Below are positions 1-64,000 of a stretch of 64,000 nt of DNA, one piece after another. Below the pieces are notes generated by a model. The model saw only the letters and a program-made list of their open reading frames with translations, was not told the DNA's origin and did not search any database. The first letter of the stretch is position 1. Every line of letters begins with the position of its first letter. Made by a program: the position numbers and the translations under genes. This DNA comes from Desulfobacter postgatei 2ac9 (GTDB lineage Bacteria > Desulfobacterota > Desulfobacteria > Desulfobacterales > Desulfobacteraceae), in assembly GCF_000233695.2 (NCBI RefSeq), contig NZ_CM001488.1, positions 2,474,279 through 2,538,278 of the forward strand, given 5' to 3'.

Positions 1-135
1 GGTAAGGCCAAATGCCAGTGATACACCAAGCAGCCCTATACCAACATTTGGAAAAGCAGCCGCTAAAACGGCGCTACCGCAGCCGCCGAGAACCAACCAG
101 AATGTTCCAAAAAACTCTGCACCATACTTGTTCAT
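1..135 (-). CDS. aqpZ: Aquaporin Z, N-terminal part (cut by window edge)
   Basis: The minus strand from 135 encodes 45 residues that match the start of bacterial AqpZ water channels: [20 protein letters not shown] followed by SAVLAA and a second hydrophobic run ending LAFGLT. This covers the first membrane helix and the start of the second; the NPA motifs would lie outside the window. An AGGAG ribosome binding site sits six bases before the ATG. Family function is rapid water flow across the inner membrane. A broken transposase lies directly upstream and may have replaced the original promoter region. Confidence 0.85.
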
Positions 136-158
136 ACATTTCTCCTTTTTCTTGTTTA

Positions 159-672
159 TTATGATATTAATCCCGGGGACATAATCCCGGACACCTTACC
201 TATTTTCCTTCGACCCGGCTTCTTTGGCCTAAGCCATCTGTCTAAAAGAGTCTCCAATTGTTTTACAAAAGTGGTTTTTCAAGGACCGACCAGTCCGTTC
301 ATGCTTTCTGAACAATTCGATTTCAGATTCCTTATACCGCGTGCATGCCGGCAAGTAACTTTCTTCCATGATAAATGACCGCGCCAACCTTCCCTGAAAT
401 TGATCATCCTCGTATATCGCGGGTGTGCTTCCCCAACGGCCGGATTTAATCCATCCTTGGTTTCATGAACTGCAATCGGGTGAATACGATTGGTCATCGG
501 GCAATAGGCCCATATTTCGACCTTATACTTCAAACCCCATTTCGCCGTCAACGCAAAATAGGCTTTAAAGTCCTGATCACTGAAAAAATGTCTGCTGCCT
601 TCTATTCCCTCCCTTTTTTTTGTCTAATGTGATGGGGAAACCTGGCGCCACCGCCCTTGCGATTGGTGCCAT
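159..672 (-). pseudogene. REP-associated tyrosine (Y1) transposase, frameshifted
   Basis: Reading the minus strand across frames recovers a nearly complete Y1 (IS200-like, RAYT) transposase. Near 672 is MAPIARAVAPGFPHHIRQ. After a frameshift at a T run come TFFSDQDFKAY, VEIWAYCPMTNRIH and GEAHPRYTRMINFREGWRG. After a small deletion come SFIMEESYL and FRKHERTGRSL, and after another shift [17 protein letters not shown], ending in a stop at 159-161. At least three shifts break the gene. The usual His-x-His metal site (NHVH in relatives) reads NRIH here, so catalysis would be lost even without the shifts. It is a dead copy upstream of aqpZ. Confidence 0.8.
168..193. repeat. Short tandem repeat at the transposase 3' end
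   Basis: TAATCCCGGGGACA at 168-181 is followed at once by TAATCCCGGACA at 182-193. The pair lies inside the last codons of the broken REP-associated transposase, just before the aquaporin ribosome binding site. Such transposases act on REP-like palindromes, so this may be element-end sequence, but the copy is too short to prove it. Confidence 0.4.
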
Positions 673-835
673 GAAAGGGTTTAAACAAATACTCTAAATG
701 TCACCAGATTTCCCAAATTCAAAAAGTTACATTCTTTCGCAATACGTTTGCCAAATTGAATAATCAGGAATTTACAAATAAATTTCAGATAGCAATATAA
801 AAATGTTGCTATTTTCTGATTATCACTTTCAAAAT

Positions 836-961
836 TCATTTGATTAAAGAGTCAGATTTTATCCTTTGGGATTTCTTCTCTTTTTTTTCATTACGCTTTT
901 CTTTCAACGTTTTTTCTGCTTTTTTCTTAACGGTTTTTTGTGCATCTCTTCCTTTAGCCAT
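836..961 (-). CDS. Small basic conserved protein, 41 residues
   Basis: An ATG at 961 preceded by AAAGGAGAATCTC (strong ribosome binding site) opens a 41-residue frame that starts MAKGRDAQKTVKKKAEKTLK and continues EKRNEKKEKK. About 40 percent of residues are Lys or Arg and there is no membrane segment. From memory, short proteobacterial proteins of the form MAKG...KKxxKTLKEKRxxKK are common and uncharacterised, so I take this as a real gene. Its function is unknown; nucleic-acid or ribosome binding would be a guess from charge alone. It stands alone among mobile-element debris. Confidence 0.65.
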   Translation of the reverse strand: MAKGRDAQKTVKKKAEKTLKEKRNEKKEKKSQRIKSDSLIK

Positions 962-1029
962 GAGATTCTCCTTTTTTCAGTCAGTTAAATATATTTATTT
1001 GTTGCATTTCCATCATAATCAGACAGAGT

Positions 1030-1253
1030 GTGAAAACACATCTCGCGGCAGGAACGTCGGCCACCCGGCGCCCCCCGCACAGTCCCGGACGTGCGGTTTT
1101 CCCGCATCCGGTTCTTTGGTTAGACTCGCTTCCGCGCGAACCTTGACAGTTACCCGTTTCAAGGTCCAGTTGCTGTTCTGCGCAGTGAGGTTTGCTCGTA
1201 TTACTCCAGGCAATACATTTTTTGCTATATAAAGCTATCCCTTGCGCTATTTT
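1030..1253 (-). ncRNA. Structured RNA after tnpB: omega-RNA or intron domain V remnant
   Basis: Directly downstream of the broken tnpB stop on the minus strand is a G+C-rich stretch with clear hairpins. The best is at 1082-1114, where GCGG and CCGC close on a GAAA tetraloop above a CCGGA/TCCGG stem; a G-rich segment with GGGGGGCGCC follows. TnpB elements encode their guide (omega) RNA at just this place, overlapping or following the tnpB 3' end. The hairpin also resembles group II intron domain V, with a changed catalytic triad (AAC in place of AGC). The position favours omega-RNA; the hairpin shape favours an intron remnant. Confidence 0.4.
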
Positions 1254-2060
1254 CTAAATAGCGGGGGTCTTTCCCAAAGCATAATCTTCGGTTAAAAATT
1301 TAACCAGAATATTATGCGCTCCTACCAAATCTCTGTCATCATAGACCTGTTTTGCAGTTTTATCCACTTTTCAAAACCGATATTTTTTACTTGGCCTGTT
1401 TGTGGATGTGTCTTGCTTGTGTAGGCTTCGCAAACATCAAGCACCGTTTTCCCGAACTTTTTTGCTATCCATTTTAAACGCTGCTTGAATTTAAAATTGT
1501 TAAAGCCCAGCATGGAACGCACGGTTTTGGTTCTGATTTTCCTGTTATTTTTTTCAACCATCTGTTTGATTTCGTAAGTCGGCATCAAAATAACGGAAAA
1601 ATTTTCACATAAAAACCTTGCGGTTTTCCAATGCAGCTCGTCTATTAAGTTTTTAATTTTGGCAGACAGGCGACGGATAGCTTTGGTCAGGGACTTTTTA
1701 TTTCTTGTGTTGGCTTGGCCCTTTTGGAATAGAGTTGATCCAAGTGCAACAATAATCTATACATTCTTGAAAAACCACCTTCGCCGATCTTACCGGAAAT
1801 ATCGGGAGAATAAAACGCGGCAAACGTTCTGACACCGGGGTCTATGGCAACAAGCCCACTGACTTGGTTCTCGCTGCGGGGGATCGTTTGTTTAAACGGC
1901 ACAGATATCCACCACTTTTCGTCTCTCCAGATTAACCTGCTATCCATAGGAAATTCAGGTAAAGATTCATGGAACTTCAATCCTTTCCCAGAGACCTTCG
2001 GATAAATTCCATTAGTTTTGAGTATAATGGCATCTTTTTTAATTTCCATCCAATGGTGTC
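1254..2060 (-). pseudogene. tnpB: IS200/IS605-family TnpB, broken
   Basis: The minus strand encodes the middle and C-terminal parts of TnpB (the RNA-guided nuclease ancestral to Cas12) in three frames. The first part contains GLVAIDPGVRTFAAF, the RuvC-I aspartate motif. A one-base shift near 1,710 leads into KKSLTKAIRRLSAKI and MLGFNNFKFKQRLKWIAKK. A second shift near 1,370 leads to YDDRDLVGAHNILVKFL, the RuvC-III aspartate region, ending at 1254-1256. The zinc-finger cysteines seen in relatives are absent (TSKTHPQTGQVKN). The N-terminal third is missing, replaced by intron sequence near 2,060-2,095. No tnpA is nearby. Confidence 0.8.
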
Positions 2061-2084
2061 CGTAAATCCGGCATTCACGTACCG

Positions 2085-2507
2085 AAAGACACGTGTTTAC
2101 CCCGGGAGATCTCCCATATGCCAAATGGCTGAGGGTCGGGCAACCGCCTCTGACCGCATGGGAGAAGTCAGCAGACGGCATAGTAATCGGTGGAAACGAG
2201 CTTCACAAAAGTGGAGAGGCCTCACCCCGATGAAGGCCTGAACAGTACCCGGGCCGAATGGCCCGAGTGAATGGTGGTGGTGAGTAAGTGGACGGCATTT
2301 ATGGGAGTAATGCGGCAGTGGCCGAAATTTCCATAGCATGTATCGGCCTAAAACCCGATAAAATCGGTGGGATAACCTACAAGCCGATTCTATTAATACC
2401 AGCTGAACCGCCTTGGTACGTGATCCGTATGCCGGGTGGTGTGGGAGGGGCTCCTCAGTGATGGGGAGTCCTATCCCGATTGACTTTAAATCAACATTAC
2501 AACTTAT
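2085..2507 (+). mobile_element. Group II intron remnant without reverse transcriptase
   Basis: The plus strand carries stretches typical of the RNA part of bacterial group II introns: TTTACCCCGGGAGATCT near 2,095, GAAGTCAGCAGACGGCATAG near 2,170, and near the 3' end a domain V-like hairpin at about 2,405-2,441 followed by domain VI and an end reading CCTATCCCGAT. No reverse transcriptase frame lies between these blocks, so the coding part has been lost. Its left part abuts the truncated tnpB. Boundaries are approximate. Confidence 0.6.
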
Positions 2508-2559
2508 GACCGAGATCAATCAATAATAATACAAAAATGTTATCTCATGGTCACCGTAT

Positions 2560-3246
2560 TTAACGCTTACGTTTTTTGCTATTTTTTTTACGTGAAGCTT
2601 TAGCATTTTTTCTTTTTTGTTTCTTTTTTGCGTTTGCTTTTTTCGATAATGGGTATTCGGGGTTAGAATCAAAAGCCTTTATTGTTGAAGGTATGCCGCT
2701 TTGTCCTTCAATTATATTTTTATTGTATAGTTGCATAAATTCATTCATTTGATTTTGATCTGCCATCTCAAAACCAGCTCTCTGTCCCATTGTCATAAAT
2801 GATTTAGCCATACCGAACTTTGACGAATCATGCATGATGCTATTGAACTTCGGTTTAATTTCAGTCAAATAATCAATGATAGTATCTGCATTTGGAAGCT
2901 TGTATTTGCTTCCAAGAAATTGCCAAAACGCTAAAAGTTCAGGAATAGCATCATCTGCATCCTCAGGTGAACTCAAGGATATTTTTCTTGGAAATAGATC
3001 GGTTATAATTTCATTAATATCTCCCTCATCCATTTGAGGAAGACTGACACCAATATAACCAATTCCATAGTATATAAGCTGCGCAATCCAAAATCCCATT
3101 TCGGGATCAGCTTTAATACGTTCTTTACCTTCGAATGAAAGAGCAAATTCTTCTAAAATTGAGTCTTGATATTGTGTCAGTGCCTCTTCAGAGTCATAAC
3201 TTCCATCATATTCTACTTCATCAAGTTGATTAATATTGAATTTCAT
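2560..3246 (-). CDS. Conserved hypothetical protein with Lys/Arg-rich tail
   Basis: A 228-residue protein with an acidic N-terminal part, an ordered middle (residues about 30-180, including SLSSPEDADDAIPELLAFWQ) and a tail from about residue 195 that is almost all Lys, Arg, Ala and Asn. There is no signal peptide or membrane helix. I believe similar proteins of unknown function with KKRKAxKASRKKNxKKR tails exist in other bacteria, but I cannot name a domain. No good ribosome binding site is visible, and its AT-rich codon use differs from the core genes nearby. It lies between two intron remnants, and the 3' end of one of them sits 73 bases upstream, so its promoter may be displaced. Confidence 0.6.
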   Translation of the reverse strand: MKFNINQLDEVEYDGSYDSEEALTQYQDSILEEFALSFEGKERIKADPEMGFWIAQLIYYGIGYIGVSLPQMDEGDINEIITDLFPRKISLSSPEDADDAIPELLAFWQFLGSKYKLPNADTIIDYLTEIKPKFNSIMHDSSKFGMAKSFMTMGQRAGFEMADQNQMNEFMQLYNKNIIEGQSGIPSTIKAFDSNPEYPLSKKANAKKKQKRKNAKASRKKNSKKRKR

Positions 3247-3318
3247 TTTAATTTTAACCAGTTACTTAAAAGTTTATGCATTCACAGCATTCATATTACA
3301 GATTCGTATTTGCCAAAA

Positions 3319-4113
3319 ATCGGGTAGGTCAGGGGTATCTCTGCCCCTTTCCCCCCTAAGAACCGTACGTGACAGTTTCCCGTCATACGGCTCAAGCGTT
3401 TATAAAGGACGACCTTGTGGGACGTCCCGGCTGTTTACCTCATGCAGCTTGCTTTTGGCGGTATTCCCTGGCTGATAGCACAGGGAGTAACCGTGAGTCC
3501 TTTTGATTCCGTCTACGCCAGAAATAATAGCTGTATTCGGGATCATATGGATTTGCATCTGCTTTGATTTTGATATATCGTTTTATTCCTAATGAGATTA
3601 GGTGAATGACGTGATATCTGCAAGGCCCTTTTTTATTTCGGCTCTTGACAGTGAATATCCACTTACGTTTTCCGTCAGTCCAGTAACGGTTTTTCAACCA
3701 TTTTGAGGATTTCTTCCGGTGACGCTTTTTAATCATTCTCCATAGCTGTTCGTAAACAAACGTATCAATAAGAGAAAATGTTTCCGATGAGACTACGTGC
3801 CGGTGATAGTTTCCCCAGCCTCGGAGGGTCTGGTTTAACTTTTTGACCAATGGTTCCAAAGGACCGCCGACATGTTTATGGATCAGTTCACTGAGCTTTT
3901 CTTTAAGGGCGAGAACTCCCTTCTTTGCCGGGGTGATGTGCAGCACATTTCCGGTTTTTCGAAAAGTTTGGCCAAGGAACGTAAATCCATCTGTTATATG
4001 CGTGATCATGGTCTTTTCTTCAGATAATGACAGACCACGTTCAGTTAGAAACGCTTCGACTGCGGGTTTGACCTGCTCTTCAAGCAGGCGTTTAGACTTG
4101 CCTGTGACGATAT
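3319..4113 (-). mobile_element. Group II intron, 3' part, truncated by IS3 fragment
   Basis: On the minus strand the 3' half of a group II intron runs from the reverse transcriptase C-terminus (4113 to 3440) into a textbook 34-base domain V at 3360-3393 (AGC triad, GAAA tetraloop, lower stem GCCGTA/TACGGT). A domain VI-like segment follows, with the 3' end CCTACCCGAT at 3319. The 5' half is missing: at about 4,113 the sequence changes abruptly to an IS3 transposase fragment on the other strand. The intact ribozyme 3' end suggests recent truncation. Confidence 0.8.
3440..4113 (-). pseudogene. ltrA: Group II intron reverse transcriptase/maturase, C-terminal fragment
   Basis: The minus-strand frame starts inside the RT domain just after the catalytic YADD box (IVTGKSKRLLEEQVKPAVEA), continues through SLSEEKTMITHITDGFTFLG, then the maturase X domain (LVKKLNQTLRGWGNYHRHVV) and a C-terminal DNA-binding/HNH-like part. 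It ends with a normal stop and is followed by intron domain V. Everything before the YADD motif is lost at the junction with the IS3 fragment near 4,113, so the protein cannot be made or cannot copy DNA. Confidence 0.85.
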
Positions 4114-4761
4114 CAACTGTGGTCCTGGGACATCACATATCTGCCAACAAGAGTAAAAGGCCAATTTTATTACCTTTACATGATGATGGACTTGTACAGC
4201 CGTAAAATTGTTGCTTATCAGGTGTATGACTGTGAGTCTGGAGAACTTGCTTCTGATCTGATAACGGATGCCTACCTGCGGGAGAAAATTAACAAAAAGC
4301 AGGTCACCTTGCATTCAGATAATGGTGCTCCCATGAAATCCGTAACGATGCTGGCCAAACTTCAGGATTTGGGCGTGATACCATCCTTTAGCCGCCCTTC
4401 TATCAGTAATGATAATCCTTTTTCTGAATCATTATTCAAAACCCTGAAATACCGGCCTGAATATCCGGCCAAGCCATTTGATGCGATGCTGGAAGCCAGG
4501 GAATGGGTCCATAACTTCACATATTGGTACAATAACGTCCATTTGCACAGCGGTATTGGATTTGTCACCCCCGCTGACCGGCACAATGGCAATGATGTAG
4601 CCGTTCTTGCCAACAGACATCAAATTTATCAAAAAGCCAAATCGAAACATCCTGAAAGATGGTCTGGAAGGACAAGGAATTGGGAACCTGGAACAACGGT
4701 TACTTTGAAAAAATTTAAACAGCAAAAAGCTGAAAAGACGGCTGATAAGCAAGCTGCATAA
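4114..4761 (+). pseudogene. IS3-family transposase OrfB, C-terminal fragment
   Basis: The plus strand from about 4,118 reads WSWDITYLPTRVKGQFYYLY, holding the first Asp of the DDE triad, then MDLYSRKIVAY. The second Asp follows in TLHSDNGAPM and the Glu in NDNPFSESLFKTLKYRPEYP. The rest (YNNVHLHSGIGFVTPADRH) is typical of the IS3 rve integrase core, and the frame ends at 4761. The N-terminal helper region and orfA are absent because the fragment begins exactly where the group II intron stops. The likely right end of the element, with an ACTTGCTTGACAC motif, lies near 4,885-4,905. Confidence 0.85.
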
Positions 4762-4784
4762 CCGTTTGAGTATGGCACGGTATA

Positions 4785-4850
4785 GCACAATTCTCTCATG
4801 GCCGAGAATGGGCCCCCAATTGCTCGTCGGAGGCCATGAGAGAATTGTGC
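4785..4850. repeat. 19-bp perfect inverted repeat
   Basis: GCACAATTCTCTCATGGCC at 4785-4803 is repeated as its exact reverse complement at 4832-4850, with a 28-base loop containing GGGCCC. It lies between the transposase stop and the presumed right end of the IS3 fragment. It could be a transcription-blocking hairpin of the element or a separate palindromic repeat inserted there. Confidence 0.7.
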
Positions 4851-4947
4851 GGTAGAGCTTGGAACTTCGTTTGAAAAAAAGGCGACAACTTGCTTGACAC
4901 ACACCGTTCAAAACAGGCGGTCATTGTCGGCCGTACGTTTAGAAATT

Positions 4948-5679
4948 TTAATTGGGCATCTTATTTCGTTCTCGTTCCTTAAAGGCACAAATGGCAACAT
5001 AATCACCGCAGTCAAACCCCGGAATTGGTTGTTCTTCCATATTGTTTGAGTATAGCGGATGTTTAGTGAGCGTTTGTGCATAATCAAAGTCTTGAAAACC
5101 TGCTGTTTTAAGCATCTCCACTTTCTCAGCAGTTGTACGCCAGTTTGCAACCTTTACAAATTCAATTGGATAAGGGTTCCTCGGGTGAACTCCTTCCAAC
5201 AATGGATGTTCCCATGTTTCGAGACTTTTTGCCAGGTTATACATGGTTGCGTATGAACTTTCCTTAGGAACATCAATAACCACGATTTTACCTCCTTTTC
5301 TCAAAGCAGTATAGGCTTTGTGAAACACGGACTGCAGGTCATGGATATAGCTTGGTGTGCCGTTGAATAGGATTGTATCGTATTGTTCTTCGCCCAGATC
5401 GGCGTCTTCCGCTGTGGTTACATCCACACTTATCCCGCGTTTACGGGCAATCTGAGCCATTCCCTCTGATGGTTCGAGACCGTACTGAATGAGAATGTTA
5501 AAATCTCTTTTTAAGATTGATTCAAAAAGACCACTTCCGCACCCTACAGAAAAGGTATCACCCGCATCTTTCATAAAATAAGCGACCAGGTTCACCTCTG
5601 AATTTAACAGATTCATATTGTCAAAAAACCAGGCATCATATGCTTGTGCAAATTCGTCAAAACTTCTTTTTTTATCCAT
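4948..5679 (-). CDS. Class I SAM-dependent methyltransferase
   Basis: A 243-residue protein with the Rossmann-fold methyltransferase pattern: motif I FSVGCGSGLFE (about residues 43-53, binds S-adenosylmethionine), an acidic turn at YGLEPSEGM, motif IV YDTILFNGTPSYI, and LRKGGKIVVIDVP. The N-terminal FDEFAQAYDAWF is common in Methyltransf_11/UbiE-like enzymes acting on small molecules. The substrate cannot be read from the sequence. The start follows an AGGTAAG-like ribosome binding site. It stands alone between the IS3 remnant and the envelope operon, with an empty 139-base gap before corC. Confidence 0.8.
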   Translation of the reverse strand: MDKKRSFDEFAQAYDAWFFDNMNLLNSEVNLVAYFMKDAGDTFSVGCGSGLFESILKRDFNILIQYGLEPSEGMAQIARKRGISVDVTTAEDADLGEEQYDTILFNGTPSYIHDLQSVFHKAYTALRKGGKIVVIDVPKESSYATMYNLAKSLETWEHPLLEGVHPRNPYPIEFVKVANWRTTAEKVEMLKTAGFQDFDYAQTLTKHPLYSNNMEEQPIPGFDCGDYVAICAFKERERNKMPN

Positions 5680-5818
5680 GCTTACCTCCGAAGAAAAACC
5701 GTTATTATCAACCCGGTGCAGATAATGGCTTTAATTGTTGAAATGTAAGGGTAAAAATCAAGGTGAACCCGTGATCCGTGACTTTTGAACCGTGCTTAAG
5801 CTTATAAAATTGCGCAAA

Positions 5819-7066
5819 TCAGGGTTCTTCAGCCGGTTTAATGATAAAAGACTGAATCCGGTTGCCATCCATGTCCTTGACCGAAAACTCCCAGTTATTC
5901 ATGCGAATGGACTCCCCGGGATTGGGGATACGCTCCACAAGTTCCAAAAAAAATCCCGAGACTGTATCGTAGTTCACAGAGTCTGGAATGCCCAGATTCA
6001 GCTCTTTGTTGAGATGATATATGTCTGTTTTGCCGGCTACCAGCCACTTGTTTCCTTTAATCTGGACAATGTCCGGTGTGTTTTTATCGGACTCGTCGGC
6101 AATTTCTCCAAAAATCTCTTCAACCACATCCTCAAGGGTGACAATACCTGACACGCCACCATATTCATCAACCACAACAGCCATATGGCTCTTTTTTGCC
6201 TTAAATGCTTTAAGCAGTGAATCCAGTTTCTTTGATTCCGGTATGAAATAGGGCTTTTTCATAATCGATTTGAGATCAAGGCTGTCCGGGGTCGTCTCGG
6301 AATCATTTTTTTCCAGGTATCTGAGAAATAAATCCTTGATATGCAAAATTCCCACAATATTATCTATGGTATCCTCAATCACGGGAATACGTGAAAAACC
6401 TGTTTTTAGAACCGTTGGAATATCGAGGCCTTCGGCCACATCAACCACAAACATATCCGCTCTAGGTGTCATAATCTCAGAACAATAGGTGTCATCAAAT
6501 TCAAAGATATTGGTGATGTATTCCTTTTCTTCCTCCTTGATCTCACCGTCCCCTTCCACCACTTCCACCATGGTCATCAATTCATCCTCGGTCACGGTTT
6601 CCTGGGCATTGTCTATGGTGCCGTGCAATTTAGGTATAAAATTAAGAACAAAAATCAAAGGCCATAAAATTTTTGACAACCAGTACAGGGGATATATGAC
6701 CGCCCTTGAGACAACCACATTATTGTGGTTGGCAAAGGATTTTGGGAAAATTTCTCCAAAAACAAGAATCAGAAGCGTCATGACACCGGTGGCAATACCC
6801 ACACCATTAGACTGAAAATGGGCAATGGCAAGAGAGGTGGCGAGGGAGGAGGCACCAATGTTTACCAGGTTGTTACCAATGAGAACAGTGGTCAAAAGGG
6901 TGTGGGAGTCCGCTTTCATCTCCAGAATAAGCCGGCCTGACTTTGAACCATCCTTGGAGATATGCAGGGCTTTAATTTTGGAAATGGAAAACAACGCTGT
7001 TTCAGACATGGAAAAAAAACCTGATAAAAAAAGGCAGATGCCTAACAGGGTCACTTCAATACTCAT
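5819..7066 (-). CDS. CNNM/CorC-family membrane protein (hemolysin C-like) with CBS pair
   Basis: A 415-residue protein with the architecture of the HlyC/CorC (YfjD/CNNM) family: an N-terminal DUF21 membrane domain with about four helices (starting LLGICLFLSGFFSMSETALF), two CBS domains (about residues 200-320, with SRIPVIEDTIDNIVGILHIK and MAVVVDEYGGVSGIVTLEDV) and a C-terminal CorC_HlyC domain. Family members are linked to Mg2+ or Co2+ transport; the CBS pair probably senses an adenine nucleotide. It is the last gene of the lysS-lpxB operon, 15 bases after lpxB. Confidence 0.9.
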   Translation of the reverse strand: MSIEVTLLGICLFLSGFFSMSETALFSISKIKALHISKDGSKSGRLILEMKADSHTLLTTVLIGNNLVNIGASSLATSLAIAHFQSNGVGIATGVMTLLILVFGEIFPKSFANHNNVVVSRAVIYPLYWLSKILWPLIFVLNFIPKLHGTIDNAQETVTEDELMTMVEVVEGDGEIKEEEKEYITNIFEFDDTYCSEIMTPRADMFVVDVAEGLDIPTVLKTGFSRIPVIEDTIDNIVGILHIKDLFLRYLEKNDSETTPDSLDLKSIMKKPYFIPESKKLDSLLKAFKAKKSHMAVVVDEYGGVSGIVTLEDVVEEIFGEIADESDKNTPDIVQIKGNKWLVAGKTDIYHLNKELNLGIPDSVNYDTVSGFFLELVERIPNPGESIRMNNWEFSVKDMDGNRIQSFIIKPAEEP

Positions 7067-7081
7067 AAGCGGTAATATTTC

Positions 7082-8227
7082 CTAATGTTTATGAATCAGG
7101 TTAAGTATAATGGCCGCCGTGCGTTTCGGTGCCCCCGGAAAACCTAACCGCCTGCGTACCTGGCGAAGTTGCTGTTTATGATCCTCAAGTTTAGGTATCA
7201 TTGAGAATAGGGTTTCACTGATGGTTTCGGCATTGGCATTGTCCTGAATCAACTCCGGCATCACCTGACGACCGACAATCAGATTGGCAAGCCCGATGTA
7301 TTTGGCTTTCACAAGCAGCTGTGCAAGCCGGTAAGCCACTCCGGACATTTTATAAATAATTACAGTGGGCACAAGATTTAAAGCAGCCTCCAGCGTGACG
7401 GTTCCCGATGCGGCAATCAAAATATCGGCCCGGTCAAAAATCTGTTTTGGCCGTCCTGTTACAATCCGGCATAAACCGCCATTTGGGTGGTGAAAAACAA
7501 TGTGTTTAATACGTTCTTCATGTTGTTGAATGCCCGATGAAATAAGAAATCTTGAATCAGGAATTTTTTTTGCAACAATGCCGGCTGTAGCAAGCATCAC
7601 AGGGAGCAGTTTGTCAATTTCAGCGGATCTGGAACCCGGAAGCATACCGATCACAAAATCATCTACCAGGCCTTTTTTATTGTCTTGGATTAAACCCGGC
7701 ATGCTTTGGGGATATTCATCCACCAGGGGATTTCCCACATATGTGGAAGAGATTTTTTTGGCTTTATAAATGGGAATTTCAAAAGGAAAGATCAGTGCCA
7801 CATGGTCCGTGACTTTTGCAATGGTATCCAGGCGTCCGGCATTCCACGCCCAGATTTTTGGGGCGATATAATAACAGACAGGAATATCATAATGCTGCTT
7901 GATAAAACCGGCGGTTTTCAGATTAAAGCCAGGATAGTCAATGAGCACAACAGCATCCGGGGGATCTGTTTTTAATCGTCGCTTAACCAGGGAGAACGCC
8001 TGTTTAATGGTACCTATCTGCTTGATCACTTGAACAAGCCCCATGGCAGAGAGCTTTTCAATGGGAAAGAAAATGTCTGTTCCCTGTTCTGCCATGGCTT
8101 TTCCGCCGATACCCGTAATCCGGATGCCGGGGCAAAGTTGTTTTAAGGCCCGCACCAGGGCTGCACCGTGAAAATCGCCGGAAGGTTCTCCGGCAAGGAT
8201 CATGATATGCCGGTTACCTTCACTCAT
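7082..8227 (-). CDS. lpxB: Lipid-A-disaccharide synthase
   Basis: About 381 residues, the normal length for LpxB, which joins UDP-2,3-diacylglucosamine and lipid X into the lipid A disaccharide at the inner membrane. Seen: the GT-B fold start IMILAGEPSGDFHGAAL, FGLKT-region equivalent VVLIDYPGFNLKTAGF, and the C-terminal nucleotide site GTVTLEAALNLVPTVIIYK. The ATG at 8227 overlaps the lpxI stop (CATGAGTGA), which suggests translational coupling; an in-frame ATG at 8236 is possible. It directly follows lpxI, whose product supplies one substrate. Confidence 0.95.
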   Translation of the reverse strand: MSEGNRHIMILAGEPSGDFHGAALVRALKQLCPGIRITGIGGKAMAEQGTDIFFPIEKLSAMGLVQVIKQIGTIKQAFSLVKRRLKTDPPDAVVLIDYPGFNLKTAGFIKQHYDIPVCYYIAPKIWAWNAGRLDTIAKVTDHVALIFPFEIPIYKAKKISSTYVGNPLVDEYPQSMPGLIQDNKKGLVDDFVIGMLPGSRSAEIDKLLPVMLATAGIVAKKIPDSRFLISSGIQQHEERIKHIVFHHPNGGLCRIVTGRPKQIFDRADILIAASGTVTLEAALNLVPTVIIYKMSGVAYRLAQLLVKAKYIGLANLIVGRQVMPELIQDNANAETISETLFSMIPKLEDHKQQLRQVRRRLGFPGAPKRTAAIILNLIHKH

Positions 8228-9071
8228 GGATCTCATCCTCGGTCACCGCTGTTATGCAGATATTATATTTATTTGCAAGGGCAATCATTTTTTCACGGTC
8301 AAATGAAATTGATTTCTCAGCTTCAAGCACAAGCATGTTTACGCCGGATCGGTGCATGGTTTCAATAGTGGTAGATCCGGATGCAGGCAGATCAAAGCGT
8401 AAATCCTGATGAGGTTTGGATAATTTTACAACGGTGGCCCCATTGCCCCGGCTCAGCCGTCCTCCCCGCTCTATGGTGGCGTCCGTGCCGTCAATGGCTT
8501 CTACAGCAAGAACGGTTCCATTGGAGATAACAAGGCACTGACCGATGTCTAGACAGCCTAAGGCTTTGGCAAGCTTCCAACCCTGCTGTATATCTTTTTT
8601 TTCCGCCCTGTCAGGTTTCCGCTTTGTCCAGCATCCTTTGGGACTGATAAGTTCAGGCAGAAGAAAGGTCGACGGCACCAGGGTAATGCCCTGCTTTTCC
8701 AGAAAGTCCGCAAAGGATGAAAGGATATTATCATCATGCGTCCCTGCTGTTTTGGCGATAAAGGCAAGGGCTTTGAAGTCCGGTCTGATATCTTTGAAAA
8801 TATTGGCCTTACTGATGGAGCCCATGAGCAGTGCCCTGGTGACACCATGGGATTTAAAATAACGGATCAATTTACTCAGCTGCCCAAGATAGAGCCATTC
8901 AAACCGGTGGGTCAGCTCGGCAAGCTGGGGATCGGTTTCACTGCGAAATCCTGCCCCGATCACTTGATATCCGTGTTCATGTGCCTTCCGGGTGAAAAGC
9001 AGCGGGAATTGGCCGCCGCCGGCAATCAGACCGATGTGAGAAGAACAACTATTGCCTTCGGGATCGTTCAT
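8220..9071 (-). CDS. lpxI: UDP-2,3-diacylglucosamine pyrophosphatase LpxI
   Basis: A 283-residue LpxI (DUF1009) protein, the enzyme that replaces LpxH in many bacteria and hydrolyses UDP-2,3-diacylglucosamine to lipid X. Recognised from IGLIAGGGQFPLLFTRKA at the start, LYLGQLSKLIRYFKSHG, GTHDDNILSSFADFLEKQG and the C-terminal AVEAIDGTDATIERGG block, then FDLPASGSTTIETMHRSGV. It lies in the correct pathway position between lpxA and lpxB, six bases after lpxA and overlapping lpxB by eight. Confidence 0.93.
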   Translation of the reverse strand: MNDPEGNSCSSHIGLIAGGGQFPLLFTRKAHEHGYQVIGAGFRSETDPQLAELTHRFEWLYLGQLSKLIRYFKSHGVTRALLMGSISKANIFKDIRPDFKALAFIAKTAGTHDDNILSSFADFLEKQGITLVPSTFLLPELISPKGCWTKRKPDRAEKKDIQQGWKLAKALGCLDIGQCLVISNGTVLAVEAIDGTDATIERGGRLSRGNGATVVKLSKPHQDLRFDLPASGSTTIETMHRSGVNMLVLEAEKSISFDREKMIALANKYNICITAVTEDEIHE

Positions 9072-9076
9072 GGCAA

Positions 9077-9856
9077 TTAACGTGTAATCCCCCGGTTGGA
9101 ATTTTTTATGAATTCTAAGAAAGATACGATCTCAGGGAGTTGTTCAACTTCTGCCTTGGTTCTCTCGACGGCCTGGGTCACTGTCAATCCGATCCGAAAA
9201 AATATCCGGTATGCTTTTTTCAACTGACGGATGACGGAGGGATCAAAATGATGGCGCTTGAGCCCCACATTATTAAGACCATGCAGGGTGGCCCTGTCAC
9301 CTGCGGCAATGACATAGGGCGGAATGTCTTTTACCACACCGGATTTACCGCCGATGTAGGCATAGTCCCCGATTTTAACAAACTGATGAATGGCCACAAG
9401 GCCGCCTACCGTGGCATAGTTTCCGATTTCAATGTGTCCTCCAAGGGTGGAGTTGTTGGCAAGAATGACACCTTTGCCGGTTTTGCAGTCATGGGCGATG
9501 TGGGTGTAAGCCATCAGATAATTTTCCTCACCGACCTGCGTAAGCCCGCCACCAACCCCCGTACCTCTGTTAATGGTGACAAATTCACGGATAATGGACC
9601 CCCTGCCAATGGTAAGATAGGTGGTCTCGCCATGAAATTTAAGGTCCTGGGGGGCGCCGCCGATGGAGGCATACTGAAAAATATTACAGTCCGGGCCTAT
9701 GGTAACATGGTCATCAATGGTGCAGTAAGGACCGATGGTTGTACCGGAGCCAATGGTTACATCGCCTTTGACAATGGTATAGGGGCCAATAGTGACATTT
9801 TCATCTATCCTGGCAGAGGAATCAATAATTGCCGTTGGGTGAATGGATTGAATCAT
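9077..9856 (-). CDS. lpxA: UDP-N-acetylglucosamine acyltransferase
   Basis: A 259-residue LpxA, the first enzyme of lipid A synthesis, which moves an R-3-hydroxyacyl chain from acyl-carrier protein to UDP-GlcNAc. The N-terminal 190 residues are hexapeptide repeats forming a left-handed beta helix (IHPTAIIDSSARIDENVTIG onward). The catalytic His lies in MAYTHIAHDCKTG, and GLVAIHQFVKIGDYAYIGG follows. The C-terminal helices include GLNNVGLKRHHFDP. The ATG overlaps the lpxD stop by four bases. In many Gram-negatives fabZ lies between lpxD and lpxA; here it does not. Confidence 0.96.
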   Translation of the reverse strand: MIQSIHPTAIIDSSARIDENVTIGPYTIVKGDVTIGSGTTIGPYCTIDDHVTIGPDCNIFQYASIGGAPQDLKFHGETTYLTIGRGSIIREFVTINRGTGVGGGLTQVGEENYLMAYTHIAHDCKTGKGVILANNSTLGGHIEIGNYATVGGLVAIHQFVKIGDYAYIGGKSGVVKDIPPYVIAAGDRATLHGLNNVGLKRHHFDPSVIRQLKKAYRIFFRIGLTVTQAVERTKAEVEQLPEIVSFLEFIKNSNRGITR

Positions 9857-10890
9857 GGTTGCTCCGTACTGCTGCTTTCGAGCTTTTTTACCCGTTTTTC
9901 AATGGAAAGCAGTCGTGTTCTTAAACTGGGCAGGCGGGGTATGATACGGGATACTTTGAGCCATATTTTATGGGGCATGTGGGGGATGCCTGAAACGACA
10001 TTGCCCGGGGGAACATCATCTGCAACGCCGGCATAAGGACCGATAATAGCGCCGTCTCCTATATTCAGGTGCCCGGAAATACCGGCTTTGCCTGCAATAA
10101 TAACATCTCGGCCGATGGTGGTACTCCCGGCAATACCCACCTGGGCGACGATCAGTGTATTATCTCCGATTTTAACATTGTGGGCGATATGGACCTGATT
10201 GTCCGTTTTAACCCCGTTGCCGATGCGGGTTATTCCTAAAGTACCCCTGTCAATGGTGTTGCAGGCACCGATTTCACAACAATCACCAATATGGACCCGC
10301 CCTGTATGTAACAGCTTGGCATGTGCGTGTCCGTCCTGGACAAATCCAAACCCGTCAGAGCCGATGACTGAATTGGGATGAATAATGGACTGTCTGCCGA
10401 TCCGTGTTTTATCTGCCAGGGTGACATTGGGGCTGATTCGGCAGGCATCGTCGATCCGGCACTGCTTTCCGATCACCGTATTGGCCATGATGTGGACATG
10501 ATTACCGATGGTGCTGCCCTGCCCTATACTGACATGTGCCTCAATGCATGTGCTATCACCAATAATGCAGTCATCTGCAATAACAGCCGAAGGGTGAATA
10601 AATTCCTTCAACGGCTCTGCAGGCATTAGATGCGCCACAATCTTAAAAAAAGCAAGTTTCGGATTATCGCTGTAAAGAAGTGTGATACCGGAAACCGCAG
10701 GGGCTTCGTTGGGAACAAGGATGATTCCCGCCTTTGTTTCGTTCAGCCGGGAAAAAAAAGAGTGATCCACCGCAAAAGTCAGATCCTTGGGCCCGGCATC
10801 GTCAAAGGAGGATACCCCGGAAATGGTTTTGCCCGGATCCCCATGTGTCCGGGCGTTGACCATCGCAGCTATTTGTTCTGCAGTAAGCAT
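9853..10890 (-). CDS. lpxD: UDP-3-O-(3-hydroxyacyl)glucosamine N-acyltransferase
   Basis: A 345-residue LpxD that adds the second hydroxyacyl chain, to the 2-amino group of UDP-3-O-acyl-glucosamine. The N-terminal uridine-binding domain includes GVSSFDDAGPKDLTFAVDHSF. Long hexapeptide repeats run from about residue 100 to 300, with the catalytic His in TDNQVHIAHNVKIGDNTLIV. The C-terminal helix (RTRLLSIEKRVKKLES) is typical of the trimer. It starts four bases after the skp stop. Order skp-lpxD-lpxA is as in other Proteobacteria except for the missing fabZ. Confidence 0.96.
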   Translation of the reverse strand: MLTAEQIAAMVNARTHGDPGKTISGVSSFDDAGPKDLTFAVDHSFFSRLNETKAGIILVPNEAPAVSGITLLYSDNPKLAFFKIVAHLMPAEPLKEFIHPSAVIADDCIIGDSTCIEAHVSIGQGSTIGNHVHIMANTVIGKQCRIDDACRISPNVTLADKTRIGRQSIIHPNSVIGSDGFGFVQDGHAHAKLLHTGRVHIGDCCEIGACNTIDRGTLGITRIGNGVKTDNQVHIAHNVKIGDNTLIVAQVGIAGSTTIGRDVIIAGKAGISGHLNIGDGAIIGPYAGVADDVPPGNVVSGIPHMPHKIWLKVSRIIPRLPSLRTRLLSIEKRVKKLESSSTEQP

Positions 10891-10893
10891 GAA

Positions 10894-11427
10894 TTATTTT
10901 TTCTTAGCGTAAATTGAATTGTATTCTTTGATTATCTCATCAGTGATATCCATCTTATCTGCAGCATAGATAACACCTGCCCTCTTTCTTTCAATGATCA
11001 CAATATACCCTTGTGCCTTTCCTATCTTGTTGGTGATGTCAAAGACATCTTTCTGTATTTGATTCACCCGTTTGTTTTGCATAATGTTCATTTCCTGGGT
11101 ATAGTCGGCATTCATCTTTTTCAGATCATCCGCTTTGTCCCGAAGTTCCCTTTGGCGCTCAAGTTTTTTTTCAGAGCTGAGCACAAGGGCTTCACGCTCT
11201 AACGCCGCTGACATATCTTGAAATTTTTTATCCTCGGCCTGAAGTTTTCCCTGAAGTTGTTCAAGTTTAGCCTTGAGGTCTTTCTGCATCACTTTGCCGG
11301 CACTTGATTCTTGTATTATTTTCTCAAAATTGACCACACCTATTTTAGTGGTATCAGCTGCAAACGCACTGCAGGTGAACATTGTGGCAATAATCAAAAC
11401 TGCCGGAAATAGAATTTTTTTTTTCAT
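10894..11427 (-). CDS. skp: Periplasmic chaperone Skp/OmpH
   Basis: A 177-residue protein with a signal peptide (KKKILFPAVLIIATMFTCSAFA, cleaved before ADTTK), then KIGVVNFEKIIQESSAGKVM, the OmpH family start, and a long charged coiled coil (residues about 50-140) that would form the arms of the trimeric chaperone. The C-terminal strand is VIIERKRAGVIYAADKMDIT. The family holds unfolded outer-membrane proteins in the periplasm and passes them to BamA, encoded 30 bases upstream. A TCGGAGGGATAC ribosome binding site precedes the ATG. Confidence 0.93.
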   Translation of the reverse strand: MKKKILFPAVLIIATMFTCSAFAADTTKIGVVNFEKIIQESSAGKVMQKDLKAKLEQLQGKLQAEDKKFQDMSAALEREALVLSSEKKLERQRELRDKADDLKKMNADYTQEMNIMQNKRVNQIQKDVFDITNKIGKAQGYIVIIERKRAGVIYAADKMDITDEIIKEYNSIYAKKK

Positions 11428-11457
11428 GTATCCCTCCGAAAATAAAATTTTAATTTT

Positions 11458-14094
11458 TTAAAAAAATGCACCAATTGAAAAATCAAACTGACCATCACCG
11501 GTACTCTTAACATCCTTACCATCTATAACAATACCATAGGCCAGTCTGATGGGCCCCATGGGAGAGTTCCATCTAAGCTCAAAGCCTGAACTGGAAAATT
11601 GATTGCCAAAATCAATATCTTCACCGTTGTTATATACATCGCCTCTGTCGTAGAAAAAGACACCGTAAACCGCCTGTTCCTCTACAATGGGGAACATCAT
11701 TTCAATATTGAACTGGAAATATTTTTCACCACCGACCTCAATGGAAGAGTTGTTTCTGGTACCGTTGATGTCCGTATCGTCAAACCCTCTGATGGAGTTG
11801 ATACCCCCAAGATAAAAGCGCTCCCAGTCAATGTCCGGATCCCCATTAGTCCTGTCATCAAGATAACCGCCCTTGGCGTAGATGCCAGCTGAAAATTTCC
11901 AGAACAAAGGAAAAAACAAAGCGGATTCACCAAGATATTTGGTAAAATCAATCTCACCACCTAAAAATTCACCGGCATATTCAATGGACAATTTGTGATA
12001 CATACCCTTCGTGGACAAAAAACTGTGGTTTCTTGAATCATAACTGGCATAAGGTGTAATACTGGAGGTAAGATAATTGCCTGCACTCACCGATGTATAA
12101 TCGGATTCCACATCTTCAATATCGAACTTCTCAATGTTGTAAATTAAACCAATGGTGGTGTAGTCCCAGAATCGGCGCGAGGCAGCGCGCAGGGTGAGGC
12201 CCATGGCGTCCTTTTCATAATAATCGTATTCGTTTTCAAATTTATAGATATCAAATCCGGCTGAAATAGCTCTGTCAAACAACCAGGGTTCAGTGAAGCC
12301 GATATTATACAACGCATTTTCGCCAGACATCCGAATGGTAAATTTACCTGTCTGCCCTTTTCCGAAAAGGTTACGCTCTTCAACGGAAACCTGACCGAAT
12401 GCCCCGTCATCACTTGAGAAACCGCCGCCGAATGAAAAATTTCCCGTGGGTTTTTCTTCAACGGTGATCTGAACGTCCCGTCTATTTTCTTCTTCGGTTT
12501 TAACCGGTTTGATGTCGATATTCTGAAAATAGTCTTTGAACACCAGGTTCCTGTTCGAACGTTGGATTTTTGCCATGCTGTAAAGACCTTGCTCATCAAT
12601 GGCAAGCTCTCTTCGGATGACTTTGTCTCTGGTTTTTTTATTACCGGTAATAATGATCCGGTTAAAGTAAACAAGCGAACCCTTATCAATGTCAAAGCTT
12701 ATATTTACAATTGCGTCCTCATCATTCTTATCTGCTCTTGGGGTGACCCTGACATTTGCATAACCCTGGTTGGCATAAAAATCATTCAGGGTAATCATAT
12801 CCTTGCGAATAAGTTCCCTGTTATACAATTCAGATTTTTGGGAAACCAGAAGCGCTAAAAGCTCTTCTTCGGTGGTAAGAATATCCCCTGTAACATGAAC
12901 CACACCATTTTTATATTGTTCACCCTCATCAATTCTAAACTGAATGGTAATCTCTTCTGTTCCCATATTCACTACGGGATCGGATACCTTGACATTGATA
13001 AATCCGTTGTTGTTATAAAAAGATTCTATGCGAAGCACATCATTGTCAAGTTCTGTTTCGTTGAGTTCTCCCGAAGATGTTATAAATGACCAGAATCCCT
13101 TTTCCTTGATCTTCATCTCATCTTTGATATCATCATCGTCGAAATATTTATTACCCTCAAATTCAATTTTAGTAATTTTTACTTTTTCACCTTCGTCGAT
13201 TTTGAAAATAATATCCGCCTGGTGATTTTTCAATGGTTTGACCTCATATGAAATCCCGCAGTTATAATAATTTTTTTCATAATAGAGGCGTTTAAGTTTA
13301 TCCACATCAGTATTCAGCTTATATGCATTGAGAATGGACCCGGTTGACGTTCCTATGACTTCAAATAACTCTTGTTCTTCATAAACATGATTATTTTCAA
13401 AGCGAATATTACGGACACTGGGTTTTTCCCGGACTTCAAAAATAACCTCAACCCCCTTATCCATGTTCTCTTTTTTGATGACCACATCATCAAAATACCC
13501 CATTTTATACACGCTGCTCAGATCATTGCCTAACGTAGTAGGATTTAGAAGATCGCCTTTTCGGGATGAGATGACCCTCTGGATGGCATCTGCATCAACA
13601 CGCACATTGCCTTTGATGGTAATAGCCGAAATGATTTTCTGCTGAAACAGTTCGCCGATAATATCTTTTTCCAGAGAGGTCATACCGGCATACAAGTCCG
13701 ATAGGCTTGGTGATTGTGAGAAAAAGGTTAAGGGTGCCTGTTTCTTGTGCACATTGTGCATCTGCGCATCAATGCTCACAGCCTGTCCGGCTATAAAAAT
13801 GTCACCGGTAAGGATCCAGTCAACACCTAAACGGACACCCTCCTGACGAAATTGCTCATAGTTCCAGTCCGTTGTATCAACAAAAACATTTCTAACCACT
13901 ACGGTCGCGCCGTCTTTTTCAAATTTTTCCTTCAACATTTTCGACAGGGCCGGCGCAATTTTTTCATCAGACTGTTTTGCCTGGACATGAAAGGGAAATA
14001 ATGCCACTGCGACGCGCTCCTCGGCAGACAAAAGGCCTGTTCCCCAAAGGCAGAACACCGTCGCGAGTAATACACTGAACTTAATATGTTTCAT
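11458..14094 (-). CDS. bamA: Outer-membrane protein assembly factor BamA with extra N-terminal domain
   Basis: An 878-residue BamA, the core of the machine that folds beta-barrel proteins into the outer membrane. A signal peptide (about residues 1-24, ending LLSA) is followed by an additional domain of about 135 residues (VAVALFPFHVQAKQ, LGVDWILTGDIFIAGQAVSI) resembling TolB-N or CsgG-like folds. Five POTRA repeats start near ISAITIKGNVRVDADAIQRV, and the C-terminal 16-strand barrel has the conserved IRGF motif in GINSIRGFDD. The last residue is Phe, as outer-membrane barrels need. Normal BamA is about 750-810 residues, so the extra domain explains the length. Confidence 0.95.
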   Translation of the reverse strand: MKHIKFSVLLATVFCLWGTGLLSAEERVAVALFPFHVQAKQSDEKIAPALSKMLKEKFEKDGATVVVRNVFVDTTDWNYEQFRQEGVRLGVDWILTGDIFIAGQAVSIDAQMHNVHKKQAPLTFFSQSPSLSDLYAGMTSLEKDIIGELFQQKIISAITIKGNVRVDADAIQRVISSRKGDLLNPTTLGNDLSSVYKMGYFDDVVIKKENMDKGVEVIFEVREKPSVRNIRFENNHVYEEQELFEVIGTSTGSILNAYKLNTDVDKLKRLYYEKNYYNCGISYEVKPLKNHQADIIFKIDEGEKVKITKIEFEGNKYFDDDDIKDEMKIKEKGFWSFITSSGELNETELDNDVLRIESFYNNNGFINVKVSDPVVNMGTEEITIQFRIDEGEQYKNGVVHVTGDILTTEEELLALLVSQKSELYNRELIRKDMITLNDFYANQGYANVRVTPRADKNDEDAIVNISFDIDKGSLVYFNRIIITGNKKTRDKVIRRELAIDEQGLYSMAKIQRSNRNLVFKDYFQNIDIKPVKTEEENRRDVQITVEEKPTGNFSFGGGFSSDDGAFGQVSVEERNLFGKGQTGKFTIRMSGENALYNIGFTEPWLFDRAISAGFDIYKFENEYDYYEKDAMGLTLRAASRRFWDYTTIGLIYNIEKFDIEDVESDYTSVSAGNYLTSSITPYASYDSRNHSFLSTKGMYHKLSIEYAGEFLGGEIDFTKYLGESALFFPLFWKFSAGIYAKGGYLDDRTNGDPDIDWERFYLGGINSIRGFDDTDINGTRNNSSIEVGGEKYFQFNIEMMFPIVEEQAVYGVFFYDRGDVYNNGEDIDFGNQFSSSGFELRWNSPMGPIRLAYGIVIDGKDVKSTGDGQFDFSIGAFF

Positions 14095-14127
14095 GATTGA
14101 TCCTAAGTAACTTATTTAACTTAATTA

Positions 14128-14817
14128 TTACTTTAACACCGGTACGATTTTCCCGTCTTTCAACGTTAGCCTTCTTTTCATTAAACCGGCCAGATCTGAA
14201 TTGTGGGTGACCACGATAATAGTCATTCCCATTTCCTGGTTAAGTTCTTTCAAGAGTTGGTGAACCGCACTGCTGTTCTTTTGATCCAGATTGCCGGTGG
14301 GCTCATCAGCGAGCAGCAGGGCCGGTCCCATGACGAGTGCCCTGGCAATGGCTACCCGCTGTTGCTCACCGCCGGACAGATCTTCCACCCTGTATTCGAT
14401 TCGGGAACCAAGTTGTACCCTTTCAAGCATATTTACTGCATGTTTTTCAATAGTTTTTTTAGATTTACCACCTATCAGCCCAGGCAGCATCACATTTTCA
14501 ACGGCTGTAAATCCCTTGAGCAAATAGTGAAATTGAAAAACAAAACCAATATTTTTGTTTCTAAAGGCAGCAAGCTTTTCATCATTGTACCCCAGGATAT
14601 CTTCACCGCTGAAGAACTGGCGCCCCTCATCAGGCTTGTCAAGGGTGCCGATGATGTTAAGCAGAGTGGATTTTCCAATACCTGAAGCCCCGACGATGGC
14701 AATGGTCTCCCCCTGTTGTATGGATATATCTGCCTTGTGCAGAATGTCCAGCGCAGCTGTTTTGGATACAAAAGACCGTGAAACCCCATGCAGTTGAATC
14801 AACGGCGGATCACCCAT
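14128..14817 (-). CDS. lolD: Lipoprotein-releasing ABC transporter ATPase LolD
   Basis: A 229-residue ABC ATPase of the MacB/LolD group: Walker A GASGIGKSTLLN (about residues 43-54), Q-loop VFQFHYLLKGFTAVENVMLPG, the LolD-type signature LSGGEQQRVAIARAL, Walker B LLLADEPTGNLD and the switch His in IIVVTHNSDLA. It powers transfer of lipoproteins from the inner membrane to LolA. Its start overlaps the lolC stop by eight bases, so the pair is translationally coupled. Confidence 0.93.
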   Translation of the reverse strand: MGDPPLIQLHGVSRSFVSKTAALDILHKADISIQQGETIAIVGASGIGKSTLLNIIGTLDKPDEGRQFFSGEDILGYNDEKLAAFRNKNIGFVFQFHYLLKGFTAVENVMLPGLIGGKSKKTIEKHAVNMLERVQLGSRIEYRVEDLSGGEQQRVAIARALVMGPALLLADEPTGNLDQKNSSAVHQLLKELNQEMGMTIIVVTHNSDLAGLMKRRLTLKDGKIVPVLK

Positions 14818-16033
14818 ATCTTATAGCCTCCACCGGATTCATTCGCGACGCCTTATAAGAGGGATACAGGGTGGACAGAAAACAAATCAGTAGGGCGGAG
14901 ACAGCGGTTAAAATGACATCCGAATATTCAAGCTGAACCGGGAGTGTGGAAAAAGGATATGCCTCAGGCAGCTTGATAAATTCGTACCGTTTAAGGATGT
15001 AACAAATAACCACCCCGAGCGTTGTTCCAATACCCGTGCCGATTATGCCGATAATCATCCCTTTTATGATAAAAATACGGCGGATCATGGAATTTGTGGC
15101 ACCCATTGCTTTTAATACGGCAATATCACGGGTTTTTTCCATAACCATCATGATTAGTGCAGAAGCAATATTAAACGCCGCCACAAGGATAATCAGCGTT
15201 AAAATGACAAACATGGCGGTTTTTTCAAGTTTAAGCGCTGAAAAAAGACTGTGGTTGATATCCATCCAGTTGCGCAGGTAATACGGATAGTTAATGAATC
15301 CAAGTTCGTCTTGGCTTAAATCTTTTACCTTGAAGATCTGATCGGTCCAGATGCCGAAAGCGGAAATTTTACCTTTGGCAGACACAAGGGCCTGAACCTG
15401 ATCCAGCCGGGCGTAGGCCAGACTGGAATCGTATTCCGACATGCCGGATTTAAAGGTGCCGGTGACCACAAACTGCTTCATGGAGGGAATCTGCCCCATG
15501 GGCGAGATAATGCCCGATGTTGACATAAGGATCACACGGTCTCCTTGAGCCACCCGAACGGCATCGGCCAGCGACTGGCCAAGAATAATACCGGGAAGAC
15601 CTTTTGTAATCGTTGCCTGGTTCAATGCGTGATCAAGGGCTTCGGGCGTGTATCCTTTGATCAGTGCAGCCCCTTTTTCCGGTTCAATACCTCTGATAAT
15701 AATACCGGAAAAAGAGTCGGCCGTGCGTATCATTGCCTGGCCAAATAAAATGGGAGAGACGGCTGTGACCCCGGGGGTCTGCCTGAGCGTATCCTCCATA
15801 TCCGGATCAGGGCTAAAATGGCCGGAATAATTCATGATTAGAACATGGGGCTCCAATCCAAGAATTCTCTTTCTAAATTCTGTTTCAGATCCGCTCATGA
15901 CGGCAATAACCACCACCAATGCCATCACGCCGAGAAGGACACCGGCCACGGACAAAAGAGTGATCAGGGAAATAAATCCCTCCTTGCGTTTAGCCCGCAG
16001 ATATTTTCCGGCTATAAAAAATTCTGCCCCCAC
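14810..16033 (-). CDS. lolC: Lipoprotein-releasing ABC transporter permease LolC/LolE
   Basis: A 407-residue permease with four membrane helices: one near the start (EGFISLITLLSVAGVLLGVMALVVVIAV) and three in the C-terminal FtsX domain (TAMFVILTLIILVAAFNIASAL, then two near the end). A periplasmic MacB-core domain lies between. The motif KTRDIAVLKAMGATNSMIRRIFI is the coupling helix that meets LolD. Only one permease gene is present, as in bacteria using a single LolC/E-type (LolF) homodimer. It is followed by lolD with an overlap and lies ten bases after lysS. Confidence 0.92.
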   Translation of the reverse strand: MGAEFFIAGKYLRAKRKEGFISLITLLSVAGVLLGVMALVVVIAVMSGSETEFRKRILGLEPHVLIMNYSGHFSPDPDMEDTLRQTPGVTAVSPILFGQAMIRTADSFSGIIIRGIEPEKGAALIKGYTPEALDHALNQATITKGLPGIILGQSLADAVRVAQGDRVILMSTSGIISPMGQIPSMKQFVVTGTFKSGMSEYDSSLAYARLDQVQALVSAKGKISAFGIWTDQIFKVKDLSQDELGFINYPYYLRNWMDINHSLFSALKLEKTAMFVILTLIILVAAFNIASALIMMVMEKTRDIAVLKAMGATNSMIRRIFIIKGMIIGIIGTGIGTTLGVVICYILKRYEFIKLPEAYPFSTLPVQLEYSDVILTAVSALLICFLSTLYPSYKASRMNPVEAIRYG

Positions 16034-16042
16034 AGATACCTT

Positions 16043-17521
16043 TTATTGATTTTTCATATGTGGAAAAAGAATCACCTCGCGTATGGAGGCAGCATCTGTA
16101 AGCAGCATGACAAGACGGTCAATACCGATCCCCTCGCCTGCTGTAGGCGGCATTCCGTATTCCAGGGCTTCGACATACTCCGTATCCATGATATGGGCTT
16201 CATCATTGCCCTCATCACGCTGACGCACCTGCATAATAAAACGGTTATACTGATCTTCAGGGTCATTGATTTCAGAAAATCCGTTGGCAATTTCCCTTCC
16301 GGCAATGAACAATTCAAACCGGTCCGTAAGTTCCGGATCAGCTTCGCTTTTCCTTGACAGAGGAGAGACTTCGACCGGATATCCGGTAATGAACGTGGGC
16401 TGGATCAGCTTGGGCTCCACAAGTGCATCAAAAAGCTTGGTCATCACTTTGCCGTGACGATCCTTTTTGGCGATTTGAATATTTTCCTTTTCAGCATGTG
16501 CAAGCAAGGCCTGGGTATCATTGACAATGGCCGGATCAACGCCTCCGATTTCAGATAAGGAGTCTATCATGGAGATGCGTTTCCAGCCCTTGGCAAAATC
16601 AATGGTAAGCCCCTGGTATTCAATGCGGGTGTCCCCGGAAATCTGGGTGACAATGTCGCAAAACATCTCTTCGGTCAGGTTCATCAGATCTTCATAAGTG
16701 GCATAGGCCTGATAGAACTCGACCATGGTGAATTCCGGATTATGCCGGGTGGAGACCCCTTCATTTCTGAAATTCCGGTTAATTTCAAAGACCTTTTCAA
16801 ATCCGCCCACCACCAGTCGTTTCAGGTACAATTCCGGGGCAATACGCAGGTAAAGTTCCATGCCCAGGGCATTGTGCCAGGTTTTAAAAGGAGTAGCTTC
16901 GGCACCGCCGGGCAATGTCTGCATCATGGGTGTTTCCACCTCCATGAATCCGTTTTCATCAAAAAAACGTCTCATGGCAGCCACAATGGCACTTCGTTTT
17001 TTAAAAATCTGCCGGGTATTTTCATTCATGATCAGATCAAGGTACCGCTGGCGATATCTTTTTTCAGGATCCTTGATGCCGTGAAATTTTTCAGGCAGCG
17101 GCCTTACGGATTTGGATAAAAGCCTAAAGCTTTCAGCAAGCAGGGTCCATTCACCGGTTCTTGTCTGGAACAAAGGCCCCTCAACACCGATGAAATCACC
17201 AATATCCAGCTTTTTAAACAAAGCATATATATCATCTCCCACCTTGTTTTTCTGAATATATACCTGCATCTGCTCACCAGCATCCTGAAACCGGACAAAT
17301 GAGGATTTCCCCATTTTATTAATGGCCATCATACGGCCCGCCAGGCAGAATTTGCGGCCATTCTCGCCCAGGGTTTCCGCATTTTGTTCTATAATGTCCT
17401 TTACTTCACAAACCCTATGATCCGGTTTGAAATCATTGGGATAAAGGCTTATGCCTTCGGTTTTCAGCTCGTTTATCTTTTCTTTGCGAATATCAAGAAG
17501 GTTGCTTGTTTTGTTATCCAT
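16043..17521 (-). CDS. lysS: Lysyl-tRNA synthetase, class II
   Basis: A 492-residue LysRS that charges tRNA-Lys. The N-terminal OB-fold anticodon domain (about residues 50-150) holds LAGRMMAINKMGKSSFVRFQ. The class II catalytic core has motif 1 in RYLDLIMN and FFDENGFMEVETPMMQ, motif 2 FEINRNFRNEGVSTRHNPEFT, and motif 3 GIGIDRLVMLL near the C-terminus. Length is normal. It is the first gene of the envelope operon and sits 114 bases after a good sigma70-like promoter. Confidence 0.96.
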   Translation of the reverse strand: MDNKTSNLLDIRKEKINELKTEGISLYPNDFKPDHRVCEVKDIIEQNAETLGENGRKFCLAGRMMAINKMGKSSFVRFQDAGEQMQVYIQKNKVGDDIYALFKKLDIGDFIGVEGPLFQTRTGEWTLLAESFRLLSKSVRPLPEKFHGIKDPEKRYRQRYLDLIMNENTRQIFKKRSAIVAAMRRFFDENGFMEVETPMMQTLPGGAEATPFKTWHNALGMELYLRIAPELYLKRLVVGGFEKVFEINRNFRNEGVSTRHNPEFTMVEFYQAYATYEDLMNLTEEMFCDIVTQISGDTRIEYQGLTIDFAKGWKRISMIDSLSEIGGVDPAIVNDTQALLAHAEKENIQIAKKDRHGKVMTKLFDALVEPKLIQPTFITGYPVEVSPLSRKSEADPELTDRFELFIAGREIANGFSEINDPEDQYNRFIMQVRQRDEGNDEAHIMDTEYVEALEYGMPPTAGEGIGIDRLVMLLTDAASIREVILFPHMKNQ

Positions 17522-17634
17522 AAAAATAGCTGCTTTCGTTTATATTTAGGCTCCGGATTTATAAATAAAAAGGGGCCGCTTCGTTTTGATTTAAAACTTT
17601 AAGGCACAGTAAACCCCATGAATAAAAACATGGT

Positions 17635-17663
17635 AAAATAGCGTTTTTGTATAGCCTTGTCAA
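17635..17663 (-). promoter_or_regulatory. Sigma70-type promoter of the lysS-lpxB-corC operon
   Basis: On the minus strand TTGACA (17658-17663) is separated by 17 bases from TATTTT (17635-17640). This is a near-consensus sigma70 pair oriented toward lysS, with a leader of roughly 105 bases. The following nine genes have small gaps or overlaps, so this could be the main promoter for the whole envelope operon. Seen by eye only; no start site data. Confidence 0.6.
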
Positions 17664-17693
17664 TGATGGCACGAAAGGGAAAAAGAATCACAT

Positions 17694-17737
17694 AAAAAAA
17701 CATCCCGTGGCCGTTCCGGACCACGGGATGTTTTTTT
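17694..17737. terminator. Bidirectional rho-independent terminator after hdrB
   Basis: CATCCCGTGG and CCACGGGATG form a ten-base perfect stem around CCGTTCCGGA, flanked by seven A on the left and seven T on the right. It lies 16 bases after the hdrB stop on the minus strand and works in either direction by sequence. It separates the hdr genes from the lysS promoter. Confidence 0.9.
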
Positions 17738-17752
17738 ATGTTTTAACCGGTT

Positions 17753-18586
17753 TCAGGCTCTCGTTTCTACCCCTGTCCAACCCTTTTCAAGCCCCATGGC
17801 CCGGCCCAGCAATTGTGTAAGAAGAATGGCGGGAAGGGGGGTGCTTGATCCGGATTTCAGGATAAGCTTCCGGCCGTGTTCAAATTGCATGTGGCAATAA
17901 TTACATGCCGTACAGATTATATCCGCCCCTTCCTGTTCTGCTGTTTCATATTTTGCCAGGATAAAGCCATCGGCCAGAGGGGTGTTTTTATCCAATAAGG
18001 GATTGCCGCAGCATTCCAGGCGTTTGGACCAGTTTACAGGTTCCGCCCCGGTCAGTGTGATAATCCGTTCAAATATCGTCGGTGCATCGGGGTGCTCATC
18101 GAACCCGGTGATGGTTGAGGGACGCAGCGCATGACAGCCGTAGCTTGGGGCCACTTTTATCCCGTCAAGGGGACGGGTGATGCTTTGACGTATAAGGCCT
18201 TCATCAATCTCCCGGTCCAGCAGGGTCAGCATGTGATGGATTTTGACACCCCCGTCATAATACAGTCCTTCCTTTTGCAATAGCCAGTTGATCATGGCTT
18301 GTTTGTCGGGATCATTTTTAAAATGATATTCTGCCTGTTTAAGGGAGCCAAAACAGCACTTGCACAGGGTCAGTACAGGCAGATTATGGGCCTGGGCGAT
18401 GGCCAGGTTCCGTATGGCCAGCAAAAGAAAGGCATCCAGATTTTTCTCTTTAACAGGGTATCCGCAACAGCCAAAATCAAGCTCTTCCACCTCAACATTG
18501 AGCCTGGATAAAACTGCTTTGGCAGACTTTGGGTGCTGGGGAATGTCAAATCCGGTTCTGCATCCTGAGAATAGCGCGTACTTCAT
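17753..18586 (-). CDS. hdrB: HdrB-like heterodisulfide reductase subunit (CCG-domain protein)
   Basis: A 277-residue protein with two cysteine-rich CCG domains: FSGCRTG ... FGCCGYP ... CKCCFG in the N-terminal half and SYGCHAL ... LECCGNPL ... CTACNYCHMQF in the C-terminal half. In HdrB these bind the noncubane [4Fe-4S] clusters that reduce disulfides. The start overlaps the end of the upstream HdrC-like/cytochrome b fusion gene by four bases, so they probably form one complex: quinone or periplasmic electrons through heme and Fe-S clusters to an HdrB disulfide site. The physiological disulfide is unknown. Confidence 0.88.
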   Translation of the reverse strand: MKYALFSGCRTGFDIPQHPKSAKAVLSRLNVEVEELDFGCCGYPVKEKNLDAFLLLAIRNLAIAQAHNLPVLTLCKCCFGSLKQAEYHFKNDPDKQAMINWLLQKEGLYYDGGVKIHHMLTLLDREIDEGLIRQSITRPLDGIKVAPSYGCHALRPSTITGFDEHPDAPTIFERIITLTGAEPVNWSKRLECCGNPLLDKNTPLADGFILAKYETAEQEGADIICTACNYCHMQFEHGRKLILKSGSSTPLPAILLTQLLGRAMGLEKGWTGVETRA

Positions 18587-20256
18587 ATTCCAAATTCCTG
18601 GTGGTGTACTATGTTTTTAAGTTGGTAAAAAATATCCGTAATTCTGACCCCCTGAGGACAATTTTCCTGGCATTTATAACAGGTCAGGCAGCTCCAGACA
18701 ATGGAGGCATCCTTTGTCAGTTCGGTTTGCCCCAGAACAAGGGCATGGATGACCTGGTGGGGTGCTGATCCGAACTCCCGGGTTTCGCCTGCAACAGCGA
18801 CTACCGGGCATGAATTGGTACATGTCAGGCAAGTGTAACAGTTTGAAAACGTAGCCGCCTGGAAGGATTTTTTCAAGGATTCAACCACAGGGTTTTTCCC
18901 GGGTTTGAGCACCACAGGGGTTTTCACTCCGGCTTTTTCAGACTGATGTTTTTCGCAAAGTTCCCTTATCCGGATAACGGGATCCGGAAGAAACTCCTCC
19001 GCCAATTGCTCTCTGGTTTCCTTCCAGATATCCTGCAGGTTCATTCCGGCAGTGCAGACCTGGGAACATTTGTTGCACATGGTGCAAAGAAAACTGCCCT
19101 GGAAAAAGGCATCCCTTGATTCAGGATCCATCGGCCGTCCCCATGCCGACTCCCGGATGCGGATTACACGTTCCGAGGGAAACACCCATTGGTTATTAAA
19201 GATTTCAAATAAAGGTCCCACGGCACAATGGCTGGTGCAGGTGCCGCACTCGATGCAGGCGGAAAGATCAAAAACCCGGCGGGTGGCTTTGTTTTCATCG
19301 CGTTTTATTTGTTGTCCTGCAACGCCTGAAATAATAAGGCTTATCGGAGTTGTCAGAATATGCCGGAATTTACTGAAAGGCAGGTAGGCCAAGCCGAGAA
19401 AACAGCTTAAAAAGTGGATATTCAGTAATAGTAAATCCAGGCGGTTCCTGTTGAAAAAACCGGCAACAGGCGTCATGGCAATGGAAACAGGATAGGATAC
19501 AAAGGCCCACTTTGGGTTGGAATGGCAGGCTGCACAATTGTCTTCATTGACCAACCATCCTTCTTCCATAAGTTCCGGGGTGACCGGGATGGTCTCCCCG
19601 GGGAAATGGACATTAAATTCTTCCTGCCAGACGGCCTTAAGCGCCGGGAGTTCTTCATCGTAATCCATGGCGCCATATTCATCCACCATGTCGTAAAACA
19701 CACCGGAAGAGATGATCTTGGCAGCTTCCAGGCCAAAACCGGATATCATGATGACTGCAAGCAGGACGATTGCCAGGTAATCATGGTGCTTGCTGATTTG
19801 TTTTAATCGAAAATTGGTTTTCCTGCGATATACGGCAATGCCCACTCCCGCCATCACCATTACACCGGCCATATTCCGAAGCGCCAGGAACGGGGTCAGG
19901 GTGGATTGGTAACCTGAGAAAATCACTTCACTGACATAGCCTTCAAGGGCATGGAAAAACAATAACCCAAAAAATCCCCAGTAGATACAGATGTGCATAA
20001 ACCACTTCAGGGGATCCTGACGCATTAGCGGCACTTGAAACACTACATTCAGAATGACTGTCTTGAAAAGATTAAACATTTGAACAGGTGAAACCAGGAT
20101 ACCGAACAGGCTCGACAAAAAAGCTTTTATTCGGTCTGCCGTAGTGAATTCGGCCCGGTCCGGTCCGATATTTAACCGAAAATATCCAATGATTCTGTAA
20201 ATGATTCCGATGAGGAATACTGCCAACGCAATAAAAAAACTCCAAGTATACAGCAT
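18583..20256 (-). CDS. Membrane cytochrome b / heme c / four-cluster ferredoxin fusion (HdrE-HdrC-like)
   Basis: 557 residues from the ATG at 20256. An upstream in-frame TTG at 20334 would add 26 poorly fitting residues. Residues 1-310 hold about six membrane helices of a NarI/DsrM/HdrE type cytochrome b, with His in FMHICIYWGFFGLLFFHALE and HHDYLAIV. A probable periplasmic loop carries one heme c motif CAACH at 241-245. The C-terminal half is cytoplasmic and carries four CxxCxxCxxxC/P motifs at 334, 391, 473 and 523 (CIECGTCTSHC, CTMCNKCSQVC, CYTCLTCTNSC, CLTCYKCQENC), as in HdrC plus a repeat. Coupled to hdrB. A likely quinone-linked electron conduit. Confidence 0.8.
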   Translation of the reverse strand: MLYTWSFFIALAVFLIGIIYRIIGYFRLNIGPDRAEFTTADRIKAFLSSLFGILVSPVQMFNLFKTVILNVVFQVPLMRQDPLKWFMHICIYWGFFGLLFFHALEGYVSEVIFSGYQSTLTPFLALRNMAGVMVMAGVGIAVYRRKTNFRLKQISKHHDYLAIVLLAVIMISGFGLEAAKIISSGVFYDMVDEYGAMDYDEELPALKAVWQEEFNVHFPGETIPVTPELMEEGWLVNEDNCAACHSNPKWAFVSYPVSIAMTPVAGFFNRNRLDLLLLNIHFLSCFLGLAYLPFSKFRHILTTPISLIISGVAGQQIKRDENKATRRVFDLSACIECGTCTSHCAVGPLFEIFNNQWVFPSERVIRIRESAWGRPMDPESRDAFFQGSFLCTMCNKCSQVCTAGMNLQDIWKETREQLAEEFLPDPVIRIRELCEKHQSEKAGVKTPVVLKPGKNPVVESLKKSFQAATFSNCYTCLTCTNSCPVVAVAGETREFGSAPHQVIHALVLGQTELTKDASIVWSCLTCYKCQENCPQGVRITDIFYQLKNIVHHQEFGI

Positions 20257-20422
20257 TGTTCCAATCCAATCTAAAATTGTCAAAATGCAAAAACAAAAAA
20301 GTTTATCTTTATTGTAATCAATCCAATATGTCAAACCTGTTTTTTATAGCAATTCAAATATTTGGCAAAATTAAGGTTAAAAATCATAAAAGTATAATTT
20401 GAGTCAACGAGATTTGAGTCAG

Positions 20423-21736
20423 TTACGACATGCTTGAGTAGGAGTGGGGATTTTGAAAAATAAGTGTAAAAACAGTACCTTTCCCGGGAATGGATTCAAA
20501 ATCAATCATGCCGTCATAGGCGTCCACAATCCTGTGAATAATTGAAAGCCCAAGTCCTGTGCCATCACTTTTAGTGGTGAAAAACGGATCAAAAATATGG
20601 GGGGCATTTTTTTTGTCAATGCCCAGGCCTGTATCCTGAATGGTCAAATAAATGCGTTTGTGTTTAGGCGAATACAAGGAGATTGTAATTTTTCCTTTCC
20701 CTTCAATGGATTCAGCTGCGTTTTTAATCAGATTCCATAAAATCTGCTGCAGATGTACCCTATCCATATACACATACAGATCCCTTTCAATCCTGGTGAC
20801 AATATTGATTCTGGTATGCCAGGCCGGTGTATTGTCAAACAAAATTTTTACATCATCAATTGCCTTGGAAAGATCAATCAATTCTGCATTGGTCCGGCCG
20901 GGTTTTGAAATCAGTCGAATATCGGTCACAATCTGTCTGAGGCGATCTGTCTCCCTTAAAATAATCTGCATCAGTTTATCATTTTCCCCTGTTGGTGCCA
21001 TTTGATGCCTTAGCATCTGTATAGAGCCTGACAAAGACGCCAAAGGGTTTTTAATCTCATGGGCAATGCCTGACACGAGCTCATCCACAGCCGCCATTTT
21101 TTCCACACGTTTTAAATGTTCCTGGGCGATTTTAAGATCTTTTCTGGCTGTTTTAAGCTGCAGAGAAAGAATGCCGCTTAACGCTGCCGTGGCAAAACAG
21201 GCTGAAATAATAATCACAACCCGATACAGGATATGATGCTGGTCCACCACCAGGGCAAGGGGCTGATTTTCCGACAACGGGGCAATAATCTTATGATACT
21301 CAAGCTCAATGAGAAAACCATATTGAATACTTGATGCCAAAGCCACTAAAAAACTACCCCGTGCAAGCAACAGCATGGCGGCATAGATGATGACCAATAG
21401 ATATAAAAAAGTAAAAATACTATGATAGCCGCCGGTAACAAAAACAATGGCCGTGACGATAAACGTATCTATAATTATCTGGGTATAGGCAAGGGCATAC
21501 AGGTATTTTTCTTGATAAAGCCAGACAAAATAAACCAAAGACAGGCCAAGGATGGTACCGGAAATTTTGTAAAGGGACAAAAAAGATGGGGCCCTTTGAC
21601 CGGACAGTTCGGTATCTGAAAAAAAAAGGGTGGAAAACACCAGCACCAGTGCGAATACGGCCCTGGCCAGCACAATCCACTTGCTCTGAACGAACAGTTC
21701 CCGGCTCCTCCGGAATAAAAAATCAGGGCTATCCAA
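20423..21736 (-). CDS. pilS: Membrane sensor histidine kinase, PilS-like
   Basis: About 437 residues from a TTG at 21736 that overlaps the pilC stop; an ATG at 21799 inside pilC is the other option. There are six predicted membrane helices in the N-terminal 200 residues, then a short coil and a HisKA domain with the phospho-acceptor in VSGIAHEIKNPLASLSGSI. HATPase_c boxes are NLIKNAAESIEG, DTGLGIDKKN and GTGLGLSII. This matches PilS/NtrB kinases that pair with NtrC-type regulators for sigma54 control of type IV pilin. A pilR would be expected next but is not there; the hdr genes follow after 166 bases on the same strand. Confidence 0.75.
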   Translation of the reverse strand: MDSPDFLFRRSRELFVQSKWIVLARAVFALVLVFSTLFFSDTELSGQRAPSFLSLYKISGTILGLSLVYFVWLYQEKYLYALAYTQIIIDTFIVTAIVFVTGGYHSIFTFLYLLVIIYAAMLLLARGSFLVALASSIQYGFLIELEYHKIIAPLSENQPLALVVDQHHILYRVVIIISACFATAALSGILSLQLKTARKDLKIAQEHLKRVEKMAAVDELVSGIAHEIKNPLASLSGSIQMLRHQMAPTGENDKLMQIILRETDRLRQIVTDIRLISKPGRTNAELIDLSKAIDDVKILFDNTPAWHTRINIVTRIERDLYVYMDRVHLQQILWNLIKNAAESIEGKGKITISLYSPKHKRIYLTIQDTGLGIDKKNAPHIFDPFFTTKSDGTGLGLSIIHRIVDAYDGMIDFESIPGKGTVFTLIFQNPHSYSSMS

Positions 21737-22940
21737 CTGCGGCGGCCATTGAAAAAATGGGCAGGTACATAGCAATAACAAGACCTCCGACCACGACACC
21801 TAAAAAGACAAGCATGAAAGGCTCAATCATGTCCGTCAGATTTTTTACGGCCTGATCCACTTCATCATCATAAAAATCTGCTATTTTGGTCATCATTACA
21901 TCCAGGGCTCCGGTCGATTCACCCACTGCGATCATTGAGCAGACCATGGATGGAAACACCCCGCTCTCCAGTAAGGGATCTGCCATGGATCGGCCTTCGG
22001 AAATGCCGACCTTGACATCAGATATGGCAAATTCAATAATTTTATTGCCGGCGGTTTTGCCTACAATGTCCAGGGCTTCAAGAATGGATACCCCGGATGA
22101 AATCATGGTGGCGGTGGTGCGGGTAAATTTTGCCACGGCTACCTTTCGGATCAAAATCCCGATGACCGGCAGACGTAAAAACAGGTCATCGAGAAAAATT
22201 CGACCCTTTTTTGATTTATACGTTTGTCTGAAGAGAAAAACTGCACCAATCACTCCCAGGATGATCCATATTATATGCCCCACCACAAAATTGCTTAACG
22301 TCACAACCATCTGGGTAGGAACGGGAAGCGCCGAGCCCATGTCGGCAAACATTTTTTCAAATACCGGTATAACAAAGACGAGGATCACACCGACCACGAT
22401 AACTGCCACAGCCAACGTAATGCCCGGATAAGTCATGGCCCCCTTGACCTGCTTTTTGAGTTTTGCCATTTTTTCAGCATAGGCTGATAAACGCTGTAAA
22501 ATGACATCAAGAATACCGCCGGCCTCCCCGGCGGAGATCATGTTGATAAAAAGCTCATTAAAGGTTTTCGGATACTTTTTCAGTGCGTCGGCAAAGGTTT
22601 CTCCAGATTCAACAGACTCTTTAATATGCTTAAGCTGCTTTTTAAATGTGGGATTTTCCTGCTGGGAATACAAAATATCCAGGCATTGCAGAAGGGGCAG
22701 GCCCGCATCAATCATGGTTGAAAACTGTCGTGCGAAAATGATGACGTCACTCTCTTTTACCTTGGGCGCAAGAAAGGAGATGTTTTCAAATATATCTTTT
22801 GGCTTTTTCCGGACTCTTGTCGGGGTTATTTTGCGACGTTCCAAGCTCGTGCGGACCTGTTCCGGCGTTTCAGCTTCCATCTCCCCTTTGACCCTTCTGC
22901 CTTTGGGGTTCTTTCCCTTCCACTCGTAAATAATTGCCAT
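21729..22940 (-). CDS. pilC: Type IV pilus inner-membrane platform protein PilC
   Basis: About 403 residues from the ATG at 22940, which has AAGGA six bases upstream; an in-frame ATG at 22946 is closer to that site and less likely. The start IIYEWKGKNPKGRRVKGEME is the PilC signature. Two T2SSF repeats follow (FARQFSTMIDAGLPLLQCLD at about residue 68 and FTRTTATMISSGVSILEALD at about 270), each with GESTG or GEAGG turns. Three membrane segments are clear: AVAVIVVGVILVFVIPVF, IIWIILGVIGAVFLF and the C-terminal FMLVFLGVVVGGLVIAMYLP. It anchors pilus assembly ATPases. Other pil genes lie outside the window. Confidence 0.92.
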   Translation of the reverse strand: MAIIYEWKGKNPKGRRVKGEMEAETPEQVRTSLERRKITPTRVRKKPKDIFENISFLAPKVKESDVIIFARQFSTMIDAGLPLLQCLDILYSQQENPTFKKQLKHIKESVESGETFADALKKYPKTFNELFINMISAGEAGGILDVILQRLSAYAEKMAKLKKQVKGAMTYPGITLAVAVIVVGVILVFVIPVFEKMFADMGSALPVPTQMVVTLSNFVVGHIIWIILGVIGAVFLFRQTYKSKKGRIFLDDLFLRLPVIGILIRKVAVAKFTRTTATMISSGVSILEALDIVGKTAGNKIIEFAISDVKVGISEGRSMADPLLESGVFPSMVCSMIAVGESTGALDVMMTKIADFYDDEVDQAVKNLTDMIEPFMLVFLGVVVGGLVIAMYLPIFSMAAAVG

Positions 22941-23025
22941 ATTCATTCCTTCATATATTTAAGAGATAGTGGCCGTCCAGTGGCGACCATTATTTTGCGA
23001 TGTAACTCCAGGGATTGTCAGAACA

Positions 23026-23054
23026 TTGTAAATTCAATACAGATATACTATATA
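23026..23054 (+). promoter_or_regulatory. Possible promoter of the DHH-CBS-CCA gene
   Basis: TTGTAA (23026-23031), a 17-base spacer and TATATA (23049-23054) point toward the gene starting at 23089, in the 148-base divergent gap from pilC. Match to consensus is moderate. Confidence 0.35.
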
Positions 23055-23088
23055 AATTTGCAAAGTTCATTTCAACAGGAGTTATTCA

Positions 23089-25761
23089 GTGCCCCCCAAA
23101 AAACAGGAAATTTCCCCCAAAACGGTCATAACCAGCCATGTGAATTCTGATTTTGATGCCATTGGCGCCATGCTTGCCGCACAAAAGCTGTACCCTGAAA
23201 GTGTAATTATTTTTCCCGGCTCCCAGGAGAAAAATCTCAGGGACTTTTTCGTTCATTCCATGGGATATCTGTTCAATATGGCAGACCCTGCTACGATTGA
23301 CCTCTCCAACACCCAGCGACTTGTTATCGTCGATACCCGGCAAAAAAGCCGCTTGTCCGGCGTTGAACAGCTCCTGGAAAAACCCAATCTTATCATTGAC
23401 ATTTACGATCATCATCCCTCTTTTCCTGATGAAATCAAAGGGACTTATGACCTGTCAAAGCCATATGGGGCCACCACCACCATCATGTGTGAACTGCTTC
23501 GTGAAAAAAAAATCAGTATCAGCAGTGATGAGGCCACGGTGATGGCACTTGGCATTTACGAGGATACCGGCAACTTTACCTATGCCTCTACAACCCGGGC
23601 GGATTTCGAACAGGCAGGCTTCCTGATCTCCTGCGGCGCATGCCTATCAACCATTTCGAGCCTTGTGGTCAAGGAGATGAAGACAGAACAGGTCACCTGG
23701 CTTAACGAATTGATCAATGAAATGACAACCATTGCCGTCAACGGCATCCAGATCCATCTATCCGCCATTGCAGCATCCCATTACATTCCTGATCTTGCTT
23801 CCATTGTTCAAAAAATTGTCAGAATGGAAAATATAGACTGTTTTTTTGCACTGGTGCTGATGGGATCCAAGGTGCATATCATTGCCCGAAACCGTCTACA
23901 TGAGCTGGATGTGGGTAAAATACTGGGCTCCCTTGGCGGGGGAGGCCATTTTTATGCGGCATCCGCCAAGGTGGAAAACCAGACCCTTCCCCAGGTTGAA
24001 ATGCGTTTGATGGAACTTATCGAACAGCAGATCAGACGTGTGCGTGTGGCAAAAAAATTAATGTCCAGTCCGGCCATCACCATCACCGCTGATCAATCGT
24101 GCCTGGAAGCAAGGCAGCAAATGATTCGATACAATGTCAACACCCTGCTTGTCCTTGATTCACAATCATCTGAATACTTAGGGTATATTACCCGCCATGT
24201 GGCCGAAAAAATCGTACATCATAACCTTGGGGATCAGCCTGTTGTCGACTATTTTGAACCTGATGGCCAAAGCGTCGGTCTCTCCTGCGATCTGGCTGAA
24301 ATTGAACAAAAAATTATTGATTTAAAACAGCGGGTCGTTCCGGTAATCGAAAATCGGGTCATTGTCGGCGTTATCACACGCACCGACCTTTTAAATTTTC
24401 TGGTGGAGCATAACCGGGAGGTTGTCCTGAGTGAGAAACGAGATATTGCGGGCCTGAAACCCCGGACAAGATACGTGGGAAATCGTCTAAAAAACCATTT
24501 GAACCAGCGTGTACGCACCCTGCTGTCCGACATTGGCAATGCCGGAGACTCCCTGGGTGTAGAAGTCTTTGTGGTGGGAGGATTTGTCCGGGACCTGATG
24601 CTGGAAAGGCCCATTGAAGATGTGGATGTGGTGGTGGAGGGAGACGGCATCACTTTTGCCCGTTATTTTGCTTCAATGCATCATTGCAGACTGCACCAGC
24701 ACCTTAAATTCAATACCGCCGTTATCATTTTTGAGGACGGGTTTAAGGTTGACGTGGCCTCTGCCCGGCTTGAATATTATGCAACACCCGCAGCACTGCC
24801 CGTAGTGGAGAACTCCTCTATTAAGATGGACCTTGCCAGAAGAGATTTTACCATCAATACCCTTGCCATTTCCCTGAACACGGAGACTTTTGGGACGCTG
24901 ATTGACTATTTTGGAGGGGGCAGGGATATTAAAGATAAAATCATCCGGATTATCCATAATCTGAGCTTTATTGAAGACCCCACCCGGATTTTCAGGGCAA
25001 TCAAATTCTCCAACAGGTTTGGATTCAGGATCGGAAAAGTTACCGCCAACCTTATCGCAAACGCCTTAAGTGTCGGTGCCGTCAAACATTTAAGCGGACT
25101 GCGGGTGCTTTCGGAACTCAAACAAATTTTCGGAGAAGACAATCCTTTGCCTGCATTGGAAACCATGGCGGATTACGGACTGGACAAGGTGATTCATCAT
25201 GAGTTGAAATTAACCGATGCCACCTGCGCCTTATTTGAATCCGTGGGTAAAACCCTGGCATGGCATGATCTTTTGTATTCAGATGATGTCTATCCAAGGT
25301 GGGCGGTTTACTTCATGGCATGGCTTCACGGGTACACCGTCAAGGTAAGCACCCAGATCGCGGACAGGCTTATGTTCCCCTTAAAGGAAAGAGAGCTGCT
25401 TCTTGAGCAACGCATCAAGGCAGAACAAAGTATCCGGCTTATTGAGAAAAGCTATCCGGTCTCAAATCAGCAAATGTACTGGTGGCTGATCTATTTTAAA
25501 ACCGAAAGCCTTTTGTTCATGCTGGCATTAACTAAGAATGAATCGGTGCGCAAAGGCATTTCCCATTTTTATACACACCAGCGAAAGATTCAACCGTTGA
25601 TCGGGGGAAAAGAGATTAAATCCGTCGGTATAAAGCCGGGGCCGGTTTACAGCAGGATTCTCAATAAAATTATCGACGAAAAGCTGGACGGCAAATTGAA
25701 TACCATGGAACAGGAAATTGAATTTGCCAGACACTATGCCATAGAAAACAACCTAATTTGA
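23089..25761 (+). CDS. DHH phosphoesterase - CBS pair - tRNA nucleotidyltransferase/poly(A) polymerase fusion
   Basis: An 890-residue protein starting at GTG with AGGAG eight bases upstream. Residues 1-310 are a DHH/DHHA1 phosphoesterase (SHVNSDFDAIGAM, VIVDTRQ, DIYDHHPS, and GSLGGGGHFYAAS for DHHA1). Residues about 320-450 are a CBS pair (MSSPAITITADQSCLEARQQ, VVPVIENRVIVGVITRTDLL). From about 480 comes a class II nucleotidyltransferase head (VEVFVVGGFVRDLML, EDVDVVVEGD, the RRDFTINTLA motif) and RNA-binding helices. Such fusions are known in Deltaproteobacteria and Aquificae and make or repair the tRNA CCA end or add A tails. The DHH part may degrade RNA or a nucleotide. Confidence 0.88.
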   Translation: MPPKKQEISPKTVITSHVNSDFDAIGAMLAAQKLYPESVIIFPGSQEKNLRDFFVHSMGYLFNMADPATIDLSNTQRLVIVDTRQKSRLSGVEQLLEKPNLIIDIYDHHPSFPDEIKGTYDLSKPYGATTTIMCELLREKKISISSDEATVMALGIYEDTGNFTYASTTRADFEQAGFLISCGACLSTISSLVVKEMKTEQVTWLNELINEMTTIAVNGIQIHLSAIAASHYIPDLASIVQKIVRMENIDCFFALVLMGSKVHIIARNRLHELDVGKILGSLGGGGHFYAASAKVENQTLPQVEMRLMELIEQQIRRVRVAKKLMSSPAITITADQSCLEARQQMIRYNVNTLLVLDSQSSEYLGYITRHVAEKIVHHNLGDQPVVDYFEPDGQSVGLSCDLAEIEQKIIDLKQRVVPVIENRVIVGVITRTDLLNFLVEHNREVVLSEKRDIAGLKPRTRYVGNRLKNHLNQRVRTLLSDIGNAGDSLGVEVFVVGGFVRDLMLERPIEDVDVVVEGDGITFARYFASMHHCRLHQHLKFNTAVIIFEDGFKVDVASARLEYYATPAALPVVENSSIKMDLARRDFTINTLAISLNTETFGTLIDYFGGGRDIKDKIIRIIHNLSFIEDPTRIFRAIKFSNRFGFRIGKVTANLIANALSVGAVKHLSGLRVLSELKQIFGEDNPLPALETMADYGLDKVIHHELKLTDATCALFESVGKTLAWHDLLYSDDVYPRWAVYFMAWLHGYTVKVSTQIADRLMFPLKERELLLEQRIKAEQSIRLIEKSYPVSNQQMYWWLIYFKTESLLFMLALTKNESVRKGISHFYTHQRKIQPLIGGKEIKSVGIKPGPVYSRILNKIIDEKLDGKLNTMEQEIEFARHYAIENNLI

Positions 25762-25854
25762 TGGTGCTTGAAAAAGGAGCGGCTTGAAAAAAAAGAGGGA
25801 TTCTGGTAATTTCCTTGCTTTTGCATAACACTAATTAACCCTTTAGGAATATAA

Positions 25855-26865
25855 ATGAAAAACGCAGATTATTTAACCGGTATTACCACCTCGGGTACGC
25901 CTCACCTTGGCAATTATGTAGGAGCTATTCGTCCGGCTGTTGAATCCAGCAAAAACCCTGACCTGACATCCTATTATTTTCTGGCAGATTACCACTCTCT
26001 GATCAAAAATCATGATCCGAAAAAACGAAAGGCATCCACCCTTGAAATTGCAGCGGCCTGGATTGCCTTAGGGTTGGATTACAATAATTGTGTATTTTAC
26101 CGGCAATCTGATATTCCCGAAATTCCCGAACTTACCTGGATTTTAACCTGTCTGACCGCCAAGGGGCTGATGAACCGTGCCCATGCATATAAGGCCGCTG
26201 TTCAGGAAAATGAGGAGCAGGAAAGAAAAGATCCGGACCAGGGGGTTACAATGGGTCTTTTTTCCTATCCCATTCTCATGGCAGCCGACATTCTCATGTT
26301 CAATGCCGCCAAGGTACCCGTTGGCAAGGATCAGGTCCAGCACCTTGAAATGACAAGGGATATTGCCGCAAGATTCAATCACACCTACAAGGAACTGTTT
26401 GTGCTGCCCGAGGTGGTTGTGGATGAAACCGCAGCCGTGCTCTCCGGCCTTGACGGGCGCAAGATGAGCAAAAGCTACAATAACTTTATTCCGCTGTTTG
26501 ATACGGAAAAACGGCTGCGCAAAATGATCATGAAGATCCAGACCAATTCCCTGGAACCCGATGAACCCAAAGATCCGGATACCTGCACGTTGTTTTCAAT
26601 TTACCGGGCATTTGCCACACAGGAGCAGACCAAAGACCTGGCCCGGCGATACAGAGAAGGCATTGCCTGGGGCGCCATGAAACAGGAGTTGTTTGAATAC
26701 ATCAACGATATCTTAAAGGAACCCAGACAGCGGTACGAAGAACTGATCGCCAATCCCAAAGATATCGAAGATATTCTGAAAAAAGGAGCGGCCCGGGCCA
26801 GGGAATATTCGGTACCCTTCCTGGATAAAGTTAGAAAGTGCGTGGGTATTCAATCATTGTCTTAA
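25855..26865 (+). CDS. trpS: Tryptophanyl-tRNA synthetase
   Basis: A 336-residue class I synthetase of normal length. HIGH motif appears as GTPHLGNYVGAIRPAV (about residues 16-31) and KMSKS as GRKMSKSYNNFIPLF (about 201-215). The fragment DQVQHLEMTRDIAARFN is the tryptophan site region. TTTAGGA sits before the ATG. It converges with the pseudouridine synthase gene, and the two ends overlap by 12 bases. Confidence 0.96.
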   Translation: MKNADYLTGITTSGTPHLGNYVGAIRPAVESSKNPDLTSYYFLADYHSLIKNHDPKKRKASTLEIAAAWIALGLDYNNCVFYRQSDIPEIPELTWILTCLTAKGLMNRAHAYKAAVQENEEQERKDPDQGVTMGLFSYPILMAADILMFNAAKVPVGKDQVQHLEMTRDIAARFNHTYKELFVLPEVVVDETAAVLSGLDGRKMSKSYNNFIPLFDTEKRLRKMIMKIQTNSLEPDEPKDPDTCTLFSIYRAFATQEQTKDLARRYREGIAWGAMKQELFEYINDILKEPRQRYEELIANPKDIEDILKKGAARAREYSVPFLDKVRKCVGIQSLS

Positions 26866-27585
26866 TTTTTCCACCTCTTGTTCGGTGAGATATCGCCATT
26901 TTCCGGCGGGCAAACTACCAAGGCGGATATTGGCCATGCGGATCCGTTTGAGCATGGCCACCTGATTGCCGGTTTTGCCCACCATTTTCCGAATCTGGCG
27001 GTTTAACCCCTGTTTTAAAACAATTTTAAATCCGTTTTCAGAAACCCTGCGGACCTTGGCCTGCCGGGTTTTTTTCCCATCTATCACCATGCCTTGGGCC
27101 ATGGCAGCCAGATCCTGGTCGCTGACAGGCCGCACAGCAAACACCAGATACTCTTTTTCATGGTCATGGGAGGGATGGGATAACCGGTTATGCAAGTCAC
27201 CGTCATCGGTCAGTAGAACAAGCCCCACTGAATCCTTATCCAGTCGCCCCACAGGATAGACCCTCTTTTTTACCGGCACAAGGTCCAGGATGATTTTTGC
27301 ATTTTTCTGGGAGCAGGTTGTGACAACCCCTTTGGGTTTGTTTACGGCAAGATAGGTATATTCGCGGTTTTTGTCCGACGTATAGTGAAGCTGCTTACCG
27401 TCAAGACAGATCTTTTCCTTTACCGGATCTGCCCGGGTGCCCAGTTCTTTTACAATAACCCCGTTCACCGAGACCCTGCCCTCAAGAATAAGGCTCTCGG
27501 CGCGTCTACGCGAACAAAGCCCGCAATGGGCTAAAATTTTCTGTAGTCGGATGCCTTGCGCTGTTTCAGGATCTATAATCTGCAT
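26854..27585 (-). CDS. Pseudouridine synthase, RsuA/RluB/RluF family
   Basis: A 243-residue protein with an N-terminal S4 RNA-binding domain (IRLQKILAHCGLCSRRRAESLI) and a catalytic domain with the active-site Asp in YPVGRLDKDSVGLVLLTDDGD. The later motif QGLNRQIRKMVGKTG is typical of the 23S rRNA enzymes RluB, RluE and RluF; KRIRMANIRLGSLPAGKWR supports this. The exact target base cannot be told. It overlaps argJ by 20 bases and trpS by 12. Confidence 0.88.
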   Translation of the reverse strand: MQIIDPETAQGIRLQKILAHCGLCSRRRAESLILEGRVSVNGVIVKELGTRADPVKEKICLDGKQLHYTSDKNREYTYLAVNKPKGVVTTCSQKNAKIILDLVPVKKRVYPVGRLDKDSVGLVLLTDDGDLHNRLSHPSHDHEKEYLVFAVRPVSDQDLAAMAQGMVIDGKKTRQAKVRRVSENGFKIVLKQGLNRQIRKMVGKTGNQVAMLKRIRMANIRLGSLPAGKWRYLTEQEVEKLRQ

Positions 27586-28759
27586 TAATTTTCACATAGT
27601 TTTCACTGAAGTCACAGAACAGGAACTGATCCTGGCCATCTCCAAGATTGAGATCCAGGACAATGCTGATTTCATCCTTTTTCATTATCTCTGCTGCTTT
27701 TTCTTCAGCCCCTTTACCCTGCCACTGTCCGTTTTGAACCAGCAGGATATCACCAAAATACAAATCCATTTTATTTTGATCCACTGTGGCCCCGGATCTT
27801 CCGGCCGCCGCAGTGATTCGCCCCCAGTTTGGGTCCTGGCCGTAAATAGCTGTTTTGGTCAGGGGGGAATGGGCAATGGCTTCGGCCGCTGCAAATGCAT
27901 CCTGTTGGGTCAATGCGCCTTTAACCGTGATAGAGGCAACTTTTGTAGCACCCTCTCCGTCTTTGACAACCTTTTTGGCAAGCTCATAGCAGACCTCATC
28001 TAAAACCGCTTGGAATACCCCAAAGGATTCATCATTGTCGATCACTGCCTGCCCTGCCCCGTTGGCCATACATACAAGGGTGTCGTTTGTGCTGGTATCC
28101 CCGTCCACTGTAATCCGGTTAAAGGAACGGGACGCAGCATGCGTCAGTGCCTGTTTGAGCAGACTGCTTGAAATGTCAGCATCCGTGACGATATAGGAAA
28201 GCATGGTGGCCATATCCGGCCGAATCATACCCGAACCTTTGGCAACTCCCATAACGGTAAAGCTCTTTTCCTCCCCGGATGTATTGCCGGATGTATTAAT
28301 TGTCCCATTGCGGGACACCATTTTGGTGCAGGTGTCTGTGGTGAGGATAGCCCCGGCAAAATCTGCAATTGTACAAGAGTCAAGACTTCTCACAGCTTGT
28401 GGAATTTTTGCTTCAATTTTATCTATTGGCAAGGGCGCACCAATCACTCCGGTAGAAGAGACCAATACGTGTTCAGGATCAATTCTAAGGGCTTTGGCCA
28501 CAAATTCAACGCATTGTTCTGCATGGGCGATTCCCTGTGCGCCGGTGAAACAGTTGGCATTCCCTGAATTGACCAGTATCGCCTGGAGCATGCCCTTTTG
28601 CATGATTTTTCTGCCAAGAATAACAGGGGCTGCAACCACCTGGTTTTGTGTAAACAATGCTGCGGCACTTGCAGGTTTTTCCGAATAGATCAGGCCAAGA
28701 TCCAAGGATCTGCTTTTTTTAATTCCGGCACAAATTCCGGCAAATTTAAACCCTTTCAT
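27566..28759 (-). CDS. argJ: Glutamate N-acetyltransferase / amino-acid N-acetyltransferase
   Basis: A 397-residue ArgJ that transfers the acetyl group from N-acetylornithine to glutamate in arginine synthesis. It self-cleaves at a conserved Thr: KGSGMIRPDMATMLSYIVTD has the ...MATM cleavage site (A/T). Further motifs: FNRITVDGDTSTNDTLVCMA, and EGATKVASITVKGA in the C-terminal chain. GQDPNWGRITAAAGRSG is also typical. Whether it also accepts acetyl-CoA cannot be decided by eye. It is divergent from the TetR gene and shares the 190-base gap carrying its operator. Confidence 0.95.
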   Translation of the reverse strand: MKGFKFAGICAGIKKSRSLDLGLIYSEKPASAAALFTQNQVVAAPVILGRKIMQKGMLQAILVNSGNANCFTGAQGIAHAEQCVEFVAKALRIDPEHVLVSSTGVIGAPLPIDKIEAKIPQAVRSLDSCTIADFAGAILTTDTCTKMVSRNGTINTSGNTSGEEKSFTVMGVAKGSGMIRPDMATMLSYIVTDADISSSLLKQALTHAASRSFNRITVDGDTSTNDTLVCMANGAGQAVIDNDESFGVFQAVLDEVCYELAKKVVKDGEGATKVASITVKGALTQQDAFAAAEAIAHSPLTKTAIYGQDPNWGRITAAAGRSGATVDQNKMDLYFGDILLVQNGQWQGKGAEEKAAEIMKKDEISIVLDLNLGDGQDQFLFCDFSENYVKINADYRS

Positions 28760-28879
28760 TTTTATTTTCCTTTTATTTCTTTAAGTCCATCTTAAAAAAT
28801 TGACCATAAATTATAATTGGGTTTTAACCCCTTTGTAAACATAAGTAATAAAAAAATTAAAAACCCTGTTAAAAACCAT

Positions 28880-28933
28880 TTGACACGATAAAAGTTACTG
28901 AGTATACACTCAAATAAAATGAGTATTCACTCA
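28880..28933 (+). promoter_or_regulatory. Promoter with tandem palindromic operator before tetR
   Basis: TTGACA (28880-28885), 17 bases, TATACA (28903-28908) is a near-consensus promoter. Two 14-base palindromes, TGAGTATACACTCA (28899-28912) and TGAGTATTCACTCA (28920-28933), share TGAGTA-T(T/A)C-ACTCA-like halves and start 21 bases apart, so they lie on the same helix face. The first covers the -10 box and the second covers the expected start site. This is the layout of a self-repressing TetR operator controlling the whole tetR-sulP-signalling operon. Confidence 0.8.
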
Positions 28934-28949
28934 AAAGCTTAGAGGTGTT

Positions 28950-29528
28950 ATGTCCAAAAAAGATGCCATACTGCAGGCTGCAACCGTGCTGTTTTCCAAA
29001 AACGGATTCAAAGAAACCTCCACCGCTGATCTGGCAAAAATGATCAATGTGGCGGAAGGGACCATTTTCTATCATTTCAAGACCAAGGAGAAATTATTCT
29101 TAGCGGTTCTTGAAAAGACCAAAAAAATGATCCTGGAGGAATTTGACTCATATATGGAAAATCAGCATTTTGACAGCGGCATGGGCATGATTGAACGTGC
29201 GGTCTCTTTCCATTTATACCTGGCCGGCAAGATGGAGAATCAGTTTCTTCTTTTGCACAGGTACTACCCCTACCAGATGGCAGAGGTAGTACCCCAATGC
29301 CGTAGATATCTGGAAGCCATTTACGACTGTCTTGTTTCCATCTATGAAGACGGTATCGAAATGGGGGTAAAGGACGGTTCCATTGATCCCCTGCCCGCCC
29401 GCAAAACCGCTTTGATTATCTTTTCCATGGTGGATGGGGTGGTCCGGTTTAAAACGTACAATCTGTACAATGCCAATTCGCTGTTCAATGAACTGGTAAG
29501 CTCCTGCAAACGCATGCTAAAGACTTAG
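28950..29528 (+). CDS. TetR/AcrR-family transcriptional regulator
   Basis: A 192-residue regulator with the N-terminal TetR helix-turn-helix: KKDAILQAATVLFSKNGFKETSTADLAKMINVAEGTIFYHFKTKEKLF (residues about 3-50). The C-terminal ligand domain is not diagnostic. AGAGGTG precedes the ATG. Two palindromes immediately upstream overlap its promoter, so it very likely represses itself and the genes that follow; sulP begins 26 bases downstream. The inducer is unknown, but an anion or a metabolite linked to the SulP transporter is a reasonable guess. Confidence 0.9.
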   Translation: MSKKDAILQAATVLFSKNGFKETSTADLAKMINVAEGTIFYHFKTKEKLFLAVLEKTKKMILEEFDSYMENQHFDSGMGMIERAVSFHLYLAGKMENQFLLLHRYYPYQMAEVVPQCRRYLEAIYDCLVSIYEDGIEMGVKDGSIDPLPARKTALIIFSMVDGVVRFKTYNLYNANSLFNELVSSCKRMLKT

Positions 29529-29554
29529 ACAATTAATTTAGAAAGGTATTCGAC

Positions 29555-31690
29555 ATGTTAACTAAAATACTGCCGTTCATAGAGTGGTTCAAGGATTACT
29601 CCCTGGGCAAATTCAGAATTGATTTTCTGGCCGGGCTCACTGTGGCCCTGGTGCTTATTCCGCAGTCCATGGCCTATGCCCAGTTGGCGGGCCTACCCGC
29701 CTATTACGGCCTTTATGCAGCATTTCTGCCCCCCATGATAGCTTCATTGTTCGGATCCAGCCGCCAGCTGGCAACCGGTCCTGTAGCCGTGGTCTCCTTG
29801 ATGACCGCAGCAAGTCTTGAACCTTTTGCATCAGCCGGAAGTGAAGGCTTTATTACCTATGCAATTGTCCTGGCTCTCACTGTTGGTATTTTCCAGCTGC
29901 TGCTTGGCGTTCTTCGCCTGGGCCTTATTGTTAATTTTCTGTCCCATCCTGTTGTTAACGGTTTTACCAATGCTGCGGCAATTATTATCGGCACCTCCCA
30001 GCTCTCCAAGCTGTTCGGCGTATATGTAGACAAGGCGCCTCACCATTATGAAACCATTATACGGGTGATTGAAAGTGCCTTTCACTATACCCATCTGCCC
30101 ACCCTTGCCATGGGGATTTTATCCATTGCCATCATGGTGGGGTTAAAACGACTGAATCCTAAAATGCCTTTCGTACTGGCTGCGGTTGCCATCACCACAA
30201 TCATCTCCTGGGCCACCGGGTTCGAGCACAATGAAACCGCAGCTATTACCCAAATTATGGATGAAAAAATCCAAGAGGAGATCCAATCATTTAATATCAC
30301 TATTCAGTCCATTAAGGATTTAAGTGTCGATCGTACAAAACTTACATCCGAGATAGAAAGCAGGCATGATGCCTCCACACTTGAGAAACTGGATTTACAG
30401 TACCAGGCCACAGTTCTTACCGCGAGAATAGATGCAGCCAAAGCCAAGGCTTCTGAAATTCGTACCCGACTGCGGGAGATACATTTCAGTGCTGTTGAGG
30501 ATACGGGTAAAGGGATTGTGTTCTATAAAAAAGAGAGCCCGATGCCGGAGACCAGAGTGGATGACAGAGTATATCGTATCCGGATAGGTAATAAAGCCCT
30601 TGATACTAATGCCATAAACCTGTCCGGTGGCGGTGCGGTGGTCGGTGATATTCCAAAAGGGCTTCCAAAACTTGGTATGCCCGGTATTAATATTTCCATA
30701 TTCCTTCAGCTTTTGCCCTATGCCATTATTATCTCCCTGCTCGGTTTCATGGAAGCGATTGCCATTGCCAAGGCCATGGCGGCCAAAACCGGTCAAAGGC
30801 TTGACCCCAATCAGGAACTTATCGGTCAGGGACTTGCCAATATCGTGGGCTCTATCGGCAAAAGTTATCCGGTATCCGGTTCTTTTTCCAGAAGCGCCGT
30901 CAATCTCCAGGCCGGCGCTGTTTCAGGCCTTTCCAGTGTCATAACAAGCCTTATGGTTATTATCACCCTGCTGTTTTTTACACCATTGCTTTACCATCTG
31001 CCCCAGGCAGTCCTTGCTTCGGTTATCATGATGGCGGTTATCGGGCTTGTAAACGTTTCCGGTTTTGTTCATGCCTGGCATGCACAGTGGTATGACGGCC
31101 TGATTTCCGTGATTACGTTTATTGTCACCCTGGCTGTGGCACCTCACCTTGAAAGCGGGATTTATATCGGGGTCGGCCTCTCCCTGGCCGTATTTTTATA
31201 CAAAAGCATGCGCCCCAAAATCAGCCTTCTTTCCAGGGCCCAAGATCAGGCGCTCAAAGATTCTTGTGTGCATGAACTTGCCACCTGTAAGCACATACAA
31301 CTGATCCGTTTTGAAGGCCCGCTGTTTTTTGCCAATGCCAGCTACCTTGAAGATGAAATAAACGACCGGATCCAGGCGTCATCCGATCTAAGGCACTTTA
31401 TTATCGCCTGTAACGGTATCAATGATATCGATGCCTCGGGCCAGGAAGCCCTGGCCCTGATTATTCAGCGATTAAGAAGTGCCGGATACGGGGTATCGTT
31501 AAGCGGGGTCAATGATGCGGTTTACCGGGTACTTGCACGTACCCATCTGCTTGAAGAGATCGGGGTTCACAATATTTATCCCACCATGGAAACCGCGATT
31601 TCAAGTGTTCATCCACAGACTCATGACAATACCAAGGAAGATCAGTGTCCATTACTTGTAAACTGCCTGGGAACCCAATCAACTAAATAA
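29555..31690 (+). CDS. SulP-family anion transporter with STAS domain and large insert
   Basis: A 711-residue SLC26/SulP transporter. The N-terminal membrane part (DFLAGLTVALVLIPQSMAYA, the SulP signature GLPAYYGLYAAFLPP) and the second half (ISLLGFMEAIAIAKAMA, GSFSRSAVNLQAGA) flank residues about 224-360. This hydrophilic insert is rich in charged heptads (DEKIQEEIQSFNITIQSIKD; LEKLDLQYQATVLTARIDAA) and not found in the usual 550-590-residue proteins. The C-terminal STAS domain (RFEGPLFFANASYLED, DASGQEALALI) has the Ser that is phosphorylated in anti-sigma antagonists. Candidates for cargo are sulfate, bicarbonate or other anions. It is second in the tetR operon. Confidence 0.88.
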   Translation: MLTKILPFIEWFKDYSLGKFRIDFLAGLTVALVLIPQSMAYAQLAGLPAYYGLYAAFLPPMIASLFGSSRQLATGPVAVVSLMTAASLEPFASAGSEGFITYAIVLALTVGIFQLLLGVLRLGLIVNFLSHPVVNGFTNAAAIIIGTSQLSKLFGVYVDKAPHHYETIIRVIESAFHYTHLPTLAMGILSIAIMVGLKRLNPKMPFVLAAVAITTIISWATGFEHNETAAITQIMDEKIQEEIQSFNITIQSIKDLSVDRTKLTSEIESRHDASTLEKLDLQYQATVLTARIDAAKAKASEIRTRLREIHFSAVEDTGKGIVFYKKESPMPETRVDDRVYRIRIGNKALDTNAINLSGGGAVVGDIPKGLPKLGMPGINISIFLQLLPYAIIISLLGFMEAIAIAKAMAAKTGQRLDPNQELIGQGLANIVGSIGKSYPVSGSFSRSAVNLQAGAVSGLSSVITSLMVIITLLFFTPLLYHLPQAVLASVIMMAVIGLVNVSGFVHAWHAQWYDGLISVITFIVTLAVAPHLESGIYIGVGLSLAVFLYKSMRPKISLLSRAQDQALKDSCVHELATCKHIQLIRFEGPLFFANASYLEDEINDRIQASSDLRHFIIACNGINDIDASGQEALALIIQRLRSAGYGVSLSGVNDAVYRVLARTHLLEEIGVHNIYPTMETAISSVHPQTHDNTKEDQCPLLVNCLGTQSTK

Positions 31691-31702
31691 AGGAGACATC
31701 CC

Positions 31703-32920
31703 ATGTCTATACTGACATTTTTCAGCGGTTCATATTGCGGCAAATCGTCAATCATTTCAGATGTTATTGATCAAAGCGGATTTAAACTGCTCTCAGACAA
31801 TGATCTGGTAGCTTCGGCCAGCCGGCTGTCCGGAATGCCCGAAAAGAAAATTGCCCGATCTTTTCTTGAAAAAACATCGGTGTTCAATAAGTTCACCCAT
31901 GAAAAAGAGCGCGCCATTGCTTACCTGCGCCTTGCCATGGCAGAACTGATGTCCGAGGATAAATGCATGATAGAAGGGTTTACAAGCCTTTTGATCCCTG
32001 CATCCATAAGCCACGTATTAAGAATATGCCTGATTGCAGACAAAACCTTTCGAATTGAACAGGCCATGAAAGCGCATAACCTAAGTGAAAAAGATGCCGT
32101 CAGTCTGATATCAAAAAATGACGAATTATACAGTGCATGGTCAAATACACTGTATAAAATTATTGATCCCTGGGATGCTTCTCTTTACGATATGATTTTG
32201 CCCACGGACAAGATGACCAAAGATGAGGCGGTTGCCATGATTCTTGAAAATTTGAAAAATGAAGTGATTCAGCCCACCAAGACATCAAGAAAGGCAGTCG
32301 ATGATTTTGTTCTGGCAGCCCGGGTGGAAGTGGCATTATCCAAAGAAGGCCATACGATTAGCGTCAGTGCCCGGGACGGCCTGGTTACCCTGACAATCAA
32401 TACCAATGTGCTTCTTTTGGGAAGACTTGAAGAAGAGCTCAAAAATATTGTAAAACAGGTTGAAGGGGTATCATCGGTTGAAACCCGTATCGGCAAGGGT
32501 TTTTACCAGGCGGATATTTATCGCAGATTCGATTTCCAGGTCCCGTCAAAAGTACTTTTGGTGGATGACGAACGCGAATTTGTACAAACACTTTCCGAAA
32601 GACTACAGATGCGTGACATGGGTTCCGCTATTGCCTATGACGGTGAATCCGCTTTAAATCTTGTGGAAGCGGACGAACCTGATGTGATGATCCTGGATTT
32701 GAAAATGCCGGGTATTGACGGGATTGAAGTGCTTAAGAAGGTCAAGGCATCCAGGCCCGAAATTGAAGTCATTATTCTAACAGGTCATGGATCAGAGGCT
32801 GACAGGGAGATCTGCATGAAACTCGGGGCTTTTGCCTATCTTCAGAAGCCTGTGGACATAGAAGAGTTGAGCCTGAATTTAAAGGCTGCCAATGAAAAAA
32901 TCCGGCAAAAACAAAAATAA
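31703..32920 (+). CDS. Cytidylate-kinase-like / BON-like / receiver fusion protein
   Basis: 405 residues with AAAGGAG before the ATG. Residues 1-190 resemble cytidylate-kinase-like P-loop proteins (FFSGSYCGKSSIISDVID; the loop GSYCGKS is one residue shorter than the usual Walker A). Residues about 200-275 look like a BON-type domain (VEVALSKEGHTISVSARDGLVTLTI..VEGVSSVETRI). Residues about 283-405 are a response-regulator receiver: DDE acidic pocket in LLVDDERE, phospho-Asp in VMILDLKMPGIDG, and the Lys in YLQKPVDIEEL. The mix is unusual; it probably links phosphorelay input to a nucleotide-binding or membrane-associated output. Confidence 0.7.
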   Translation: MSILTFFSGSYCGKSSIISDVIDQSGFKLLSDNDLVASASRLSGMPEKKIARSFLEKTSVFNKFTHEKERAIAYLRLAMAELMSEDKCMIEGFTSLLIPASISHVLRICLIADKTFRIEQAMKAHNLSEKDAVSLISKNDELYSAWSNTLYKIIDPWDASLYDMILPTDKMTKDEAVAMILENLKNEVIQPTKTSRKAVDDFVLAARVEVALSKEGHTISVSARDGLVTLTINTNVLLLGRLEEELKNIVKQVEGVSSVETRIGKGFYQADIYRRFDFQVPSKVLLVDDEREFVQTLSERLQMRDMGSAIAYDGESALNLVEADEPDVMILDLKMPGIDGIEVLKKVKASRPEIEVIILTGHGSEADREICMKLGAFAYLQKPVDIEELSLNLKAANEKIRQKQK

Positions 32921-32950
32921 CCGGAATCTTGCAGGAACAGGATCATTATT

Positions 32951-34678
32951 ATGGCTCAGGAAACTAAAAATACAGAGAAAAAAGCAGAAGGCAGGGGCCC
33001 AGGCCCCAAGCTGCCTATCGGAGAATTCCTTAATTACAAAAAAATATGGCTGCTCTCTTTTGGGCTGACAGCCGCATTTGCGATTATTCCTGTTATCTTT
33101 TTTGCCGTCCTGAATTACAACCTGACCCGGCAGTCTTTAGAAAATGATGCTGAGGCCAGAGCTTCCCGCCTGGCCTCCAATACCTGGCGATCTCTTTCCT
33201 CTTTTCTTAATGAGCGTAAAAATGCGTTAAACTACGTGGTGCGATCCAACTCATTTGAACAGCTTGGGAACATCCAGCAACTGGCAAATATCTTAGATTT
33301 TTTGCGCCAAAGCTTTGGGGGATTCACGGATATCGGCATTATTGACGCCACGGGTGTTCAAAGCACCTATGCCGGACCCCACGGACTTGCAGGCAAAAAT
33401 TACAAGGATCAGCAATGGTTCAAGGAGGCCATGGCCCATGGAATTTCCGTAAGTGAGGTATTTCTAGGGTTCCGAAATGTTCCCCATATTTCCATTGCCC
33501 TGCGTCATACGGCACCTGATGACAGGCACTTCATTATCCGGGCCACCATTGAGCACCAGCTATCCGGAATTTTATCCGAAGTCAAGACAGCAGGTAACGG
33601 GGATGCCTTTTTGGTCAATGCACAGGGCGTGCTTCAAACACCGTCCCACCATTTCGGGAATGTGCTTGAAAAAACAAACATTTCTTTACCCCCTGCCACG
33701 GACCAAACCCATACCATGACCATTGCATTAGAAGATGGACAGGATTTGATCGCCGCGTTCAGGCATATACCCAATACGCCGTTCATCCTGGTGATACTTA
33801 AATCCAAACAGGTAATGATGTCTCCCTGGCATCACAGTCAGGTGACATTAATCCAGTATCTGGGCATCAGTATCTCTGTCATTCTTTTATGGATCGCGGC
33901 TGTGACCGGTTATTTTTTCCGGCGTTTAGAATATTTGGATCTTAAACGTTCCAAATATTTTCATATGGCTGAATATGAAAACAAGATGGCGTCCATAGGC
34001 CGGCTTGCCGCAGGTGTGGCGCATGAGATCAATAATCCTTTGGCCATTATCAATGAAAAGGCAGGGCTCATAAAGGATATGGCCCATTTCAAGCCGGAGC
34101 TGAAACAAGACCCAAGACTTCTTGAAACTGTGGATGTTATCCTTGGCTCGGTGAAGCGGTGCAGCAGGATTACACGCCAACTGCTCAGTTTCGGTCGCCA
34201 GACCCAGACTGCTCCGGTGCCCTTAGTCCTTAAATCCGTTCTTGATGAAGTGCTGGTCTTTCTGGTAAAAGAGGCGCAGTTAAAAAAAATTTTTATTGAT
34301 ATAGATGTGCCTGATACCCTGCCCCAAGTCATCGGCAACCGGGGTAAACTGCAGCAGGTTCTTTTAAACATAGTAAACAACGCATTTGCTGCCATGCCCC
34401 AGGAGGGGAAGCTTTCGATCAGTGCACAAAAAACGGACGAACCATTTGTCCGCCTTGATATAAGTGATAGTGGATGTGGTATTCCCCCTGAAAATATTAA
34501 ACATATTTTTGAACCGTTTTTCTCCACAAAAACAAATCAGGGCGGCACCGGTCTGGGGCTTTCCATCACCTATGGCCTTGTCCAGGAGTTAGGTGGACGG
34601 ATTAAAGTCGAAAGCAAGGTTAATGAGGGCACAACATTTATAATATATCTGCCCACAACAAAACAGAAAGAAGAGTGA
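32951..34678 (+). CDS. Membrane histidine kinase with extracellular Cache-type sensor
   Basis: 575 residues. A helix at about 32-57 and another at about 298-322 bracket a periplasmic dCache-like sensor (FTDIGIIDATGVQSTYAGPHG, KNYKDQQWFKEAM). The HisKA domain has its acceptor at His358 in GRLAAGVAHEINNPLAI. HATPase_c boxes are LLNIVNNAFAAMP, DISDSGCGIPPENIKHIF and GGTGLGLSITYGL. All catalytic residues are present, so it should be active. It is the only complete kinase in the operon and presumably feeds the neighbouring receivers. Confidence 0.92.
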   Translation: MAQETKNTEKKAEGRGPGPKLPIGEFLNYKKIWLLSFGLTAAFAIIPVIFFAVLNYNLTRQSLENDAEARASRLASNTWRSLSSFLNERKNALNYVVRSNSFEQLGNIQQLANILDFLRQSFGGFTDIGIIDATGVQSTYAGPHGLAGKNYKDQQWFKEAMAHGISVSEVFLGFRNVPHISIALRHTAPDDRHFIIRATIEHQLSGILSEVKTAGNGDAFLVNAQGVLQTPSHHFGNVLEKTNISLPPATDQTHTMTIALEDGQDLIAAFRHIPNTPFILVILKSKQVMMSPWHHSQVTLIQYLGISISVILLWIAAVTGYFFRRLEYLDLKRSKYFHMAEYENKMASIGRLAAGVAHEINNPLAIINEKAGLIKDMAHFKPELKQDPRLLETVDVILGSVKRCSRITRQLLSFGRQTQTAPVPLVLKSVLDEVLVFLVKEAQLKKIFIDIDVPDTLPQVIGNRGKLQQVLLNIVNNAFAAMPQEGKLSISAQKTDEPFVRLDISDSGCGIPPENIKHIFEPFFSTKTNQGGTGLGLSITYGLVQELGGRIKVESKVNEGTTFIIYLPTTKQKEE

Positions 34679-34681
34679 ACT

Positions 34682-35053
34682 ATGCAGATACTTCTGGTCG
34701 ATGATGAGAAGGAACTGGTCTCTACCCTGGCAGAACGCCTTGGGTACAGAGGAATTGACGCACACTGGGCCATCACGCCCAATGACGCCATCTCCATGCT
34801 GTCTAATCAAAGCTATGACATTGCGGTTCTCGATGTTCAGATGCCGGATATGAACGGCTTTGAGCTCAAGGAACAGATGGAGGCGATATGTCCTGAACTC
34901 AAGTTTATTTTTATGACCGGCCACGGGTCTGAAGAATGCTACTATGAAGGATGTTCCCAGACCGGAGAGGCTTTTTATCTTGTTAAACCTGTGGAAATTG
35001 ACAATCTGATTGAAAAGCTCAACCAGGTCATGCTTGATGGAGGAAAAAGTTGA
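34682..35053 (+). CDS. Single-domain response regulator
   Basis: A 123-residue stand-alone receiver (CheY-like) three bases after the kinase stop. Features: ILLVDDEKELV (acidic pocket), phospho-Asp at about residue 52 in IAVLDVQMPDMNG, MTGHGS for the conserved Thr, and YLVKPVEIDNL for the Lys. There is no output domain, so it acts by protein contact or as a phosphate relay. Its stop overlaps the TTG start of the next gene. Confidence 0.92.
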   Translation: MQILLVDDEKELVSTLAERLGYRGIDAHWAITPNDAISMLSNQSYDIAVLDVQMPDMNGFELKEQMEAICPELKFIFMTGHGSEECYYEGCSQTGEAFYLVKPVEIDNLIEKLNQVMLDGGKS

Positions 35054-35697
35054 AACACACGGCTCAGGAAATAATAGATCAATACGGCCCAGCTTATTTC
35101 GGCCAAATGGGAGCATCCATATCCCATGATATTAAAAACTGCCTGGCGATCATCAACGAAAATGCAGGGTTGATGTCTGATCATCTTATGATGGCCCAAA
35201 AAGGCGTTCCACCCGATATTGATCGTTTTTCAGGAATTGTCCGGCGCATTGAAAAACAGATCGCCCGGGCTGATGGTATCTTGAAATCCCTTAACGCATT
35301 TTCCCACAGCATGGACAAGCCGGAACAACAGATAGATCTGGATGAGGCGGTGGGGCTTGTCCTGGGTCTTGGCGCCAGGATTATTGCCAATAGAGGCATT
35401 AAGGTGAATCATACCCAGGCTCCCGACAAACTTTATGTCAACGGATCACTTTTCTTTTTATTATCCCTGATCTGGTCAATTTTAGAAAATATAACAGAAA
35501 ACCTTGCATCAAATGCCATTCTCAATATATTCTCTATGGAAGATGAGAATAAACAAATTTGTTTAAGCTTTCAGTGTGAACAGCCTTTTGCCTCTAATTT
35601 TGATCGACAGGCAAACAGTCAGGCATTGGCCTTATTAAAGGCGAAACTTGTATTGGATGATCAGTACACCAAGGCCGACCTGATATTTGGCAGATAA
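35050..35697 (+). CDS. Kinase-like protein with HisKA-type helix but no ATP-binding boxes
   Basis: 215 residues, starting at TTG (overlapping the receiver stop) with GGAGG six bases upstream. The N-terminal part has a HisKA-like helix with His26 in GASISHDIKNCLAIINENAG, very like the upstream kinase (AHEINNPLAIINEKAG). The C-terminal half aligns by position with HATPase_c but lacks a clear N-box and has no DxGxG or GxGLGL motif. It could be a histidine phosphotransfer protein, a phosphatase or a scaffold made from a duplicated kinase. Function uncertain. Confidence 0.65.
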   Translation: MKHTAQEIIDQYGPAYFGQMGASISHDIKNCLAIINENAGLMSDHLMMAQKGVPPDIDRFSGIVRRIEKQIARADGILKSLNAFSHSMDKPEQQIDLDEAVGLVLGLGARIIANRGIKVNHTQAPDKLYVNGSLFFLLSLIWSILENITENLASNAILNIFSMEDENKQICLSFQCEQPFASNFDRQANSQALALLKAKLVLDDQYTKADLIFGR

Positions 35698-35759
35698 CAA
35701 AATAATTTCAACAGACAACAGCTTCTTTAATATCAACTAATTAAAAGGAGACCCCGGCA

Positions 35760-36188
35760 ATGAGTGAAAAAGTTTTAATTATAGATGACGAACAGGAGTT
35801 CACAGAAGCCCTGGCAGAAAGAATGACGAACCGGGGAATGACGGTGAGTACTTCGAGTTCCGCTATTGAAGGCCTGCAGAGCGTTGAAGAACAATCCTTT
35901 GACGTGGTCGTCCTTGATCTGCAGATGCCGGAAATGGATGGTATCGAAACCTTAAAAATCCTGAAAAAGAAAAGACCCGAACTTCAAGTGATTCTTTTGA
36001 CCGGGCACGCCACGGTTGAAAAAGGTATAGAGGCCATGAAGCTCGGTGCCATGGATTTGCTTGAAAAGCCGGCTGACATGACGACCTTGACGGAAAAAAT
36101 AAAAAAGGCCCAGGCCAAAAAAATGATCCTGGTGGAGAAAAAATCCGAGGAAAGAATTAAGGAAATCATAGAAACCCGGGGATGGTAG
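35760..36188 (+). CDS. Single-domain response regulator with charged C-terminal tail
   Basis: 142 residues, preceded by AAAAGGAGACCCCGGCA. A receiver with VLIIDDEQEFTEAL, phospho-Asp in VVVLDLQMPEMDG, LLTGHATVEKG and LLEKPADMTTL. About 25 residues after the domain are mostly Lys/Glu (KKAQAKKMILVEKKSEERIK) and may form a helix that contacts a partner. It is the last gene of the tetR-sulP operon, ending 43 bases before a strong terminator. Confidence 0.9.
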   Translation: MSEKVLIIDDEQEFTEALAERMTNRGMTVSTSSSAIEGLQSVEEQSFDVVVLDLQMPEMDGIETLKILKKKRPELQVILLTGHATVEKGIEAMKLGAMDLLEKPADMTTLTEKIKKAQAKKMILVEKKSEERIKEIIETRGW

Positions 36189-36231
36189 CTCCTAAGCCTT
36201 AAGCGGTTGGTCGATTTTTCAATGGACAAAG

Positions 36232-36271
36232 AAAAGGGATAAAAACATCGAACCCCGCTTTTATCCCTTTT
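36232..36271 (+). terminator. Rho-independent terminator closing the tetR-sulP operon
   Basis: AAAAGGGATAAAA (36232-36244) pairs perfectly with TTTTATCCCTTTT (36259-36271) over 13 bases with a 14-base loop, ending in a T run. It lies 43 bases after the last receiver gene and is nearly symmetric, so it may act in both directions. Confidence 0.85.
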
Positions 36272-36504
36272 AAAGTTACAGAGGATCAACAGGGAAAACC
36301 ATCAGGTGTTTATCGGCCTAAAAAACAGAGATTGTCACGTGTAGTTTTATCCTCAAACATTTCGATTTTCTCAACCGAATTTTACACGCCAAGCGATCAA
36401 TAAAGTAGTCAGCAACAGCTAGGTGTTCATAACATAGACACATTGTAAGGCCTCTAATTCCTCAAAATCTTTGAAGATGGCCGATTTACGGCGGCGGAGT
36501 CGCC

Positions 36505-37500
36505 GTGAACTCTGAACATCTACGGTTTGACCGTAGCATGTTTCTTGTTTGAATTGAGTAAGCTGTCCGTATGCCGTAACAACTGTAGTTCTAACAGGTT
36601 AAAGTCCTGAAGGAGGAATTATCCGTACGCCTTCTTAGCACCGGGAAGCAGCGTCTGGGTAACCAGAGGTTGTAAGTTTCTTATGGGCAAAGATGCAGGC
36701 CGTAACGAAAGTGAACCTATATGTAGCCTCGTCAACTAATTGAAGATGCCGACCTTTTGGACATCAAGGGAAGGCCGTAGTGCCTGGGAGTAGAAAACGG
36801 AAATCCTTTCAGGTGATCTTCCGGGGTAGCAGGGATGGCATGTATCGGAAGAATTGCAGTGCAGTGCGGGAGACCCAATGCGGTTACGGTGAAGGGCCGT
36901 TAACTGATGGATATAAGGAGATCCGAAATTCCATGGGGCTGTATTGGGAGTCGGAGGGGTTCATAGTACCGATTGAGGCTGAGGGACAACATAACCCCGG
37001 CCAAGGAAAGGGACCCTACTTTGTTCACGTAACTAACGAGCGGAGGATCAGGAGATTGCAATATGCTACTAACTCCGGATAGGATCAGGACGCTTCAGAG
37101 GAAGCTCTATTGTAAGGCCAAGCAGGAACCGGATTTTCGTTTCTATTCTTTATATGACAAGGTCTACCGGGCTGACATCCTTGGTCATGCCTATCGCCTT
37201 GCCCGGGCAAACAAAGGTGCACCTGGAATAGATGGTGTCAGCTTTAAGTCCATAGAGAAGGATGGAGGGGAAATCAAATTTGTGCAAAAGTTGGAATCCC
37301 AACTTACGCAAAGTGGAAAAGGGCGCAAGCCTTACAGCGAAGAACATCGGAAAGCCGTGTACGGGAGAACCGTATGCACGGTTTGATGAGGGAGCATTGA
37401 GGATGCAAGGCCTTTGGAACACGTAGTAGCCGCGTGCGGCAAGGCGTCTCGAATATAAAAAGGGCTGAAGAAACCGGCCGAATCAGTGCTCTACTCTACC
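36505..37500 (+). mobile_element. Group II intron with internally deleted reverse transcriptase
   Basis: The plus strand from about 36,505 (GTGAACTCTG) has long stretches typical of a group II intron domain I: AAGCAGCGTCTGGGTAACCA, GATGCAGGCCGTAACGAAAG, GGCCGTAGTGCCTGGGAGTA. An N-terminal reverse transcriptase fragment follows (37063-37386). Then domain V appears at about 37352-37385 (AGC triad, GAGA tetraloop, lower stem CCGTG/CACGG), then domain VI and a 3' end near CTACTCTACC (37500). The ribozyme looks whole but the protein is lost, so movement would need help from another intron. Boundaries are approximate; a 10-base tandem CGGATTGATT follows directly. Confidence 0.75.
37063..37386 (+). 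pseudogene. ltrA: Group II intron reverse transcriptase, N-terminal fragment
   Basis: The frame from ATG 37063 encodes about 80 residues of the reverse transcriptase N-terminus ([48 protein letters not shown]) and then runs straight into intron domain IV/V sequence. The palm with YADD, the maturase and the endonuclease are gone. This is an internal deletion of about 1.2 kb or more, judged from normal intron proteins of 400-600 residues. Confidence 0.85.
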
Positions 37501-37524
37501 CGGATTGATTCGGATTGATTTAAT

Positions 37525-37965
37525 GTGTATCCTGAAAAAGGTCATAAGGAAGTAACAAAGGCACATAAACAAAGGGTGGTATCAGTTTCCATCAGCGGCG
37601 TTTTTTTAAGCATTCTTATTGGGCTATTTATTGTCAACAAGCTGCCTTTTATAATTTTTGCTTTCTACATTGTAATTAGCATAGTAACATTTGGTCTATA
37701 TGCGGGAGACAAATCAGCAGCTCGACAAGGGAAGTGGAGAACTTCTGAGAGTACACTGCATCTTTTTTCCTTAGTTGGTGGGTGGCCTGGAGCTTTTATT
37801 ACCCAGAGTCAACTGCGGCATAAGTCAAAAAAACTATCTTTTAGAGTTGTATTCTGGTTCACAGTTGTAATTAACTGTGGCATTTTAGGCTGGCTATTAA
37901 CTCCCGAAGGCGCTCAACAGATAGAAAATCTGATAAGCGCCCTAAAAAGCATAAAATTGAGTTAA
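37525..37965 (+). CDS. DUF1294 membrane protein, possibly N-truncated
   Basis: 146 residues with two hydrophobic segments near the N-terminus (about 22-58), then the DUF1294 signature GDKSAARQGKWRTSESTLHL and GGWPGAFITQSQLRHKSKKLSF, and a last membrane helix FWFTVVINCGILGWLL. Many relatives carry a cold-shock RNA-binding domain before this part; here it is absent and the gene starts just after a group II intron, so the N-terminus may have been lost. The ATG at 37525 has no strong ribosome binding site. Function unknown. Confidence 0.65.
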   Translation: MYPEKGHKEVTKAHKQRVVSVSISGVFLSILIGLFIVNKLPFIIFAFYIVISIVTFGLYAGDKSAARQGKWRTSESTLHLFSLVGGWPGAFITQSQLRHKSKKLSFRVVFWFTVVINCGILGWLLTPEGAQQIENLISALKSIKLS

Positions 37966-38065
37966 CCAGCCACTACTTCGGTCTTGGTTCCCTCGCCGGT
38001 CAACGCACACCGATGAATCAAACTGCGTTTGCTTGATCGGCGCACGGCGCCGTTCAGCACCGCGA

Positions 38066-39409
38066 TTAACTTTTTTTAATCCGCTCTTCGAGATCTGAAG
38101 GTGAAATAAAAATAAAAGTTCGCCCCTCTTTCAGCTTGCTTAAAAGATTTAATGTGTCCGACATGTATAATAAATCCTTTCTTGCAGTTTCATAGGAAAT
38201 TCCATGTGAGTTGCGATGTTCGTTGATATTATAAATAAATCTTGGATTTTTCAGAGCATGACGGAGAATGGCTAATTGCCTAAAATTTAGCTTCCCTCCA
38301 AGGTGTTTGGCACTCCGTAATGTTTCTTGCGCCTCTTCAATATCCTTGGTCTTTTTTTCCAGATAAGCATGGAGGTCTTGAATGGCATTTCTAATAACTT
38401 CAAGTTGATGAATTATAAAATAGGTGGCATCATTGTCGTCAGTTTCCGTGTACAGGAATGCCCTGCCATACTGAACGGGTGCTAATTTCATAATTCGAGA
38501 TATGGAAATAAATTCTGATAACCAATATCCTTGGCTTATCATTGACCAGTAAAATAATGCTCTTGCCGTTCTACCATTACCATCAACAAAGGGGTGGTCA
38601 TAGGCCAACATGAAGTGAAGTATTATTGCCCTGATGACAGGGTGAATAAAACCCGCATCTGACTTATAATTGGCGAATTTACATAAAGATTCCAATCGTT
38701 TTTTTAATTCCGAGGCATTTGGTGGCGAATGTAAAATGTTATAACCAGTGTGATCAGATACATACACTTTATCATTTTCTGACCTGAAGACACCTGCTTT
38801 TTCTGGATCATCTAATGTCTTCTCAGTTAATATTCGGTGAAGTTCAAAAAGGAAGGAAGGTGTTAATTCATCATCTTTAAACTCCCTTATAAACTGCATC
38901 GCATGAAAATTATTCAAAATCATCTGTTCGCTTTTATCTTTTGGGCCCCTTCCTTGCCTGATCATTTCTTTTGCAACGTGTCTTGTAGTGGAGGCACCTT
39001 CTAATTGACTGGAATTTATCGCTTCTTCGACAAGCGATTTGATTAAATATGTATTTTGCATACCCTGATTTGCAATGGGTTGATTGGCGGTAATAGTTCC
39101 GGCTGCATTCATATCAAGCCAGTGCAAATCACGATTGACGGCATCAGGAGTACAGAATTTAAAAGGCTGATTAGATTTATCGTATAATGGAAGTGTCGTG
39201 AATAGATTTTGTCTTTTAAATCTAATGATGGCCCACCATTCTTCGCTGGTTAATTCATCTGGTGGCGTTAAATGTCTAAGTTTGTCCCAATGAAGATATC
39301 GGCCCTTTTCATCTGTTATGCTTGCATCGAAAGCCTTGGCAAAAAGCTCTCTTCTTTCTGTAATGGTTTTTATAAAATCAGGTGGACTGACTGGGATTTT
39401 CATGGTCAA
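38066..39409 (-). CDS. Fic-family protein (AMP/NMP transferase)
   Basis: A 447-residue Fic protein. The Fic core has the full active motif HPFVDGNGRTARALFYW (about residues 271-287), so it should transfer AMP or another NMP to a target hydroxyl. The inhibitory helix with the S/T-x-x-x-E motif is in cis near residue 135 (SSQLEGASTT), as in class II Fic proteins, and keeps the enzyme switched off until signalled. A C-terminal winged-helix-like part follows (ISYETARKDLLYM). It sits between intron debris and waaA, with AT-rich codons unlike waaA, which suggests acquisition. Toxin or defence role possible. Confidence 0.88.
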   Translation of the reverse strand: MTMKIPVSPPDFIKTITERRELFAKAFDASITDEKGRYLHWDKLRHLTPPDELTSEEWWAIIRFKRQNLFTTLPLYDKSNQPFKFCTPDAVNRDLHWLDMNAAGTITANQPIANQGMQNTYLIKSLVEEAINSSQLEGASTTRHVAKEMIRQGRGPKDKSEQMILNNFHAMQFIREFKDDELTPSFLFELHRILTEKTLDDPEKAGVFRSENDKVYVSDHTGYNILHSPPNASELKKRLESLCKFANYKSDAGFIHPVIRAIILHFMLAYDHPFVDGNGRTARALFYWSMISQGYWLSEFISISRIMKLAPVQYGRAFLYTETDDNDATYFIIHQLEVIRNAIQDLHAYLEKKTKDIEEAQETLRSAKHLGGKLNFRQLAILRHALKNPRFIYNINEHRNSHGISYETARKDLLYMSDTLNLLSKLKEGRTFIFISPSDLEERIKKS

Positions 39410-39427
39410 TAGTATCCTGTTAAATAT

Positions 39428-40726
39428 TTAATTTCCTATGAATGGTCTGTTTCTCTTCCATGATGCCAGAATTGTCTCTGCAGCGATCTGTGCTCCACCC
39501 TGTTTTTGTGAAATATAATGACTCACCGCATCAATACGGGTTTTCCGGTTTCCTGATTTTACCAGGTGTCTGCACATGGTTTTAACCACATGCTGCCGGT
39601 TTTTGCATCGGGTTACGGCACCCGTATTGAAGATCTCTTTTCCTACCCAGGCAAAATCCTGCCAGTGGGGGCCGATGATTGTGGGAATGCCCAATGCTGC
39701 AGGCTCCATGAAGTTTTGTCCCCCTAAGGGCACAAGACTTGCGCCGACAAAAACCACGTGGGCATGTTTGTAGGCCTGATACAGATCGCCAAACCTGTCC
39801 CAGAGGATAATTGCCGGGCCGGTTAGAACGGATGATATCTGTGAGCCTTTGTAAACCTTGAGGCCGTTGTTGTTCAATTTTTTTAATAATGGCGCTATCC
39901 GGTGCACATGCCTGGGGAACAGGGCAATCACCTGGTTCGGCACCTCTTTTTTTAATCCTTTGACCATGTCAATGATCTGCTTTTCTTCCTGACGGCGGAA
40001 GGAGGCAAGAATAGAGAGGGGCAGTTGCCGGGGTACAATTGCAGCCAAAGCTGAAACGTCACTATCCGTATCGGTTTTTTGAAATTTCATACGGTCAAAT
40101 TTGATGTTATCCATGATCCCGATATGGGTATGGGAAAACACCTGGGAAAATCTTTGGGCATCCTGGTCAGAGATGGCAAGGATGCGCTCCGGGGCAAAAC
40201 AGCGCCAGAACGCTTTGGTGAGCCTGTAATACCGGCTGCTTTTTCTGGACAACCTGCCGTTGATGATCAATACCCTGGTATGATTTCTTTTTAAAGCATA
40301 AAGATGGGCCGGCCACAGTTCTGTTTCCAGCAGAACCATGACGGCAGGATTGACCTGGTACACTGCTTTGTCCATGGCCTTTGGGCTGTCAAGGGGGAAT
40401 ATATCAAAGCACAGGCTGATATGGGGTGAATACTCTTTTTGAGACAACGCTTGTGTCAGAATCTCCATGCCCTGCTCCGTGTTTGTGGTCAACAGAATGG
40501 TGACCGGCCTGTCCACGTCAAGGGCCTTTATGATGCATACGGCAAGGTAAGCCTCTCCGGCTGATGCTGCCTGTATCCAGATATCTGCCGGTTCAAGGTG
40601 AACCGGATTGATGCGCCTGTCAAAGGTTGGTGCAAGCCTTGGGTGCTTTTTCAAAAAAGGCAGGGCCGCACTCCACAGCATATTGTAAAATTTGAAAAAA
40701 TTGGGTATAAAAGCACACTTTGTCAT
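39428..40726 (-). CDS. waaA: 3-deoxy-D-manno-octulosonic acid (Kdo) transferase
   Basis: A 432-residue WaaA/KdtA that adds Kdo to lipid A precursor at the inner membrane. Glycos_transf_N domain shows PADIWIQAASAGEAYLA with the catalytic Glu, then LLTTNTEQGMEIL and VMVLLETELWPAHLYALKR. The C-terminal GT-B half has FVGASLVPLGGQNFMEPAALG, the CMP-Kdo site. Length is normal. It is divergent from msbA with a gap of only 66 bases, so the two promoters must overlap; both serve the lipid A pathway. Confidence 0.93.
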   Translation of the reverse strand: MTKCAFIPNFFKFYNMLWSAALPFLKKHPRLAPTFDRRINPVHLEPADIWIQAASAGEAYLAVCIIKALDVDRPVTILLTTNTEQGMEILTQALSQKEYSPHISLCFDIFPLDSPKAMDKAVYQVNPAVMVLLETELWPAHLYALKRNHTRVLIINGRLSRKSSRYYRLTKAFWRCFAPERILAISDQDAQRFSQVFSHTHIGIMDNIKFDRMKFQKTDTDSDVSALAAIVPRQLPLSILASFRRQEEKQIIDMVKGLKKEVPNQVIALFPRHVHRIAPLLKKLNNNGLKVYKGSQISSVLTGPAIILWDRFGDLYQAYKHAHVVFVGASLVPLGGQNFMEPAALGIPTIIGPHWQDFAWVGKEIFNTGAVTRCKNRQHVVKTMCRHLVKSGNRKTRIDAVSHYISQKQGGAQIAAETILASWKRNRPFIGN

Positions 40727-40792
40727 GGGAGGCTATGCTCTCATGTTTTTTGACACTTGACAATAGAATCTGTAAAGCAATTGTCCCCGCCC

Positions 40793-42547
40793 ATGAAATC
40801 AAAAAAAAACAGCTTGTCTATAGAACGCAGGCAAAAGATTATCCGGATGGTGTTTGCACACTGGAAACGGATTGCCCTGGCCGCGTTATGTATGGTGGTG
40901 GTTGCCGGCGCCAACGGTAGCATGGCTCTCCTGGTGAAACCTGTCCTTGATGATATTTTCATTGCCAGGGACAATACCAAATTGTTGCTTATCCCCGGCC
41001 TTGCCGTCCTGGTTTTTTTCCTGAAAGGGGTCGGCTCATACGGGTCGGACTACCTGATGAATCATGTGGGGCAGCGTATTATCCGCGATTTTCAGGACAC
41101 TCTTTATGAAAAGATCATGAATCTGCCCATTGCATATATCCACAAGGAAAAGACCGGGGCGCTCATGTCCCGGATCACAAATGATGTCAATATCATTAAA
41201 GGCATGGTCTCCACTGCCGTTATCAGCCTGTTCAGGGACTCTTTTTCCGTTGTGGCGTTTTTGTTTGTTATTTTTTACCGGGACTGGAAACTTGCGTTGG
41301 GCGCCTTTATTGTCCTGCCCGTGGCCTTTTATCCGATTGTCATATTTGGCAAAAGAATCCGCAAATTTTCCACAGGATCCCAGGAAACCATGGCAGATCT
41401 TAACTCCTTTCTGCATGAAACCTTTTCCGGGGCAAAAATCATTAAAATTTTCAACCTTCAGTCCTTTGAAACGGCCAGATTTAAGGAAAAAACCAGAGAA
41501 TTGTTCCGTCTGGAGATGAAAAAGGTGATGACACGGGCATTGTCCTCCCCGGTGATGGAATTTTTAGGCGGGTTGGGCATTGCTTTTGTAATCTGGTTTG
41601 GCGGGATGCGGGTAGTTAACGGGACGTCCACTCCCGGTGTGTTTTTTTCTTTTTTGACTGCCGTGATGATGCTTTATGACCCGGTGAAGAAACTGTCCAA
41701 TCTGAACAACACCATCCAGGAGGGGGTAGCTGCGGCATCCAGGGTTTTTGATGTGCTGGAAACCCGCAATGATGTGAAGGACAAATCCGATGCCCGCCCC
41801 CTTGAGGCGTCATCCTGTGATGTGGTTTTTGAAAACGTCTCCTTTGCCTACGGTCCTGACGAACCTTTGGCCTTAAAGAACATCAATCTTAAGGCCGCAC
41901 CCGGGGAGACCCTGGCGCTAGTCGGCATGAGCGGCGGCGGAAAAACCAGCCTGGTGAACCTGATCCCAAGACTTTATGATGTGACCGGCGGCGGTGTTTT
42001 TGTCGGCGGCTGCGATGTTCGGGACCTGACAATTGCGTCCCTCCGGGACCATATTTCCATTGTCACCCAGGAACCCATTTTATTTAACGAGACCGTGCGG
42101 GACAATATCCGGTATGGAAAAATGGATGCAGATGATGCAGCGGTTGAAGCGGCAGCCAAGGCCGCCTTTGCCCATGATTTTATCTGCGGTTTTCCCAAGG
42201 GGTATGATACCGTCATCGGAGAGCTTGGTTCTCGTCTGTCCGGTGGGGAAAAGCAGCGAATCTGCATTGCAAGGGCGCTTTTGAAAAATGCGCCGGTGCT
42301 GATTTTAGACGAGGCAACATCCGCCCTGGATTCCCAGGCGGAGAAAGTTGTGCAAAAGGCTTTGGAAAATCTGATGACGGGCCGTACCTCCTTTGTCATT
42401 GCCCACAGACTGTCCACCATAGATTACGCCTCCCGGATTATTGTGCTCAAAGACGGCGCCATTGTTGAACAAGGATGTCATGATGACCTGATGGCTGCAA
42501 AAGGTTTTTATCATAAACTGCAGTCCATGCAGACTATAAAAAATTAA
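40793..42547 (+). CDS. msbA: Lipid A flippase, MsbA-type ABC transporter
   Basis: About 584 residues from ATG 40793; a TTG at 40757 would add 12 residues. Six membrane helices come first (IALAALCMVVVAGANGSMAL, LLLIPGLAVLVFFLKGVGSY, and others) with the coupling motif GALMSRITNDVNIIKGM. The nucleotide-binding domain has Walker A GMSGGGKTSLVNLI, signature LSGGEKQRICIARALL, Walker B VLILDEATSALD and the H-loop IAHRLST. It flips the lipid A core from the inner to the outer leaflet. It starts the plus-strand block running to comF. Confidence 0.92.
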   Translation: MKSKKNSLSIERRQKIIRMVFAHWKRIALAALCMVVVAGANGSMALLVKPVLDDIFIARDNTKLLLIPGLAVLVFFLKGVGSYGSDYLMNHVGQRIIRDFQDTLYEKIMNLPIAYIHKEKTGALMSRITNDVNIIKGMVSTAVISLFRDSFSVVAFLFVIFYRDWKLALGAFIVLPVAFYPIVIFGKRIRKFSTGSQETMADLNSFLHETFSGAKIIKIFNLQSFETARFKEKTRELFRLEMKKVMTRALSSPVMEFLGGLGIAFVIWFGGMRVVNGTSTPGVFFSFLTAVMMLYDPVKKLSNLNNTIQEGVAAASRVFDVLETRNDVKDKSDARPLEASSCDVVFENVSFAYGPDEPLALKNINLKAAPGETLALVGMSGGGKTSLVNLIPRLYDVTGGGVFVGGCDVRDLTIASLRDHISIVTQEPILFNETVRDNIRYGKMDADDAAVEAAAKAAFAHDFICGFPKGYDTVIGELGSRLSGGEKQRICIARALLKNAPVLILDEATSALDSQAEKVVQKALENLMTGRTSFVIAHRLSTIDYASRIIVLKDGAIVEQGCHDDLMAAKGFYHKLQSMQTIKN

Positions 42548-42569
42548 CACCATTCAAGGAGATACTGCC

Positions 42570-42743
42570 ATGGCTGTATCAAAGGAACTACTCGAAATTC
42601 TGGTTTGTCCCAAATGCAAAGGTCCGGTGGAACTGACCGAGACAGAGGACGGTCTGGTATGCAACGCCTGTGCTCTCAAATACGAAATCAGGGATGATAT
42701 TCCCATTATGCTTATTGATGAGGCAATCCCCGTTAAAAAATGA
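42570..42743 (+). CDS. Trm112-family zinc-binding protein (YcaR-like)
   Basis: A 57-residue protein with AAGGAG nine bases before its ATG: starts MAVSKELLEILVCPKCKGPV, then CNACALKYEIRDDIPIML. Four cysteines (CPKC...CNAC) would hold one zinc. In Proteobacteria this family (UPF0434) is found near lpxK, kdsB or msbA, as here. Its stop overlaps the next ATG (ATGA). It may be a partner or activator of a methyltransferase, as Trm112 is in other domains of life. Confidence 0.9.
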   Translation: MAVSKELLEILVCPKCKGPVELTETEDGLVCNACALKYEIRDDIPIMLIDEAIPVKK

Positions 42744-43270
42744 GTACGCCTAAAGCACCGGTACCGGCCAAGCTTGTGATGTCGGTTTTCATGAAAGATA
42801 AGACGGTCCTGGAATCGGTCTTCCCACGCCTTGAAGCTGTGGGCGGTCCCGTGGATATGATCTCACCCTGGCTGGATTTTGATTTCACGGATTATTATTA
42901 CAGGGAAATGGGGGAACCGTTGTTTCGCAGGCTGATTGCATTCAAGCCGCTCATGGAACAGGAGGCACTTGCTTCGATTAAACTTGCCACCAACCGGATT
43001 GAATCGGACTGTCTGGAACAGAACAACAGAACCATCAACATTGATCCGGGGTATCTTTTGGCTTCCCGGTTTATCCTGGCTACGGGAAAGGAGTATTCCC
43101 ACAGGATTTACATAGGGCAGAAAATTTATGCCGACCTGACGTTAATGTACACCAAAAAAGGCTTTAAATCCCTGGAATGGACTTATCCGGATTATGCGTC
43201 CCCTGCTGTGCTCAAATTTTTAGGCCAGGTGAGGCAGAAATATCTTTCGGATCTTAAGGCTCATGATTAA
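42740..43270 (+). CDS. DUF4416 family protein
   Basis: A 176-residue soluble protein of the DUF4416 family, recognised from APVPAKLVMSVFMKD, DFDFTDYYYREMGEPLFRR, NIDPGYLLASRFILATGKEY and YPDYASPAVLKFL. The family is found in Deltaproteobacteria and relatives, often beside yicC, remA and gmk as here. No enzyme function is known. It is coupled to the Trm112 gene by a four-base overlap. Confidence 0.85.
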   Translation: MSTPKAPVPAKLVMSVFMKDKTVLESVFPRLEAVGGPVDMISPWLDFDFTDYYYREMGEPLFRRLIAFKPLMEQEALASIKLATNRIESDCLEQNNRTINIDPGYLLASRFILATGKEYSHRIYIGQKIYADLTLMYTKKGFKSLEWTYPDYASPAVLKFLGQVRQKYLSDLKAHD

Positions 43271-43291
43271 ATGCCATAAAAGGATGATTGT

Positions 43292-44176
43292 ATGATAAAA
43301 AGCATGACTGCTTTTGCCAAAGTGTCACATACTCTGGATACCCTGACTGTAGAGATGACCGTTCGCGCCTATAATTCCCGTTCTCTTGATTTTTCGATCT
43401 ATCTGCCCGAAACCTGCCAGGGCTTTGAAGATGAGATTAAAAAAATCATGGGGCAGTTGCATACCCGGGGCAGAATAGAGATCCGGGCAACTCTTACGGA
43501 CCAGTCCCTGGACCAGGATCTGTTTGAGGTGGACATGATCAAGGCTAAAGCCTATTATAAAGCACTGAAAACGGTCCGGGACAGCCTTTGCCTTTCCGGT
43601 GACATTGCCTTGGAAAGCGTGCTCGGCGCCAAGCAAGTCATTGTGGCTGCAAAGCCTGAAGTCAACATGGCGCTTCTTCGTTCCGCGCTGTGTGAAACGA
43701 CCCGGGCTGCGGCGCAGGCAATTGACCGCATGCGAAAGAGCGAGGGGGACAACCTGTACCAGGATTTAACCCGTCGTATTTCCGACATTGAGCAGCGCAT
43801 GGCAGGTATTGAAGAACAGGCCAGAACCATACCTGAAGTTTACAAGGCCCGGCTTAAGGAACGCCTGGCCGTGCTGACTGCCGAGGACGGGGATTTTTTT
43901 GATCCGGTCCGCCTGGCCCAGGAAACAGCTCTTCTTGCGGACAAAAGTGATGTATCCGAGGAGATTGTCCGGGTGCACAGCCACATTAAAATGTTCCGGG
44001 AGGTCATGGATGAAAATGAGTCCCAGGGCAGAAAGCTCAATTTTCTGATCCAGGAGTTTAACCGGGAATTTAACACCATTGGTTCCAAAGCCGGTAATGC
44101 AGCCTTGTCCCATGCTGTGGTAGACCTGAAATCCGAGCTGGAAAAGATCCGGGAGCAGGTCCAGAATATTGAGTAG
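43292..44176 (+). CDS. yicC: YicC-family endoribonuclease
   Basis: A 294-residue YicC protein. The start [11 protein letters not shown] matches the family MIRSMTGFGR, with [13 protein letters not shown] next. The C-terminal DUF1732 domain is clear: [20 protein letters not shown] and [25 protein letters not shown]. YicC proteins cut RNA, and in E. coli YicC promotes decay of the small RNA RyhB. It is followed by remA-like and gmk, a common order. Confidence 0.93.
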
Positions 44177-44195
44177 AATTGAGAAGAGGAAACCT

Positions 44196-44468
44196 ATGGA
44201 ACAGCCACTTTTGAACATTGGTTTTGGCAATACGGTGGTGGCAGAACGGGTGGTGGCTATTTTATCCCCGAACTCGTCGCCCATGAAGCGGGTCAAGGAT
44301 GAAGCCCGGGAGGATCGGCGTCTCATTGACGTGACCCATGGCAGAAAGACACGGGCCATCATCGTGACGGATTCCAACCACGTGATTCTGTCCGCGATTC
44401 AGGCGGAGACGGTTTCCTCACGCTTTGAGGCACTGATCCAAAACCCCGGCGCACCCCAGGAGGAATAG
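44196..44468 (+). CDS. remA: RemA-like DUF370 protein
   Basis: 90 residues from ATG 44196, which follows AGAGGA; a start at 44169 inside yicC is less likely. [60 protein letters not shown] and ETVSSRF match DUF370, the family of the Bacillus biofilm regulator RemA, a DNA-binding ring. In non-Firmicutes it is usually next to gmk, as here, and its role is unproven. Confidence 0.9.
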
Positions 44469-44471
44469 GGC

Positions 44472-45032
44472 ATGGCGGCAAAACTTTTTATTGTTTCTGC
44501 ACCCTCGGGTGTCGGCAAGACAACCCTTGTTAAAGAACTTTTGAAGCGGTGTCCGGACCTGGTATATTCCATTTCCCACACCACCCGCGCCCCCCGGAAG
44601 GGGGAGGTTCACGGAAAAGATTATTTTTTTACGGATAAGGCTCAATTCATGGAAATGGTGGAATCCGGCCAGATGCTGGAATGGGCACAGGTCCACGGCA
44701 ATTGCTACGGCACCTCCGGCGCTTTTGTTCAAGAACAGCTTGCCGCAGGGCAAAGCGTTCTATTGGATATTGACGTCCAGGGAGGGCGTCAGATTATGGA
44801 TTTCGGCTTGGATTCAGTTTCCATATTCATCATGGCCCCGTCTTTAGATGTGCTTGAACAGCGGTTGCGGGGGAGGGGAACCGATACCGAAGAGGTGATC
44901 CGCACGCGCCTGGAGAATGCAATAGGGGAAATTGCCCAGAAATCCTTTTATACCCATGTGGTGGTCAATGATGTGCTGGATGAGGCGGTTGCCGAACTTA
45001 TCGCCATTGTTAAACAGGAAACGGTAGGCTGA
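44472..45032 (+). CDS. gmk: Guanylate kinase
   Basis: A 186-residue Gmk: P-loop SAPSGVGKTTLVKELL, GMP-binding ISHTTRAPRKGEVHGKDYFF, the YGT motif in NCYGTSGAFV and VLLDIDVQGGRQI. It makes GDP from GMP and ATP. It begins three bases after remA and its stop shares a base with the next start (TGATG). Confidence 0.96.
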   Translation: MAAKLFIVSAPSGVGKTTLVKELLKRCPDLVYSISHTTRAPRKGEVHGKDYFFTDKAQFMEMVESGQMLEWAQVHGNCYGTSGAFVQEQLAAGQSVLLDIDVQGGRQIMDFGLDSVSIFIMAPSLDVLEQRLRGRGTDTEEVIRTRLENAIGEIAQKSFYTHVVVNDVLDEAVAELIAIVKQETVG

Positions 45033-45862
45033 TGGCCGGCAAATCAGCTTCCCCCGGCCGGAGGCGCAAACCCCGCGGCCAGGGAGGAAAAAGTGAACCT
45101 CGAAATCCCGGGGATAAAGAGATTCTTTACGGATACCATTCGGTATTTGAAGCCCTGAAGGCCGGCCGCCGTAAATTTGAATCCATCATGGTATATGAGA
45201 ACCGCTCTGATAAACGGTTACAGGCCGTGGCAGATCTGGCCGGGGAAAAACAGGTGGCTGTCCAAACCCTTTCCGGTGAGGAGTTGGACCGGTTGGCCGG
45301 ATTTGGCCGTCACCAGGGCATTGCCGCCAGAGTCTCTTCCTTTCCGGTCCAATCAGTCTCTGCGCTGCTCAAACTGATTGAAGGTCGGACAGAGCCGTTT
45401 TTTATTCTTATTCTTGAAAGTATTGAAGATCCTCAAAACACCGGTGCGTTGATCCGCACCGCCCTGTGTGCCGGCGTTGATTATATTGTGATGCCAAAGG
45501 ACCGCTGTGCCCTCCCGTCCGCCGGAGTATCCCGAAGTTCAGCCGGGGCCATGGAGCATGCCCCCATTTTTTTAGCCATCAATCTGTCGATTCTCATTCA
45601 TGACCTTAAAAAATATGGGGCATGGGTGTCCGGTCTGGATGCCGGTGGCGATAAAGGTCTTTTTGACGCAGACCTGACCGGCAACCTGGCCCTTGTGGTG
45701 GGAGGCGAGCACACCGGGCTGCGGCCCGGGGTTATAAAAGCGTGTGATTTTATCCTGTCCATTCCCATGGAGACCCGTATTACTTCTCTGAATGCATCCG
45801 TGGCAGGCGGCATTGCCATGTTTGAGGCCCGGCGTCAGCGTCTGGGCATCAATTTCGGATGA
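45032..45862 (+). CDS. rlmB: 23S rRNA (guanosine-2'-O-)-methyltransferase, RlmB/TrmH family
   Basis: 276 residues. A basic N-terminal tail (about 30 residues) leads to the substrate-binding domain ILYGYHSVFEALKAGRRKFE, then the SPOUT knot: motif 1 ILESIEDPQNTGALIRTALC, motif 2 ALVVGGEHTGLRPGVI and motif 3 ILSIPMETRITSLNASVAGG. This pattern fits RlmB, which methylates G2251 of 23S rRNA, but other TrmH members cannot be excluded. The stop overlaps the comF start by four bases. Confidence 0.9.
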   Translation: MAGKSASPGRRRKPRGQGGKSEPRNPGDKEILYGYHSVFEALKAGRRKFESIMVYENRSDKRLQAVADLAGEKQVAVQTLSGEELDRLAGFGRHQGIAARVSSFPVQSVSALLKLIEGRTEPFFILILESIEDPQNTGALIRTALCAGVDYIVMPKDRCALPSAGVSRSSAGAMEHAPIFLAINLSILIHDLKKYGAWVSGLDAGGDKGLFDADLTGNLALVVGGEHTGLRPGVIKACDFILSIPMETRITSLNASVAGGIAMFEARRQRLGINFG

Positions 45863-46626
45863 TAAAAAAACTGGTCAAAGCCACCGGGGCAGGGGTTTGT
45901 GCACTGGTGTTTCCGGACAAATGCCTGGGATGCGGCAAATATATTAAAAAAAACGCTGACAACCCGTTAAGCAAGTGTTTCTGCCACAGATGTCTGGGAG
46001 AGGTTTTACCGGTATTTGATCACCCTTTTTGCCCTGCCTGCGGCCATTGTTTTGAATCCGGACCTGATCACCTGTGTGAAGCATGTTTGAAAACACCCAT
46101 GGTGATGGAGAGTGTCCGGGCTGCATTTATCTATAAGGAGTTAATACAAAAGGCCCTGGGGTTGTTCAAATACCAGTCAAAGCTCAGTCTGGCCCGTCCC
46201 TTTGAACGTCACCTGTTCCAGGCCTTTGCCACCCATTTTGACATGAATGGTTTTCATTTGATTGTGCCCATTCCCCTCCATGTCTCAAAGGCTAAAAAGC
46301 GCGGATTCAACCAGTCCTATTTGCTTGTCCGGAATTTTCCCCGGTTGTACAGGGATGCCTATGGCCGGCCGGCGCCATGGTGCATTGACATCCGCTGCCT
46401 TGCCCGGGTCAGGGCAACGGTCAGCCAGACCGGCTTAGACCATAAAGCCCGGAAAAATAATCTTACCCAGGCCTTTGCCTGTCCTAAGCCGGACTATATC
46501 CAAGGTAAAAATATCCTTTTAGTAGATGATGTGTTTACCACAGGAGCCACCTGCAATGCCGCGGCCCAGACCCTTATGAATGCAGGGGCTGCCGGTGTGT
46601 CTGCCCTTGTTCTGGCCAGGGCTTAA
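45859..46626 (+). CDS. comF: ComF-family phosphoribosyltransferase-like protein
   Basis: 255 residues. N-terminal zinc finger with Cys pairs (CLGCGKY, CHRCLG, CPACGH, CEACL), then the PRTase fold: IVPIPLHVSKAKKRGFNQSYLL, and the PRPP-binding motif NILLVDDVFTTGATCNAAAQTL. ComF is needed for DNA uptake in competent bacteria and is also found in non-competent ones. It ends the gmk operon; the defence island begins 94 bases downstream. Confidence 0.9.
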   Translation: MIKKLVKATGAGVCALVFPDKCLGCGKYIKKNADNPLSKCFCHRCLGEVLPVFDHPFCPACGHCFESGPDHLCEACLKTPMVMESVRAAFIYKELIQKALGLFKYQSKLSLARPFERHLFQAFATHFDMNGFHLIVPIPLHVSKAKKRGFNQSYLLVRNFPRLYRDAYGRPAPWCIDIRCLARVRATVSQTGLDHKARKNNLTQAFACPKPDYIQGKNILLVDDVFTTGATCNAAAQTLMNAGAAGVSALVLARA

Positions 46627-46679
46627 TTGGGGTTTGAGCTGTTTTTAATTGAAGGAAGGTAAAAAAAAATAGCACTGTA

Positions 46680-46703
46680 ATAATTTGAATTTATTTCTAT
46701 AAT
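46680..46703 (+). promoter_or_regulatory. Possible promoter of the defence operon
   Basis: A perfect TATAAT (46698-46703) lies 23 bases before the helicase ATG at 46721, in an AT-rich gap of 94 bases after comF. The -35 region is weak (CTGTAA near 46675-46680). The start site would be within about 10 bases of the ATG, so the leader is very short. Confidence 0.4.
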
Positions 46704-46720
46704 GCTTTCAAAGGCTCTAT

Positions 46721-49700
46721 ATGATTCGACTCGAAGACCTTAAACCCAATGCCTCATTGCGAGGGCTTTTACCCGATAGTCTGGTAACTGTAGTCAATAT
46801 TCAATGGTATGGTTCCGAAGCCTTGGAACTGACCTATAAAACACCAAATGGCAGGGTGGCAAATGAACTGGTCTATCGCAGCGATGAACAACGACTTGAT
46901 CTGGTCGAACAAGGGCGTCCATGGGGTTTCGATGGAGACGGGGCCATGTTCCGGCTTGTTTCAGAGGCGCACCGTATCAATCTTGCCCATCTTTTTGATC
47001 CGGTTCTGGCGGTTCATACCTCTCTGGTCGATCCCTTACCCCACCAGATTACTGCTGTTTATGGAGAAATGCTTCCCAGGCAGCCGCTACGCTTTCTTCT
47101 GGCCGATGACCCGGGTGCCGGGAAAACCATCATGGCGGGGCTTCTGATTAAAGAACTGATCGCGCGGGGAGATCTTCAACGCTGCCTGATCGTCTGTCCG
47201 GGCAGTCTTGCTGAACAATGGCAGGATGAACTTTACCGTCGATTCTCCCTGCCGTTTGAAATATTGACCAATGATAAATTTGAAGCCGCCCGCACCGGCA
47301 ACTGGTTTCTTGAAACGAACCTGGTCATTGCCCGCCTGGATAAGCTCTCGCGCAATGAAGATGTTCAGCAGAAACTAAAGGCCCAGGATTGTCAATGGGA
47401 TTTGGTCGTCTGTGACGAGGCGCATAAAATGTCAGCAACGGTATTTGGAACAGAGGCAAAATACACCAAGCGCTATCGGCTTGGGCAGCTTTTATCAAGC
47501 CTTACCCGGCATTTTTTATTAATGACTGCGACCCCGCACAATGGAAAAGAGATTGATTTTCAGTTATTCATGGCATTGATAGATGGGGATCGCTTTGAAG
47601 GACGTTTCCGGGATGGTGTTCATTCTGCCGATGTGTCTGATCTCATGCGGCGCATGGTCAAGGAAAATCTTCTCAAATTTGATGGCACACCACTGTTTCC
47701 TGAACGTATTGCCTATACGGTTCCCTACCGGCTTTCCGATGAAGAAGCGTCTCTCTATAAGGCAGTTACTGAATATGTCCGCGAAGAGTTCAACCGGGTG
47801 GAAGCAGTTGAAAACGGCGGCCGGAGAGGAACAGTCGGATTTGCTTTAACCATTCTCCAACGCCGTCTTGCATCTTCTCCCGAGGCCATTCATCAATCGC
47901 TTCGGCGCAGAAGGGAAAGGCTTGAAAGCCGTTTGAGGGAATTGGAAGTGCTCGAGCGTGCCGGCAGAACCGGGAGCATCCTTTCTGACCTGTTGCCGAT
48001 CCTGGATGCAGAAGAGGTGGAGGATCTTGAGGATGCACCGGATGATGAGGTCGAAGTCGCAGAAGCAGAAATCCTTGACCAGGCCACAGCCGCACGATCG
48101 CTCCAGGAGCTGAAGGCCGAGATCCGGACGCTCCGGCATATTGAATCCATTGCCCTCAACGTCAGAAACAGCGGTGCTGATACAAAATGGCTGCAACTGG
48201 CAAGCCTTTTACATGAAATTTTTACGATCCGGACTACAGAAGATGCAGTGCTTGAAGAGGTTAAACCTTATGGTGCCCGGCCTATTCCACCTCACAAGGC
48301 TTCTGTTCATCAGAAACTGGTTATTTTTACCGAACACCGGGACACGCTTAACTATCTGGAAAATAGAATCACGGCTCTGCTGGGAAGAGAATCCGCCGTT
48401 GTTGTCATTCATGGTACGATTGGCCGCGAGGAACGCCTGAAAATACAGGAAGCCTTCCGGCATGATCCAAAAGTCCAGGTCCTGCTTGCCACTGATGCTG
48501 CAGGCGAGGGCATCAACTTACAGCGCGCCCACTTGATGATCAATTATGACCTGCCCTGGAACCCCAACCGGATTGAACAGCGATTCGGCCGGATCCACCG
48601 TATCGGCCAGACTGAAGTCTGCCATTTATGGAACCTTGTGGCTGAAGAAACCAGAGAGGGCGATGTCTATCGTAAGCTTCTGGACAAACTGGAGCAGGCC
48701 CGCCAATCCCTTGGCGGCCAGGTATTTGATGTCCTGGGCAAACTGCAGTTCGAAGGGAAACCCTTGCGAGATCTGCTGATCCAGGCCATCCGGTATGGAG
48801 AACAGCCTGAGGTGATGACCTATTTAACCACTGTTCTGGACCATGCCCTGGACCGGGAACAATTGCGAGACCTCCTTGATGAACGGGCCCTGGCCCATGA
48901 TGCCATGGATGCCGGCAGAATTCGAAGGGTACGCGAAGACATGGAGAGAGCCGATGCCAGGCGTCTGCAACCCCATTATATTGAATCCTTTTTTAGGGAG
49001 GCATTCCAGAAACTTGGCGGAACTGACCGGCAACGGGAACCCCGGCGGTATGAAATTACCCATGTGCCTGCCGTCATCCGGAACCGGGACCGTCTGGTCG
49101 GCATGGGTGAGCCGGTTCTTTCCCGATATGAGCGGATCACCTTTGAAAAAGAATTGATCAATCCCCAGGGCCAGCCCCTTGCGGCATTTGTATGTCCCGG
49201 GCACCCGCTTCTGGATGCAGTAACAGATCTGACACTGGAACGGCACAAGGATCTTCTTAAACGGGGGGCTGTCCTGGTCGATGACCATGATGCAGGCACC
49301 TGTCCCCGGGTCCTTTTTTATCTGGCGCATGCCATCCAGGATGCCGGCACCACCCGATCCGGGGACCGCCGCATTATTTCAAAACAGATGCTTTATGTGG
49401 AACTGGACGCGGATGGTCACAGCCGGCATATGCATTATGCACCCTATCTTGATTTCAGGCCTTTAAAAGAGGGAGAGCCTTCCGTTGAGGATCTTCTTTC
49501 AAGACCTGAATGCGGCTGGATCGACCGGGAACTTGAACACAAGGCCCAAGGGTATGCCATTACCCATGTGGTCCCCGAGCATTTGGCAGAAGTAAAACAA
49601 GGGCGGATTGCCCTGATCGGCAAAACAGAGGCGGCCGTCAAAGAGCGGCTCACAAAGGAAATCACCTATTGGGATCACCGGTCAGAACAGCTTAAACTGC

Positions 49701-50311
49701 AGGAGCAGGCCGGGAAAGTCAATGCCCGCCTGAATTCAAACGAAGCCCGTAAACGGGCAGATACCCTGCAGGCCCGCCTGCAGAAAAGGCTTGAAGAACT
49801 CAAGCTGGAAGCCCGGATCTCACCTTTGCCACCCGTGGTGATGGGAGGGCTTTTGATCATTCCTTCAGGACTGATCCGCAACATGACCGGTCACACAGAA
49901 GAAACTCCGGAAACCATAAGCCGGGCCAGGGATACCCAGGCGGCTGCTGCCAAAGCACGATCCGTGATCATGGATATTGAGCGCAGCCTCGGTTTTGACC
50001 CCATTGACCGGGAAACGGAAAAACTGGGCTACGACATTGAAAGCCGTATCCCCAATACCGGCAAGCTGCGGTTTATTGAGGTTAAAGGCCGCATCACCGG
50101 GGCACAGGCGCTGACCGTTACCCGCAACGAAATTCTTTATTCCCTGAACAAACCCGATGATTTTATTCTGGCCATTGTGGAATTCATGGGGAACGATGAG
50201 CACAAGGTCCATTATCTGCGCCAGCCCTTCCAGCGGGAGCCTGATTTTGGCGTGACCAGCGTCAACTATGCTTTTGCTGAACTTCTGGCCCGGGCGGACA
50301 ATCCATCATGA
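46721..50311 (+). CDS. SNF2-type helicase with C-terminal DUF3883 (defence helicase)
   Basis: A 1,196-residue helicase. Walker A DDPGAGKTIMAGLL (GAGKT 132-136), DEAH box at 232-235 in LVVCDEAHKMSATV, motif III MTATPHNGKE, and the C-terminal helicase motifs ATDAAGEGINLQRAHLM and NRIEQRFGRIHRIGQ. The last 120 residues fit DUF3883: LGYDIESRIPNTGKLRFIEVKG, with Asp1105, Glu1120 and Lys1122 spaced like a PD-(D/E)xK nuclease. Helicases of this type occur with DUF1156 methylases and DUF499 ATPases in antiphage Hma-like systems, and a related one (DrmD) in DISARM. It likely moves along DNA and may cut or load a nuclease. First gene of the island. Confidence 0.88.
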   Translation: MIRLEDLKPNASLRGLLPDSLVTVVNIQWYGSEALELTYKTPNGRVANELVYRSDEQRLDLVEQGRPWGFDGDGAMFRLVSEAHRINLAHLFDPVLAVHTSLVDPLPHQITAVYGEMLPRQPLRFLLADDPGAGKTIMAGLLIKELIARGDLQRCLIVCPGSLAEQWQDELYRRFSLPFEILTNDKFEAARTGNWFLETNLVIARLDKLSRNEDVQQKLKAQDCQWDLVVCDEAHKMSATVFGTEAKYTKRYRLGQLLSSLTRHFLLMTATPHNGKEIDFQLFMALIDGDRFEGRFRDGVHSADVSDLMRRMVKENLLKFDGTPLFPERIAYTVPYRLSDEEASLYKAVTEYVREEFNRVEAVENGGRRGTVGFALTILQRRLASSPEAIHQSLRRRRERLESRLRELEVLERAGRTGSILSDLLPILDAEEVEDLEDAPDDEVEVAEAEILDQATAARSLQELKAEIRTLRHIESIALNVRNSGADTKWLQLASLLHEIFTIRTTEDAVLEEVKPYGARPIPPHKASVHQKLVIFTEHRDTLNYLENRITALLGRESAVVVIHGTIGREERLKIQEAFRHDPKVQVLLATDAAGEGINLQRAHLMINYDLPWNPNRIEQRFGRIHRIGQTEVCHLWNLVAEETREGDVYRKLLDKLEQARQSLGGQVFDVLGKLQFEGKPLRDLLIQAIRYGEQPEVMTYLTTVLDHALDREQLRDLLDERALAHDAMDAGRIRRVREDMERADARRLQPHYIESFFREAFQKLGGTDRQREPRRYEITHVPAVIRNRDRLVGMGEPVLSRYERITFEKELINPQGQPLAAFVCPGHPLLDAVTDLTLERHKDLLKRGAVLVDDHDAGTCPRVLFYLAHAIQDAGTTRSGDRRIISKQMLYVELDADGHSRHMHYAPYLDFRPLKEGEPSVEDLLSRPECGWIDRELEHKAQGYAITHVVPEHLAEVKQGRIALIGKTEAAVKERLTKEITYWDHRSEQLKLQEQAGKVNARLNSNEARKRADTLQARLQKRLEELKLEARISPLPPVVMGGLLIIPSGLIRNMTGHTEETPETISRARDTQAAAAKARSVIMDIERSLGFDPIDRETEKLGYDIESRIPNTGKLRFIEVKGRITGAQALTVTRNEILYSLNKPDDFILAIVEFMGNDEHKVHYLRQPFQREPDFGVTSVNYAFAELLARADNPS

Positions 50312-50348
50312 TTATCATGATAAAAAAAATGATGACAATGGGATTGTT

Positions 50349-50389
50349 GGGTGTTATTGTAACCTCAATACTGAATCTGAATAACACCC
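50349..50389 (+). promoter_or_regulatory. Inverted repeat upstream of the Abi_2 gene
   Basis: GGGTGTTATT (50349-50358) and AATAACACCC (50380-50389) form a perfect ten-base inverted repeat with a 21-base loop in the 145-base gap between helicase and Abi_2. No T run follows, so a terminator is unlikely. It could be a repressor site, a partial attenuator or an RNA hairpin that keeps the Abi_2 protein low. Confidence 0.5.
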
Positions 50390-50456
50390 GCCACGCCTCC
50401 TGGGGTCTTGACCCCGAATGCGCACCCCGGCGGGTTACTTATTTTTGGGGGAAGGC

Positions 50457-51368
50457 GTGAAATATACCAAGCCCCCGCTGACCATTGACGACCAGATCAA
50501 TTTGCTGACGTCCCGGGGAATGACCATACCCGATCCTGCCCGGACTGCCCGCTATCTCTCCCATATCAGTTATTTCCGCCTTCGCGGTTATTGGATTCCT
50601 TTTGAAAAGGGGGATAATGGGAAAGACCATCATTTTAAAGCAGGCACATCCTTTGACAATGTTCTTGATCTCTATATTTTTGACAGAAAATTTCGCCTCC
50701 TCATCCTTGAAGCCATTGAACGGGTGGAAGTCTCCCTGCGGGCTCATTTTGCCAATGAACTGGGAGTCTGTTATGGCAGCCATTTTTATCTGGATGCAGA
50801 CTATATTCATAATACACGGATTCAATCAGGCCTGATTGACTCTCTTAAGGCTGAAATAGACCGAAGCACCGAGCTTTTTATTGATCATTACCGCAAGACC
50901 TATGATGATCCTGCCATGCCCCCCATCTGGGCCGCTGCAGAGGTCATGTCATTTGGTCAGCTTTCCTTGTGGTTTAAGAATCTTAAAACCCGCAGCGATC
51001 GGAACCGTGTGGCCAAATCCTATGGCATTGATGAGGTCATATTACAGTCATTCATGCACCATTTGACGTTTATCCGGAATATCACCGCCCATCACGGCCG
51101 GCTCTGGAACCGCCGCATGACCATCACCATGAAACTGCCCAGAACACCCAGGGCACTTTCTGCCATGCTTAACCCGAAAACCGAACGGTATATTGGAAAC
51201 ACTGCGATCATGCTGGGATATTTTCTTAAATTGATCAGTCCGGGAACATCCTGGCCTGAAAGAATGCGAAAACTGATTCAGGACTCCCCGGGTATTCGAC
51301 CTTCAGCCATGGGATTCAATGAAAATTGGACAGATCTGCCTGTGTGGGATACCAATAAAAGAGAATAG
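50457..51368 (+). CDS. Abi_2 (AbiD/AbiF) family HEPN abortive-infection protein
   Basis: About 303 residues from GTG 50457, preceded by GGGGGAAGGC; an ATG at 50418 would add 13 residues that do not fit the family. KPPLTIDDQINLLTSRGM, ARYLSHISYFRLRGYWIPFE, and FDRKFRLLILEAIERVEVSLR are typical of Abi_2. The C-terminal HEPN motif R-x4-H is intact in FIRNITAHHGRLWN (Arg207, His212), so RNase activity is plausible. Abi_2 proteins stop phage growth by killing or arresting the host. It lies between helicase and methylase and is probably co-transcribed. Confidence 0.88.
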   Translation: MKYTKPPLTIDDQINLLTSRGMTIPDPARTARYLSHISYFRLRGYWIPFEKGDNGKDHHFKAGTSFDNVLDLYIFDRKFRLLILEAIERVEVSLRAHFANELGVCYGSHFYLDADYIHNTRIQSGLIDSLKAEIDRSTELFIDHYRKTYDDPAMPPIWAAAEVMSFGQLSLWFKNLKTRSDRNRVAKSYGIDEVILQSFMHHLTFIRNITAHHGRLWNRRMTITMKLPRTPRALSAMLNPKTERYIGNTAIMLGYFLKLISPGTSWPERMRKLIQDSPGIRPSAMGFNENWTDLPVWDTNKRE

Positions 51369-51377
51369 AATAAATAT

Positions 51378-54260
51378 ATGAAAAAGAAACTCATTGAAGT
51401 GGCCTTGCCTTTGGATGCCATTAACAAGGCTTGTGCCCGTGAAAAATCCATCCGCCATGGCCATCCGTCCACGCTTCATCTCTGGTGGGCCAGACGCCCC
51501 CTGGCCGCAGCCCGGGCTGTGATTTTTGCCCAGATGGTGGATGATCCGTCCGGATATCCAGACCTGTTCCCCACAGAAAAAGCCCGGGAAAAGGAACGCC
51601 AGCGCCTGTTTAAAATTATCGAGGATCTGGTGTTGTGGGAGAATACCACCAACGAGACGGTCCTGCAAAAGGCCAGGGATGAAATCTGGCAGAGCTGGCA
51701 CCGCACCTGTGCGCAACATGCTGATCATCCAAGGGCAGAAGAATTGTTTAACCGCTATGTTCTGCCCGCTTTCCATGATCCCTTTGCCGGCGGCGGGTCC
51801 CTGCCCCTGGAGGCCCAACGCCTGGGGCTGGAAAGTTATGCCTCGGATCTCAATCCCGTGGCGGTGCTCATCAACAAGGCCATGATCGAAATCCCGCCCA
51901 AATTTGCCGGGAAACCACCGGTAAACCCGGACTGGCAGAATAAACCCGAGAGAGAAAAGGCCCTGTCTCTCTGGAAGGGTGCCCAGGGCCTGGCCGAGGA
52001 TGTCAGATACTATGGGAAATGGATGCGGGATGAGGCGGAAAAACGCATCGGCCACCTGTACCCCAAAATTGAAATCACAGATGAAATGGTCAAAAAAAGA
52101 CCGGATCTGAACCCCTATGCCGGTAAAAAACTCACTGTGATTGCCTGGCTCTGGGCCCGTACGGTGAAAAGTCCCAACCCGGCCTTTGCCCATGTGGATG
52201 TGCCGCTGGCTTCCACCTTCATGCTTTCCACCAAAAAGGGCAAGGAAGCCTATGTGGAGCCGGTGATTGAAAATGGGGGGTATCGGTTTGCGGTGAAGGT
52301 GGGTAAGCCTGAGGATGATATAGCTGTAAAACTTGGAACATCGGCAGGCAAACGGGCAGGATTTAAGTGTCTGATGTCCGGAACGCCATTGCCCTATGAT
52401 TACATCCGGTCTGAAGGGCAGGCTGGTCGCATGGGGGAACGAATGATGGCCATTGTTGCAGAAGGTGTGCGTGGGCGGGTGTATCTTAAGCCGACACCGG
52501 AAATGGAAGCCATTGCTTTGACCGCAAAACCTGAATGGAAGCCGGATACACCAATGTATGGCAAGTGTCGCGTCAATGTATCCAACTATGGATTGGATGT
52601 TTACGGCGATCTTTTTACCCCTCGCCAGCTTGTGGCCCTGACAACCTTCTCCGATCTGGTGCAGGAAGCCCGTGAGCAAGTAAAACAGGATGCTGTTAAG
52701 GCGGGTCTGTCTGATGATGGCAAAACACTGGATAAATTGGGCGATGGGGCTGAGGCCTATGCTGATGCAGTGGCAGTATTTTTAGGGTTTGGAGTGAGCA
52801 AGACAAGCAATCGTTCGAGCTCGATATGTACTTTTAAGAGTGGAGTACAGTGCCCCGGAGATACTTTTGGTAGGCAAGCGATACCTATGTCCTGGGATTA
52901 TGCAGAAGCCAATATAGTGAATGGTCCAAGCGGCTCATTTGAAAGCATGATGAAAAATGTTGTTGCTGGATTGCTTTCAAACGGTACAACGAATGGCACA
53001 AGAGGCTTGGCAAGGCAACAAGATGCTTCAAAACAATCGATTAGTGCAACAAAAATCGTCTCCACAGATCCTCCCTATTATGACAATATAGGCTATGCTG
53101 ATTTGTCTGATTTTTTTTATGTTTGGTTACGCCGTTCTCTAAAATTGACCTTTCCAGAACTTTTTGCCACGCTTGTTGTACCAAAGGAAAGAGAATTGGT
53201 GGCCACACCTTACCGTCATGGCAGCAAAAAAAAAGCTGAAGCTTTCTTCCTTGAGGGAATGTCCCAGGTTATGCACCGGCTCTCAGCTCAGACACATCCA
53301 GCTTTCCCGGTTACCATTTATTATGCCTTTAAACAGTCTGAGAGTGATGGTGCAGATGGCCTAACCAATACCGGTTGGGATACTTTTTTAGATGCCATTA
53401 TCAAAGCTGAATTCGCAATCAGTGGAACTTGGCCAATGAGAACTGAGCGTGAGAATCGTAAAATTAATCAAGGCACCAACGCTCTTGCCTCCAGCATCGT
53501 CTTAGTCTGCCGAAAGCGATATGTTGATGCCCCCATTGCCACCCGCAGGGATTTTGTGGCTACCCTCAAATCCGAATTGCCCCAGGCCCTTGCCCATCTC
53601 CAGCGCGGTAATATTGCACCCGTGGATCTGGCCCAGGCGGCCATCGGTCCGGGCATGGCGGTTTACACCCGGTATTCAAAAGTTCTGGATGCCAAAGGCA
53701 CCCCTCTTACGGTTCGCGAAGCCCTGTCCCTGATCAACCAGACCCTGGATGAAGCCCTGGCCGAGCAGGAGGGGGATTTTGATGCAGACAGCCGCTGGGC
53801 CCTGACCTGGTTTGACCAGATGGGGTTTGCTGAAGGTGATTACGGGATCGCAGAGCAGCTTTCCAAATCTAAAAATACCAGCGTGTCCGGCATGGTGGAG
53901 GCCGGGATTCTGGTATCCAGATCCGGGAAAGTTCGCCTTTTGACACCGGCTGAACTGCCCCAGGGCTGGGACCCTGAAACCGACAAACGGCTCACGGTCT
54001 GGGAAATGGTGCATCAGCTCATCCGCGCCCTTGAAACCGGCGGAGATTCAGCCGCAGCCATGCTTGTGGCCAAACTGGGTGCACAGGCCGAGACGGCCCG
54101 GGAACTGTGCTACCGCCTTTATACCCTTTGTGAACGAAAAAAACGGGCCAATGAGGCCATTGCATACAATAGTCTGGTGCAGAGCTGGCCGGAAATTATC
54201 CGGCTGGCAGGTGAAGAAAAAGACAAGAAACCTCAAGACGAACAATCTGAAATGTTCTGA
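51378..54260 (+). CDS. DUF1156 DNA methyltransferase (defence methylase)
   Basis: 960 residues. The N-terminus has the DUF1156 hallmark ([20 protein letters not shown]). SAM-binding motif [13 protein letters not shown] is at 134-146 and the catalytic DPPY at 564-567 ([20 protein letters not shown]), so an amino-methyltransferase (N6-adenine or N4-cytosine) is expected. The long stretch between them would hold target recognition. It lies ten bases after the Abi_2 stop. Base content is mosaic: samples near 51,800 and 53,550 are 57-67 percent G+C, but samples at 52,800-53,360 are 35-48 percent, suggesting an exchanged central block that includes DPPY. Its job is probably self-marking. Confidence 0.88.
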
Positions 54261-54271
54261 CAGGAGATCCC

Positions 54272-57200
54272 ATGGCAATTACCAACCACGAACGCGTCGG
54301 CAAGGCACTGGCGTCGCTTAAAAAAGGGCTGGGGCCCTTTGCCGAGCGCGAGTTTAAACATATTTACAAAGGTCAGGCGCAAAAGGAAATTCGGCAGATG
54401 GTGGCTGATGACCGAATCAATATGGACGGCTCCATGGCCCAGTGGGATGTGGCTGTGCTGCTCAAACTCATGTGGGATTCCTGGAACACGGTTTTCCGTC
54501 TGACCCTGGGCCATACGGAAAGAAGTCTTGTCAGCGAGCTTCGGGATATCCGCAACAAATGGGCGCACCAGGAGTCCTTTACCGGCGATAACACCTATCG
54601 GGCTTTGGATTCTGCCGCAAGGCTTTTAACCGCAGTTTCCGCACCCGAGGCCGATGATATTGAACGCATGAAAATGGAGCTTTTGCGCCTGCGGTTTGAT
54701 GAGCAGGTGCGCAGTGAGAAACGAAAAAGCGCAGGCACAGTGGTGGAAAGTGCGGCCACGGGCAATCTGAAACCCTGGCGGGAAATCGTGACCCCTCATA
54801 AGGATGTGGCCAGCGGCCGGTATCAGCAGGCTGAGTTTGCCGCAGACCTCTGGCAGGTACACCTGGGACAGGGAACAGACGAATACCGTGATCCAATTGA
54901 GTTTTTCCGGCGTACCTTTTTGACTGAGAGTCTGAAAAGCATGCTCAAAGACGGTATTCAGCGTTTGAATGGTCAGGGGGGTGATCCTGTGGTTCAGCTC
55001 CAGACCAATTTCGGCGGCGGCAAGACCCATTCCATGCTGGCGTTGTATCATCTGTTTTCAGGGGTCAGTCCCACCACACTTGCCGGGATTGATGCGGTGA
55101 TGGATGAGGCCGGGGCTGCCACGGTACCAGCGGCCCGCCGGGTGGTGCTGGTGGGCAATAAGATTTCCCCGGGAAATCCTTGTGTCAAACCGGACGGTAC
55201 TATGGTGCACACCCTCTGGGGGGAAATGGCCTGGCAGCTGGGCGGTAAAAAAGCCTATGCCCGCATCCAGGCGGATGATGAAAAAGCCACCAGCCCCGGG
55301 GATGTTTTGCGCGAGCTGTTTCAAGAATATGGTCCCTGCCTGATCCTGATTGATGAATGGGTGGCCTATGCCCGACAGCTTCATGACCAGAGTGATCTGC
55401 CGGCCGGCGGATTTGAGACCCAGTTCACCTTTGCCCAGGTCCTGACCGAATCTGCCAAGCTGGCCGGTAACTGCCTTTTGGTCATCAGTCTCCCGGCATC
55501 GGATACAGCAGGTTCCCACCATACCCGGGCCGATGATGTTGAAGTGGGCGGGCAAAGGGGGCGCGAGGCCCTGGATCGTCTGCGCAATGTGGTGGGCCGT
55601 GTGGAGTCCTCCTGGCGGCCGGCCAGTGCAGAAGAGGGGTTTGAAATTGTCCGGCGTAGGCTGTTCGAGCCCATGACAGATCCGGACCAGTTCAAGGACC
55701 GGGATGTGGTGGCCAGAAATTTCAGTGATTTTTATCGTGCCCAGTCTGCGGAATTTCCGCCTGAAAGCCGGGATGCTGATTATGAAAAACGGATCAAGGC
55801 AGCCTATCCCATCCATCCGGAAATTTTTGACCGCCTCTATACTGACTGGTCCACCCTGGTGAAATTTCAGAGAACCCGGGGTGTTTTGCGGCTTATGGCA
55901 GCCGTGATTCACAGCCTGTGGGAAAAGGGGGATAAAAATCCATTGATCATGCCGGCCAATATTCCCATTGACGACCCGCGGGTCCAGTTTGAATTGACCC
56001 GGTATCTTTCAGACAACTGGGTACCGGTTATTGAAAAGGATGTGGATGGCCCCAACGCCCTGCCGTTGCAGATGGATGGGGATGTGCCGAACCTGGGCAA
56101 ATTTGCAGCCTGCAGAAGAGTGGCACGAGCCATTTACATGGGATCGGCCCCCCTGACCAAGGCAGCCCACCGGGGGATTGAGGATCGTCGCATCAAGCTG
56201 GGATGTGTTATCCCAGGTGAAACACCGGCTATATTTGGCGATGCCCTGCGGCGTCTGGCATCAGTGGGAACTTATCTGTACCAGGATGGACCCCGGTACT
56301 GGTATTCAACCCAGCCCACCGTGACCAAACTGGCTGATGACCGGGCTGAACAGCTCAAACGGGATCCGGATAAAATGATTCATGAGCTGAATCTTAGGCT
56401 GCGGGAGGATCTTAAAACCATGGGGGATTTTTCCCGCATTCACCCCATGCCCTCCTCGGGCCAGGATGTGCCCGATGATCCGGAAGTCCGGCTGGTGATG
56501 CTGGGGATTGAAACTCCCTATGGCAGAGAATCGGCGAGCAAAGCAGAACTTGCGGCAAAATCCATATTCGAATCCCGCGGCAACACCCCCAGGCTGCACC
56601 GGAATTCCCTTATTTTTATGGCTGCAGATAAAACCCGGCTGCAGGACCTGGATGAGGCGGTCAGAAAATATCTTGCCTGGGAATCGATCCTGGCCGAAGC
56701 AACCCAGTTGAATCTTGATCCCCAGCAGGTAAAACAGGCCCAGGCTCAAAAAACAGCTGCGGACGGGGCTGTAAAGGCCCGCCTGCCTGAAACATACCAG
56801 TGGCTCTTAGTACCGGTACAAAAGGACCCTGCAGCAATGATAGAGTGGCAGGCGTTCCGTCTGACTGGCCTGGATGCCCTCGCCGTCAGGGCCGGCAAGA
56901 AACTGCAAAATGACGAATTGATGATCACAAGTTATGCACCCACACTGCTGCGCATGGAGATGGACCGAATACCCCTCTGGCGAGGGGGAAATCATGTCTC
57001 TGTCAGGCAGATAATTGAAGATTTTTCAAGGTATCCTTATCTGCCGCGGCTGAAAAATCCGGCTGTATTGATATCTGCCATCCAATCCGGCCTGTCACTG
57101 AGCACCTGGTTCAAAGATTCATTTGCCTATGCCGAGAGTTTTGATGAGACTGAAAAAAGATATCGGGGGTTGCGGACAAATCAGACAGTACCAATGGCAA

Positions 57201-57613
57201 GTGAAAATCCCCAGGGCCTGCTGGTCAAACCGGAAATTGCACAAAAGCAGATAGAGGCCGAGACCATCCCCTCAGTTTCTCCCATCTCTTTGGGTGGAGA
57301 TAGTGGCCCTGGCGGGGGGGAATTTCCAAGGCCATTGCCAGGGGATCTGCACCCTGAACCAGAAGGTGATTCAGATAAACCCAAACGATTTTTTGGAACC
57401 GTAAACCTCGATGCCACCCGCGTCGGCCGTGATGCAGGGAAAATCGCAGAAGAGGTGATTGCTCATCTTTCCGGTCTGATAGGGGCAAAGGTTACTGTGA
57501 CCCTTGAAATATCCGCTGAAATGCCAGACGGTGTATCAGATCAGGTGGTCCGCATTGTCACTGAAAACAGCCGTGCATTAAAATTTAGCAGCCAGGGATT
57601 TGAGAAAGAATAA
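54272..57613 (+). CDS. HEPN (Swt1-like)-DUF499 AAA-type ATPase (defence ATPase)
   Basis: 1,113 residues with CAGGAG before the ATG. The N-terminal 130 residues are a Swt1-type HEPN domain with an R-x4-H motif at Arg94-His99 (LRDIRNKWAHQ). The DUF499 ATPase follows: Walker A QTNFGGGKTHSMLALY (248-254), a likely Walker B at LILIDEWVAYAR, and a long C-terminal part with a Pro/Gly-rich linker (near residue 1010) before a small final domain (TRVGRDAGKIAEEVI). DUF499 proteins accompany DUF1156 methylases in defence loci. It is the last gene of the operon, probably the energy-using partner of the helicase and methylase. Confidence 0.88.
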   Translation: MAITNHERVGKALASLKKGLGPFAEREFKHIYKGQAQKEIRQMVADDRINMDGSMAQWDVAVLLKLMWDSWNTVFRLTLGHTERSLVSELRDIRNKWAHQESFTGDNTYRALDSAARLLTAVSAPEADDIERMKMELLRLRFDEQVRSEKRKSAGTVVESAATGNLKPWREIVTPHKDVASGRYQQAEFAADLWQVHLGQGTDEYRDPIEFFRRTFLTESLKSMLKDGIQRLNGQGGDPVVQLQTNFGGGKTHSMLALYHLFSGVSPTTLAGIDAVMDEAGAATVPAARRVVLVGNKISPGNPCVKPDGTMVHTLWGEMAWQLGGKKAYARIQADDEKATSPGDVLRELFQEYGPCLILIDEWVAYARQLHDQSDLPAGGFETQFTFAQVLTESAKLAGNCLLVISLPASDTAGSHHTRADDVEVGGQRGREALDRLRNVVGRVESSWRPASAEEGFEIVRRRLFEPMTDPDQFKDRDVVARNFSDFYRAQSAEFPPESRDADYEKRIKAAYPIHPEIFDRLYTDWSTLVKFQRTRGVLRLMAAVIHSLWEKGDKNPLIMPANIPIDDPRVQFELTRYLSDNWVPVIEKDVDGPNALPLQMDGDVPNLGKFAACRRVARAIYMGSAPLTKAAHRGIEDRRIKLGCVIPGETPAIFGDALRRLASVGTYLYQDGPRYWYSTQPTVTKLADDRAEQLKRDPDKMIHELNLRLREDLKTMGDFSRIHPMPSSGQDVPDDPEVRLVMLGIETPYGRESASKAELAAKSIFESRGNTPRLHRNSLIFMAADKTRLQDLDEAVRKYLAWESILAEATQLNLDPQQVKQAQAQKTAADGAVKARLPETYQWLLVPVQKDPAAMIEWQAFRLTGLDALAVRAGKKLQNDELMITSYAPTLLRMEMDRIPLWRGGNHVSVRQIIEDFSRYPYLPRLKNPAVLISAIQSGLSLSTWFKDSFAYAESFDETEKRYRGLRTNQTVPMASENPQGLLVKPEIAQKQIEAETIPSVSPISLGGDSGPGGGEFPRPLPGDLHPEPEGDSDKPKRFFGTVNLDATRVGRDAGKIAEEVIAHLSGLIGAKVTVTLEISAEMPDGVSDQVVRIVTENSRALKFSSQGFEKE

Positions 57614-57620
57614 GTTCTTT

Positions 57621-57730
57621 CAATTAGACATTATACCGATTTTTCATAACCTATTGATTTTACTGGGAAGATTGTTTTTAAGGATCTAATAAAATCAAGA
57701 ACTTAGCCAAAATCGATATAATGTCTATTG
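57621..57730. repeat. Long imperfect inverted repeat at the island's right edge
   Basis: TAGACATTATA (57625-57635) is repeated as its exact reverse complement at 57717-57727. Around it GATTTT/AAAATC also pairs, with a two-base mismatch between, and CAA/TTG pairs outside after a one-base slip. The arms are about 22 bases each with a loop of 60-odd bases. It starts eight bases after the last defence gene and precedes the convergent GlmS-like gene. It could be a terminal repeat of a vanished element or a large transcription-ending hairpin. Confidence 0.6.
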
Positions 57731-57770
57731 ATTCCACTCCAAATTTAGAACTGCTGGTTCAGGCACTAAC

Positions 57771-60700
57771 TCAGTTGAGTTTTTCAACAATCTCCGCCAC
57801 AGCCCGTTCAGCCGTGGCCCCGAACAGGGTCTCAATATCCATAAGGTTGAGGTATTTATCATCCCATGCCACATTTTTACTTTCAAGAACCCAGTCCTTG
57901 ATCCGGGTGTATTTTCCGCCCAGGGCCTTGATTTTCTTGAGCAGGGTGACTTCTTCTGAGGATTTAAAGGCAATGTTCAAAGACAGAAGAAATTCAATGA
58001 TGTTGGGTGACGTGGGCGAAGATGAGAGTACCGGAATCACAAGAATGCTTCTGTTGTCTTTCCGGCCCTTGCCGATATATACGTTACCCTCCCTGACAAT
58101 GATGTTTTTGGTGCCCTTGAGACGGTGATCTGTTTCCACCCTTGAGGTTTCATTGGTCAGAATGCCTGTTTTTGATACCACATCAATGCGGGTATTGGAT
58201 GTCACTTTTCCTAAAAGACTCAAGCCCGTGATGCGGTAAAGCACTGCGCCTTTAATTTCGGATATGATTTCCTGCAGGTTTTTAAGGACCAGTACATTGG
58301 TATTGGTAAGCAAAGAAATCTGGATCTTATGTTCCGCCAGGGCATCAAATACAATGCCTTCAAAGCGTTCACTGGTCCGGCTGGTACCCACGGTAACCGT
58401 TTTGGCCTGGTGCTTGATGGCGTCCACAGGCCGGGCCATGACATTGATGGCCTGGTTCATGGTGGTAAAAAAGGTGGACAGCATATTGGGCGGGGTCCCT
58501 TTGACGCCAAAATCCACTTCAAAATCCGATACCGGCAGCCTTCCGGACAGGTATTTTAGCAGCAGGGTGATATCGGATACGGTGGTCAAGCCCATGGCAC
58601 CGGGAAATTCTCCCCGGCGCCTTTTTTGGGAAAACCGGTTGTAGAACTCTGCCACGGTTTCCGTGAATTTGTTTTCTAAAAGCACCTCGTAATCATCATG
58701 GCCCATGTGCCTGAACTCTTTAATGATATTTTCTATTTTCAGCCTTGCCTCATAGAAAAATTTTGATCCGGCATTGATGGCAAGCGCTGCATAGTAACCC
58801 CAGATATGTCCCACCAGGGTATTGAGAATCGGGGCAAAATGTTCCTGGACTTCGGGTATCTTGAATACGGCCTTGGCATATAGATCAAAGCGGTCTTCGC
58901 CCTGGGTCGTGATCACAATGGGACAGGCTTTGTGGGCATGGAAAATGGCTGTGTCCTTAATGATGTCCCCAAGCACGCTTTCCCGGGTGCCGGCAGCACA
59001 GACAATGATCAGTGGTTCGCTTGACAGGTCAATGTGTTTTTTATCTTCAACAAAATCGGAGGAGATGGTTTTGTAGCACAGTTCGGACAGTTTGATCCTG
59101 ATTTCATCAGCAGATGTTTTGTTGGCACCTGACCCTACTGTGGCCCAGTAATTTTTGGAGATGGCCAGCTTGTCCGCACATTCCCTGATCTCATTACCCA
59201 TGGCAAGCACGGTTTTCATTTTTGCCGGCAGTTCCATCAGCGCCCGGATCTGCTCGTGGATATACTTTTCACTTCTGGCATTGAGCAGGGCGGCTATGTG
59301 CAGCCCAAGCACAGCCCCGGCCGTGATCTGGGAGTAGAAGGCCTTGGTGGAGGCCACGGACATTTCAATGTCCCTGCCGGAACTGGTGTACAATACCCCG
59401 TCCACTTTGAAAGTCAGATCTGAATCCCTGCGGTTGACAATGGCAAGGCTCCTGCCACCGTGGGCCCGAACCATGTCCACGGTCCGATTGGTGTCCGTGG
59501 TGGTGCCGGACTGGCTGATGGCGACAACCAGCGTGTTTTCCATGGCTCTGGTATTTTCACCTTTGCCGCCAATGCTGAACCCGGAAAGCTCAGATGCTTT
59601 CTGTGCACGAATATCAATGGATTTACCCCCAAGGTAATGGGTGAGAAGATCCGCACATCCCTGGGCTGCAATACCCGCTGTCCCCTGGCCGATGAAAAAT
59701 ATTTTTTTAATTTTTCCGGACCGTAACTCTTCTTCCAGGTCCGGCGGGATAATCGTCCTGTGCAGATTAATATTGAGAAGTCCTGAAACCGGATTTTGTT
59801 TGAATTTGTTTTCCAGTGTTTTTTCAACGGAGAGCGGGGATTCAGATATCTCCTTGAGGAAATAGTGGTTATACCCCTGGCGGTCAATATCCCGGGAGGT
59901 GATTTGGCTTTCGAGCACATCATCCCGGGTCAGGGTGATGGGCTGGTTATCATAGTAAAAAGAGCGCACCCCTTCAATACCACCGGCACCCTCCTGGTCC
60001 AGGACCACGATCTGTCCCTTTTCTTCCCCCTTGAGTTTGATGTAGTGGCGGGTCTCCTCCACCACACCGTACAATTCAGATGCAGCGATGTAATGGTCCG
60101 GGGCAAGCCCCACAAAAATGGCCTGTCCACTGCCTTTCTGCGCCAGAAACAATTTGCCCGGGGCAAGATCTGTGTGCATGGAAATGGCGTGGGACCCCTC
60201 GAATTCATTGACCGCCAGGCGGAAAGCCTCTTCAATGGGTGCGCCCGTTTTCAGATGGTGTTCAATCTGCAGCGGAATCAATTTGGTGTCCGTGGTGATC
60301 TGGGGATGAATTTTATCGTACCGGGCCTCGTATTCGGTTTTCAGTTCCAGGTAGTTGTCAATATCCCCGTTAAGGCAGACATGGATGATACCGCTTCGGG
60401 GTATCCTGGTATCTGTGGATGCATTGTCCAAAGGATGGCAGTTGGCTTCGGTTATATCACCTATGGATGCCCATCTTGTATGGGCCGAGACCGATGACGT
60501 CAAGGGTGAAAATTCGGCAAGAGCCTGGAGTATGGGATCTTTTTTAATCTGATTCCTGATAAAGGCGATGTTGTCGCCAAGGGCACCTATCTCTGCGGCA
60601 AATTTGTATACAAAACAGATGGTAATACGGTTCTGGGAACCTGGGCCGCTAACTTCATTAACTGAGATGGTGTTGTTTGACAGGATTTGTCGGTTGCTTC

Positions 60701-61484
60701 TGTTTTCCAAATCTTTGTCGAGCCCACTTTTTTCAAGAACTCTTTTATATTTTGAAAATTCTTTTTCATCCAGGGTGCACAGCACTGAAATGCCTGCCGA
60801 ATCCCGTCCTCTGACCTCCAGGCGGTCAAGGCTGTTGAGTACGGCATTGATCCGCTTAAAAAGCGCTATCCCTGACGGATTGTTTTGTTTCTCTATGCCC
60901 GGGGCCAGATTCGCAATGGCCTCAATATTGTCAATAATCTCTTTTTTCAGGCACCAGACGATATCCTTGAGCAGGTCAATATAATTTGAGGCAATCTCCG
61001 CCTCGGGCGTGGATAAGCCCGCAGTCGCAGATTTGAAATCCCGGACTTCATTCGTAAGAATTTTTTCAATATCCTGAGCAATGCCTGACAATTTGCGGGT
61101 TTTTTCCCGGTTATAAAACAGGGAGGCAAAACTCGTTTCCTGTTTAAGGTTCTGGGCATGGTCAAACAGGGTGGATAAAAAGTCTGCGCCGCCCAGATAA
61201 TTTTCTGAAACCATGGGGGGGTTGCCTTTGGAGAGCGGGCCAAGACGATTTTGTGAAAGGGTTTCAATGCCCTTGGACAAGGAATCCAGATCATTTTCAC
61301 AGGCAGGCCCTTTAAATGCCACAAGGGCACAGATCCCGCAGCCCAGGGTGCAGCCGGTGTCGGGAAAAAAAAGTAGGGTGTTTTCCTTCACCGATGACAA
61401 TGGTTTGCCCATGTCTACATTTATTTTTGCAATGTCTTTAAGATAATTAAAAAGTTGTGCTGAAAGATTGTCCTGCCATTTCAT
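57771..61484 (-). CDS. Giant GlmS-like glutamine amidotransferase / SIS protein
   Basis: 1,237 residues, twice the usual GlmS (about 610), which makes glucosamine-6-phosphate from fructose-6-phosphate and glutamine. The Ntn glutaminase pattern is split: CGICALVAFKG with the nucleophile candidate Cys49, RGRDSAG at 225-231, HTRWAS at 335-340 and NGDIDN at 372-377. Thus 48 residues precede the Cys (a propeptide would have to be removed) and about 165 residues are inserted. SIS domain 1 includes ISQSGTTTDT (656-665) and SVASTKAF; SIS domain 2 runs from about 780 to 905. About 330 C-terminal residues are extra, with RPVDAIKHQAKTVTVGTSR at 1018-1036. It may be the sole GlmS or a relative. Confidence 0.7.
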   Translation of the reverse strand: MKWQDNLSAQLFNYLKDIAKINVDMGKPLSSVKENTLLFFPDTGCTLGCGICALVAFKGPACENDLDSLSKGIETLSQNRLGPLSKGNPPMVSENYLGGADFLSTLFDHAQNLKQETSFASLFYNREKTRKLSGIAQDIEKILTNEVRDFKSATAGLSTPEAEIASNYIDLLKDIVWCLKKEIIDNIEAIANLAPGIEKQNNPSGIALFKRINAVLNSLDRLEVRGRDSAGISVLCTLDEKEFSKYKRVLEKSGLDKDLENRSNRQILSNNTISVNEVSGPGSQNRITICFVYKFAAEIGALGDNIAFIRNQIKKDPILQALAEFSPLTSSVSAHTRWASIGDITEANCHPLDNASTDTRIPRSGIIHVCLNGDIDNYLELKTEYEARYDKIHPQITTDTKLIPLQIEHHLKTGAPIEEAFRLAVNEFEGSHAISMHTDLAPGKLFLAQKGSGQAIFVGLAPDHYIAASELYGVVEETRHYIKLKGEEKGQIVVLDQEGAGGIEGVRSFYYDNQPITLTRDDVLESQITSRDIDRQGYNHYFLKEISESPLSVEKTLENKFKQNPVSGLLNINLHRTIIPPDLEEELRSGKIKKIFFIGQGTAGIAAQGCADLLTHYLGGKSIDIRAQKASELSGFSIGGKGENTRAMENTLVVAISQSGTTTDTNRTVDMVRAHGGRSLAIVNRRDSDLTFKVDGVLYTSSGRDIEMSVASTKAFYSQITAGAVLGLHIAALLNARSEKYIHEQIRALMELPAKMKTVLAMGNEIRECADKLAISKNYWATVGSGANKTSADEIRIKLSELCYKTISSDFVEDKKHIDLSSEPLIIVCAAGTRESVLGDIIKDTAIFHAHKACPIVITTQGEDRFDLYAKAVFKIPEVQEHFAPILNTLVGHIWGYYAALAINAGSKFFYEARLKIENIIKEFRHMGHDDYEVLLENKFTETVAEFYNRFSQKRRRGEFPGAMGLTTVSDITLLLKYLSGRLPVSDFEVDFGVKGTPPNMLSTFFTTMNQAINVMARPVDAIKHQAKTVTVGTSRTSERFEGIVFDALAEHKIQISLLTNTNVLVLKNLQEIISEIKGAVLYRITGLSLLGKVTSNTRIDVVSKTGILTNETSRVETDHRLKGTKNIIVREGNVYIGKGRKDNRSILVIPVLSSSPTSPNIIEFLLSLNIAFKSSEEVTLLKKIKALGGKYTRIKDWVLESKNVAWDDKYLNLMDIETLFGATAERAVAEIVEKLN

Positions 61485-61566
61485 ATGTATCCTCCATATA
61501 GCGCTATGTCCTAGACGGACACAACAAAGAATGAAACCATAAGCAACCGATATATAAAACTAAATG

Positions 61567-61581
61567 AGCGCCGCTGGCGCT
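61567..61581 (-). terminator. Weak hairpin after the penicillin-binding protein gene
   Basis: AGCGCC-AGC-GGCGCT on the minus strand begins right after the stop codon at 61582 and is followed by a moderately T-rich run (CATTTAGTTTTATA). A weak terminator is possible; the GlmS-like gene starts 83 bases further on. Confidence 0.4.
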
Positions 61582-62967
61582 TCATCCTCTACTCTCTTGT
61601 TTCTTGTCTCTATTTTCTTGGGTGGGGGCGCTGAAATAGGTTTTCAGCATATTTTTTGCGTGGATGCTTGCCCGGGTCCCGATATATTTGCCGTGACCCA
61701 CCACCACGGCGACAATTAAAGTACGGTTTGTCACTTTATGCTGTCCGAATCCCGCAAACCAGTCATATCGAATGGTATGCTCTTTGTTGGACAGGGAGCC
61801 GGTTTTCCCTCCGATCACAAGATCGGATAACACGTCATCCCGTGAATACCCAACGAAGCGTTTCCTGGCTGTACCGCTCGATATGGTTTTTTTCATTAAT
61901 CTCATCATGGTTGCCGCTGTTTGGGGACTGAAAGGTGTTTTATATATCTCTTTGGTGCTTTTGTAAATCAGGTCTCCGTTTGAAATTGATATGCTGTCAA
62001 CAAGGCGGGGTACAAGGATGTTCCCATTGTTCACCGCCGCTGAAACCATTGCCGCGGCAAATACAGGTGAAATAAGGGTGTCCCGGTTAAATCCGCTCCC
62101 AAGTTCTGCTATATGGTAATCAGAGCCGGTGGTGTCAAAATGGGGGGCCGGGAAATCAAAATCAGTATCCGGGCTCTGATTAAAACCAAATTTTTGGGCA
62201 ATATCGTTAAGTGCCTCTTTGCCAAGGGTAATTTGCCCGAGTTTGCCGAATACCGGGTTAATAGATTCGGCAAAAGCGGTCTCCAGGGAAACCTTGTTGG
62301 TATATTTGCCTTTCTGGTTTGCTAACTGCTGTTGGTACAGGGTGTGTTTTCTGCCGGTGAAATAAAGGGGGGTCGTGGCGGTATAATTTAATTTTTCCAC
62401 GGCAGCAGATGCGGTGACAATTTTGAAAATGCTGGCAGCCGGATAGTCGGCCAGTGTGCAGGGGTTTACGGTCGGATCGTTCGGATCAAACCCTGCCATG
62501 GCTTTTATGAATCCGGTATCGGCATCCATGGCGACCATGCCGATAAGTTCGGGCTTTCCCCGGTCCAATGTCTTCAAATAGTTCAGTGTGCTGATCAGTT
62601 CTTCCTGAAGGCGTGTATCCAGTTGGGTGTGGATGGTAAATGCCCCGGAAGGGCAGTCCGCAAATAATACGTCTGTTTTTGAATTGAGAATATCAATGCT
62701 TTGGATCAGGGCTTTGACTTGGGATTTCCCAAGGTGCTTGGGCGGGACCGGCTCACTGACAATTTTGTCCGGTTTTTCGGGAAGCGGTCGATCACTTAAT
62801 TTGGAAACCGTGTTCACTCCAAACCAGAGCAACACTGCGGCTGCAACACCAAGACAGAGAACCCTTCTCATTTGGCGTATTCGCTTGGCCATGGCCTGTT
62901 TCTTTTTTAGCTCAATATAGTCTGTCTGAAGTTCTCGCCAGGAACGATGTGTTTTAATGGAATGCAA
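61582..62967 (-). CDS. Penicillin-binding protein transpeptidase, single domain
   Basis: 461 residues. One membrane anchor near residues 35-52 (VLCLGVAAAVLLWFGV) leaves the rest in the periplasm. The three active-site motifs are present: SxxK as SIFK in AASIFKIVTASAA, SxN as SIN in AESINPVFGKLG, and KTG in VIGGKTGSLSNKEH. HTQLDTRLQEELIS is the usual lead-in of class A/B PBPs. The glycosyltransferase and PASTA parts are absent, so this is a small class B-like D,D-transpeptidase that cross-links peptidoglycan. It follows metG by 38 bases on the same strand. Confidence 0.85.
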   Translation of the reverse strand: MHSIKTHRSWRELQTDYIELKKKQAMAKRIRQMRRVLCLGVAAAVLLWFGVNTVSKLSDRPLPEKPDKIVSEPVPPKHLGKSQVKALIQSIDILNSKTDVLFADCPSGAFTIHTQLDTRLQEELISTLNYLKTLDRGKPELIGMVAMDADTGFIKAMAGFDPNDPTVNPCTLADYPAASIFKIVTASAAVEKLNYTATTPLYFTGRKHTLYQQQLANQKGKYTNKVSLETAFAESINPVFGKLGQITLGKEALNDIAQKFGFNQSPDTDFDFPAPHFDTTGSDYHIAELGSGFNRDTLISPVFAAAMVSAAVNNGNILVPRLVDSISISNGDLIYKSTKEIYKTPFSPQTAATMMRLMKKTISSGTARKRFVGYSRDDVLSDLVIGGKTGSLSNKEHTIRYDWFAGFGQHKVTNRTLIVAVVVGHGKYIGTRASIHAKNMLKTYFSAPTQENRDKKQESRG

Positions 62968-63005
62968 AAGCTGATCTCAAAATATCAATATGTTTGAATG
63001 GTGGA

Positions 63006-64000
63006 CTATTTAACCTGGCCACCGGGCTTCGAACTACCGTTGAATCCGGAAAGAACAAGGTCTTTTTTCACACTTGCCGCAAGCACCATGCCCTCGGACA
63101 ATTCTCCCATAAGTTTCACGGGTTTCAGGTTGGCGACAACAATGACCTCTTTGCCCACCACCTCTTCGGGTGTGTAGGATTTGCCTATGCCTGCCACGAT
63201 CTGCCGGGTCTGGGTGCCTAAATCCACTTGAAGTTTAAGTAATTTGTCCGATTTCTCAATACGTTCAGCAGAGACAATCTTGCCGGCTCTTAAATCTATT
63301 TTGGAAAAATCATCAATGGTGATTTCTTCTTTTAATGCCGGTTTGAGCGGTTTGGGTGCAGGGAGTTCAGCCGCTTTTTTTTCAACGTCCACCCGGGGAA
63401 AAAGAATCTGGGGCGTTGCCAGAGTAATGCCGCAAGGCATCTGACCCCAGGGCCGGATGGCATCAAGGGTGAAAAACCCTTTTTCAGGCAGCTCAAGGCC
63501 AAGGGCGGTAATGATTTTACCGCTGGTTTCCGGCATGACCGGCCAGATTAGACCGGCCACAAAGCGGATACCATCGAGCAGTTCGTACAACACCGTACCA
63601 AGATCGCCTGTGCGTGCCGGATCTTTGGCCAGGCCCCAGGGTTCATTGGTAACAATGTATTTATTCATGGCTGATACCAGTTCCCATACGCTTGCAAGGG
63701 CCTTGTGAAACTGGCATTCTGCCATGGCGGCTGTGTACGCGTCAAAGGCTGCGGCAGCCTCGGGTTCAAGGCTTAAATTTTTGTCTGAATCCGGAGACGG
63801 GCACTGGACAGTACCCTTGAAATACTTCTGGTTCATGGACAGCACACGGGAGAACAGATTGCCCAAATCATTGGCAAGGTCTGAGTTGATCCGTGAAACA
63901 ATGACATCTTCGGTGAAATTGGCGTCCAGACCAAAGACCATCTCCCGCATAAGAAAATATCTGAACGCATCCACGCCGAACCGGCCGGTGACCTCCACAG
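63006..64000 (-). CDS. metG: Methionyl-tRNA synthetase, C-terminal part (cut by window edge)
   Basis: The frame runs off the right edge, so the catalytic HIGH and KMSKS motifs are outside the window. Seen: the stem and anticodon-binding helices (GVDAFRYFLMREMVFGLDANFTED, INSDLANDLGNLFSRVLSM, NKYIVTNEPWGLAKD) and the C-terminal EMAP/Trbp111-like tRNA-binding domain (IDDFSKIDLRAGKIVSAERI, VVANLKPVKLMGELSEGMVLAAS), which also drives dimer formation. The stop is at 63006. Confidence 0.95.
   Translation of the reverse strand, partial: VEVTGRFGVDAFRYFLMREMVFGLDANFTEDVIVSRINSDLANDLGNLFSRVLSMNQKYFKGTVQCPSPDSDKNLSLEPEAAAAFDAYTAAMAECQFHKALASVWELVSAMNKYIVTNEPWGLAKDPARTGDLGTVLYELLDGIRFVAGLIWPVMPETSGKIITALGLELPEKGFFTLDAIRPWGQMPCGITLATPQILFPRVDVEKKAAELPAPKPLKPALKEEITIDDFSKIDLRAGKIVSAERIEKSDKLLKLQVDLGTQTRQIVAGIGKSYTPEEVVGKEVIVVANLKPVKLMGELSEGMVLAASVKKDLVLSGFNGSSKPGGQVK

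Follow-up and report, generated by a model that had tools for sequence, protein, structure and literature searches.

How does a protein that resembles GlmS, a textbook enzyme and drug target, work at twice the usual length and with its presumed nucleophile, Cys49, 48 residues inside the chain? The question is raised by a gene in the window, the whole 64,000-nucleotide stretch of the Desulfobacter postgatei 2ac9 genome analysed here. We consider it fairly likely, on the strength of comparisons among homologs, that the protein is the organism's glucosamine-6-phosphate synthase and that it would be made as a precursor cut before Cys49. The gene and its parts are as follows.

57771..61484, (-): long GlmS-type gene, 1,237-residue precursor, ATG start, without internal stop
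61491..61495, (-): GGAGG ribosome-binding site, 6 nt upstream of the ATG
61341..61484, (-): N-terminal extension, residues 1-48, proposed propeptide (pN/pS; Pro41 is the invariant Pro at -8)
61338..61340, (-): codon of Cys49, which corresponds to GlmS Cys1 (136/136 homologs and structural alignment)
59883..61340, (-): class II (Ntn) glutaminase domain, residues 49-534, with two inserts (GATase_6 match)
60873..61307, (-): first glutaminase insert, about 145-151 residues, mostly helical
60501..60791, (-): stretch with the second glutaminase insert (about +65, R26-R73 equivalents)
58773..59882, (-): two SIS (sugar isomerase) domains, residues 535-904 (Pfam SIS match)
58434..58772, (-): helical insert, about 112 residues, between the second SIS domain and the catalytic loop
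58377..58433, (-): C-terminal catalytic loop RPVDAIKHQAKTVTVGTSR, residues 1018-1036, corresponding to the C-terminus of GlmS
58401..58403, (-): Lys1028, equivalent of GlmS Lys603 (136/136 homologs)
57774..58373, (-): C-terminal domain, residues 1038-1237, weakly PAS/GAF-like fold (AlphaFold2)

We compared this domain anatomy with that of ordinary GlmS. Pfam matches in the protein comprise the SIS domain and the class II glutaminase (GATase_6); the phosphoribosyltransferase domain that is the hallmark of PurF has no Pfam match here, SIS being present instead. NCBIfam GlmS models score 248-267 bits, below their cut-offs of 381-418, and because the TIGR01135 GlmS equivalog model gives 248.3 bits against a curated cut-off of 418.05, the protein does not count as an ordinary GlmS equivalog. 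Sequence comparison places it nearest, among solved structures, to E. coli GlmS and human GFAT. In VIA-align comparisons of an AlphaFold2 model of residues 49-1237 (63 sequences; mean pLDDT 83.1, pTM 0.77), model positions 1..984 aligned with 1..608 of 1jxa_A over the whole length (Z 40.4, rmsd 5.7, 594 aligned), the glutaminase part with 1xff_A (Z 29.6, rmsd 1.8, 237 aligned) and the isomerase part with 3tbf_A (Z 41.3, rmsd 2.1, 347 aligned). Cys49, the first Cys of CGICALVAF, aligned structurally with residue 1 of E. coli GlmS in 1jxa_A, confirming the equivalence proposed in the sequence-only reading.

Taking L116, a canonical 608-residue GlmS, as the spacing reference, we located the extra length: +151 from C1 to R26, +65 from R26 to R73 (to +66 by E. 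coli numbering), +12 from R73 to D123, about +24 from D123 to T302, +125 from T302 to K603, of which 112 lie after H504, and +204 after K603. The spacing sums to 1,189 residues, and to 1,237 with the 48-residue extension. The sequence-only reading had given the glutaminase half one insert of about 165 residues; insertion there is, but in two places, of about 151 and 65 residues. The 330 residues that it had counted after the second SIS domain are indeed extra length, yet not a plain tail, since Lys1028 is the K603 equivalent and the catalytic loop at 1018-1036 therefore lies in their middle. For neither the first insert nor the tail did Pfam or the sequences of solved structures yield a known family beyond chance, and an ACT_9 match in 1 of 32 members (E 0.014) was not accepted as evidence.

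Homologs were then examined for the residues on which catalysis depends. A contig search found 138 homologous loci, of which 80 were kept, and the final table held 137 rows, 136 of them distinct, with the N-terminus covered. It left out repeats or partials (L124, L155, L157, L164), rows from contigs that start only past the Cys (L055, L106), contig-cut frames below 1,000 aa (L152, L168) and, at an earlier stage, frames below 1,150 aa (L035, L041, L099, L109, L115), three own-genome repeats and identical sequences. Conserved positions carry the names of the E. coli GlmS residues that we take to be their equivalents. C1, R26, R73, W74, H86, N98, G99, D123 and T302 are identical in 136/136 distinct homologs, as are Q348, S349, T352, S401, K485, E488, H504 and K603. 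The Ntn glutaminase residues of a GlmS-type amidotransferase (C1, R73, N98, G99, D123) are thus present throughout, and the two SIS domains come with the K603, E488 and H504 equivalents of that type. Loss of Cys49 in a relative, which the sequence-only reading had named as telling against its proposal, was sought and not found among the 136. Departures from GlmS are uniform at T76 (Ser) and S303 (Ala), both in 136/136, and uniform or almost so at E351 (Thr, 136/136) and H97 (Leu, 135/136); the S347 position is Ser in 106 and Thr in 30 homologs, and the R599 position Lys in 111 and Arg in 25. A metal site formed by C45, C49 and C52 (CxxxCxxC) was rejected because C45 and C52 vary among relatives.

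The 48 residues before Cys49 have the marks of a translated peptide. Across 105 pairs from 15 rows of the genus, pN/pS was 0.28 over residues 2-48 and fell to 0.17 over residues 25-48, compared in the same rows with 0.31 for the first insert and 0.11-0.17 for the blocks that cover residue 205 onwards; these ratios indicate that the extension is translated and under purifying selection. In 10 of 14 genus homologs no more than four codons lie between an in-frame stop and the same Met. The extension is present in 125 of the 136 distinct homologs, and in these residue -8 is always Pro (125/125), residue -9 is Phe in 117 and residue -23 is Gly in 107. Residue -1 varies freely (C 41, S 21, N 20, G 14, F 10, A 6, H 5, Y 4, L 2, R 1, P 1), a pattern that fits a cut directed from the Cys side. 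A translated peptide ahead of an otherwise N-terminal Cys is the arrangement of propeptide-processed class II amidotransferases; the invariant Pro at -8 could also point to an extension that is retained and keeps a function, which would speak against removal. Conserved residues before Cys49 in the active site had been named in advance as contrary evidence: conservation of that kind exists (Pro -8, 125/125), yet 11 rows lack the entire extension.

These 11 homologs start with Met directly before the Cys. The Cys right after the start Met, as in a GlmS-type enzyme, is therefore found in 11/136 homologs and not in the D. postgatei protein, where 48 residues precede it. All 11 rows have a purine-rich stretch resembling a ribosome site. 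An in-frame stop stands two codons before the Met in L125 and L161, and in L102, L112, L125 and L167 an upstream reading frame reaches within a few bases of the Met, leaving no room for an extension. A frameshift as the origin of these starts was rejected, the extension pattern being absent from the other upstream frames in the 11 rows. On a FastTree tree of the 136 rows, the state of the extension changed at least 5 times, with at least 4 changes forced by well supported branches. Divergent relatives of 1,163-1,170 aa (L153, L154, L156), from two other families of the phylum, have a matching but divergent tail. As outgroup rows they begin Met-Cys, so that under the assumed root the history is most simply read as a single gain and several later losses. 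Repeated loss that stops exactly at Met-Cys is expected if the Cys is the mature first residue throughout, and because 11 rows do without the extension, the residues before the Cys cannot be essential to the active site of the mature enzyme. The comparison strongly supports a mature N-terminus at Cys49, and hence predicted removal of a propeptide. The sequence-only proposal of a propeptide has thereby gained support, with removal inferred from the Met-Cys homologs.

We next asked whether ordinary GlmS coexists with the long form. The check for a second, normal glmS that accompanied the original proposal found none: in the complete 3.97-Mb own genome the long gene is the only GlmS candidate, other TIGR01135 matches being partial. 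GlmM is present with a score over its cut-off, so glucosamine-6-phosphate is needed. GlmU has no match over its cut-off in this genome; one frame (C1:1670808-1671536) matches only the first half of GlmU and a 414-aa frame beside glmM (C1:2401125-2401775) matches the second half, so GlmU may be split.

Among 59 genomes drawn around and including the own genome, the long form is found, complete or fragmentary, in 56. This count comes from reading the table; the automated figure of 58/59 also included an ordinary GlmS in G040 (a 614-residue frame over the GlmS cut-off) and a 21-bit match in G022, whose only GlmS match is weak and distant. In G022:C30 and G021:C177, distant GlmS-like matches of 23-25% identity fall within very long open frames (1,186 and 1,535 aa), which may represent a further family of enlarged GlmS-like proteins. 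G055, a relative rated 97% complete, has neither ordinary nor long GlmS, which reflects either an assembly gap or another glucosamine route. In a sample of 297 genomes of the phylum, the long form occurs in 37, all but one of which (36) lack a GlmS that scores over the cut-off; among the other 260 genomes, 233 have such a GlmS, 3 have partial GlmS matches and 24 weak ones only (the last 27 by table reading). Mutual exclusion of the two forms gave a Fisher p of 5e-28, a value uncorrected for kinship among the 297 genomes. G240 holds both, an ordinary GlmS in a 616-aa frame and the long form in a 1,277-aa frame (L182 and L132). We count G240, with both forms, and G055, with neither, against our best explanation, as we do the score far below the GlmS equivalog cut-off and the changed positions T76, S303, H97 and E351. 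In Desulfobacterales and several sister families, the long type has replaced ordinary GlmS.

By analogy with other Ntn amidotransferases, the bond between residue 48 and Cys49 of the precursor would be cut to give Cys49 as a free N-terminal nucleophile. The enzyme itself probably makes this cut; autocatalysis is preferred over a protease because residue -1 is unconstrained. The glutaminase would then hydrolyse glutamine and deliver the ammonia to the SIS domains; fructose-6-phosphate, bound via Lys1028, would be converted to glucosamine-6-phosphate. Regulation by the domain behind the catalytic loop, probably through ligand sensing, is the weakest step.

Other readings start from the same evidence. 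Were the start codon further in, there would be neither extension nor processing, and the eleven relatives that begin at Met-Cys lend this some colour. We find it very hard to credit: the codon preceding Cys49 is GGC, Met occurs at -1 in none of the 125 extended rows, the two Leu rows use CTG, GGAGG precedes the ATG, and residues 2-48 evolve as coding sequence. The start may instead be right and the extension stay in place, leaving Cys49 internal, with glucosamine-6-phosphate made from free ammonia and the glutaminase half a relic or regulator. The strong conservation of the extension (Pro -8 in 125/125, Phe -9 in 117/125) fits such a role, yet the glutamine-site residues R73, N98, G99 and D123 are invariant together with the Cys, and the 11 Met-Cys homologs are hard to explain unless a free Cys is used; we judge this reading unlikely.

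The protein might also be a GlmS-type amidotransferase-isomerase for a different amino sugar, with glucosamine-6-phosphate coming from elsewhere. The low GlmS model score and the changes in the sugar site (S303 to Ala, E351 to Thr) would suit a different product. This is improbable in a genome that has GlmM but no other GlmS, and mutual exclusion with GlmS in the phylum and the invariant K603, E488 and H504 equivalents argue against it as well. Glucosamine-6-phosphate synthesis by a processed precursor thus remains our preferred reading, to which a further form of control could be added: the enzyme of the committed step towards cell-wall amino sugars would be a zymogen, in which the conserved FP-x7-C propeptide, with its free residue at -1, blocks the enzyme until the self-cut and the PAS/GAF-like domain, directly behind the Lys603 loop, senses a metabolite and controls the sugar site. 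We hold this fuller scheme to be rather doubtful; zymogen and PAS/GAF-type control of GlmS was not found described in a literature search that lay mostly outside subscription papers, and neither was a GlmS propeptide or a long form.

The tail domain itself is modelled with confidence. Residues 1038-1237 modelled alone gave an AlphaFold2 pLDDT of 92.0 and a pTM of 0.88. A Foldseek search with this model returned nothing at E 0.001. The top VIA-align row was weak (7jsr_A; Z 8.4, rmsd 5.2, 162 aligned, 10% identity), followed by 5w10_C (Z 8.1, rmsd 2.7, 81 aligned) and 3ci6_A (Z 8.0, rmsd 3.5, 85 aligned), with further matches mostly to PAS and GAF chains (VIA Z 6.2-8.4). The entry 7jsr, the large glutamate dehydrogenase of Mycobacterium smegmatis (PMC8175468), is an unrelated enzyme whose top position is tied with several PAS/GAF chains. 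Values of Z near 8 may reflect a common arrangement only, so a sensor role is a guess. Searched in 40 relatives, the tail profile matched only inside the long gene or its contig-cut pieces, except for two short fragments. These (G015:C1:170405-170611 and G017:C1:726069-726236) are second copies of the last 56-69 tail residues, 86-88% identical, away from the main gene.

We also examined the surroundings of the gene, which include the following features.

61582..62967, (-): penicillin-binding protein, transpeptidase domain, upstream neighbour
63006..63998, (-): methionyl-tRNA synthetase (metG), C-terminal part, further upstream, truncated by the window end
46721-50311, (+): HmaA (PADLOC)
50418-51368, (+): AbiD/Abi_2 gene, between HmaA and HmaB (PADLOC)
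51378-54260, (+): HmaB (PADLOC)
54272-57613, (+): HmaC (PADLOC)

Of 109 loci, 74 have a similar penicillin-binding protein gene and 51 a similar metG, counts taken over loci that were not de-duplicated and many of whose contigs end early. The penicillin-binding protein as a neighbour fits a role in cell-wall supply. An Rfam scan of 57000-64000 had no match to a glmS ribozyme or other RNA element, and a promoter and terminator scan near the gene gave nothing clearly exceeding shuffles. On the other strand, PADLOC identified a complete Hma (helicase, methylase, ATPase) anti-phage set at 46721-57613 (+). An anti-phage role for the long GlmS was rejected: the protein has no PADLOC match despite the adjoining defence genes, and neither HmaB nor HmaC gave a match in the flanks (up to 5 kb) of the 109 loci.

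Set against known systems, the long form shares with GlmS/GFAT (EC 2.6.1.16; E. coli 1jxa, 2j6h; human GFAT-1 6svm) the order of glutaminase and double SIS, the C1, R73, N98, G99, D123, E488, H504 and K603 equivalents and the whole-length structural match. It differs from them in its doubled length, the 48-residue extension before the Cys, two glutaminase inserts, an insert before the catalytic loop, an extra C-terminal domain and a score below the cut-off. Glutamate synthase, also a class II amidotransferase, is synthesised with a few dozen propeptide residues but lacks SIS domains and has a different catalytic partner, and PurF carries a phosphoribosyltransferase domain, not SIS domains. A PurF-like frame in the own genome, so labelled from size and pattern, also has residues before its Cys. 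Among PurF enzymes, likewise class II amidotransferases, some (the Bacillus subtilis type) have a peptide before the Cys and others begin Met-Cys (PMC3261824), the same two states as in the long form; unlike in PurF, the extension here is long (48) and has its own FP-x7-C pattern. A review describes class II amidotransferases as having a few residues before the Cys that are removed autocatalytically (PMC9140057).

The kind of enzyme is thus already known, and what appears new is a GlmS-like working combined with a putative processing step and added domains. In Desulfobacter and many related bacteria the first cell-wall building block seems to come from a double-length enzyme. Searches with standard GlmS cut-offs overlook this enzyme across most of an order whose members are mainly sulfate reducers. 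The lineage-wide replacement, together with repeated propeptide switching, constitutes a natural experiment on the gain and loss of Ntn maturation.
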